42,046 nt of DNA from Slackia heliotrinireducens. Lineage in GTDB: Bacteria; Actinomycetota; Aquicultoria; DYIV01. Shown here piece by piece: positions 1 to 42,046 of the stretch. Where the stretch lies: assembly GCA_020723435.1 (NCBI GenBank), contig DYIV01000006.1, forward strand, positions 2,329 through 44,374, read 5' to 3'. The notes below the pieces were generated by a model. The model did not search any database, was not told where the DNA came from, and saw only the letters and a program-made list of their open reading frames with translations. The translations under genes and the position numbers were made by a program. The stretch's first letter is position 1; the number at the start of each line of letters is the position of its first letter.

Positions 1-213
1 GGTTTCGAGATATCGATCAAGCAGCTCGTGGAGAAGATCGTGCAGCTCACGGGCTTCAAGGGCCAGATCCTCTGGGACGCCTCCAAGCCCGGCGGCCAGC
101 CCAGGCGCATGCTCGATACCTCCCGCGCCCGGCGGGAATTCGAGTTTGAGGCAAAGGTGCCGCTCGATGAGGGCCTGCGCCGCACAATCGAGTGGTTTGA
201 AGAGTCTCGCTAG
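1..213 (+). CDS. fcl: GDP-L-fucose synthase, C-terminal fragment (5' truncated by window edge)
   Basis: Frame +1 is open from base 1; [43 protein letters not shown]...GLRRTIEWF matches the characteristic Fcl C-terminus. Confidence 0.82.
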
Positions 214-356
214 TCCTACCGCACTAGGGCCGCAGTATGAACCTGGGCGAATCCCGACCAATGGCGGCGGTGAGCTGTCGGCCCCGGTACCTCGTATGAT
301 AGAATAACCTGTACTTCTTCCGCGCCCGGAAGTGGCGCGAGAAGGAAAGGACGCAA

Positions 357-2069
357 GTGGAGCTGCAGGACTACCTCAAGATAGTCAAGCGCCGCAAGTG
401 GGTCATCATCGAGGCATTCGTGGTGGTTCTGGTTGCGGCTGTCGTCGCATCCCTCTTCCAGACGCGCATCTATGAGTCGACCGCGACTCTGCTCGTGCGC
501 GAGCGCGATCTTGGCTCGACGCTCTTCGGCCAGATCATGCCGGAGTTGTCGATGCAGCCGGAACGCTCGCTCCAGACCCAGCTCGACCTGGTGAAGCTTC
601 GTCCGATCGCCGAGACGACGATCGAAGAGCTCAACCTCAAGATCACGCCCGATCAGCTTCTGCAGAAGGTCACCGTCGACGCTCGCCCGCAGAGCAACCT
701 TCTGACCATCAGCGTCCAAGATCCAGACCCCAAGGTCTCGCAGCGGCTCGCCAATACGCTCGCCGAGCAGTACATCGTCTGGCAGCGCGCCCTCAACACG
801 CAAGACATCGTCGCCGCGCGCGACGAGGTCAAGTCGAAGATGGCCGACACGGAGAAGAACCTCGTCGGAATCGCCAAGCGAATCGGCAAGGCGGGCGGGA
901 CGAGTCAGATGCCGGAGGACCTGCGAGCCCAGTGGGGCATGGCGACGCAGCTGTATTCGATGCTAGCTGAGAAGTACGAGCAGCTGCGAATCCTCTCCGC
1001 GACGAACAGCGGGGGCAGCGTCTTGGTGGCCCCGGCGATTCAGACTGATAGCCCGGTGAAGCCTAATATCCCGAGGAACGGGGCGCTGGGCGCCATCCTC
1101 GGTCTCGCTCTGGGCATTGGCTTCGCGTTCGTCTTCGAGCATCTCGACGACACGATCAAGTCGAAGGCCGACGTCGAGGAGGTCCTCGGCCTGCCGGTCA
1201 TGGGCCAAATCCCGGTCAACAAGACGGCGATCTCCAGCGGGGTGCGAGAGATCGTGGTCAACACAGATCGTTTCTCCGCGCCGGCGGAGGCCTTCCGTAT
1301 CTTGCGAAGCAATCTTCACTACTCGGGTGTCGACAACGCGCTGCGCACCTTCGCGATCACCAGCCCCGGGCCGGAAGAGGGCAAGACGACGGTCACGGCA
1401 AATCTCGCCGCGGCCTTTGCGACCGCCGGCAAGCGGACCCGCGTCCTCTGCTGCGACCTGCGCAAGCCGGTCGGCCATGACATCTTTCACGTGCCGGACC
1501 GCGAGGGCCTGACCGACGTGCTCTGCGACAATGTCCCGCTGGCGGACGTCATTCGCATCGAAAGAGCGAGCGGCGTTCAGGTCGTCACGAGCGGGCCGAT
1601 TCCACCCGATCCATCCGAGCTGCTTGGCTCGAAACGCATGCAGGAAGTGTTGCAGGAGGCGGGCGAGGATATCGACGTTCTACTGCTGGACACTCCGCCG
1701 ATCGGCGGTGTCAGCGACACGCTCGAGCTGGCGTCGAAGGTCGATGGCGTACTGCTGGTCGTCAACGCCAACACGACCCCGCGTGAGGCGGCAAGGCGTG
1801 CGCTGGAGACGCTCAGAGGCGTCGACGCGAACGTGATCGGTGTGGTTCTCAACGGCGTCGAGCTCGGTGGGACGTACGGCTACGGCTACGGATACTACGG
1901 CTACCGCCATTCTGATACCCCGGCGGCGGGGACGGCCGCCAGGGATACGACGGCTGCTGCGGGGCCGGATGCCGCCGCGGAGGCCTCGGTGGTTGCGGAG
2001 CCGGGCGGTAACGGAGAGGGCGCCTCGAGCGAAGAGCAGGCCGTCGAGAAGCAGGCGCCTCTCACCTAG
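357..2069 (+). CDS. Wzz-domain polysaccharide biosynthesis tyrosine autokinase (BY-kinase)
   Basis: N-terminal Wzz-like TM region, second TM, Walker A GPEEGKTT, A' RVLCCDLRKP, Walker B VLLLDTPP, C-terminal Tyr cluster YGYGYGYYGY; GTG start. Confidence 0.9.
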   Translation: MELQDYLKIVKRRKWVIIEAFVVVLVAAVVASLFQTRIYESTATLLVRERDLGSTLFGQIMPELSMQPERSLQTQLDLVKLRPIAETTIEELNLKITPDQLLQKVTVDARPQSNLLTISVQDPDPKVSQRLANTLAEQYIVWQRALNTQDIVAARDEVKSKMADTEKNLVGIAKRIGKAGGTSQMPEDLRAQWGMATQLYSMLAEKYEQLRILSATNSGGSVLVAPAIQTDSPVKPNIPRNGALGAILGLALGIGFAFVFEHLDDTIKSKADVEEVLGLPVMGQIPVNKTAISSGVREIVVNTDRFSAPAEAFRILRSNLHYSGVDNALRTFAITSPGPEEGKTTVTANLAAAFATAGKRTRVLCCDLRKPVGHDIFHVPDREGLTDVLCDNVPLADVIRIERASGVQVVTSGPIPPDPSELLGSKRMQEVLQEAGEDIDVLLLDTPPIGGVSDTLELASKVDGVLLVVNANTTPREAARRALETLRGVDANVIGVVLNGVELGGTYGYGYGYYGYRHSDTPAAGTAARDTTAAAGPDAAAEASVVAEPGGNGEGASSEEQAVEKQAPLT

Positions 2070-2130
2070 AGCGATCTTCCGCGGACTGCGAGCGTTCGGT
2101 GTGAACTTCAGGGCACAGACAGGAGGCGGC

Positions 2131-2715
2131 ATGGCCATGACCAAGGAGCAGCAGATACGGCTTCTGCAAATCGGCCTGCCCGCGCTCTGCGTACTGCTGG
2201 CTGTTCTACTGTTCGCCCCCATCTTTCCAGCAACCGGAGCAGGCCATGGTCGCATGGGCGGCGCGGCGGCAATCTACGGTTTCTTCGGCGGAGACCGCCA
2301 AGGCTGGGACAGTGAGGGATACCTGTCGGATCTGGTTACTCTTCCGGGCGCCGGTGAGCTGAAGCCGGGCGCCACGATAAGGGGAGCCGGCGCCCAGTCG
2401 CTGTGGGCCGCCGTTGCCCAGCAGATGAAGAAAGCCTCCGCCAAGGGTGGCAAGGACGCCAACGGCGAGGCCGTCGGTGGCGGTGGCGCAGCCGACGATC
2501 AGTCGCCCGGCGGCGAGTCCGGTTCGGGCGGAGGCGGCTCCGGCGCAGGCGGAGGATACACGGCCGCCGACGTCGTCAGCTACACGATCACGAGCGTAGT
2601 CAAGCACAGTTCGACGAGCGCCACGGTATATGGTACGGCGACGATGCGCGACGGAAACGTCGTCTCCGGGTCCGTTCACTGCGTGAAGGTCAACGGCCAG
2701 TGGCAGGTCGGCTGA
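2131..2715 (+). CDS. Hypothetical membrane-anchored/secreted protein with Gly/Ser-rich linker
   Basis: SD aggagg before ATG 2131 inside the longer 1840-2715 ORF; N-terminal hydrophobic segment LLQIGLPALCVLLAVLLFAPIF; GGGGAADDQSPGGESGSGGGGSGAGGG linker. Confidence 0.65.
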   Translation: MAMTKEQQIRLLQIGLPALCVLLAVLLFAPIFPATGAGHGRMGGAAAIYGFFGGDRQGWDSEGYLSDLVTLPGAGELKPGATIRGAGAQSLWAAVAQQMKKASAKGGKDANGEAVGGGGAADDQSPGGESGSGGGGSGAGGGYTAADVVSYTITSVVKHSSTSATVYGTATMRDGNVVSGSVHCVKVNGQWQVG

Positions 2716-2734
2716 TAGACGAGGTTTGCAGCGC

Positions 2735-4594
2735 ATGTTGGCTAGAGTCAGAGCAGCATTCATCGCAGTAACGCTTCTGGTGTGCTCGGCACTTGCGCTC
2801 CCCCAGGTCGCCTCGGCGGCAATCCCCGACATCGTCAACGACCCTCTGATCCGCGCGATGTTCCCCATCAACGAGCTGCGCGACATCACCGGCTACAACG
2901 GTCCCAGGACGTACCTATTCATCGGACAGAACTCCTACGAGCTGCGAACGACCGGCGGGTTCATCTCGCGTGTGGGGCTCGTGAAATTCGAGAACGGCAA
3001 CGTCCAATTCACGTGGCTGAAGTACACCTACGATCTCGACCATGAGTATGGCGACTACTTGGCACTCCATCCCGAACAGGGAGAGCTGCCGCCCTACCCG
3101 CTCGGTGTCCTCGGCACAGGCTTCTGGTATTTGCGCGACAGGAACTGGTATCCCGACTTCAAGGTGTCGGCACAAGACATGCAGACGCTCTTCTCCAAGG
3201 AAGCAACGGCCTGGAACGCAAGTGCGCCCGCGACCGAGACCATCCCGCTCAACCCGCCCTACTCCGTCGACGGTGTCATCGCCGTCGACGAAAGCGTCGG
3301 CTCCTACATCCTCGGCGCCACCGGACCGGTCACACTCGACGATCCCGGCGAGCCCTACGACGGCGCGATCCTCAACGCCGACAACTTCGGCCTCTACTGC
3401 CAGTGGTACGAGACGTCCGGCTTGGAGACGGGTGGCGGGCGCAAGTTCTTCCAGGCCGTCTCCGACGCGCTGCGCAACAAGATGGACAGTGCCGGTTCCG
3501 GCACGCAGTCAGCCATCGCCATGGCCTTCATCCGAGCACTGGCCGACCACCACATCCAGATGTACTCAAACAAGGCCGCCAACCAGGCCGCTCTGGAGAA
3601 GCTCGATTGGGCGGGGCGCGCGCTGCCCCTGGCCGGCGACTTCCTGCACATCAGCGATACCAACATCGGCGGCGTCGGCGGCAAGGGCAACAAGGTCAAC
3701 ATGTACATCCGCCGCTCGATCACCAAGGGCGTCACCCTGTACGGGAAGAACGGCTCGTCCAACGAGGCGAGCATGACCTACTACAACGCCGGCCTGCCGG
3801 GTTACTTCAACTACTTCACTGATCCGAATACCAACCCTCCCCTTGAGCCGGACTACTCGCGGCTGGAGGGCGCCTACTACCGTGGCTACACTCGCGCCTT
3901 CGTGCCCTCCAACGCGGAGCTCGACAGGGACCGATGTGTCTATGACCCAAACGGCTTCCTGCGCAACATCCTGGAGGGCTCGATGAGCCGCCGATGGTTC
4001 GGTTCGTGGAGTGGGTTCACCGGCGGAGGCCTGGCGCCGGGACAGACCCAGACGATCAGCTACCGCTACACCCTGCCGAGCGCGCTGCTGTCGGTATCCA
4101 ACGGCTACATCTACCGGCTCCAGGTGCAGAAGCAGGCCGGCACGAACGCCGATCAGTTCAGGCTCAACGTCTCGTCTCCGTACCTGTTCGTCAAAGGTGT
4201 CACCGGCGTCAGTCCCAACTACACCAATTGGCACTATGTGCGATACCTTGGCGATCTCCAGTACGACAAGCTTATCCAGGTCGTGCTGACCCCGGTCTAT
4301 CTGTCCAGGCCGGCGGCGACCGTGCGGGCGGGAAGGTACGCTTCGTTCCGTGGCTACATGTCGCCCTATCACGCGCGCTCCCCGGCGTACTTCGAGGTCT
4401 ACCGCAGGATCGGGCGCCGCTACGTGCGCGTCGCGGTCTTGAGGGCCTATGGGCTGAGCTACAACGCCTACAATCGCCGGCTGGCGGTGCGCTACCGCGT
4501 GCCGGCGCGAGGCTACTACAAGGTCCGGCTGCGCGCGCCCGGCAAGTATCGCGGCTCGTTCGTAACCGGCTACTACGCCTTCACCGCCCGGTAA
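2735..4594 (+). CDS. DUF4012-like secreted protein with Tyr/Arg-rich C-terminal beta domain
   Basis: Signal peptide MLARVRAAFIAVTLLVCSALALPQVASA; DGVIAVDES..ILGATGPVTL resembles DUF4012; EPS gene context. Confidence 0.65.
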   Translation: MLARVRAAFIAVTLLVCSALALPQVASAAIPDIVNDPLIRAMFPINELRDITGYNGPRTYLFIGQNSYELRTTGGFISRVGLVKFENGNVQFTWLKYTYDLDHEYGDYLALHPEQGELPPYPLGVLGTGFWYLRDRNWYPDFKVSAQDMQTLFSKEATAWNASAPATETIPLNPPYSVDGVIAVDESVGSYILGATGPVTLDDPGEPYDGAILNADNFGLYCQWYETSGLETGGGRKFFQAVSDALRNKMDSAGSGTQSAIAMAFIRALADHHIQMYSNKAANQAALEKLDWAGRALPLAGDFLHISDTNIGGVGGKGNKVNMYIRRSITKGVTLYGKNGSSNEASMTYYNAGLPGYFNYFTDPNTNPPLEPDYSRLEGAYYRGYTRAFVPSNAELDRDRCVYDPNGFLRNILEGSMSRRWFGSWSGFTGGGLAPGQTQTISYRYTLPSALLSVSNGYIYRLQVQKQAGTNADQFRLNVSSPYLFVKGVTGVSPNYTNWHYVRYLGDLQYDKLIQVVLTPVYLSRPAATVRAGRYASFRGYMSPYHARSPAYFEVYRRIGRRYVRVAVLRAYGLSYNAYNRRLAVRYRVPARGYYKVRLRAPGKYRGSFVTGYYAFTAR

Positions 4595-4597
4595 CGT

Positions 4598-4651
4598 CCC
4601 CGGCGCGTTTCGCCACCGCCTCTTCCCCGGCGCATTCCGCCATCGCCTCTT
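4598..4651 (+). repeat. 27-nt direct repeat x2
   Basis: CCCCGGCGCGTTTCGCCACCGCCTCTT (4598-4624) followed by CCCCGGCGCATTCCGCCATCGCCTCTT (4625-4651), directly after the DUF4012 stop. Confidence 0.8.
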
Positions 4652-4776
4652 CCATCGCACAATCGTCGTACAGATATCGCCGCGTACACCGATAACCTAG
4701 AGTGTGCCGCGCACATCGCGGCAGTGTGTCGTTGGGCTGCGAGTGCGCGGAGTGCTTGGAGTCGAACGAACGCGTG

Positions 4777-5694
4777 ATGGAAAGGCCGCTCATGCTCTAC
4801 GAACAGCGCAGGAGGAACCTATGGTTCTCGCGCCTCGTCGGTGTCGGATTCATCGCCGCGGTGGTCTTCATCCTATTCGCCGTCGTCACACTGGTCTTCG
4901 GCGGGGACGCTTTCTGGTTTGCCCTCTCGCTCGGCGTCCTCCTGGCCGTTATCGTCATAGGCTATTTGAAGACCGACCGATGGATACTGAGAAGATTCTT
5001 GCGCGAGACCGTGATGCCGCCGCGCAAGGTGCGCGATGCCCTCGAGGAGATGGCGATTGCAGCCGGCATACCGACACCGATCATCTACGTCATCGAGACG
5101 AGGACTCTCAACGCCTTCGCGCTGGGCAGAGAGCCGGCCTTTGGGGTTGTCGTCGTCACGAAGGGCCTCGTCGACACGCTTGACCAGGACGAGCTTCGGG
5201 CCGTCCTTGCCCATGAGATTGCGCACATACTCAACGGGGACAGTATGGCCGGTGGGCTCATGGCAATGATGGCCTACGCGGCCAACAGGATTCCGGCGAT
5301 CAGTATCCCGTTTCTGCGCCTGGCCGGCGTGGCCGCCGGGGCCGGTCAGTACACCGTTCTTCTGCCGGTTCTGGTGATCGTGGCGGTCTGCTGGATGCTT
5401 CCGCCGCTGGTGCGCCTCTCACAGATCCTCTTCGGTCGCAGCCGGGAGCTGCTCGCCGACAACACCGCGGTCCTGTTGACACGCGATCCGGAGGCCTTGA
5501 TCAGGGCGCTCGACAAGGTCGAGCGATACTCCAGCGTTGTGCTCAAGGCGGGTCTTTCCACATCGCACCTGTTTATCACCTCTCCGAGACCGTGGTGGAA
5601 CTCCGATCTGATCTCCACGCACCCGCCCATGGCCAAGCGCATCGAGCGCATTCGTCATACGACCGCCGTGCCGATCGCCGCGGACGTCATCTAG
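4777..5694 (+). CDS. M48 family (HtpX-like) membrane metallopeptidase
   Basis: HEIAH zinc motif in ELRAVLAHEIAHILNGD, multiple TMs; start may instead be ATG 4792. Confidence 0.85.
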   Translation: MERPLMLYEQRRRNLWFSRLVGVGFIAAVVFILFAVVTLVFGGDAFWFALSLGVLLAVIVIGYLKTDRWILRRFLRETVMPPRKVRDALEEMAIAAGIPTPIIYVIETRTLNAFALGREPAFGVVVVTKGLVDTLDQDELRAVLAHEIAHILNGDSMAGGLMAMMAYAANRIPAISIPFLRLAGVAAGAGQYTVLLPVLVIVAVCWMLPPLVRLSQILFGRSRELLADNTAVLLTRDPEALIRALDKVERYSSVVLKAGLSTSHLFITSPRPWWNSDLISTHPPMAKRIERIRHTTAVPIAADVI

Positions 5695-5902
5695 CTCGCC
5701 GCCGCTGCTCGTCCAGCGCCGCCGCTCGCAGTCGCGCCACTCCTCCCCGTCGCGCCACCGCTCGCCCGCGCCGCTGAGCAGCCGATAGGTTGGCACTGTT
5801 GTTGCTCCTGTCTCTCGAAGGGTGGGTGGCTGCTACGCGCAGCTCATCGGCAACACAGCAGCCACCACCTCTGCATTGCCGGATGACAGGGGCGAGGCGC
5901 AA

Positions 5903-7282
5903 GTGAGAGTTCGAGCAATCCGGGCGGGCCGCGAAAGGGCACTCACAACAACGTCCTCAAGGGCGCTCATTCTCCTAGGTCTTTCCGTGGTGCTGCTCGT
6001 GCCGGCGTGGGCAAGGCCCGCGAGCTCCGAGCCGGCAACGACCGGCTCGGCCGCAATGCGGCCGGCGCGCGCACAGTCGGCCGTAACGGACGCCGACAGG
6101 GCCCGGTCGAAGGTCGCGTTCACGCACATGCGACTCTCCATCTGGCCGGAATACGACGACCCGCGCGTGCTCGTCATCATGGAACCCGTCCTAGACGATT
6201 CGGTCAGACTACCCACGAAGGTCTCCTTCCTCGTTCCCAGGGGCGCCAGCGTCAGCATGGCCTGCGAGGTGGCGCCGGGCGGCGCGCACAGCTGCCGTCC
6301 TAAGGAAATCACGCGCCGCGGCGCCTGGGATGAGATCGGCTACATGGTCCTCACAGAGCGGAGACTGTTTCTCGAGTATCACTACGATCCCGACCTCGGT
6401 TCGCCAAACAGGCGACTCGATTTCAACTACTTGTCCACCGCCGTGATTGGACGTCTCGACGTCGAGGTCCAGCAACCTGTCGGCGCGACCGGATTCACGA
6501 TGACCCCGCGGCCGCAGGCTACGGTGAAGACCCCCGGCGGATTCGTGTATCACCAGTATGGGTTCGGCGAGGTTCGCCCGGGCAAGGCGGTGTCTGTGGC
6601 GATCGGCTACGCGAAGGCCGATCGGGAGGCCGCGGCTCCTGCCACGGCGGCTGGTCGCGCGGTCGGGGAGCCTCGCGCCGCGGAGCAGCCTCGGGCGACT
6701 TCCGGGACCGGAAGGGGTTTGGACGTCGCCGTCGGGTTGTTCGGTCTCGCGGGCCTCATCGGCGCCGTCGCGTACCTGTTGCTCTTGGGAGCCACGACCG
6801 CGCCCGAGGCACCCGACAAGACGCCGGAGGGGAAGCGGGTGTCAGGGCCGGGAGCTCACGCAGGCAGTGCGCCGGGGGCAGGAGCCGAAGCGAGCGGTAG
6901 GGCGGCGGCCGAAGCGGGATCCAAGGCGGGCAACGGGGCAGGGAATGAAGTGGGGGCCGGGGATGGCGAGGGGGCTCGTGAGGGGGCTGGCGAGAGAGTC
7001 GGCGATGGAGCTGGCGAGGGAGCGGTCCTATGCAGCAACTGCGGTGCCGGACTTGGGCTGGCCGATACCGAGTGTCCTCGTTGCGGCATGTCACAAGAAT
7101 TGGTCTGTGTCAGATGTGGCGCCCGGTGCGGGCGCGACAACGAGTTCTGCCCCGAGTGTGGCGCGGAACTTGCTATCCTGGCCAGACAGCGGAACATCAC
7201 GTTGGTTGACGCCAACGACCTGGCGGAAAGGATGAGAGCGCATGGCGAAGGCGGAGAAGAAGCCGGTCGGGAAGAAGGGTAA
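5903..7282 (+). CDS. Membrane protein: secreted beta-type domain, TM, Ala/Gly/Glu-rich linker, C-terminal double zinc ribbon
   Basis: CSNCGAGLGLADTECPRCG and CVRCGARCGRDNEFCPECG; TM VAVGLFGLAGLIGAVAYLLLLG; GTG start with upstream gggcgagg. Confidence 0.7.
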   Translation: MRVRAIRAGRERALTTTSSRALILLGLSVVLLVPAWARPASSEPATTGSAAMRPARAQSAVTDADRARSKVAFTHMRLSIWPEYDDPRVLVIMEPVLDDSVRLPTKVSFLVPRGASVSMACEVAPGGAHSCRPKEITRRGAWDEIGYMVLTERRLFLEYHYDPDLGSPNRRLDFNYLSTAVIGRLDVEVQQPVGATGFTMTPRPQATVKTPGGFVYHQYGFGEVRPGKAVSVAIGYAKADREAAAPATAAGRAVGEPRAAEQPRATSGTGRGLDVAVGLFGLAGLIGAVAYLLLLGATTAPEAPDKTPEGKRVSGPGAHAGSAPGAGAEASGRAAAEAGSKAGNGAGNEVGAGDGEGAREGAGERVGDGAGEGAVLCSNCGAGLGLADTECPRCGMSQELVCVRCGARCGRDNEFCPECGAELAILARQRNITLVDANDLAERMRAHGEGGEEAGREEG

Positions 7283-7874
7283 GAAGCGGCCGAACGGTCT
7301 GCGAGAACGGAAGCGGGAGGAGTTCGAGCGAGAGGGCGCCGGGTCGCCTGCCCGGTCGTGGATGATCGCGGCGGCAATCGGATTCTCGCTCATGGCGATT
7401 GTGGGATTCGCAATGGTCAGGGCCGGCTCGCAGTCCGAGCCGGAGCGCGCGGCCGTCACGGGATCCCAAGACTATACGGCCTCGGGCAACGTCGAGATGA
7501 CCGACGTCAAGGCGAAGGTCGCCGGAGGCAAGGTGGTCTTCCCACTGCCCGTGCTCAAGGAGAAGAAGCTGCTCTACTTCAAATACCAGAAGGACGGCGT
7601 CGACGTTCCATTGATGGCCATGCTCACGCCCTCCGGTCGCGTCTTCACGGGCAGCTCGATGTGCGAGCCGTGCCGGTCTGATAGATTTCACACCGAGCCC
7701 GACGGAACGCTGACCTGCAATGCGTGCGGGACGAAGTGGGACCTCGAGACGCTCAAGGGTATCTCGGGTGGGTGCCCGAACTATCCGCCACAGGAGATGA
7801 AGAACGAAGTCCGCGGCGGGCAGATCGTGCTCAAGGAAGGCGACGTTCGCGGATGGCAGCCCAGACCCGTGTAG
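7242..7874 (+). CDS. DUF2318-like membrane-anchored protein (Fe transport-associated)
   Basis: CEPCRSDRF...LTCNACGTKWDLETLKGISGGCPNYPP Cys pattern typical of DUF2318 C-terminus; overlaps the previous CDS by 41 nt. Confidence 0.75.
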   Translation: MAKAEKKPVGKKGKKRPNGLRERKREEFEREGAGSPARSWMIAAAIGFSLMAIVGFAMVRAGSQSEPERAAVTGSQDYTASGNVEMTDVKAKVAGGKVVFPLPVLKEKKLLYFKYQKDGVDVPLMAMLTPSGRVFTGSSMCEPCRSDRFHTEPDGTLTCNACGTKWDLETLKGISGGCPNYPPQEMKNEVRGGQIVLKEGDVRGWQPRPV

Positions 7875-7884
7875 GGAATCGGGG

Positions 7885-9039
7885 ATGAGAATCCTAGCGA
7901 TCGCTCTCAACAACCTTAGACGACGCAAGGGCCGGACGCTCTTCCAGGCGCTCGGCCTTCTCATCGGCATTGCCGCGGTGGTGACGCTCGTCGCGGTCAC
8001 GACGGCGATGCGCGCCGACCTTGAGAAGAAGATCGACGAGTTCGGATCCAACCTCGTCATCGTCCCCAAGGCAAACGACCTTTCGCTGTCCTACGGCGGC
8101 ATCACCCTTCCCAACACGGCGGGCGCGAAGTACCTGCGAGAGAAGGATGCCGCGCTCATCCGCACCATCCCTGACGGCGAGAGCATCAACGTCGTGGCGC
8201 CCAAGCTGCTCGCTCCAGTAGAGGCCGACGCCAGACGTCTGCTCATGGTGGGAGTCTTGTTCCCGGAGGAGCTCAGGGCCAAGAAATGGTGGCGCCTGCG
8301 CGGCACGAAGCCGACGGCGCCGGATCAGGTGATCGTCGGCGCCAACGCCGGCTCGAAGCTCGGCGTGCGCCCCGGGAGCCCGATTGAAGTCAACGGCGAG
8401 AAGTTCCAGGTGGCGGCGCTGCTGCGCCCAACCGGATCGAGTGAGGACGATCTGATCTTCGCCGACCTGCACAGGACTCAGAACTTGCTCGGCGTGCCCG
8501 GCAAGGTGAGCATGATCGAGGTCTCCGCGTGGTGCTCGAGCTGTCCGATCGAGAGGATTGTCGCCCAGACCGCGTATGTTCTGCCCAGCGCCAAGGTGAC
8601 GGCGGTCAAGCAGGCGGCTGCGGCGCGCAAGACGACCGTCGACCTGGTCACGAAGTTCTCACTCGGCATCGCCGGCGCCGTGCTTGCCGTGGGGGCGCTG
8701 ATCGTCTTCACGACGATGATGGCATCGGTCAGCGAGCGTACGCGGGAGATCGGCGTCTTCAGGGCGATCGGTTTTCGCAAGAGGCACGTGATGAAGATAT
8801 TCTTCTTTGAGATACTCCTGCTGAGCCTGCTGGCAGGAGCCGCGGGTTTTGTTGTGGGCACGGGAGGGGCGCAGCTACTGGCGCCGCGCCTGGCGGGTGC
8901 GGCGGTCTCCGTCAGATGGGATCCGCTCGTCGCCGCGGGGGCGATTGTCCTGGCGCTCGTCATCGGCTTCGGGGCAAGTTGGTACCCGGCGCGTCGCGCG
9001 TCACAGCTGGACCCGGTCGAGGCGCTGAGGAGTCTGTAG
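7885..9039 (+). CDS. ABC transporter permease, FtsX/MacB family
   Basis: N-terminal TM, MacB-like periplasmic domain, three C-terminal TMs, ERTREIGVFRAIGFRKRHVMKIF, PARRASQLDPVEALRSL. Confidence 0.9.
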   Translation: MRILAIALNNLRRRKGRTLFQALGLLIGIAAVVTLVAVTTAMRADLEKKIDEFGSNLVIVPKANDLSLSYGGITLPNTAGAKYLREKDAALIRTIPDGESINVVAPKLLAPVEADARRLLMVGVLFPEELRAKKWWRLRGTKPTAPDQVIVGANAGSKLGVRPGSPIEVNGEKFQVAALLRPTGSSEDDLIFADLHRTQNLLGVPGKVSMIEVSAWCSSCPIERIVAQTAYVLPSAKVTAVKQAAAARKTTVDLVTKFSLGIAGAVLAVGALIVFTTMMASVSERTREIGVFRAIGFRKRHVMKIFFFEILLLSLLAGAAGFVVGTGGAQLLAPRLAGAAVSVRWDPLVAAGAIVLALVIGFGASWYPARRASQLDPVEALRSL

Positions 9040-9765
9040 ATGGTTGATGTCGAGGACAGAGTTGGCTCGCTGCTCGAGCTGGTTCACATAACAAAGACGT
9101 ATCAGGGCCCGGAGGGCGGCGTGTCGGCGCTCGACGACGTGTCGATCGCCATAGAGGAAGGGGATTTCGCCGCCGTGATGGGGCCGTCCGGATCGGGCAA
9201 ATCGACCCTGCTGACGATCCTCGGAGCCATGAATCCGCCGACCAGCGGCAAGATGTACGTCGACGGGATCGACGTCTACGGCCTTTCGGTAGAGCGGCTC
9301 GCCGATTTTCGCAAGCGCTATCTCGGCTTCGTCTTTCAGCAGCACCAACTCATCCCATACCTGACGGCTGCCGAGAACGTGATGCTGCCACTGGTGATCT
9401 GCGAGTGCGACGGCTCCAAACGGGCAATGGCCGAGCGTGCGCTGGAGCGTGTCGGTCTGGCCGGCATGGGCGGGCGGCTGCCCAATCAGCTCTCAGGCGG
9501 AGAACAGGGCAGGGTGGCGATCGCCCGGGCCGTCGTCAACGAGCCTGTCATCGTCCTGGCCGACGAGCCGACCGGCGCGCTCGATTCTCAGACCGGCGAG
9601 GAGATCATGGCGCTGTTCAAGCAGCTCAATGATGACGGTCACACGATCGTCATGGTCACGCACAATCACGAGAACGCCGCGCACGCCAAGCGCATCGTCT
9701 GCTTGAAGGACGGCAGGCTGCCCGAGGCCGAAGAGGCAAGCCCCGGCGCGTATTGCATCAAGTAG
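9040..9765 (+). CDS. ABC transporter ATP-binding protein, LolD/MacB-like
   Basis: GPSGSGKST, LSGGEQGRVAIARA, VLADEPTGALDSQTG; starts immediately after the permease stop. Confidence 0.92.
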   Translation: MVDVEDRVGSLLELVHITKTYQGPEGGVSALDDVSIAIEEGDFAAVMGPSGSGKSTLLTILGAMNPPTSGKMYVDGIDVYGLSVERLADFRKRYLGFVFQQHQLIPYLTAAENVMLPLVICECDGSKRAMAERALERVGLAGMGGRLPNQLSGGEQGRVAIARAVVNEPVIVLADEPTGALDSQTGEEIMALFKQLNDDGHTIVMVTHNHENAAHAKRIVCLKDGRLPEAEEASPGAYCIK

Positions 9766-9845
9766 CGGCCTGCTGGAGCCCGACAGCCTTCCTTTCTGGT
9801 ATCTTAGTGACTCGAATCAGCCATCCCGCAAGCAGGAGGATACCA

Positions 9846-11144
9846 GTGCCCGATCTGGTCATCTCAAACGGCGCGGTGCTGCCGATCGACGGCAAAGGCA
9901 CCGTCATCCCAGACGGCTTCGTCGCGGTCGACGGGGATCGCATCAGCGAAGTCGGCTCCGGCAAGCCGCCCGCCGCCGACCGAACCATCGACGCGCGGGG
10001 CGGGATCATCATGCCCGGGCTGGTCAACGCGCATACCCATGCCTGCATGACCCTGTTCCGCGGCTTTGCCGACGACCTTCCCCTCATGACCTGGCTCAAC
10101 AACCACATCTTCCCGGCCGAGGCGACCTACATCACGCCCGAGGCGGTCTACTGGGGTCAGACCCTCGCCTGCGCGGAGATGATTCGCTCCGGCACGACCT
10201 GCTACTGCGACATGTACTACTTTGAGGACGAGGGCGCCCGTGCCAGCCGAGACGCCGGCGTGCGCGCGGTCCTGGGTGAGGCGCTCATCGACTTTCCCGG
10301 GCCGGACCAGCGAGACGTGACCGAGCGACTCGAGAGAAACGAGCAGCTCTGCAAGGAGTGGGCGGACGATCCGCTCATCTACGCCTCGGTGCAGCCCCAC
10401 GCGCCCTACACCTGCTCCGCCGAGGTCATCAGCCGGGCCAAAGAGATCGCCGATCGCTATGACGTCGCCTTCAAGATCCATCTGTCGGAGACCGCCGGCG
10501 AGGTCGAGCAGATACAGGCCGAGCACGGCGTGACACCCGTCGGGCTTCTTGCCAAGCTGGGCGTGCTCGACTCGCGCGTACTCTGTGCCCACGCGGTCCA
10601 CCTCACCGATGCCGACATCCGGCTGCTTGCCGAGTCCGGCGCGGGTGTCGTCCACTGTCCCGAGTCGAACATGAAGCTCGCCGCCGGAGTCGCGCCTGTC
10701 TCGAAGCTGCTCCTTGCCGGCGTCACGGTCGGCCTCGGCACCGACGGCTGCGCCTCGAACAACAACCTCAACATGCTTGGCGAGATGACCACGGCCGCGC
10801 TGCTGCACAAGGTGGCAAACAGCGACCCGACCGTCATGGACGCGCGAACGGTCGTGGCCATGGCGACGCGCGGTTCCGCGCGGGGGCTCGGCCTCGGCGC
10901 CGAGATCGGCACGCTCGAGGCAGGCAAGAGAGCCGACGTCATCGTCATCGACACCGACTCGCCCAACATGGTGCCGCTCTACAACGAGTTCTCACATCTG
11001 GTCTATGCGACGAACGGCAACGAAGTGCGCACGGTGGTCATCGGCGGCAAGACGGTGATGGAGGACTTCGAGATGCTGACGATCGACGTGGAGAGGACCT
11101 CGGCTGAAGTGCGTGCCATCGCGCGGAAGGTCGGGGGCGTCTAG
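9846..11144 (+). CDS. mtaD: 5'-methylthioadenosine/S-adenosylhomocysteine deaminase (amidohydrolase)
   Basis: GLVNAHTHACMTLFRGFADDLPLMTWLN, HCPESNMKLAAG, GLGTDGCASNNNLNM; GTG 9846 preceded by aggagga. Confidence 0.85.
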   Translation: MPDLVISNGAVLPIDGKGTVIPDGFVAVDGDRISEVGSGKPPAADRTIDARGGIIMPGLVNAHTHACMTLFRGFADDLPLMTWLNNHIFPAEATYITPEAVYWGQTLACAEMIRSGTTCYCDMYYFEDEGARASRDAGVRAVLGEALIDFPGPDQRDVTERLERNEQLCKEWADDPLIYASVQPHAPYTCSAEVISRAKEIADRYDVAFKIHLSETAGEVEQIQAEHGVTPVGLLAKLGVLDSRVLCAHAVHLTDADIRLLAESGAGVVHCPESNMKLAAGVAPVSKLLLAGVTVGLGTDGCASNNNLNMLGEMTTAALLHKVANSDPTVMDARTVVAMATRGSARGLGLGAEIGTLEAGKRADVIVIDTDSPNMVPLYNEFSHLVYATNGNEVRTVVIGGKTVMEDFEMLTIDVERTSAEVRAIARKVGGV

Positions 11145-11267
11145 GCCCGCCAGCCGCGCAGGCCCGCCGCCCGTGCAGCGCCGCCCGCCCGTCTGCTTGC
11201 CGAATCGATGCGCGGGGTACCATAGTCTACGGGAAGGGAACCGCCCACAAGTGAGGTGCGTCAGGTG

Positions 11268-11576
11268 ATGTTTGAAGCAATCAAGTACTTCTCCGTCTTC
11301 GCCTTCAATGCCGCCGACAAGATGGAAGAGACGGCTCACGAGTTCGCCGACAAGCGGCGCGAGCGCATGGAAGAATTCCGCAAGGAGCAGAAAGAGATGG
11401 CAGACAAGATGCGCGCCAAGTTCGACGAGCACCGGACGGAAGCGTCCGGCAAGATTCGCGACCAAGTCGAGCAGGTGTTGGGGGAGACCGGAGTCGCCAC
11501 CAAGCGCGAGGTCGACGAGCTGAAGTCGATGATCGGCGATCTGGCCAAGAAGGTAGGGAAGCTCTCCAAGAAGTAG
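11268..11576 (+). CDS. Phasin/PHA granule-associated-like coiled-coil protein
   Basis: Charged helical protein ending VATKREVDELKSMIGDLAKKVGKLSKK; GTG 11256 is an alternative start. Confidence 0.55.
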   Translation: MFEAIKYFSVFAFNAADKMEETAHEFADKRRERMEEFRKEQKEMADKMRAKFDEHRTEASGKIRDQVEQVLGETGVATKREVDELKSMIGDLAKKVGKLSKK

Positions 11577-11584
11577 CGGGTCAA

Positions 11585-13234
11585 TTGGACAGAGCCCAGC
11601 GCAGGTGGCGCAACCGGCGAGTCCGGGTCTTCGCACGAGTCTTCGCCGGCATAATCTATGACTTCTGGCGCGAGGAGCGCATCGCCCGCAAACATGGCAG
11701 GAAGATCGCCCGCGCTCAGATGAGCGGGCGTCATCGAGAGCGCGCCGCCCACTTCAGAGAGACCGCCGTCCAGTTCGGCGGCGTCATCATCAAGCTCGGT
11801 CAATTCCTCTCCGCCCGCGCCGACGTCCTCCCAGAGGAGTACATCCAGGAGCTCAAGGCGCTGCAGGACGAAGTTCCGGCCGTGCCGTTTGAGGCGATCA
11901 AAGCGCAGATCGAATCGGAGTTCGGGCGGCCGCTTGAAGATATCTTCGTGGAGTTCGACCCCGAGCCCATCGCAGCCGCGTCGCTGGCCCAGGTCCACAA
12001 CGCGACCCTCGCCGATGGTGAACCCGTCGCCGTAAAGGTGCAGCGGCCGGGCCTGGAGGAGCTGGTCGACTTCGATCTGGCCGTCTTTCGCTATCTGATG
12101 GATGGTCTTGGAAGATACTCGAAGCTGGGCCGCCAGCTCGACCTGTCCGGCCTGGCCAGGGAGTTCTCCATAGTGCTCGGCGACGAGCTGGACTTTCATC
12201 GCGAGGGACACTACGCGGAGCGATTCAAGGCGAACTTCGACTTCAATCCGATCATCTACATACCCTCAGTGCATTGGGAGTACAGCACCGACAAGGTGCT
12301 GACTCTGGAGCACGTCGACGGGATCAAGATAAGCGACTACGCCGCGCTGGAGGCCGCCGGCATCAGCCGCAACGAGGTGGCGCGCGAGGTCGTGACGAGC
12401 TACCTTCAGATGGTGCTGGAAGACGGCTTCTTCCACGCCGATCCTCATCCAGGCAACATCTTCGTGAGACCGGGTCCGGTCATCGTCTACGTCGACTTCG
12501 GGATGGCGGGGGAGATCACGTCGCAGATGCGCGCCCACATCAAGGACGGCGTCGTTGCCGGGACGAAGCGCGACATGGACGGGGTCGTAACTCATTTGAT
12601 GGCGACCGGATTCGTGCGGCGCGGCGTCAACGTCAAGGCAATCAAGAACGCGATTCAGTGGCTGCTCGACAACTACGCGGGCATGACCGCCGACACGCTC
12701 GACTTCGACAGCCTCGAATCGATCCAGGAGGACCTGCGCACGATCATGTACGAGAACCCGTTCACCATTCCGACGCAGTTCGCCTTCCTTGCCAGAGCGG
12801 TCGGCACGCTGCTCGGGCTGACGCAAGGACTCGATCCCCATTTCGACTACGTCGCCGCCGCCACGCCCTACGTCGACAAGCTCGTCAAGGGTTCGGCGCC
12901 CGGCTACACGGAACTCGTCGTGGCCGAGGCGAAGGAGCTCGGCAAGACACTGCTTTCGCTGCCTCGCCAGACACAGGACGTTCTCACCCAGCTCGAGCGT
13001 GGGGAGCTCAAGGTCAGAGTCGATGCCCGGGACGTGGCTTCGTCTCTGGACGAGTCGAGGGTGGGCCGCTCGATTTCGAGCCTGGTCTGGGTGGTCGTCG
13101 CGCTGATCGGGGCCGCCGTCGCGCTGCGCATCTTCGGCTGGGCATGGGAGGCGGGCACGGCTGCGGTTCTGGCCCTGACCGTTTTGGTGTACGTCGTGTG
13201 GCGCTCGCGAAGCAGGCCCAAGCGGCCGTTCTAG
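11585..13234 (+). CDS. AarF/UbiB/ABC1 family atypical kinase
   Basis: KLGQFLSARADVLPEEYIQELKALQDEVP, ASLAQVHNATL.DGEPVAVKVQRPG, DGFFHADPHPGNIF, VYVDFGMAG; two C-terminal TMs; TTG start. Confidence 0.92.
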   Translation: MDRAQRRWRNRRVRVFARVFAGIIYDFWREERIARKHGRKIARAQMSGRHRERAAHFRETAVQFGGVIIKLGQFLSARADVLPEEYIQELKALQDEVPAVPFEAIKAQIESEFGRPLEDIFVEFDPEPIAAASLAQVHNATLADGEPVAVKVQRPGLEELVDFDLAVFRYLMDGLGRYSKLGRQLDLSGLAREFSIVLGDELDFHREGHYAERFKANFDFNPIIYIPSVHWEYSTDKVLTLEHVDGIKISDYAALEAAGISRNEVAREVVTSYLQMVLEDGFFHADPHPGNIFVRPGPVIVYVDFGMAGEITSQMRAHIKDGVVAGTKRDMDGVVTHLMATGFVRRGVNVKAIKNAIQWLLDNYAGMTADTLDFDSLESIQEDLRTIMYENPFTIPTQFAFLARAVGTLLGLTQGLDPHFDYVAAATPYVDKLVKGSAPGYTELVVAEAKELGKTLLSLPRQTQDVLTQLERGELKVRVDARDVASSLDESRVGRSISSLVWVVVALIGAAVALRIFGWAWEAGTAAVLALTVLVYVVWRSRSRPKRPF

Positions 13235-13259
13235 CAGGCCTGGCGTATGCCTCTCGAAG

Positions 13260-14381
13260 CTATCTCAGCGCCACCTGTACCCTCAGATACCTCGCGATAT
13301 CGTCATTGGTGACGATGCCGGCGATGTGATGGTTGCGGTCGACGACGAGTAGCCGATCCGTCTCACGATCGTGCAGCCTGGTCAGCAGGTCGGTCACGTG
13401 ATTGTCCGCCTCGACAACCGCGCCGTGACCCAGAGGCTCCATCACCTGTGAGACGCGGATGGTGTCCCATTCCCCCTGGGGCACGTGGCGAATGTCGGAG
13501 AGGCTGATCACGCCGACCGGTTCCTCGTTTCGCGTGACCGGAAAGCCGCTGTGCTTGTGGACAAGGAAGTACTCGTCGACCGCCCGGCGCAGTGTCAGGT
13601 CGTCGGGCATCGTGACCGGATCGGGGGTCATCAAGTCACGGACGAGAACGCGTGACAGTGCCTGAGAGACGACGACCTGCTGGTAGCTGCCTCGCGCCGC
13701 CTGATCGAGGAACCATCCGATGAAGATGAACCATAGACCGTTGATGAGGTAGTTGGTCAGCACGAGGAAGAGCCCGCCGGCGATCAGAAGGACCGCCACC
13801 CCCCGGCCGAAGTCGGCCGCGATCTTCGTGGCTCGCTGGATGCTTCCCGTGAGCTTCCAGATCAAGGCGCGTAGAAGCCGTCCGCCGTCGAGTGGGAATC
13901 CGGGCACGAGGTTGAAGGCGGCGAGCAGGACGTTGATGAAGGCAAGGTAGGCGGCGACGCCGGTGATCGGGGCGCCGGCGCCGGCGACAGCGGCTACAAC
14001 GCCCACCGCACCGAAGAACACCCCCAAGAAGAGGCTGGCCGCCGGACCCGCGGCCGCCATCTTCAGCTCCACGTTCGGACTATCCGGCTCCTTGGCGATC
14101 GAGGAGACGCCGCCAAAGACGAAGAGCGTGATGAACCTGATAGGTATGCCGTTGCGCCTGGCGACGAGAGAATGGCTCATCTCGTGGAAGAGTATCGAAG
14201 CGAAGAAGAAGAACGTCGTGATCAGGCCCATCGTGATGTAGGTTGACTGGGGCAGTCCCTCGTACTGCTCGGGGAAGTAGAAGAACGAGAGGGTATATCC
14301 GACCAAGAAGAATATGATGACCCAGCTGAAGTGGAGACGGACTTCGATGCCGAATATCTTACCGAGTCGAATTGCTCCCAT
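13260..14381 (-). CDS. Site-2 protease (M50) with two CBS domains
   Basis: HEMSH zinc motif, NLVPGFPLDGGRLLRALIW, CBS tandem (VRDLMTPDPVTMPDDLTL...). Confidence 0.9.
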   Translation of the reverse strand: MGAIRLGKIFGIEVRLHFSWVIIFFLVGYTLSFFYFPEQYEGLPQSTYITMGLITTFFFFASILFHEMSHSLVARRNGIPIRFITLFVFGGVSSIAKEPDSPNVELKMAAAGPAASLFLGVFFGAVGVVAAVAGAGAPITGVAAYLAFINVLLAAFNLVPGFPLDGGRLLRALIWKLTGSIQRATKIAADFGRGVAVLLIAGGLFLVLTNYLINGLWFIFIGWFLDQAARGSYQQVVVSQALSRVLVRDLMTPDPVTMPDDLTLRRAVDEYFLVHKHSGFPVTRNEEPVGVISLSDIRHVPQGEWDTIRVSQVMEPLGHGAVVEADNHVTDLLTRLHDRETDRLLVVDRNHHIAGIVTNDDIARYLRVQVALR

Positions 14382-14478
14382 GGCGACTCCCAGGTGAAAT
14401 GGCCGGTCGGTTGCCCTGCAACACTGGTAGTGCTACCCGCGCCCCTCGGCGCATAAACGAATACGGGAAGACTGGTCG

Positions 14479-15249
14479 ATGATACACGGGCTCATCAGCG
14501 ACGTGCACGCAAACCTCGAGGCCCTCCGGGCCGTCATGGCCGAGCTCGGCGATGTCGACGACATCTGGTTCTTGGGTGACGCGGTCGGATACGGACCCGA
14601 TCCCCAGGCATGCTTTGAGGAGGTATCGAAGTCGTGCTCGCGAACGATCGCGGGCAACCACGATCTGGGTGTGGCCGGTGTCATCGGGCTGGGAAGGTTC
14701 CGCTACGCGGCGGCCGTGGCGTGCCGCTACAGCATGCGGGAGCTGTCGGACGAGGCGAAACAAAGGATCGGGGCCCTGCCGCTGACACTTGAACTCGATG
14801 ACGGCGTGACGCTGACGCACGGCAGCCTGGTCGATCCCATCTGGCAGTACGTGATCAGTGCGGCGATAGCCGATCTCAGCTTCGAGGCCGCCGATTTCAG
14901 GGTCCTGTTCGTCGGGCACTCGCACTTCCCGGCCGTCTTCGTCAAGGAAGGGGAGGCCCCGTGCGTGCTGCTGGCTTTCGAGGAGGACAAACCGATCGAG
15001 CTGGGCGGAGAGGGCAAGCGCGGTACTGAGGACGAGCCCGGCGCTCGGGCCACGCGCTTTATCATCAATCCCGGGGCGGTCGGCCAGCCCAGGGATGGCG
15101 ATCCAAGAGCGGCCTACGCGATCTACGACGACGAGGCTCAGACTGTTACGCTGCGCCGGGTCGAGTATCCGATCGCCGAGACGCAGCGAAAGATGGCCGA
15201 CGCCATGCTGCCCGGCTCGCTGGCCGAGCGCCTGAGCTACGGTCTGTAG
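14479..15249 (+). CDS. Calcineurin-like metallophosphoesterase
   Basis: GLISDVHANLEAL, LGDAVGYGPDP, IAGNHD, LTHGS, VGHSHFP motifs. Confidence 0.88.
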   Translation: MIHGLISDVHANLEALRAVMAELGDVDDIWFLGDAVGYGPDPQACFEEVSKSCSRTIAGNHDLGVAGVIGLGRFRYAAAVACRYSMRELSDEAKQRIGALPLTLELDDGVTLTHGSLVDPIWQYVISAAIADLSFEAADFRVLFVGHSHFPAVFVKEGEAPCVLLAFEEDKPIELGGEGKRGTEDEPGARATRFIINPGAVGQPRDGDPRAAYAIYDDEAQTVTLRRVEYPIAETQRKMADAMLPGSLAERLSYGL

Positions 15250-15332
15250 CGTGGGTTTGAGGCTCGCAAAGGCGGCGAGCGGTTTATATCCTAGTAATTT
15301 GGTTAGCATTCCAGCCAACGCGGTATATAGAG

Positions 15333-15571
15333 GTTGGAACGGTTGGTGAGCAGCAACGAAGAGGTGACGTCTTTCCGAAGAAGATGTGCTACGGGATGAC
15401 CGGAAGGCCTGGCGAAGCCGAGAAGGACGCTTTGGGAGATCGACTTTCCCACTGCATCCAGGCAGAAGCAATCCGGTTCAAGTGACGACCGTGGGCAAAC
15501 CCACCAGCGTGAGGTCTCCCACGGATAGACAGCCCATGTAGAGGGCCCGGATGCGGTGCGAAGGATTTGCC
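15333..15571 (+). ncRNA. Candidate structured RNA / cis-regulatory leader upstream of DUF166 gene
   Basis: Hand-found complementary segments: 15342-45/15354-57, 15367-73/15381-87, 15399-404/15472-477, 15433-37/15447-51, 15452-55/15462-65, 15489-95/15518-24, 15532-35/15543-46, and a crossing pair 15494-99/15566-71. TATATA at 15324-15329 upstream. No folding energy or covariation computed. Confidence 0.45.
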
Positions 15572-15596
15572 AGGTCTTTCGTTATGGGGAGATACC

Positions 15597-16382
15597 ATGC
15601 GACTGCTCGTAATCACACACGCCGAATACGGCAAGCGAATCTTGGCCAACATCCGCGCGCACGCCCCCGAGAACTGGGTGGTCGAGGAGTGGCGCGCCCC
15701 ACGCGGGCTGCCGCCGGTCATCGACGATCCGGATGACTTCCTGCCTGACGCGATGCCGCACGTGGATCTCGTCCTGTCTCTGGCCGAGGATCCCGGGGTA
15801 GCGGAGCTGCTGCCGGATGTTGCGCGAGCCACCGGCGCACGGGCCGTCATCGCCGCCATCGACAACGAGTCGTGGCTTCCGGCGGGCCTTGCTGCGCAGA
15901 CGAAAGCGCGCCTCGACAAGATGGGCGTTGCCAGTGTCTATCCCAAGCCGCTGTGTACCCTCACCGACAAGACCTACGGGTTTCGCAAGAAGATCGAATA
16001 CGACAGCGAGCCGATCTCGGAGTTCGCGCGCCACTTCGGGAAGCCGGCCGTTCGCGTCTCTGTTGATGACGGCAAGGTGTCGGCGGTCGAGGTCGAACGG
16101 GACGCCTGCTGCGGGTGCGCGCGCTACGTCGCTGAGCGACTGCCCGGTGTCGCGGTCCGCGACGCCGAGTTCGAGGCCGGCATGCTCCATCATCACTACC
16201 CATGCCTGGCGACGATGGGTATCGATGAGGAGCTGGGCGACACGTTGATGCACGTCTCGGGACATCTGCTCAAGGATGAGATCGCGGAGCAGATCAGGCC
16301 CCACAAGCCGGCGGCGAGCAAGTTCCGACCTACTGACGACTTCGTGCCCGTCAGTGAAGAGAAGTCAGCCGGAGACGGGTAG
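15597..16382 (+). CDS. DUF166-like protein
   Basis: MRLLVITHAEYGKRILANIRAHAPENWVVEEWRAP...ACCGCARYVAERL; SD-like gggga before ATG. Confidence 0.7.
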   Translation: MRLLVITHAEYGKRILANIRAHAPENWVVEEWRAPRGLPPVIDDPDDFLPDAMPHVDLVLSLAEDPGVAELLPDVARATGARAVIAAIDNESWLPAGLAAQTKARLDKMGVASVYPKPLCTLTDKTYGFRKKIEYDSEPISEFARHFGKPAVRVSVDDGKVSAVEVERDACCGCARYVAERLPGVAVRDAEFEAGMLHHHYPCLATMGIDEELGDTLMHVSGHLLKDEIAEQIRPHKPAASKFRPTDDFVPVSEEKSAGDG

Positions 16383-16407
16383 GGCCGCCAGCCACAGGCG
16401 GGGCGAG

Positions 16408-17997
16408 TTACTCGTTCGGGTGGCAGGTTCGGCACCAAGTCGTCGTAGGCACGACGTCGCGGCTTGCGTGACAGCTTCCAGTAGCGCCCACGCCTCCCGG
16501 CGCGATGTTGGAGCAGGTAGGATGGGCTCGGACGTCTTGCGGCTCGCCGTGGCAACTCCTGCAGTCACTTCCGTAGACGATGTGCACCTGGTCGTACTGT
16601 GCGTGGATGTCGGAGTGGCACGCGGCGCATCGTTTGTTCCAGGGACGGGCCATCTGAGAGACGGGCCCGCCCGCCCTGTGACAGGCGCTGCATCCCAGTC
16701 CCCCCGAACTTGCCTTCGCGTGTTCCTGCGTGAGCTCGAGATAGTGACAGTCCACGCACGCGGCCGAGGCGCCGCCGTCGGGTGAGATGAGCGTGCCCGT
16801 CTCGGTCCCGGCGTGGAGCGCGCCCGCGTCGCCGTGGCCGTCGTGGCAGCCCACGCAGCTCGTCTGCTTGGCGGCGATGGCGTCTCTGACTCGCTCGTCC
16901 GTGCTCGAATGGCAGGTAGAACAGGTCAGAGGCCGGCCGGAGTCATTGGTGTGGCGGTAGTGCTCGATCGTCAAGGTCATGACGTGGCACTCGTCGCATC
17001 CCTCGATGGATGTCCGATGATACGAAGAAGTCGGCGCCGAATGCGCGGCGGGCACGGGCGGGCTGTATCCGCCGTGGCAATACTGGCAGGTGATCGCCGG
17101 GTTGAACGCGAGCTCCTCCGGTCCATGGGGCCCGTACGTCGGAGAAGTCCAACCGCCGCCGACCGGACTGCCCGGGCCATGGCAGGCGTTGCAGTCGTCC
17201 GTGGGATGATTGGGGATGGGGTAGCCCGCATGGCAGTCGGCGCATCCCGTGGTGGTGTCCGGCATATCCGCGTAGATCTGGACCGTGAACGACCAGCTCA
17301 GCGTTGCCGTGCCTCCCGCCGTGTCCGTGGCGTTCGCGGTGACGAGCACGTCGTGACCGTTGGGGAGCGGTGAGGGAACGGAGCCGGCAAGGAGCATTGC
17401 CCCCGCGTCATATGTAGATGGGATCGCCGCTCCGTTGACCTTGATTTCACTGCTCGCGATTGGGCTGGCGCCGGTCAGGCGCACGGAAATCTGGGGCGAC
17501 AGCGTCCCGACCGTCGCTCCCAGGTCCGGTGATGGATTGGAGAGCTCGGGCGGCGTCGCGACGGTGAAAGACCATGAGTACGTCGACTGCTTTCGAGCGT
17601 AGTTGGCGACGGTCACGGCGACGGTGTGCGGCCCGCCCGTCAACGACGGAGCGCACGCGCATGTCAGGAGCGCACGCGTGTAGTCGATCGCCCAGTACTC
17701 GCCTTCATCGTCGGAGAGCAAGGTGCGGTACGGATAGGTGAGACGCGCTCTTGTCCAGTTTCCGTCGATGAGCATCTCGAAGCCGTTGGAGCGCACCTTG
17801 GCCGGATCGTAGATGGCCACGGAGACAACCGGGTTCGACACCGACGAGGCGGAGCCGGGCGAGGGTGTGGCCGCTGAGAAAGTGGCGGGTCCTGCCGCCG
17901 ACGCGGGCAAGGGCGAGGAGCTCACCAGCGCCGCGACCAGCGCCGCAAGACTGAAGATGAAGAGTACTCTGGACCGTTTGCCTCTCGCTCTGGACAC
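16408..17997 (-). CDS. Secreted multiheme c-type cytochrome with N-terminal Ig/fibronectin-like domains
   Basis: Signal peptide; 11 CxxCH (CADCH, CNACH, CQYCH, CDECH, CSTCH, CVGCH, CVDCH, CSACH, CAACH, CRSCH, CRTCH) plus CSNIAPGGVGATGSCH (CX13CH). Confidence 0.9.
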   Translation of the reverse strand: MSRARGKRSRVLFIFSLAALVAALVSSSPLPASAAGPATFSAATPSPGSASSVSNPVVSVAIYDPAKVRSNGFEMLIDGNWTRARLTYPYRTLLSDDEGEYWAIDYTRALLTCACAPSLTGGPHTVAVTVANYARKQSTYSWSFTVATPPELSNPSPDLGATVGTLSPQISVRLTGASPIASSEIKVNGAAIPSTYDAGAMLLAGSVPSPLPNGHDVLVTANATDTAGGTATLSWSFTVQIYADMPDTTTGCADCHAGYPIPNHPTDDCNACHGPGSPVGGGWTSPTYGPHGPEELAFNPAITCQYCHGGYSPPVPAAHSAPTSSYHRTSIEGCDECHVMTLTIEHYRHTNDSGRPLTCSTCHSSTDERVRDAIAAKQTSCVGCHDGHGDAGALHAGTETGTLISPDGGASAACVDCHYLELTQEHAKASSGGLGCSACHRAGGPVSQMARPWNKRCAACHSDIHAQYDQVHIVYGSDCRSCHGEPQDVRAHPTCSNIAPGGVGATGSCHASRDVVPTTTWCRTCHPNE

Positions 17998-18073
17998 AGT
18001 CTGCCCCCTGACTGTCCCGCGCGGTCCAGAATACTACTAGCGACGGTGGGACACAAGACCAGAAAGGTCCCGT

Positions 18074-19012
18074 TTATCTGCGCTCCATCTTGTCCATGAG
18101 CGAGACGAAGACATCTTCGAGATTCGGCTCGACGATGCGCATCTCGCGCAGACCGACCCCCGAGGCTCCCATCGCCTCTTTGATCGTACGCTTGGCCTTT
18201 CGAGCGTCGTCGACGTTGGCGTGTACCATCGATCCGTAGAGGTAGGCCTCTTGTACGTCGTCGAGCCTGCCGATCGCCTCCAGCGCTCGCTCGCAGTCGT
18301 CGCAATCGACTTCGATGACGGTACTTGTCATCTGGTCGGCCTTGATCTGGGCAGGAGAGCCCAGAGCGATGATCTCGCCCTGGTAGATGAAGGCGAGACG
18401 GTGGCAGTGCTCCGCCTCGTCCATGTAGTGCGTCGTAACGAAGAGCGTGACTCCGCTGTCGGCCATCTCATAGAGCAGGTCCCAGAACTGGCGCCGAGAG
18501 ACGGGGTCGACGCCGCCCGTCGGCTCGTCGAGGAAGACCATCTTCGGCTCGTGGACGATGGAGCACCCGAGCGCGAGACGCTGCTTCCAGCCCACGGAGA
18601 GGTTTGCGGCCAGCTCGTTCTCGCGTCCGACCAGCCCTGCCATCTCAAGGATGTAGGTCCGCCGCTCGGCGAAGCGCTCCGGCGGCACCTCATAAACGCC
18701 GGCGTAGAAGTCGAGGTTCTCATCGACGGTGAGGTCCTCGTAGAGGCTGAACCGCTGCGACATGTAACCGATCCGCCTCTTGACCTCTTCCGGCTGCGTC
18801 CGGACGTTGTAGCCGAGCACGCTTGCGTTGCCGTCGGTCGGGTCGATGACACCGCACAGGATTCTGATTGTCGTCGACTTGCCAGAGCCGTTTGGGCCAA
18901 GGAAACCGAAGATCTCCCCGCTCTTGACCGTGAAGCTCACGTCGTCGACGGCGGTCAGGTCACCGAAGCGTTTGACCAGGTGGTCTACGACGACTGAGTT
19001 GGTTTCGCCCAT
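18074..19012 (-). CDS. ABC-2 type exporter ATP-binding protein (YbhF/drug exporter-like)
   Basis: GPNGSGKST, LVFLDEPTGGVDP-type Walker B; ATG 19012 preceded by gaggagac; the longer ORF starts at 19042. Confidence 0.9.
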   Translation of the reverse strand: MGETNSVVVDHLVKRFGDLTAVDDVSFTVKSGEIFGFLGPNGSGKSTTIRILCGVIDPTDGNASVLGYNVRTQPEEVKRRIGYMSQRFSLYEDLTVDENLDFYAGVYEVPPERFAERRTYILEMAGLVGRENELAANLSVGWKQRLALGCSIVHEPKMVFLDEPTGGVDPVSRRQFWDLLYEMADSGVTLFVTTHYMDEAEHCHRLAFIYQGEIIALGSPAQIKADQMTSTVIEVDCDDCERALEAIGRLDDVQEAYLYGSMVHANVDDARKAKRTIKEAMGASGVGLREMRIVEPNLEDVFVSLMDKMERR

Positions 19013-19034
19013 GTCTCCTCGCTTTGTGCCAATG

Positions 19035-20168
19035 CTAGTCACTGAACTTCTTCTGGAACCTCGTCACGCTCGCGGTGAAGATCACCGCGCTGAATATCAC
19101 CAGCGCAACCATCTGCGGCCACAGCGTCTGCCATCCCGCGCCCTTCAGGAAGATGCCCCTGACGATGACGAGGAAGTACTTGAGCGGCACCGCGTAGGAC
19201 ACGATCTGTATGATCTTCGGCATATTCTCAACGGGGAAGACGAAGCCGGAGATGAGCATGGCCGGGAAGATGGCGAACATCGTCGTCAGCATCGCCTGCT
19301 GCCGCGTCTTGGAGATGGTCGAAATGAGCAGCCCCTGTCCCAGAGAGGCGAAGACGTAGAGCAGGCACGTGAAGTACAAGAACGCGATGCTTCCGCGGAA
19401 GGGTACGCCGAACCAGAAGACGCCGACCACCAGAATGAGCGTGATCTGCACGAACGCCACGATCGTATAGGGAATGAGCTTGCCCAGAATCAGCTCCCCC
19501 CGCCGGATGGGCGTGACGATGAGCTGCTCCAGCGTCCCCTGGTCGCGCTCGCGCACGATCGCCTCGCTGGTCAGAGATATCGTCGACAGGGTCAGGATGA
19601 ATGCGATCAGGCCCGGGACCATGAAGTTGACGCTCTTCATGCTCGGGTTGAAGAGTACTCGGACCCGCGGATCGACCGTCGGCGGGCGCGCGCCGAGGTT
19701 GGTCAGCGTGCGCAGCTTGGCCTGGGCGATGCCGTTCGACTGCCGGCCGATAATCAGCGTTGCGTAGTTGCGCGCGACACTCGACGCGTTCGACTCCGTG
19801 CCGTCGACGATGATCTGTACCACCGCGGTTCGGCCCGCCGCGATGTCGTCCGCGTAGCCGTTGGGAACGGTCAGCGCGATGATCGCATCCCCGGCGTCGA
19901 GCAGCTTCGTCACCTGGGCCATATTGTCCGGATAGTAGTTGACGTCGAAGTAGCCGGCGTTGGAGAAGCTCGCTACGAGCCGACGTGACTCAGCCGACTT
20001 GTCGTGGTCGATCCCCGCCATCGACAAGTGCTTCACATCTGTCGAGACGACGTAGCCGAAGAGCATCAGCTGGACGATGGGCAACACGATCAGCATGGGC
20101 AGCATCCCGCGGTCGCGCCGAAGCTGGAGAAACTCCTTCTTGATGATCCTAGACAGCCGCTGCCACAT
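19035..20168 (-). CDS. ABC-2 type transporter permease (YbhS/YbhR-like)
   Basis: IIKKEFLQLRRDRGMLPMLIVLPIVQLMLFGYVVSTDVKHLSMA; REERDQGTLEQL-type motif; six TMs. Confidence 0.9.
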   Translation of the reverse strand: MWQRLSRIIKKEFLQLRRDRGMLPMLIVLPIVQLMLFGYVVSTDVKHLSMAGIDHDKSAESRRLVASFSNAGYFDVNYYPDNMAQVTKLLDAGDAIIALTVPNGYADDIAAGRTAVVQIIVDGTESNASSVARNYATLIIGRQSNGIAQAKLRTLTNLGARPPTVDPRVRVLFNPSMKSVNFMVPGLIAFILTLSTISLTSEAIVRERDQGTLEQLIVTPIRRGELILGKLIPYTIVAFVQITLILVVGVFWFGVPFRGSIAFLYFTCLLYVFASLGQGLLISTISKTRQQAMLTTMFAIFPAMLISGFVFPVENMPKIIQIVSYAVPLKYFLVIVRGIFLKGAGWQTLWPQMVALVIFSAVIFTASVTRFQKKFSD

Positions 20169-20174
20169 GAGGCA

Positions 20175-21305
20175 TCACATCTTTTTCTTGAACATCAGCG
20201 CCGACGCGACGATGGTCAGGGTCGAGTAGATGACGAGCGCGAGGATGTTGGGCCACAGAATCGAGGGGCCCGTTCCCTTCAGAAAGACTCCGCGCAGGAT
20301 GGACAGGTAGTAACGCGCCGGCACGAGATAGGTCGCCCATTGCAGTACGACCGGCATGTTGCGAATGGGGAATACGAATCCCGACAGCATGAAGCCGGGA
20401 AGAAACGACAGGAATGTGGCCATCTGATTGGCCGTCTGCAGCGAGCTCGACATCGTGGAGATGATGAGACCCAGGCCCAGTGAGCCGAAGATGAACAGGG
20501 CGGATGCTATGGCCATCACGATGATGCTTCCCCGGAAGGGCACGCCAAAGAGGAATATGCCGACCAGGCTGACGAGGATGATGTCGATGATGGCTATTCC
20601 CAGGTAGGGGCCGATCTTGCCGATCATCAGCTCATAGCGTTTGACCGGAGAGGCGATGAGCTGCTCGATGGTCCCGTACTCCTTCTCTCTGACGACGGCC
20701 ATCGCCGTCTGCACGATGGCGATGTTCATCATGATGATCGCGATCAGTCCGGGCAGCAGGAAGTTGACCGACTTCATGTCGGGGTTGTACCAGACACGCA
20801 GGCGAGGCTCGATCGGTTGGATGCCCTCAGCGGCGACAAGGCCGCGCCGCTCGAACGCCTCCGCCACGACCTTGCCCGACCAGAACTGCGCGATCGCCGC
20901 GGAGTAGCCGGCCGCGGTCTGGGCGGTATTCGGATCCGAGCCGTCGATGAGGACCTGCACCGGAGCCTTGCCCCCCTTGGCGATCTTCTTGGCGAAGCCG
21001 GCCGGGACTCTGATGATCACCTTGTCGGCGCCCTCCGTGAGCACATCGTCGATCTGTTTCTCGGTCGAGAGGGTTCTGTCGATCGCGAAGTATCCGGATG
21101 CCGAGAAGGACTGGACCAGCTGGCGGCTCGTCGTCGTCTTGTCCTGGTCGAGGACGGCGGTGGGGATGTTGGTGATGTCGTAGTTCAGAGCGTAGGAGAA
21201 TAGGATGAGCTGGATGAGCGGCATGCCGAAGACGCTCATGATGATTCTGGGATCGCGAAAGATGTGGACGAACTCCTTGCGGCCTATGGCGAAGATGCGG
21301 CTCAC
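20175..21305 (-). CDS. ABC-2 type transporter permease (YbhS/YbhR-like)
   Basis: GRKEFVHIFRDPRIIMSVFGMPLIQLILFSYALNYDITNIPTAVLDQD; VVREKEYGTIEQLIASPVKRYELMIGK; GTG start. Confidence 0.9.
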   Translation of the reverse strand: MSRIFAIGRKEFVHIFRDPRIIMSVFGMPLIQLILFSYALNYDITNIPTAVLDQDKTTTSRQLVQSFSASGYFAIDRTLSTEKQIDDVLTEGADKVIIRVPAGFAKKIAKGGKAPVQVLIDGSDPNTAQTAAGYSAAIAQFWSGKVVAEAFERRGLVAAEGIQPIEPRLRVWYNPDMKSVNFLLPGLIAIIMMNIAIVQTAMAVVREKEYGTIEQLIASPVKRYELMIGKIGPYLGIAIIDIILVSLVGIFLFGVPFRGSIIVMAIASALFIFGSLGLGLIISTMSSSLQTANQMATFLSFLPGFMLSGFVFPIRNMPVVLQWATYLVPARYYLSILRGVFLKGTGPSILWPNILALVIYSTLTIVASALMFKKKM

Positions 21306-21342
21306 TGCAGCTCCCGCCCCGTCTTCAGAGTGAAGCTGCGGC

Positions 21343-22281
21343 TCACTGTGGCTCCCGCCTCGTCTTCAACAGGTCGATGAACGCGCTCTCCATCGACACC
21401 CTGGCCGGGTTGATCGCCTCGATGCGAATGCCGTTCTTCTTCAGGAAGTCCTCAAGCTCGGGGAGGGCCTTGGCGGGACTGTCCACGCGCACCTGCAGCA
21501 GCTCGCCGTACATGTCGACACTGCTGACCAGGTCGTTCTTCTGAAGCATCGCCATCGCTGGACGCAACGGGTCGGCCTTGATCTCGACGAGGCCACCCTC
21601 CAGCCGCGCCTTGATTCTGGAAGGCGTGTCCTCGAGGATGATCTTGCCGTTCTCCATGAACGCGACAGAGCTGCAGCGCTCCGCCTCATCCATGTAGGGC
21701 GTTGCGATGAACATCGTGACCCCGCGCGCGTGGAGGTCGGAGAGGATTCGCCAGAAGTCGCGGCGTGAGACGGGATCGACGCCGGTCGTCGGTTCGTCGA
21801 GGAACAGGATGTCAGGCTCGTGGATGAGCGTGCACGCCAGCGCGAGCTTCTGCTTCATGCCGCCGGAGAGGTTCTCCGCGCGCAACTGTGTGAACTTCTG
21901 CAGCCGGCTGAAGGCGAGCAGCTGCTCGGTGCGCTCTCGCTTCTTTGCCGCGGTCACGCCGAAGAGGTCGGCGAAGAAGTTGAGGTTCTCCATGACCGTC
22001 AAGTCGCGGTAGAGGGTGAACTCCTCCGGCATGTAGCCGACGCGAGGCTTGATCGCCTCAGACTGGGTGACGATGCTGTAGCCGGCGACATGGGCATCCC
22101 CGCTCGTGGGCTCGAGGATGGTGGCGAGCATCCTGATCGTCGTGCTCTTGCCGGCGCCGTCTGGTCCGATCAGGCCGTAGATCTTGCCCTTGGGCACCCT
22201 GAGCGACAGCGAGTTGACCGCGACGGTGTCGCCAAAGACCTTGCGCAGGTCGGTTGCCTCTATCGCGTAGTCGTTGGTCAT
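21343..22281 (-). CDS. ABC-2 type exporter ATP-binding protein
   Basis: GPDGAGKSTTIRML, LSGGMKQKLALACTLIHEPDILFLDEPTTGVDP. Confidence 0.92.
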   Translation of the reverse strand: MTNDYAIEATDLRKVFGDTVAVNSLSLRVPKGKIYGLIGPDGAGKSTTIRMLATILEPTSGDAHVAGYSIVTQSEAIKPRVGYMPEEFTLYRDLTVMENLNFFADLFGVTAAKKRERTEQLLAFSRLQKFTQLRAENLSGGMKQKLALACTLIHEPDILFLDEPTTGVDPVSRRDFWRILSDLHARGVTMFIATPYMDEAERCSSVAFMENGKIILEDTPSRIKARLEGGLVEIKADPLRPAMAMLQKNDLVSSVDMYGELLQVRVDSPAKALPELEDFLKKNGIRIEAINPARVSMESAFIDLLKTRREPQ

Positions 22282-22325
22282 GCCGCTCGCTCGCGGCAGG
22301 TTGAGAACGACATCCTCCCTCTCTT

Positions 22326-23096
22326 CTACTCGAAGGCCACGTCAGCGGGCATGCCGGGCTTGAGCTTCTGCCCCAGATTGACCAGCGTCACGGTCGTACG
22401 AAACACCTGCTTGACGCGCTGCTCTTTCGTCTCGATGTTGCCCGGCGTGAACTCGGCCTGGGACGCGATGCGCGTGACCTTGCCGTCGAAGGCCTCACCG
22501 GGATACGAATCGACGCCGACCTTCGCCGCCTGGCCGATCTTGACCAGCCCCAGCTGGGCCTCTGGAACGAAGACGTCGACGTGCACCGTGCGCAGGTCGC
22601 CTACAACTGCCACGATCGTGCCGGGCGTGGCGTTCTCGCCCGCGCTCACCGGCACCGACAAGACGATGCCCGCCTGCGGCGACTTGATGGCCGCGTAGGA
22701 TAGCTGAACCGCCGCCATCTGGTAGGCGACGTTTGCCTGGCGAAGCTGTGCCTTGGCCGCCGCGATGTCTGCGTTCGTTCCGTCGTCTCGAGTCGCCTTC
22801 AGGGCGGCGCGGGCGGCGGAGATGCCGGCCTTGGCCTGTTTCACCTGGTCGGCGAGGAGCGCGTAGTCGAGACGGACCAGGGTCTGACCCTTCTTGACCC
22901 GGTCTCCCTCGCTGACGGCGACCGAGGTGATGCGTGCCGCGGTCTGGGCGCTCACCTCGATCTCGGTCGCCTCAATCGTCCCCGAAGCCGCGAGCCCGCC
23001 GTTCTGGGCCTCCTGTTGGGACAAGACGTAGTACGCGATGCCGCCGACCGCTGCGACGACCACGACGAGTATGATGAATCGAAACGCCTTCTTCAT
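22326..23096 (-). CDS. HlyD/YbhG-family periplasmic adaptor-like protein
   Basis: N-terminal TM, biotinyl-lipoyl-like halves (VSEGDRVKKGQTLVRLD; AIKSPQAGIVLSVPVSAGENATPG). Confidence 0.85.
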   Translation of the reverse strand: MKKAFRFIILVVVVAAVGGIAYYVLSQQEAQNGGLAASGTIEATEIEVSAQTAARITSVAVSEGDRVKKGQTLVRLDYALLADQVKQAKAGISAARAALKATRDDGTNADIAAAKAQLRQANVAYQMAAVQLSYAAIKSPQAGIVLSVPVSAGENATPGTIVAVVGDLRTVHVDVFVPEAQLGLVKIGQAAKVGVDSYPGEAFDGKVTRIASQAEFTPGNIETKEQRVKQVFRTTVTLVNLGQKLKPGMPADVAFE

Positions 23097-23104
23097 GGGG
23101 CCTC

Positions 23105-24475
23105 CTAGCGTATGCTGATCCGTGCATCCGCGGGCATCCCGTCCTTCAGGATGCCGTCGGGATTGTCGACGAGAAGCGTCACCGCTTGGACATTGGAGAA
23201 GTACATCCGCTCCGTGGCCGTGTTGGACGGAGCGAACTCGACGGTCGATCCGATCAGATCGACACGTCCCGGAAGGGATCGATTCGAAAACGTGTCGATG
23301 CTGACCTCGGCCTCCTGGCCGAGTCGAACCATCCTCACTTCGTCCGGCGGCAGGTACAGAAACAGTTTCGCGCTGCCGGCTCGGGAGATCGTCACCAAGG
23401 GCTGGTTTGAGAAGGCAAGCTCGCCCGCCTGCGCCGTGACGTCAACGACCACTCCGGCGCCCGGCGCGCGAACGAGAGCCTTCGCAAGCTCGGTCGCGCT
23501 GGCCGCGACGGCGGTGCGGGCCAGGCTCACGTTGACCCGCGCGAGCTTGTGAGCGGCTGCCAGGCGTCTGCGTCCCTTGTCAATCTGTTCCTGCGCGTCG
23601 TCGAGCTTGGCCTCGGCCGCCTTGAGCTTGGCCGCGGCCGTTTCAAGGGCCGCGAATCCCGCCTCGAGCTGCGCCCGTCCCCTCGCCAGCTCTGCCTCGG
23701 CGGCCGCCAGCTGCTCTTTGAGCTCGGCCGGGTTCGGGAGTTTCGGGATCTTCGGCGCCGGAGCCGGGACAGGCGTGCCGCTTGTCGGCGGCGAGGGCAT
23801 CGGAGGAATCGGCGGCAGCGGCGGAGTCTTCATCTTCGACAGCTGGGCCTTCTGGGCAGCGAGCTCTCGCTCGCCTTCGGATATCTGCGCCAGGCCTTCG
23901 TTGAGCTGGGCGCGTCCTTCATCGAGTTGGTCCTTGCCCTCGGCTATCTGCTCCCGGGCCTGGTCGAGTTCCCGCTGCTTCTGCTCCAGCTCTGCGATTC
24001 TCTTCTCCACGATGAGTACGTTGGCTCTGGCTTGGGAAAGGACGGCCCTATTCCGCTTCAGCGCCAGTCGCAGGAGCCGATCGTCGATCCTGGCCAGCGG
24101 CGCACCCGCCTTGACCGTCTCACCTTCCGTGACGAAGAGCCGTGTGACGATTCCGGTCGGCGTGATCGGATTCGTCGCGATCTGTGAAGGAATGCGGGTC
24201 GAGCCCGAGCCTGAGGCCAGTGCGGTCGCCTCGACTCGCGCATCGACGCGAGCCGTCACCGCGAAACCGTCGAGGAGATTCCGTTGCTTCGCGAAGCTGT
24301 TCATTGGGACGACGACGGGCGGGGCCGTGATGCGTGGCGTAGTCACCGTCCACTGCTCGGTGTCGACGACGCCCGACGCGTAGACGGTCCCGAGCGGCGC
24401 CGGGCTCATCGCCGACGTGACGGTCGCCTGGAACAAGAACAAGACAGTGAGGCCGATAAGGAGGTCCCTTCTCAC
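23105..24475 (-). CDS. Second HlyD-family adaptor with long coiled-coil hairpin
   Basis: Heptad-rich arms separated by a Pro-rich turn PPLPPIPPMPSPPTSGTPVPAPAPKIP; lipoyl-like halves; GTG 24475 more plausible than ORF start 24523, which overlaps tetR. Confidence 0.8.
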   Translation of the reverse strand: MRRDLLIGLTVLFLFQATVTSAMSPAPLGTVYASGVVDTEQWTVTTPRITAPPVVVPMNSFAKQRNLLDGFAVTARVDARVEATALASGSGSTRIPSQIATNPITPTGIVTRLFVTEGETVKAGAPLARIDDRLLRLALKRNRAVLSQARANVLIVEKRIAELEQKQRELDQAREQIAEGKDQLDEGRAQLNEGLAQISEGERELAAQKAQLSKMKTPPLPPIPPMPSPPTSGTPVPAPAPKIPKLPNPAELKEQLAAAEAELARGRAQLEAGFAALETAAAKLKAAEAKLDDAQEQIDKGRRRLAAAHKLARVNVSLARTAVAASATELAKALVRAPGAGVVVDVTAQAGELAFSNQPLVTISRAGSAKLFLYLPPDEVRMVRLGQEAEVSIDTFSNRSLPGRVDLIGSTVEFAPSNTATERMYFSNVQAVTLLVDNPDGILKDGMPADARISIR

Positions 24476-24488
24476 CCAGGCTCCCTTC

Positions 24489-25112
24489 TCATCTCGGCTC
24501 ACTCCGCACAAGGAGGCCGCCAAGCGCCAGATCGGCGATCTGGTCGCGCACGTCGTCGATTCTGTAGGGCTCCTGGAAGCGTATGGTCAGGATGTGGAAG
24601 TGAAGGATCATGCCGAGGACGGCGCGCACGGCGACGTCCGGGTCGACGTCGCGGCGAAACTCGCCGGCCGCCACGCCTTCTCTGACAATCCCCTCCAGCA
24701 CGTCCAGGTACTCGGATCGAAACCTCTTCAGCCGTCTCATCGTCTTGGGTGGGGGCTTACCCCTCTCGGGCATTATGAACTCGACGAGCTCCCGGCCGGC
24801 CGCGAGCCACCCCATCAGGGCGCTGACAAGCGAGCGCAATCGATCGGCGGCCGGCAGGTCGGCCGAGGCCAGCTCACCGGCCTGCTCGATGAAGCGGTCG
24901 AGGTGAGCGTCGACGACGAGCAGGCCCAGATCCTCCTTGCTCGGCGTGTGGTAGTAGAGCGTCGCCTTGCCGATCCGCGCCGCGTCGGCGATGTCTTGCA
25001 TCGTCACGCTCGAGTAGCCTTTCGTTGCGAAAAGGTCGGACGCGGCTGCGACAATCTGTCGCTCGGTCTGGCGACTGCGCCTCTGGCAAAGCTTCTTCTT
25101 CAGGTCCCGCAC
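24489..25112 (-). CDS. TetR/AcrR family transcriptional regulator
   Basis: QIVAAASDLFATKGYSSVTMQDIADAARIGKATLYYHTPSKEDL; start GTG 25112 or 25136 (see findings). Confidence 0.9.
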   Translation of the reverse strand: MRDLKKKLCQRRSRQTERQIVAAASDLFATKGYSSVTMQDIADAARIGKATLYYHTPSKEDLGLLVVDAHLDRFIEQAGELASADLPAADRLRSLVSALMGWLAAGRELVEFIMPERGKPPPKTMRRLKRFRSEYLDVLEGIVREGVAAGEFRRDVDPDVAVRAVLGMILHFHILTIRFQEPYRIDDVRDQIADLALGGLLVRSEPR

Positions 25113-25145
25113 CTCGCTAGGGTTTCGAGCTCGCACCTCGCTATG

Positions 25146-25165
25146 TTTCGACCCGGCGGTCGAAA
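25146..25165. promoter_or_regulatory. TetR operator-like palindrome O1
   Basis: TTTCGACC-CGGC-GGTCGAAA, perfect 8-bp arms. Confidence 0.7.
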
Positions 25166-25179
25166 AGAGTGGTGAGATC

Positions 25180-25207
25180 ACTATAGGCCGCTCACTGCTG
25201 GTGTCAA
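25180..25207 (-). promoter_or_regulatory. Sigma70-type promoter of tetR/exporter operon
   Basis: On minus strand TTGACA (25207-25202), 16-nt spacer, TATAGT (25185-25180). Confidence 0.75.
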
Positions 25208-25210
25208 GAC

Positions 25211-25232
25211 TTTTCGACCGGTCGGTCGAAAA
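25211..25232. promoter_or_regulatory. TetR operator-like palindrome O2
   Basis: TTTTCGACC-GGTC-GGTCGAAAA, perfect 9-bp arms. Confidence 0.75.
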
Positions 25233-25351
25233 ACCAACACGGAGGCACGCGCCCGCATCGATGCGCTGGGCGAGGTTCGACGCTCCAGCCCCGGGTGCGC
25301 TAAACTACGCAGCGACATGCCCCAACCCCGCACCGGCAGAGGTGATACATC

Positions 25352-27268
25352 TTGGCAGACGAAATCGGCGTAGCTCTTCCCGACGGCTCGTGGCTGCAGG
25401 TCCCTGACGGCGTCACCGTTGCCGACGTCGCCGCCGCGATCGGTCCGCGCCTCGCCGCCGACGCCATCGCCGGTAAGATAGAGGGCCAGCTCGTTGATAT
25501 GAGCGCACCCGTCATCGACGGCGCGCGCATCGAGATCGTCACGCCGAAGTCGGCCGAGGCGCTGGAGATCCTGCGTCACAGCGCGTCCCACGTCATGGCA
25601 GAAGCGGTGGGGCAGCTCTTCAACAACGTCAAGTTCGGCATCGGCCCGGCCGTCGAGAACGGCTTCTACTACGACTTCGATCTGGAGCGCACGCTCACGC
25701 CCGAGGACCTCGAGGCGATCGAGTCGAAGATGCGCGAGATCATCTCCGCCGACTCACCATTCACCTGCCGTCAAGTAACGATTGACGAGGCGCGCGAGGC
25801 ATTCGCCGGCCAGCCCTACAAGCTCGACCTGCTCGAGGAGATGACCGACGAGCAGGTCGGCGTCTACACACAAGGTGGCTTCACGGACCTGTGCCGCGGG
25901 CCGCACGTCCCGTCGACCGGCAAGATCAAGGCGGTCAAGCTGACCAGCGTCGCCGGCGCGTACTGGCGCGGCAACGAGAAGAATCCCATGCTCCAGCGCA
26001 TCTACGGCACCGCCTTCTTCGCGGAGAAGGACCTGGCGGCCCATCTGGAGATGCTTGAAGAGGCGGCGAAGCGAGATCATCGCAAGATCGGCAAAGACCT
26101 CGATCTGTTCAGCTTTCACGACGTCGTCGGCTCCGGTCTGGTCATATATCACCCCAACGGGGCGATGCTGAGGCAGCAGCTCGCCGACTTCATGCTCGAG
26201 CAGCTCAACCGGCGTGGCTACCTGCAGGTCATCACGCCGCACCTATACAAGGCCGATGTCTGGAAGATATCGGGCCACTACGATTTCTACCGCGAACACA
26301 TGTACTTCTTCGAAGTCGAGGGTGCCGAGTACGGCGTCAAGCCGATGAACTGCCCCGGCCACGTTCTCGTCTACGCCAACGAGACCCGCTCCTACCGCGA
26401 CCTGCCGCTTCGCTACGCGGAGATGGGCACGGTCTATCGTCACGAAATGAGCGGCGTCGTGCACGGGCTCATGCGCGCACGCGGCTTCACCCAGGACGAC
26501 GCACACATCTTCTGCCGTCCCGACCAGCTCAAGGATGAAATCAAGATGTGCCTGGAGGAGGCCCTCTTCGTCATGGAGACTTTCAACTTCGGATGGTCGA
26601 TGGAGGTCTCGACCAAGCCGGAGAAGTCGATCGGAGAGGAAGAGAGCTGGGCGCACGCCACCGAGGCGCTGATGGAAGCGGCCCGGGACATGGGCCTGGA
26701 GTTCGACATCAACGAGGGCGAGGGCGCCTTCTACGGCCCCAAGATCGACGTCAAGCTGAAGGACGCCATCGGCCGCACCTGGCAGTGCGCCACGATCCAG
26801 GTCGACTTCAACTTCCCGGAGCGGTTCGACCTGGAGTACATGAGCGCCGACAATCGTCACGAACGGCCCTACATGATCCATCGCGCGATCTTCGGTTCAA
26901 TGGAGCGCTTCATCGGCGTGCTGGTCGAGCACTACGCCGGCGCCTTCCCGACCTGGCTCGCGCCAGTGCAGGCCGTGCTCATTCCCATCGCCGACCGCCA
27001 TCTGGACTACTGCAATGAAGTGAGTGAGAAGCTGCGAGCCGCCGGAATCCGTTTCGAGATCTACGACGAGAAAGAGACGGTGGGGGCGAAGATCAGGAAA
27101 GGGCAGCTCCAGAAGGTGCCCTACATGCTCGTGGTGGGGGACAAGGAGATAGAGGCGGGCGCTGTCGCCGTGCGTCTGCGTGATGGCACCGACAAGGGGC
27201 CGGTTCCGCTGGGGCGGTTCATCGACGAGACGTCGCTTGAGATTGCCGCCCGGCGCGGCCGCGACTAG
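25352..27268 (+). CDS. thrS: Threonyl-tRNA synthetase
   Basis: TGS N-terminus, HSASHVMAEA, MNCPGHVLVY, YRHEMSGVVHGLMRARGFTQDDAHIF; TTG start. Confidence 0.96.
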   Translation: MADEIGVALPDGSWLQVPDGVTVADVAAAIGPRLAADAIAGKIEGQLVDMSAPVIDGARIEIVTPKSAEALEILRHSASHVMAEAVGQLFNNVKFGIGPAVENGFYYDFDLERTLTPEDLEAIESKMREIISADSPFTCRQVTIDEAREAFAGQPYKLDLLEEMTDEQVGVYTQGGFTDLCRGPHVPSTGKIKAVKLTSVAGAYWRGNEKNPMLQRIYGTAFFAEKDLAAHLEMLEEAAKRDHRKIGKDLDLFSFHDVVGSGLVIYHPNGAMLRQQLADFMLEQLNRRGYLQVITPHLYKADVWKISGHYDFYREHMYFFEVEGAEYGVKPMNCPGHVLVYANETRSYRDLPLRYAEMGTVYRHEMSGVVHGLMRARGFTQDDAHIFCRPDQLKDEIKMCLEEALFVMETFNFGWSMEVSTKPEKSIGEEESWAHATEALMEAARDMGLEFDINEGEGAFYGPKIDVKLKDAIGRTWQCATIQVDFNFPERFDLEYMSADNRHERPYMIHRAIFGSMERFIGVLVEHYAGAFPTWLAPVQAVLIPIADRHLDYCNEVSEKLRAAGIRFEIYDEKETVGAKIRKGQLQKVPYMLVVGDKEIEAGAVAVRLRDGTDKGPVPLGRFIDETSLEIAARRGRD

Positions 27269-27293
27269 CCGATCCGCAAGACGTCAGACACCA

Positions 27294-28025
27294 CTATCCC
27301 GAATCGGTCATCTCCGACGGCTTGACCTGCAATCGCTTGAGCAGGCTGATGCAGGCGACCGCCAGTCCGATCGCCGCCAGCATCCGGTAGAACTGGATCG
27401 GCAGGCCCAAGATCACGGTTGGTGCGGGGTATCCGCTCGTTATCGCTCCCGCGAGCACACCGTACGTGGCCAGGCAGATCGCCGCTGTGAGAGTATCTCG
27501 CGCGCACTCGCGCATGTTGAGCGCCTGGCACCTGCGCGACAGCATGTAGAAGCCGTACCCACCAAGCAGCGCTCCCGGAAGCCCGATGAGGAGCCGGATC
27601 GCGCGCTCCACCGCCGATATCTCCAGAGCCGACGCGCCTTCCGCGTACAAAGAGAGAAGCCCGGCCGCCAGCCCAATCAGTCCGAAGACTCCAAGCGTGA
27701 TCACCGATCGATAGATTCTCGGATCCCGAATCGAGATCGCCAGGCCGAACTGGAGCAGAAGGATGAAGGATGCTGCCAGCAGGGTCAGCCGGATCGCGCC
27801 CAGGGCGCTGCCCGGGGTGGCTTCCACGCCGGGCAGTCGAAGGCCGACGTCGACTACGTCTGACAGACCGTGTACAAAAGCGAACATGCTCAGCAGACGC
27901 AGGTGTGCGGCAACGCCCAGCCGCGCGGTGCGTTCACCGTAGAGCCAGAGGGACACGCCCGTTACGAGCCACGCTCCTCCATACACGGCGTAGACAACAA
28001 GCAAGCCGACCTCGCGGAAACTCAC
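27294..28025 (-). CDS. Seven-TM-like integral membrane protein, putative stand-alone sensor
   Basis: About seven hydrophobic helices, no recognisable output domain; GTG start overlaps the stop of the upstream PadR gene (GTGA). Confidence 0.65.
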   Translation of the reverse strand: MSFREVGLLVVYAVYGGAWLVTGVSLWLYGERTARLGVAAHLRLLSMFAFVHGLSDVVDVGLRLPGVEATPGSALGAIRLTLLAASFILLLQFGLAISIRDPRIYRSVITLGVFGLIGLAAGLLSLYAEGASALEISAVERAIRLLIGLPGALLGGYGFYMLSRRCQALNMRECARDTLTAAICLATYGVLAGAITSGYPAPTVILGLPIQFYRMLAAIGLAVACISLLKRLQVKPSEMTDSG

Positions 28026-29506
28026 GGTAGCGCTCCTTTCCCTGCCGCCTTTTCAGGCAGGATGTCGAGTTCCGTCAAAAGCATACCATCACTGTCCGAT
28101 ATACGCTGGGCGACGCTGTCGAGTATCTCCGAGACGAACGCCTCTCCAAGACGAGACTTGGCCGATCGGACGACGAGAGAAACATAGTTCTTGGCCTGAT
28201 TCTCGACAGTCTCCTGACTGCCGGCGAATCGACTGGCCACGCTGCGACGGTCGCTGGGATGCCAGAAGTCGGGAAGCGTGGCTTCTGCGGCGGCGAATGA
28301 AACATCTTCGTAGATCAGCGTCACGGTCTTCTCTCCGGCGATAACCTCCACGGATTCCGCAAAAAGGCGCAGACAGTTGGCGATAGCGGTAACAAGGCGC
28401 CGCTTCTTCTCATCCGACCTGACGATCCAGCCGATCGCCCACAGAGGGTAGAGCGTCAGCAGCAGAGAGTGCGAATCGGAGCCCAGCTGCCGCAGCAGAT
28501 CCCGCAACGTGCGGACCCCGTCTATCTCGGCGAGGACTCGCCGCTCGTCTTCGGTCAGATCTATGCCGACGGTCTCGTACTCGTAGCCGGGACGCGTGTC
28601 GAGCACCGCTCCGACCTCCATCGGAATCTGGCTGCGGGCGGCCTCCGGCGGTACGAGGCGGCATCCGCGGAGTATGACCGCCATGTGACCGTCGACCTTT
28701 TCGACCTGATCGTCGGGGACCTCAACGTGCGAGAAGGCGAAGCGGCGATCGGTGGCGGCAAAGGTCTCGCGCAGCGCGACGTCGGTCTTGACACCGGGGA
28801 CCGAAACGAGCCCGGTGAGCGTGCCTTCCTCGAACTGGAATCCAACCTTGCGGTCGTCGGCGAACCCCCACAGTACGCCGGAGCGACGGGCGGCGACGAC
28901 GTTGCGCAGCGTCTCATAGAGCGGGCATTCGTATTGCGGATCGGGCGCACCCGCCGGGACGGCGGTCAACGTGCCCGCCGACGATGCTTGGAGTAGGGCT
29001 GTCACGTGACGTATCTCCGCGTCCAAGAGCGCTCGACGGCGATCGAGCACGAGCACGAGCGACGCATCTCCGGAAACCCGGGCGTCTTCGAGCGTTCTCT
29101 CGAGCAACGATAGCGCCTGCTGCAGCGACGTCAGCCTGGCCAGAATGCGGGAGGTGGCGACGCTCGGCTCGAGCCGGTCGCTGTAGTACAAGGCGATATC
29201 GAAGCTCTGCATGGACTCCGGCAGCTCGCCCAAGGCCACCTCCACCTCAGTGAAGAATTCCCGGCGTCCCTCATCGGTGATCGAGTAGACCGTTCTCTCC
29301 GGCTTTCCTCCGTGCCGCTCGGAGTGTCGGGAGACGAAACCGGCACGGGCGAGACGGTTCAGCGCGTAGTAGACGGACGCCCGTCCCATCTTCACCCAGA
29401 CGCTCATGTATGGACCGCCGAGTTGATCCACCAGTTCGTATCCGTGCATCGGTTCTCGAATGAGCATCCCGAGCAGCATGAGATCGGTCTTTGAAATGCC
29501 CTTCAC
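28022..29506 (-). CDS. PadR-type regulator fused to DUF4388/PATAN-like region
   Basis: MKGISKTDLMLLGMLIREPMHGYELVDQLG...VYYALNRLARAGFVSRHSERHGGKPERTVYSITDEGRREF; then YETLRNVVAARRSGVLWGFADDRKVGFQFEEGTLTGLV and LTEDERRVLAEIDGVRTLRDLLRQLGSDSHSLLLTLYPLWAIGWI. Confidence 0.75.
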   Translation of the reverse strand: MKGISKTDLMLLGMLIREPMHGYELVDQLGGPYMSVWVKMGRASVYYALNRLARAGFVSRHSERHGGKPERTVYSITDEGRREFFTEVEVALGELPESMQSFDIALYYSDRLEPSVATSRILARLTSLQQALSLLERTLEDARVSGDASLVLVLDRRRALLDAEIRHVTALLQASSAGTLTAVPAGAPDPQYECPLYETLRNVVAARRSGVLWGFADDRKVGFQFEEGTLTGLVSVPGVKTDVALRETFAATDRRFAFSHVEVPDDQVEKVDGHMAVILRGCRLVPPEAARSQIPMEVGAVLDTRPGYEYETVGIDLTEDERRVLAEIDGVRTLRDLLRQLGSDSHSLLLTLYPLWAIGWIVRSDEKKRRLVTAIANCLRLFAESVEVIAGEKTVTLIYEDVSFAAAEATLPDFWHPSDRRSVASRFAGSQETVENQAKNYVSLVVRSAKSRLGEAFVSEILDSVAQRISDSDGMLLTELDILPEKAAGKGALP

Positions 29507-29736
29507 GGAGCCCCCGCCTCGACGTATGAGTCCAGATCGAATGGTACCGCTTTTGGCGGATGCCTGCCAGTATAATCACACGTTATTCCATCACGGACTA
29601 ATCCTGCCACTCACAGTGATCGAGGGAAAAGCCTGACGTGGTACCCGTTCCGACATCGCGGCGATGGTCGCGCGACCTCTGCTGCACCAGGCGGGCTAGG
29701 CCTGCTGCCTGCGGAAAGAGCGCCTGGAGAGCGGAG

Positions 29737-29769
29737 TGTTAAGAGAGTGTTAGGAAACCTTCACAGAAA
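29737..29769 (+). promoter_or_regulatory. Direct-repeat array, 11-nt period (Pho-box-like candidate)
   Basis: TGTTAAGAGAG / TGTTAGGAAAC / CTTCACAGAAA in tandem, about 15 bp upstream of the putative -35. Confidence 0.35.
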
Positions 29770-29783
29770 GACAAGAAAAGGGG

Positions 29784-29812
29784 TTGCAGGCTCGTCCAAA
29801 GTGGACTAAGCT
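29784..29812 (+). promoter_or_regulatory. Candidate promoter of the first 7-heme cytochrome gene
   Basis: TTGCAG (29784-29789), 17-nt spacer, TAAGCT (29807-29812). Confidence 0.45.
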
Positions 29813-30102
29813 GAGATAGACCTCAGAGGCGTGGTGGCCCGGATGTTGCTCTTAGGTACGGAGGAAGCAATCGGCATGGGAGTCTCATCGTGAAAGCAGG
29901 AACAAGGCTGAACGGGCTCCCCGCAAACGACACAGTCCGGATTGTGGGCTCTTCACTGCCTCAGGACGCCCCCCTTTTAAGGAAATACCTGACATGAAAC
30001 GTCAAGATACCTCCCCCCGGCAAGGTCACATCGCCGCTGCCCACTTGTGCAGGGGCGTGGATTGACACGTTGGCAACCGAGAAGAAAGGAGGTGCATACA
30101 TA

Positions 30103-31692
30103 ATGAGGTTGCTCAAAGAAAGTAGGAGTGCAATGGTGCTGTTTGTGGCCGCTGTTCTCGTTTTCGTTCTGGGCCTGGCGACGACGGCACTTGCCGTAGC
30201 GCCACAGACGTACAACGAGGCCGATCCGGCTTTCGGCCGCTCAGCATGGACCTATAAGGACCTCCAGGATACGGATGCGAAGTACGAAGGTAGCTACGCC
30301 GTCTTCGACGACACGTCTACCGCGATGTACAACAATCCGCACGGTGGTTACGACACCGGCACGAACCAGTGCAAGGTGTGCCATGCGGTCCACCGCGCCA
30401 ACGGCGCGTACTATCTCTTGCGTGCCGATTCGCAGGACGACGCATGCTCCTACTGCCACATCGGAGGTTCCGCTCACTCGGACAAGGTTGTCTACGACGC
30501 GAACCCGGATGGCATCTATACGACGAACGGCCATACGATAGGTGCTCAGACGCAGATCCCGGATTCGTCGGAGAGCCAGGAGGCCACCGCGGTCACCCTG
30601 TCGACGACGGACGCCAACGGCGATCCGCTTGAAGAGACCATCCACGTTCGTAGTTACGAGACGGCCAAGAACGAGATGTACAGGTTCGGTCGTCACCACA
30701 GCCAGAGCCCGGTATCTACGGGACGCAGTGGCTATGCCAAGATCGGACCGCTGGCTCTTCGTTGCATGAACTGCCACCAGCCGCACAACGCGACGGAGTT
30801 GGTCTGGAAGCCGCGTGACTTCACGCCGTTCACCAGCGCCAACTACAGCACGGCCACCGACGGCGCCTTCAGGACATCGAGCTACAAGCTCCTGCGGCGT
30901 TATCCGTCCGCGTCCACCTACGGCTCGATCAACAGCTACGGCTACTGGGATGACGTGCAGGCCATCAAGGTCATCGAAGACAGCGCGACTGCCGGGCTGA
31001 ACTTCAGCCAGGAGATGTCCGCCGAGTCGACCTACACGGAGAACGGCGTTACGCGGCGTCAGCCGCTGTGGATTGCCCAGGATATCCACAAGCCCGATCC
31101 GGATTCGGAGAGTGGCATCTATCGCTACCCGAACAAGGTCAACAACATGGCGTTGTCATGGTGGTGTGCTGACTGTCACAACCTGAACGTTGGTGGCTGG
31201 GAGCCGCTGACCGACCCCGAGCTCGGCTTCAAGGCTCACACCGAGCGGACCCACCCGGCACCGTACTACGGCGCCTACACGGGTCCCGGCCAGTGCTACA
31301 GCTGCCACCGCAACGACCTGTCGCCGCAGATGGGCCTGACGGCTGCCACCAACCCGGATCGTTCCTCGGGTTACGCCGCGGGTCACACTGTCGGCGGTGT
31401 TGTCAGCGCGACGGCTATCACGGGATCGTCCCGGAACGGGTGCACCCAGTGCCACTACGGAACCGGCGACTACTATCGTGAGCGCGTGAATGGCGGCGGC
31501 GTACCTGTCGTCGAGTCCGACTTCCCGCACTCCGGCGGTACTGAGGATATCAAGATGCTGGGTAACTACAGCGCGTCGGTCGCAAGCGCAACCGCGAGCT
31601 ACGCGCCGACCTACAGCCAGACCACCGTCACCGAGAATAATCTCGATGCAGTGTGCCTGCGCTGTCATCCCGGCGTCGGTATCCACATCTAG
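30103..31692 (+). CDS. Secreted 7-heme c-type cytochrome (cytA)
   Basis: SD aaaggaggt, signal peptide, 7 CxxCH: CKVCH, CSYCH, CMNCH, CADCH, CYSCH, CTQCH, CLRCH; C-terminus CLRCHPGVGIHI. Confidence 0.92.
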   Translation: MRLLKESRSAMVLFVAAVLVFVLGLATTALAVAPQTYNEADPAFGRSAWTYKDLQDTDAKYEGSYAVFDDTSTAMYNNPHGGYDTGTNQCKVCHAVHRANGAYYLLRADSQDDACSYCHIGGSAHSDKVVYDANPDGIYTTNGHTIGAQTQIPDSSESQEATAVTLSTTDANGDPLEETIHVRSYETAKNEMYRFGRHHSQSPVSTGRSGYAKIGPLALRCMNCHQPHNATELVWKPRDFTPFTSANYSTATDGAFRTSSYKLLRRYPSASTYGSINSYGYWDDVQAIKVIEDSATAGLNFSQEMSAESTYTENGVTRRQPLWIAQDIHKPDPDSESGIYRYPNKVNNMALSWWCADCHNLNVGGWEPLTDPELGFKAHTERTHPAPYYGAYTGPGQCYSCHRNDLSPQMGLTAATNPDRSSGYAAGHTVGGVVSATAITGSSRNGCTQCHYGTGDYYRERVNGGGVPVVESDFPHSGGTEDIKMLGNYSASVASATASYAPTYSQTTVTENNLDAVCLRCHPGVGIHI

Positions 31693-31746
31693 TCGCGAGT
31701 TAGAGGAGCGAAGAGCTTATCGACTCGCACTGAGAGCATGAGAGGT

Positions 31747-31772
31747 GAGCCCCCGCCCTAGGGCGGGGGCTC
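31747..31772 (+). terminator. Strong GC hairpin terminator after cytA
   Basis: GAGCCCCCGCCC TA GGGCGGGGGCTC perfect 12-bp inverted repeat followed by attctt. Confidence 0.8.
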
Positions 31773-31946
31773 ATTCTTGGAAGGTCGCCGGCCGGTTGCG
31801 CCTGTCGGCCGCATCGGTAGGCGCATCGGCGAGTTGACCGACGAATGGGCCGATCCACCAAGATCTGGCATATGGGTTGCTATATATCTGTACTGGGCAG
31901 ATGGGTACCTCAACCGGAAGAAAGCTAGCGAAGGGAGGCGAACCGG

Positions 31947-32666
31947 GTGGCCAGCACGGGGCAATCGCCTGAGTTCGTCGATCATGCTCGGGCCGTGACT
32001 CACGTCACAACCGGCTACGCTGAAGCGGAGTCGCGCGCCGAGCCCCATAAGGCACGGCTGCTGTTTCGAGCTCTTCTGGTCACCGCGCTTCTCGCCCTAA
32101 GCCTCGCCGTCGTCGTCAATTGGCTCGCCGTTCCCTGGGACTGGGGTTCCGGACAATTACGCGTCTCCGTTCCGGCGCCCGACGGACGCGTGCCGCCTCC
32201 GGGCATCAAGACGGCCGTCAACGAGCTACCGGGCGCGATTCCCGGGTTCGAGAACATCACGAGGCAGGCAGTTCCCGGCCAGGGTGGCCGTGCCGTCGAG
32301 GCGCTGTATGTGACTCTGAACATGAACCTCGAGATCCAAGTGCCGATAGCCGTCTACGTACGGGCCGAGGGGTTCCCCTCCGGCGCCCTCGCCCGGCGGC
32401 GGGCGACTGAGATCGCGGGACCCTTCCCGGTTGGCGCCTCAAGCGTTCGGGTCGGGAAGACGGCCGTCGGCAGGGCGGGTTACAGCTCCGATCGAGGCGC
32501 CTACACCATTACGTGGACCCGAGGTCAACACGTCTTCTTCGTCAAGAGCACGTTTCGCGACAAGGCCCCGGCACAAAAGCGAGATTTCCTCAGAGTTCAG
32601 GCTCGTCCGGTGGCAGACGCCATCGAGGCGTATCAGCGCTCCGGCAAACGGAGCATCAAGCTCTAG
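31947..32666 (+). CDS. Hypothetical single-pass membrane protein
   Basis: TM LLFRALLVTALLALSLAVVVNWLAV followed by exported domain; GTG start; first gene of the downstream cytochrome operon. Confidence 0.6.
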   Translation: MASTGQSPEFVDHARAVTHVTTGYAEAESRAEPHKARLLFRALLVTALLALSLAVVVNWLAVPWDWGSGQLRVSVPAPDGRVPPPGIKTAVNELPGAIPGFENITRQAVPGQGGRAVEALYVTLNMNLEIQVPIAVYVRAEGFPSGALARRRATEIAGPFPVGASSVRVGKTAVGRAGYSSDRGAYTITWTRGQHVFFVKSTFRDKAPAQKRDFLRVQARPVADAIEAYQRSGKRSIKL

Positions 32667-32690
32667 GGCGAGAAGCCCAAAGGAGTAATC

Positions 32691-33716
32691 GTGCCGCAAA
32701 CCGGCGACAAGAATCGCCTGCGCAGCAGAATGGATCGCTACAGGCTCGACACGGAGCGGGTTTGGTACCTTGCCCTGTCTGTAGTCTGCTTTGTGCTGAT
32801 CGTGGCCGGCGCCGTATCCGCAGCCGCGGTGAGCCCGCGTTTCTGCGCGGCGTGTCATGACCGCGAGACGGACGCCCTGACAAAGTCGGCCCACAAGACC
32901 ATCGCGTGCGATCGATGTCACACGGCGCCGAGCCTGGCGGGGGTGGTCGACAGCAGGCTCGCGGTGGTCGGCATGATACCGGCCCAGCTCGTCGCCGGCA
33001 GCGGCCCCGCGCCGACGGTCATCGACAACGACCGTTGCGTGGCGTGTCACAAAGAGGTGCTCACGGCCACGACCACGTCGAAGGGGCTGCGCATGAACCA
33101 CCGCGCGCTGTATGAGAAGAAGTGGTCATGCACGCGCTGTCACCCGCGAACGGCGCATCCGTCCTCACGAGCTCCCGTTCTCGGCTACTCGATGGACGTC
33201 TGCATGGAGTGCCATACGCCTACGACGGCGGATCTGACCGCCTGCGACATGTGCCACGTCGGCAAGTACCCCTCGGTTCGGCAGCAGGCGGGCGCGACGA
33301 CACCGTGGGGCATCACGCACGGCCCCAACTGGCGCAAGACGCACGGCATGGGCAACTTGAACACCTGCGCCGCCTGCCACCAGGATGGGTACTGCGCCAC
33401 ATGCCACAAGATAGACATGCCGCACCCGGCGAACTTCCCGTCCGAGCACGGGAAGGTCGTCCTCAGCCGGGAGAGCGGAACGGAGGACTGCTTCGTTTGT
33501 CACAAGCGAACGACGTGTGACAATTGCCACGGCATCGAAATGCCGCATCCTACCGGATTCATAAAGACGCACTCCAAGACCGTTGGACGCATGGGCCAGG
33601 CGGTTTGCGAGCGATGTCACGCCGAATCATCCTGCCTGGACTGCCATGCGACCCACATCCATCCCGGGCTGCTGCCCGAAGTCATAAAGAAGCTACGAGC
33701 GAGGCCGGCCACATGA
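32691..33716 (+). CDS. Membrane-anchored 12-heme c-type cytochrome
   Basis: N-terminal TM; 12 CxxCH counted (CAACH, CDRCH, CVACH, CTRCH, CMECH, CDMCH, CAACH, CATCH, CFVCH, CDNCH, CERCH, CLDCH). Confidence 0.92.
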   Translation: MPQTGDKNRLRSRMDRYRLDTERVWYLALSVVCFVLIVAGAVSAAAVSPRFCAACHDRETDALTKSAHKTIACDRCHTAPSLAGVVDSRLAVVGMIPAQLVAGSGPAPTVIDNDRCVACHKEVLTATTTSKGLRMNHRALYEKKWSCTRCHPRTAHPSSRAPVLGYSMDVCMECHTPTTADLTACDMCHVGKYPSVRQQAGATTPWGITHGPNWRKTHGMGNLNTCAACHQDGYCATCHKIDMPHPANFPSEHGKVVLSRESGTEDCFVCHKRTTCDNCHGIEMPHPTGFIKTHSKTVGRMGQAVCERCHAESSCLDCHATHIHPGLLPEVIKKLRARPAT

Positions 33717-34933
33717 GGCTGCAAGACTACATAAACTCGGCTCGCACCTGGCTCACCGGCGGCGATCCGGCACGCAATCTCATCACGATTCTGGTGATCG
33801 TACTGGTGGTCACCGCAGTCATCGCCGGCGTCGTCTACTTCGTTCACGTCACGACGCCGAAAGGACGGATCGAAGCGCTGTTGCGCAGCAGGGCGCAGGA
33901 GCAGGCCCGCGGTCCGGCATGGCTCGTGAGGCTACTGGCGATACTGCTCTTCATCCTGGCCTTCGCGGGCATCGGCTATTACATGGACAGACCGGAAGGA
34001 TGCAACCAGTGCCATGGGAATGCCTGGTCGAAATCGCTGTCCAGATCGCCTCACAAGGATGTCTCCTGCATGGACTGTCACGGCTCGCGGGGGATAACCG
34101 GGCCGGCGCGCGATCTGGTGGCGTACGCTCGGTGGGTAACCGTCTACACGGCCGCCCGCGAGGTCGTCAAGCCTCGAGGCGTGGGCATCTACGAGGGCGC
34201 GTGCCTCGATTGCCACCCTGAGGTCCGCACCTCGACTCGCGTCCGAAACGGAATCCGCGTGCGACACAAGGACTTCCTGGTCAGCGGCGTTACCTGCGCC
34301 GATTGCCACAACATGACGTCCCATCCCGACGAGGTTGCCGAACCGACCAAGCCAAGCATGAGCGGGTGTCTGATCTGTCACAACGGCGATCGCGCGTCGG
34401 CCGAGTGCGAGACGTGCCACGTTCGGGATCCCGCGCTGCAGTCGGTGCCTCGCGGGTTCGCCAAGGTCCATATGAGCTCCGAGCAGCAGAAAGGGGCCTG
34501 CTTCAAATGCCACAACCCGGCGCCCTGCACGGCCTGCCACGGACTGCGCATGCCGCATCCCCCTAACTGGGTGGCAAAGGGCGGCGTCGATCAGAGAAAC
34601 AGGCACGCCCGGGAAGCCTTCGTCGACCGGCAGGTCTGCTGGCGCTGCCACTACAAGGGAACGGACGTGTTTTCAGCCAACCCGGACGCGTGCAAGCCCT
34701 GCCACGAACCCGGCATGGACACAAAGATGCACGGAGGCTCGGTGTGGATACAGGAGCACGGGCCGGAGGCAACGGGTAAGAGGACAGGAGTCTTCGCGGC
34801 CTGCTTCGACTGCCATTCAGCGACGCTGTGCGATCAGTGTCATCCGGCGTCGTACCGGAAGCTGTACAAGCCGAGAACGGGTCCGGACCAGTACCAGCGG
34901 GCCGTGCCGCTCGACCCGAGTCTGGTCCCGTAG
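33713..34933 (+). CDS. Membrane 12-heme c-type cytochrome, two N-terminal TMs
   Basis: ATGA overlap with previous stop; 12 CxxCH counted (CNQCH, CMDCH, CLDCH, CADCH, CLICH, CETCH, CFKCH, CTACH, CWRCH, CKPCH, CFDCH, CDQCH). Confidence 0.92.
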   Translation: MRLQDYINSARTWLTGGDPARNLITILVIVLVVTAVIAGVVYFVHVTTPKGRIEALLRSRAQEQARGPAWLVRLLAILLFILAFAGIGYYMDRPEGCNQCHGNAWSKSLSRSPHKDVSCMDCHGSRGITGPARDLVAYARWVTVYTAAREVVKPRGVGIYEGACLDCHPEVRTSTRVRNGIRVRHKDFLVSGVTCADCHNMTSHPDEVAEPTKPSMSGCLICHNGDRASAECETCHVRDPALQSVPRGFAKVHMSSEQQKGACFKCHNPAPCTACHGLRMPHPPNWVAKGGVDQRNRHAREAFVDRQVCWRCHYKGTDVFSANPDACKPCHEPGMDTKMHGGSVWIQEHGPEATGKRTGVFAACFDCHSATLCDQCHPASYRKLYKPRTGPDQYQRAVPLDPSLVP

Positions 34934-34954
34934 TTCGCGGAAGAAGGAGAGAAG

Positions 34955-35356
34955 ATGCGCAAGGTCATTACAGCACTGATAGTTGTCGCCCTGCTGGCGG
35001 CGGTCACCATCGTGGCGCTGTTGTTCAGCTCTCGGGGGCCAACGTCGACGCAAGTGATCAAGGACGCCAAGACGATACCGAAGAGCGCCATGGCGTTCGT
35101 CCGCAATCCATACAAAGACGACTACGGGATGAGCCGCGTATCGGGTTACGTGCAGAACCGGTCCGGCACGAAGATCGTGAACGCGCGCCTGGACATTCAG
35201 CTATCCGATTCGGCCGGCAACAAGAAGGAGCTCATCAAGTATCAGGTCAAGGACATACGTCCGTACTCCAGAAAGAGCTTCGACGCCAACGCGGGGCCCC
35301 TCGGCGGGGCTCGACGCGCCGACGTGAAGATAGTTGAGATCGAGGTGGCCAAGTGA
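34955..35356 (+). CDS. Membrane-anchored FxLYD/DUF3426-like beta-domain protein
   Basis: N-terminal TM; SRVSGYVQNRSGTKIVNARLDIQLSDSAGN...DIRPYSRKSFDA pattern. Confidence 0.6.
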   Translation: MRKVITALIVVALLAAVTIVALLFSSRGPTSTQVIKDAKTIPKSAMAFVRNPYKDDYGMSRVSGYVQNRSGTKIVNARLDIQLSDSAGNKKELIKYQVKDIRPYSRKSFDANAGPLGGARRADVKIVEIEVAK

Positions 35357-35946
35357 TGGTCCGTACTCGCCAACGTCCAGGCAGCGCAGACCGAAGCGGC
35401 CACACGTGGCTTCTCGTGCGGCGCCTACTGGCGGCGGCCGTGGTGATCGTGCTCGCGGCGGGTTGGGCCGCGTTGCCCGGCTGCGCCGGGGACTCCCGTC
35501 AGGTGACCATCGTCAAGCCGGGGCAGGAGAAGCGCGCGGGCTTGACTCCGCTGGAGCGAGGCCGGATTCGAGGAGAGGTGCTGCAGGTGGTCAGACCCGC
35601 CATCAAGGCGTGGCGGGCGGGCGATATCACGGCGATGAAGCGGTACTTCTCCGCCGAGCTGGTGACCTACAACGCCAAGGTCAAAGCGGACTACGCGCGT
35701 GAGGGCAAGGTCCGGGTGCGCGCTCACACCAATGTCGGCATGGACGTTGTCGAGTTGACGCCCGACGGCCGCGAGGCCTCGGTTCAGTACACCTTCAGGA
35801 ATCGGTCCTACTTCGCCGCGAAGAGCACGAGGCGCGCTCTGACGAAGCCCACCGACGAGGATGGCGAGATAGACATGATCCTGAAGCGCACCAACGAGGG
35901 TTGGACCATAACGCGCATGTTCAGTGGTAGGGATGAGCTGCTGTGA
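35353..35946 (+). CDS. Putative lipoprotein with NTF2/SnoaL-like domain
   Basis: Lipobox-like AALPGC; IKAWRAGDITAMKRYFSAELVTYNAKVKADYAREGKVRVRAHTNVG; GTG 35353 or ATG 35356 start. Confidence 0.55.
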   Translation: MMVRTRQRPGSADRSGHTWLLVRRLLAAAVVIVLAAGWAALPGCAGDSRQVTIVKPGQEKRAGLTPLERGRIRGEVLQVVRPAIKAWRAGDITAMKRYFSAELVTYNAKVKADYAREGKVRVRAHTNVGMDVVELTPDGREASVQYTFRNRSYFAAKSTRRALTKPTDEDGEIDMILKRTNEGWTITRMFSGRDELL

Positions 35947-36049
35947 TCGTAGGTAACTTGGCATTTGTATTGCTCCATTCAGTGTGTTGCGGGACAACGC
36001 GGCACCGATCCGATTTGGAAGTCTCAAGAGCCCAGGGGGTTGTCCGTTG

Positions 36050-36766
36050 ATGCTGGAAAAAGCCGTTCCATATCTGAAGGTCGCCATCGTTCTTCTCGTC
36101 GTGGCGTTGCTCGTGCTGGCAGCCGGTCTCGTTCGCTACGTGCTGCTGGGAGGTTCGGGGGCCGGCGCGCCCAGATCCGAGCTGGAGCGGGCGGTCTTCG
36201 CCGCTGAGGAGGCGGTTCGGGCCAATCCACAGGACGCCGGGGCGCGGGTGAAGCTCGCTGCGGCCTATCTGGAGCAGAATAGCGTCAGCTCGGCTATCGA
36301 GCAGGCTGAGTTCGCCATCAGGCTCGCGCCGAAGGATCCTAGCGGCTACTACGTGCTGGGCCTGGCTCAGTCCGAGTCCGGCGATCTGAAGGCCGCCGCC
36401 GGCAACCTGACGAAGTCCGCGAGGCTCAAGGGCCAGCTCGGCGACTTCTACGCGGACGTATACGCCGCGCTTGCCACCGTTCAGGAGAAGGATGGCGATC
36501 TGAAGGGCGCCATCAAGACGATGGGCAAGGCCCTCGACCAGGCGCCGGAGAACGCGGTCTATCTCACGACTCGCGGCCGCATGCACGAAGACGCGCGCGA
36601 GTGGGTGTGGGCGCTTGATGACTACCTTTCAGCGCTTCAGTACGTGCCGGACTACGAGCCTGCCGGCGATGCCTACAACCGCCTGGCTCGCGAGCATCCG
36701 GAGGCGCTCGAGAAGCTCAAAGAGATGGAGAAGGCAAGCCAGAAAGCCCAGACGAAGAGCAAGTAG
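36050..36766 (+). CDS. Membrane-anchored TPR protein
   Basis: N-terminal TM; TPR-like repeats (AAYLEQNSVSSAIEQAEFAIRLAPKDPSGYYVLGLAQSESGD...). Confidence 0.75.
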   Translation: MLEKAVPYLKVAIVLLVVALLVLAAGLVRYVLLGGSGAGAPRSELERAVFAAEEAVRANPQDAGARVKLAAAYLEQNSVSSAIEQAEFAIRLAPKDPSGYYVLGLAQSESGDLKAAAGNLTKSARLKGQLGDFYADVYAALATVQEKDGDLKGAIKTMGKALDQAPENAVYLTTRGRMHEDAREWVWALDDYLSALQYVPDYEPAGDAYNRLAREHPEALEKLKEMEKASQKAQTKSK

Positions 36767-36780
36767 CTTAGGAGGTCACC

Positions 36781-38235
36781 TTGTCACCAAGCAGCGAAGC
36801 AACCAGACGCACGGCGGTCAGATATCTGGCTGTCGCCATCGCCCTTCTCCTTTTAGTTCTGATTCTGGGCATCTTCTACTATCTGCTCACGCGCCCGCCC
36901 GAGCTCAAGGAGAGCGGGGCCAAGGATCGCAACTTCCTCTTTTCGATATACGGTTTCCAAGGCGACTTGTTACGTAGACCGACCGGGGTCGGCCTGGACG
37001 CAAAGGGCAACATCTACGTTGCCGACACCGGCAAGAAGCGCATCGTCATCTTCGATCGGGAGGGCAACTACGTCGCGACCTACGGCGAATTCGGCAAGAA
37101 GCCGCTGGAGCTGTGGGATCCGATAGACGTCGCCGTCGCGGCGGACGGACGAAGCTATGTGCTCGACAAGACTCAGAAGAAGATTGTCGTCTACGACTCG
37201 GCTCGCCGGCCGATTCACGTCATCACCTTTCCTGAGGCGCCGCTGTCGGTCGAAGTCTCCGGCGACAAGCTGTTCGTTACGACGGTCAGCGGCGTGCTCA
37301 TCGGCGACCTGAGAGGCAATCTGCTGACCGGCTACATCGCCCGGGGCAAGAAGACCGGGCAGTTCGACCTTCCCGGCGCGCTGGCGGTGGGCAAGGACGG
37401 AACCCTCTACGTCGCCGACTCTCTCAACTATAGGGTCCAGGCGATCGGGACGAACGGGAAGCCCAAGTGGGCCTATGGCAAGCCGTTGCCGCCCAAAACG
37501 GCGGTGATGTATCGAGGTGGCGACCGCAAGTTCGGCCTGCCGGCCAGCATCGCGCAGGACGACAACGGAAACCTCTACGTCGTCGACGGCCTCAACAGCG
37601 AAATCGTCGTTCTCGATTCGGATGGCGAGTTCATCGAGAAGATGGGCACGCAAGGGCACGGCGACGGCGAATTCTACTATCCGGAAGGTATCACCTATGG
37701 CGACGGTCGCCTCGTCGTGGCCGACAAGTTCAACGACCGTGTGGAGGTCTTCTCGGTACCGATCCTCGGCGGTCCGCGCTACACGGCGTATCTGCCGCTC
37801 GCACTGCTGTTGCTCCTGCTGCCGCTGCTGCTCTTCCTGCTGCGGCGCCGGGTGCGCTACGTGGCGACGTCGGCCTTTGTCGGCATGCTTGCCGCCGACG
37901 AGAACGCGGAACTCGTCGCCGACGCACTGAAGAAGGTCAACGTCTCGCCGGCGCTGGCGGAGCGCGCGAGCGGGCTGGAGAACGTCGAGCTGTCCTGGCT
38001 CAGCCGAGACATACCCTCCGATCGCGTGAGCGATCTTGTTGAGCAGTATCGCCTCGAGCAGGAAGACGCCGAGGCTCTGGCCGTGGCGCTCGGGCTGGGC
38101 GGCAGGAAGGTCCTGCTGACCGAGACCGAGGACGTCAGGCAGGCCGCCGTCGACCTGGAGGTTCCGACGCTGAGTTACGAGGAACTGATCGACACCCTGC
38201 GGTCGCCCGAAACCGAAGGCGAGGCGGCGGGATGA
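36781..38235 (+). CDS. NHL-repeat beta-propeller membrane protein with C-terminal PIN/DUF3368-like cytoplasmic domain
   Basis: NHL repeats (PTGVGLDAKGNIYVADTGKKRIVIFD, LPGALAVGKDGTLYVADSLNYRVQAIG, PEGITYGDGRLVVADKFNDRVEVF), TM1 near N-terminus, TM2 YLPLALLLLLLPLLLFLLRRRVRY, then VATSAFVGMLA...LEQEDAEALAVALGLGGRKVLLTETEDVRQAAVDLEVP. TTG start with SD taggaggt. Confidence 0.8.
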   Translation: MSPSSEATRRTAVRYLAVAIALLLLVLILGIFYYLLTRPPELKESGAKDRNFLFSIYGFQGDLLRRPTGVGLDAKGNIYVADTGKKRIVIFDREGNYVATYGEFGKKPLELWDPIDVAVAADGRSYVLDKTQKKIVVYDSARRPIHVITFPEAPLSVEVSGDKLFVTTVSGVLIGDLRGNLLTGYIARGKKTGQFDLPGALAVGKDGTLYVADSLNYRVQAIGTNGKPKWAYGKPLPPKTAVMYRGGDRKFGLPASIAQDDNGNLYVVDGLNSEIVVLDSDGEFIEKMGTQGHGDGEFYYPEGITYGDGRLVVADKFNDRVEVFSVPILGGPRYTAYLPLALLLLLLPLLLFLLRRRVRYVATSAFVGMLAADENAELVADALKKVNVSPALAERASGLENVELSWLSRDIPSDRVSDLVEQYRLEQEDAEALAVALGLGGRKVLLTETEDVRQAAVDLEVPTLSYEELIDTLRSPETEGEAAG

Positions 38236-38777
38236 GAAAGACGCCGAAGACTCTCGCCGTGGCGATAGTCGTCTCGACCCTGGGCATCCTGGCGCTGGTC
38301 GCCGGATGCTCGGGGTCGCGCGTTCCCGATCCGGAAGGGATCCCCGAGCAGACGCGCAGCGCGTCGGTCTTCTTCTCAACCGGCCGCTCGCTGTTCGAGG
38401 AGAGACGGCTCGTGGACGCGAAGGATGTGTACGGCCAGACGCTCGCGGAGCTTCTGGAGGCGCACCCGGTCACCAATCCCGATGTCGCCATCGTCCAGCC
38501 TGCGGCCAAGGTTCGCTCGGTCAAGCTGGACCGCGGGGTGCTCACCATCGACTGGGACAGAGACGTTCTGAAGTTCGAGGCGGAGCCGAAGGAGAAAGTG
38601 TTGGCGCTCGCCGCGATCCTCAGGACATTCGGCCAGTTTCCAGAGGTGAAGAAGGTTCGCTTCACAGTGGAAGGTAAGACAGACGGCAAACTCGATGGTT
38701 CGGACGTACAAGTCTTCTGGGGTCGAGTCAGCCTGCGCGGTCAGCCCTGGGACGTGCTGCGGCCCTCGACAAAGTAG
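38232..38777 (+). CDS. GerMN-domain lipoprotein
   Basis: Lipobox ALVAGC; VRSVKLDRGVLTIDWDRDVLKF...ILRTFGQFPEVKKVRFTVEGK. Confidence 0.75.
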   Translation: MRKTPKTLAVAIVVSTLGILALVAGCSGSRVPDPEGIPEQTRSASVFFSTGRSLFEERRLVDAKDVYGQTLAELLEAHPVTNPDVAIVQPAAKVRSVKLDRGVLTIDWDRDVLKFEAEPKEKVLALAAILRTFGQFPEVKKVRFTVEGKTDGKLDGSDVQVFWGRVSLRGQPWDVLRPSTK

Positions 38778-38790
38778 CCGTGGCCGTTCA

Positions 38791-40296
38791 GTGAGGACGA
38801 GGACCCCTCGGCTGCGGCGGCCGACGTGTTGTGCCGCGCTCGGTCTGATCTTCGCGGTCGTCATCTCATGGTGCGCGGCGGCTGTCGCCTCGGCGGCACC
38901 GCCTTCCGTCGTCGACGAGTCCGCTCCGGCCTACGGCCGGTCGGCATGGACCTACAAGGACATCCGCGACATCTCGTTCAAGTACGAAGGCGGCTACGCG
39001 CGCTTCGACGACACGTCGACGGCCACGTACGAGACCGATCCCCACGGCGGCTATGACACGGCGACGAACCAGTGCAAGGTCTGCCACGCTGTTCATCGCG
39101 CAGGCGGCTCCTACTCGTTGATGCGCGCCGACTCCGAAAGCGACGCCTGCGTCTACTGCCACGTCGGCGGCTCGGCGCACTCCGCCAAGACCGTCTACGA
39201 CGCCAACCCCGGTGGGATGAACACCTCGGTGGGGCACGCGATCGGCTCCACCGCTGTCGTCCCAGACTCCTCGGTCGAAGAGACCCTCGACGTGCTGGAA
39301 GTTCCGAGCGTGGACGCCTCGGGCAATCCTGCGACCGAGACGGTCTACGCCAGACGAGCCGATCCTTCCCAGAACCGCATATTCCGCCTCAGCCGGCGCC
39401 ATTCGCAGGGTCCTCCCGGCGATCTCTCCAGCGGCTACCTTCGAGTGGGGCCGACGGCGCTAACGTGCCTGTCCTGTCACCAGCCGCACAACTCTCCCGA
39501 CATCTCCTGGCGGCCGATGTCCTTCCCGGGCGACGCCACTCGGACGGCGTCCGGCTACAAGCTGCTTCGAGCCAGTCCCTCCGGCTCGATATGGGGTCCC
39601 GACGACATGCCCTACGGCGGCGGGGGTCCCTCTACGGTCTCCTACACGACTGACGGGATGAAGGGCCTGAAGGCCTATGCCGACTTCGCGACCACCGGAT
39701 ATGTGAACGCGCCCAACGTCATCCGCTCGCCGGAGACGACGCTCACGCCCGAGACCCACGGTCCCGGCAAGACGATCTGGACATCTCCCGACTGGGGCCA
39801 CAGCGAGACCTCGACGCCGGGCCCGGCCAGGGACCCCGCGGCCGTCAATCAGTACGCGCTGTCGGTGTGGTGTGCCGACTGCCACAATCTCGCCGTCGGG
39901 TACTGGCGCGAGGGAGAGATCGCCGATTTGGCCGAGCCGGCGCACGAGACATCCAGGACGCACCCCGCGCCGTTCGTGGGTGCCAACAATGGTCCGGGGC
40001 AGTGCTACAGTTGCCACCGGGCCGGGCTCAGTCCCGAGCCTGCCGACGCCGCGTATGATTCGGGCAGCGTCCAGTGCGAGAAGTGCCACTACGGAACGGG
40101 GTCCTACGCCGTCGACCCCGAGCGGACCTCTGCGTCAGGCGCCGACTTTCCACATTCGGCCGAGACGAGCGGGACGAAGATGCTCGGCGCTTGGGCGATT
40201 GGCGCTTCCGGCTCAGTCGAGCCCACGCAGATCACCCAGTCGAACCTCGATCTGGTCTGCTTGCGCTGCCACAAGCAGGGGAGCAAGACGCACTAG
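38791..40296 (+). CDS. Secreted 7-heme c-type cytochrome, paralog of 30103-31692 (cytB)
   Basis: GTG start, signal peptide; 7 CxxCH (CKVCH, CVYCH, CLSCH, CADCH, CYSCH, CEKCH, CLRCH) in the same order; strong N-terminal identity to cytA. Confidence 0.9.
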   Translation: MRTRTPRLRRPTCCAALGLIFAVVISWCAAAVASAAPPSVVDESAPAYGRSAWTYKDIRDISFKYEGGYARFDDTSTATYETDPHGGYDTATNQCKVCHAVHRAGGSYSLMRADSESDACVYCHVGGSAHSAKTVYDANPGGMNTSVGHAIGSTAVVPDSSVEETLDVLEVPSVDASGNPATETVYARRADPSQNRIFRLSRRHSQGPPGDLSSGYLRVGPTALTCLSCHQPHNSPDISWRPMSFPGDATRTASGYKLLRASPSGSIWGPDDMPYGGGGPSTVSYTTDGMKGLKAYADFATTGYVNAPNVIRSPETTLTPETHGPGKTIWTSPDWGHSETSTPGPARDPAAVNQYALSVWCADCHNLAVGYWREGEIADLAEPAHETSRTHPAPFVGANNGPGQCYSCHRAGLSPEPADAAYDSGSVQCEKCHYGTGSYAVDPERTSASGADFPHSAETSGTKMLGAWAIGASGSVEPTQITQSNLDLVCLRCHKQGSKTH

Positions 40297-40319
40297 CAAA
40301 AACCCTACCGGTTTGCTAG
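40293..40319. promoter_or_regulatory. Inverted repeat between cytB stop and cysK
   Basis: CTAGCAAA (40293-40300) / TTTGCTAG (40312-40319), perfect 8-bp arms, 11-nt spacer; no T-tract after it. Confidence 0.5.
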
Positions 40320-40390
40320 GATAACCGCTATACTCCACCCACCCTGTAGGAATTGAAATGCCGTGTTGAACGACACGCCATCGTAGCGAG

Positions 40391-41353
40391 GTGACCGACG
40401 TGCAGATGCCCAAGACCGGAATGACATGCGCTTGTGCCTTCACGGACGCGATCGATATGGTCGGCCGGACCCCGGTCGTGAGAATCAACAACCTCAATCC
40501 CAACCGCAAGGTGACGATGTGGGCCAAGCTCGAGGGCTACAATCCGATGGGGGCCGTCAAGGACCGCATCGCCAGGTTCATGATCGAGGGGGCCGAGGCC
40601 AGCGGCGCGCTGACGAAGGACAAGATCATCATGGAGCCGACCAGCGGCAACACCGGCATCGGCCTGGCCTTTGTCGCCGCCCTGAAGGGCTACAGGATCA
40701 CCATAGTCATGCCGGACTCCATGAGCATCGAGCGTCGCCAGATACTTGCCGCGTTCGGCGCCGAGATGGTTCTGACGCCGGGCAAGGACGGGATGAACGG
40801 GGCGATCGAGAAGGCCGAGGAGATGAGCGCAGATTCCCGGTACTACATGCCGCACCAGTTCGAGAATCCCGACAACGTTCGCGCTCACTATGACGGCACG
40901 GGCGCGGAGATCCTCGATCAGGTGGGACATGTCGACTGTTTCGTCGCGGGGATGGGCACGGGCGGCACGCTCATGGGCTGCTCCCGGCGCCTGCGCGAGG
41001 AGAATGAGAAGGTCAAGATCGTCGGCGTCGAGCCGTACTTCGGAAAGCCGATTCAGGGCCTGAAGAATATGGATGAGGGATACACCCCGCCCATCTTCGA
41101 TCTGGACACGCTCGATGAGAAAGTGAACTACACTCCCGAGGAGGCCTGTGAAGCGGCGCGCGAGCTGGCGCGAGCGGAGAGTCTCTTCGTGGGGATGTCG
41201 GCGGGGGCCGCCATGGCCGCCGCGATCGATCAGGCCAAGCAGATGGACTCGGGCACGCTCGTCGTCATCTTCCCTGACCGGGGCGAGAAGTATCTGAGCA
41301 CGCCGGTCTTCAAGTGCGACCAATGCGTCGAGCGTCCGTGCGAGAAGGCCTAG
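40391..41353 (+). CDS. cysK: Cysteine synthase (O-acetylserine sulfhydrylase)
   Basis: VGRTPVVRIN, KLEGYNPMGAVKDRIA, EPTSGNTGIGLA, GMGTGGTLMG; GTG start; unusual C-terminal CDQCVERPC. Confidence 0.92.
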   Translation: MTDVQMPKTGMTCACAFTDAIDMVGRTPVVRINNLNPNRKVTMWAKLEGYNPMGAVKDRIARFMIEGAEASGALTKDKIIMEPTSGNTGIGLAFVAALKGYRITIVMPDSMSIERRQILAAFGAEMVLTPGKDGMNGAIEKAEEMSADSRYYMPHQFENPDNVRAHYDGTGAEILDQVGHVDCFVAGMGTGGTLMGCSRRLREENEKVKIVGVEPYFGKPIQGLKNMDEGYTPPIFDLDTLDEKVNYTPEEACEAARELARAESLFVGMSAGAAMAAAIDQAKQMDSGTLVVIFPDRGEKYLSTPVFKCDQCVERPCEKA

Positions 41354-41366
41354 CCTCCGCGCGGGA

Positions 41367-41720
41367 TCACGCCGCCTCTTCGTCGGCCATCTCTTCCGGC
41401 GTCATGGCCGGCGCCTGCTCATAGCAGGCCGTCTCCTCCGCTTCGGCCGCGGCCTCAAGGACGGGCCGCCGAAACGTCACGACGCAGTACTCGACCCGAA
41501 CCGACTGCGCGCCCATCAGCCGAGCGAAGAACCCCGGCGAGGTGACCGTTCCCACTCTGTCGATCCTGTGGAACTCCCAGCCCTCGGCCGCCTGCTCGTT
41601 GGCGAGTGTCTCCAGGTAGTGCGCGGCCTTCTCTTTTCGGTGTTCCTTGTTCACGCGCACCGTCTGCGGCATCTGCACCATTTTGTATTCGTACTGGACC
41701 CAGCCGTAGTCATACTCCAT
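41367..41720 (-). CDS. DUF4177-like small protein
   Basis: YEYKMVQMPQTVRV...LETLANEQAAEGWEFHRIDRVGTV pattern. Confidence 0.6.
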   Translation of the reverse strand: MEYDYGWVQYEYKMVQMPQTVRVNKEHRKEKAAHYLETLANEQAAEGWEFHRIDRVGTVTSPGFFARLMGAQSVRVEYCVVTFRRPVLEAAAEAEETACYEQAPAMTPEEMADEEAA

Positions 41721-41818
41721 CGCCGCTCCTTTCCGTCGGGCTCAGGCGCGTCGGCGTTCGTAAGATACTGTATTCCCGGATACGAGATTCGGGCTCGACC
41801 GGGCAGCGAAGGCGCCGA

Positions 41819-41848
41819 TAGACAACCCGCGCTGCCGTTGTGTATACT
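41819..41848 (+). promoter_or_regulatory. Candidate promoter of edge leader RNA
   Basis: TAGACA (41819-41824), 18-nt spacer, TATACT (41843-41848). Confidence 0.5.
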
Positions 41849-41936
41849 TGGCCGCGTTGGACATATAGGAAAGCAGGGCGCAGTCCCTCACCTGTCGACG
41901 CCAAGTGAGCAGTTGACAGGTCGATTTCCCAGGAAT

Positions 41937-41965
41937 GGGTAGCTGGCTGCGCTGCCCGTTTTTTT
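41937..41965 (+). terminator. Intrinsic terminator, probably attenuator of a gene beyond the window
   Basis: GGGTAGC-tggctgc-GCTGCCC (7 bp with one G-U) followed by GTTTTTTT. Confidence 0.8.
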
Positions 41966-42046
41966 GTGCCCTAGGATGGGCCGAACGGGTGGGCTATCAG
42001 ACAACGGAGGTGGGTTCTCCACGAGCACCGAGGCACGAATTAACGA

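Follow-up and report, generated by a model that had tools for sequence, protein, structure and literature searches.

A putative accessory protein of a multiheme cytochrome cluster in Slackia heliotrinireducens: an NHL propeller joined across the membrane to a degenerate PIN-like domain

Introduction

Multiheme cytochrome clusters of Dethiobacter alkaliphilus encode NHL and TPR proteins, which have been proposed to assist the assembly, secretion and orientation of the cytochromes (PMC10376724). The Uet undecaheme cluster of Gallionellaceae offers a second example, in which the NHL proteins UetHI lie beside extracellular multiheme cytochromes (PMC10734462). From a different side, PIN domains are known that have been turned from cutting to binding: yeast Nmd4 carries a PIN domain without catalytic residues and works by binding (PMC11463774), and yeast Utp23 is described as a degenerate PIN protein that does not possess all catalytic residues and acts by binding (PMC5416842).

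Here we describe a locus in which both themes seem to meet. It is situated in a stretch of 42,046 nucleotides (further called the window) from an assembly of Slackia heliotrinireducens (GCA_020723435.1, contig DYIV01000006.1, positions 2,329 to 44,374), and it encodes a membrane protein with NHL repeats and a C-terminal domain (CTD) resembling PIN proteins. Like the Dethiobacter clusters, it has NHL and TPR proteins encoded inside a multiheme cytochrome cluster; unlike them, as far as the published description permits a comparison with this different organism group, it adds a PIN-like domain, which that description does not mention (PMC10376724). The Uet system differs by its outer-membrane porin UetC, and no cytosolic PIN-like domain is mentioned for it either (PMC10734462). 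Proteins with NHL or TPR repeats were thus known already from electron-transfer cytochrome clusters, and what is new is the cytosolic PIN-like, probably pseudo-nuclease, tail. An earlier note on this DNA knew of no described NHL-TM-PIN architecture, and our literature search, in which few subscription journals were covered, found no such paper.

Results

Gene and protein layout

The gene is an open frame of 484 codons with a TTG start, and its strong Shine-Dalgarno motif stands just downstream of the stop codon of the preceding TPR gene. At the 3' end its stop codon runs into the start codon of the following gene (ATG at 38232) as an ATGA overlap. Coordinates of the gene, of its parts and of the neighbours are collected in Table 1. 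The reading of an N-terminal transmembrane segment, NHL repeats, a second transmembrane segment with RRR and a distinct C-terminal sequence, made earlier from the letters, was borne out by the open frame, by Pfam and by hydropathy. Membership in the NHL-repeat group is clear: the window protein scores 87.1 bits with PF01436 at a cut-off of 20, all 28 family members match, and its DUF5128 match corresponds to a 6-bladed propeller.

Charges flanking each transmembrane segment fit, by the positive-inside rule, an arrangement with the N-terminus inside, the propeller outside and the C-terminus inside in 21 of the 28 family members. This supports a predicted topology with the NHL propeller outside and the CTD inside the cell, in agreement with the exported propeller and cytoplasmic C-terminal domain that had been claimed for it.

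Table 1. Features of the window at and around the NHL-TM-PIN gene
Feature	Coordinates	Strand	Basis or remark
Multiheme cytochrome, 7 heme-type motifs	30070..31692	+	Pfam, motif count
Multiheme cytochrome, 12 motifs, N-terminal TM	32691..33716	+	Pfam, motif count
Multiheme cytochrome, 12 motifs	33524..34933	+	Listed start overlaps previous gene; true start probably downstream near 33716
Small cluster gene, SnoaL/Tim44-like and lipoprotein-like	35353..35946	+	Weak Pfam matches
TPR protein, one N-terminal TM, directly upstream of the CDS	35984..36766	+	Pfam TPR
Shine-Dalgarno AGGAGG, 5 bases 5' of the TTG start	36770..36775	+	Read directly
CDS, 484 aa, TM1 - NHL propeller - TM2 - PIN-like domain	36781..38235	+	Open frame, 27 homologues of equal layout
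TM1, residues 18-36, N-terminus in	36832..36888	+	Hydropathy 2.93
NHL beta-propeller, about residues 52-327, outside (predicted)	36934..37761	+	Pfam NHL E 3.7e-25, DUF5128 E 3.1e-15
TM2, residues 336-354, then RRR	37786..37842	+	Hydropathy 2.70, net charge +4 on C side
Degenerate PIN-like domain (CTD), residues 358-474, inside (predicted)	37852..38202	+	hhalign to DUF3368-type PIN, probability 86-88%, E 3e-6 to 5e-6
GerMN-domain, lipoprotein-like gene	38232..38777	+	Pfam Germane E 2.4e-13; also adjoins the homologue in locus L212
Multiheme cytochrome, 7 motifs	38695..40296	+	True start probably downstream of 38777

Gene neighbourhood

In the window the gene is part of a series of plus-strand genes that code for four multiheme cytochromes and for TPR-TM, GerMN-type lipoprotein-like and SnoaL-like proteins. 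We took 20 homologous neighbourhoods for comparison, and cytochromes were counted over 21 loci. A TPR gene with a predicted transmembrane segment stands directly upstream in 10/10 homologous loci tested, and a multiheme protein, having four or more CxxCH motifs, is encoded within 3.8 kb in 18/21 loci, on the same strand in all of these save one; the remaining 3/21 loci, which have no multiheme cytochrome nearby, are near contig ends. Adjoining TPR and multiheme cytochrome genes, which we took as the mark of an accessory protein, are thus a regular feature of the family, retained in many species, and the cytochrome setting claimed for the single gene extends to its homologues. Two main settings were seen, one resembling the window and another composed of cytochrome b561, a 7-heme cytochrome and a 12- to 20-heme cytochrome, the latter found around the second copy in the window's genome.

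Several other genes of the window are worth recording. The two 7-motif cytochromes (30070-31692 and 38695-40296) flank the cluster and have alike N-terminal sequences (AFGRSAWTYKD ... NQCKVCHAVHRA); for the second of them no solved relative was detectable by sequence. A 239-residue protein with one transmembrane segment and no Pfam match is encoded inside the cytochrome cluster (31947-32666, plus strand). Upstream of the cluster, a 494-residue open reading frame on the minus strand (28022-29506) has an N-terminal PadR-type DNA-binding domain and is a possible regulator. A further multiheme cytochrome (16408-17997, minus strand; Cytochrome_C7 E 1e-13) is accompanied by an ABC-2 exporter set that includes HlyD-type proteins (18074-24523, minus strand).

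Family and distribution

Besides the window protein, 27 others from this and related genomes have the whole layout (28 in all), so it is not a product of chance. Two 340-residue open reading frames of another kind (L027, L028) were excluded from the homologue set. Full-length identity of the homologues to the window protein is 25-47%, and in the CTD, of about 115 residues in the window protein, it is 17-30%. Searching relatives with the C-terminal part matched 20 other genomes with E up to 1e-3, some of them having two or more copies, and retrieved a second copy from the window's own genome. With the CTD profile, 397 genomes of the phylum were searched and the domain was found in 25, of which 19 belong to the same class; the NHL-TM-PIN family is conserved in much of this class. 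BagA/Rv3679-like proteins of the relatives point to Actinomycetota as the probable phylum. The domain was absent from 39 genomes of other phyla with similar propellers, in a search run without a positive control, and no homologue of it occurred in the viral contigs or plasmids searched. Cytochrome_C7 matches are present in every class member searched, and co-presence of the family with cytochromes is therefore uninformative within the class.

The second NHL-TM-PIN copy of the window's genome (L003/L200; G000:C131:7458-8921, minus strand) adjoins a b561-type cytochrome b and 7-, 12- and 20-heme cytochromes. Another paralog of the same genome (L002; G000:C149:7785-8738, plus strand) has the propeller and both transmembrane segments and ends right after RRR, without the CTD. 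As this tail-less paralog demonstrates, the CTD tail is optional, a module that has been added or lost.

Homology of the C-terminal domain to PIN proteins

The C-terminal 130 residues of the window protein have no Pfam match; no significant family-wide match came from direct HMM scans of the CTD against Pfam, NCBIfam and PDB, and no Pfam PIN model recognised it, PIN_4 appearing in 2 of the 28 members with a best E of 0.09. For profile-profile comparison by hhalign, alignments of generic PIN (PF01850) and of DUF3368-type PIN (PF11848) proteins were drawn from related genomes. Against DUF3368 the CTD aligned over 96-104 columns with scores of 40-41; the best comparison (104 columns, score 41, probability 88%, E 3e-6 for one comparison) has to be set against 14.8 as the best of 100 column shuffles and 11 for a reversed profile, and with a smaller DUF3368 alignment, built out of the same sequences, the probability was 86%. 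Two alpha/beta decoys, a response regulator and Usp, scored 10 and 12 with the CTD, and decoys compared with each other and with the PIN sets scored 10-23. Similarity to VapC-type PIN is weaker (PF01850, score 20.6; of 30 shuffles the best reached 12.5). The generic PIN alignment itself scores 23 against DUF3368, so that VapC-type PIN stands further from DUF3368 than the CTD does.

Homology of the CTD to DUF3368-type PIN proteins is, from these profile comparisons, well supported but not proven. Their cores match at the profile level, and their motifs agree in order and spacing; DUF3368 proteins differ in being stand-alone and in having invariant GE and D motifs, which are lost or replaced in the CTD. 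That DUF3368 proteins adopt the PIN fold we take from established knowledge of that family, together with the profile comparison itself. The CTD profile also found seven weak matches in PDB, two of which are PIN entries (VapC6 and Nmd4), and the DUF3368 profile detected no solved structure by sequence. The PIN assignment first made from a motif in the letters is accordingly upheld as homology, with shuffles and decoys as controls; it did not obtain recognition by Pfam, and single-sequence AlphaFold gave no confident model (mean pLDDT 51).

Two other identities were considered and rejected. The best single-sequence PDB match of the CTD, Rv3679/BagA (E 0.0016), covers only about 41 residues around GGRKVLL and falls to E 0.84 with the family profile, and we treat it as chance. 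A VapBC toxin-antitoxin system is not seen here: the gene is surrounded by TPR, GerMN and cytochrome genes, with no adjoining small antitoxin gene, and, unlike VapC-type PIN proteins, the window protein is membrane-bound, has no antitoxin partner and does not keep the acidic set.

Active-site positions

PIN positions were mapped through the CTD-DUF3368 profile alignment in the 28 members. In the window protein the Asp1 position is T363; across the family it is occupied by N (8), D (6), S (5), T (3) or another residue, and in DUF3368 proteins, too, Asn is frequent there. The helix Glu position is R395, with R or K in 22/28, and is preceded by an acidic residue (E394 in the window; E or D in 25/28). 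At the place of the GEAE glutamate, which does not vary within the DUF3368 set, the window protein has D429, and only 7/28 members have E or D; the position of the DUF3368-invariant Asp94 is E448, with Glu in 24/28. Acids at all four positions are found in 0/28 in strict register and in 3/28 in a lax register, a displacement of one residue being accepted for the helix Glu; by the lax count the window CTD has 3/4. The set of about four acidic residues conserved in PIN nucleases is therefore not kept. Across the whole CTD one column only is invariant, and it is a Phe. The three homologues with acids at all four positions in lax register (L017, L018 and L032) are candidate members of an active subclade.

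The earlier description of a degenerate or altered PIN site agrees with this alignment. It is also right that the first catalytic Asp is changed; the residue is, in the profile alignment, the Thr of VATS (T363) and not the Ala that had been named, one residue off. To judge from the aligned residues, the CTD appears degenerate overall, and it is possible that a subclade is still active: in view of the three homologues mentioned, the loss of catalysis may not hold family-wide.

Discussion

We give somewhat better than an even chance to the view that the window protein is an assembly or scaffold accessory of an extracellular-electron-transfer cytochrome cluster, provided with a pseudo-nuclease docking domain. 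The conserved TPR-TM and cytochrome setting, the PIN profile homology, the lost acids and the PIN-less paralog were all counted for it. The NHL propeller and the TPR domain, both predicted outside the cell, would have multiheme cytochromes, or one another, as binding partners and may hold the cytochromes in place in secretion, heme loading or surface assembly, which extends to this locus what was proposed for the NHL and TPR proteins of Dethiobacter (PMC10376724). As most of the PIN cutting residues are lost, the CTD probably serves for docking and would connect the assembly of cytochromes with the interior of the cell. Such a pseudo-nuclease tail could, as Nmd4 does in yeast, bind a partner in the cytosol, either a protein or a nucleic acid, and would tie the site of cytochrome assembly to a cytosolic factor, for instance the translation or export machinery. 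Nmd4 and Utp23 belong to eukaryotic RNA decay and ribosome assembly, and are cited as analogies to the CTD.

It would also be logical to ask if the CTD is an altered-site nuclease which acts on RNA at the membrane, by trimming or degradation, and so tunes cytochrome production to an assembly or redox state sensed by the propeller. Acids do remain in the family (E364 in 22/28, D365 in 17/28, E/D394 in 25/28, E448 in 24/28), the members L017, L018 and L032 are acidic at all four positions in lax register, and Asn at the first position is no peculiarity of this family; but the strict set is missing from every member, the GEAE glutamate position is freely variable, the window copy has S364 and A365 and so has lost these acids, and a Phe as the sole invariant column is unlike an enzyme. 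We consider such an activity unlikely. The coupling to RNA binding or turnover once suggested for this protein found no support here, and the paralog L002 of the same genome dispenses with the CTD altogether.

That the protein is a transmembrane signalling receptor, whose propeller senses the cytochrome or redox state and whose PIN-like domain relays it to a cytosolic regulator, has in our opinion a similarly small chance. One polypeptide crosses the membrane with domains on both sides, and a TPR partner adjoins, which would suit a receptor; against it, no regulator gene regularly adjoins, as far as inspection of sizes and heme counts tells, and the same-genome paralog has no cytosolic domain.

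Rather improbable, to our mind, is that the CTD is another small alpha/beta domain unrelated to PIN, with a convergent or compositional profile match. The lack of any above-threshold family match in Pfam, NCBIfam and PDB, the 41-residue Rv3679/BagA hit and the low pLDDT speak for it, and are opposed by a DUF3368 score well above those of shuffles and decoys, by the length of the alignment with its matching motif order, and by VapC6 and Nmd4 among the weak PDB matches. We put still less trust in the boldest proposal, by which a cytochrome-bound exported propeller would control a cytosolic PIN-derived domain still acting on RNA, in the L017/L018/L032 subclade at least, and the assembly of cytochromes at the membrane would directly govern the fate of local mRNA or tRNA.

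Conclusions

Little is known of how bacteria assemble and place long chains of multiheme cytochromes on their surface, and least of all in uncultured lineages. The pair of TPR and NHL-TM-PIN proteins encoded beside such cytochromes provides two testable candidate assembly factors, and the PIN-like tail may serve as an intracellular handle by which a cytosolic partner could be pulled out. If the accessory and docking role suggested here is correct, the CTD would add a bacterial, membrane-tethered case to the PIN domains that have been reused without their catalytic residues.
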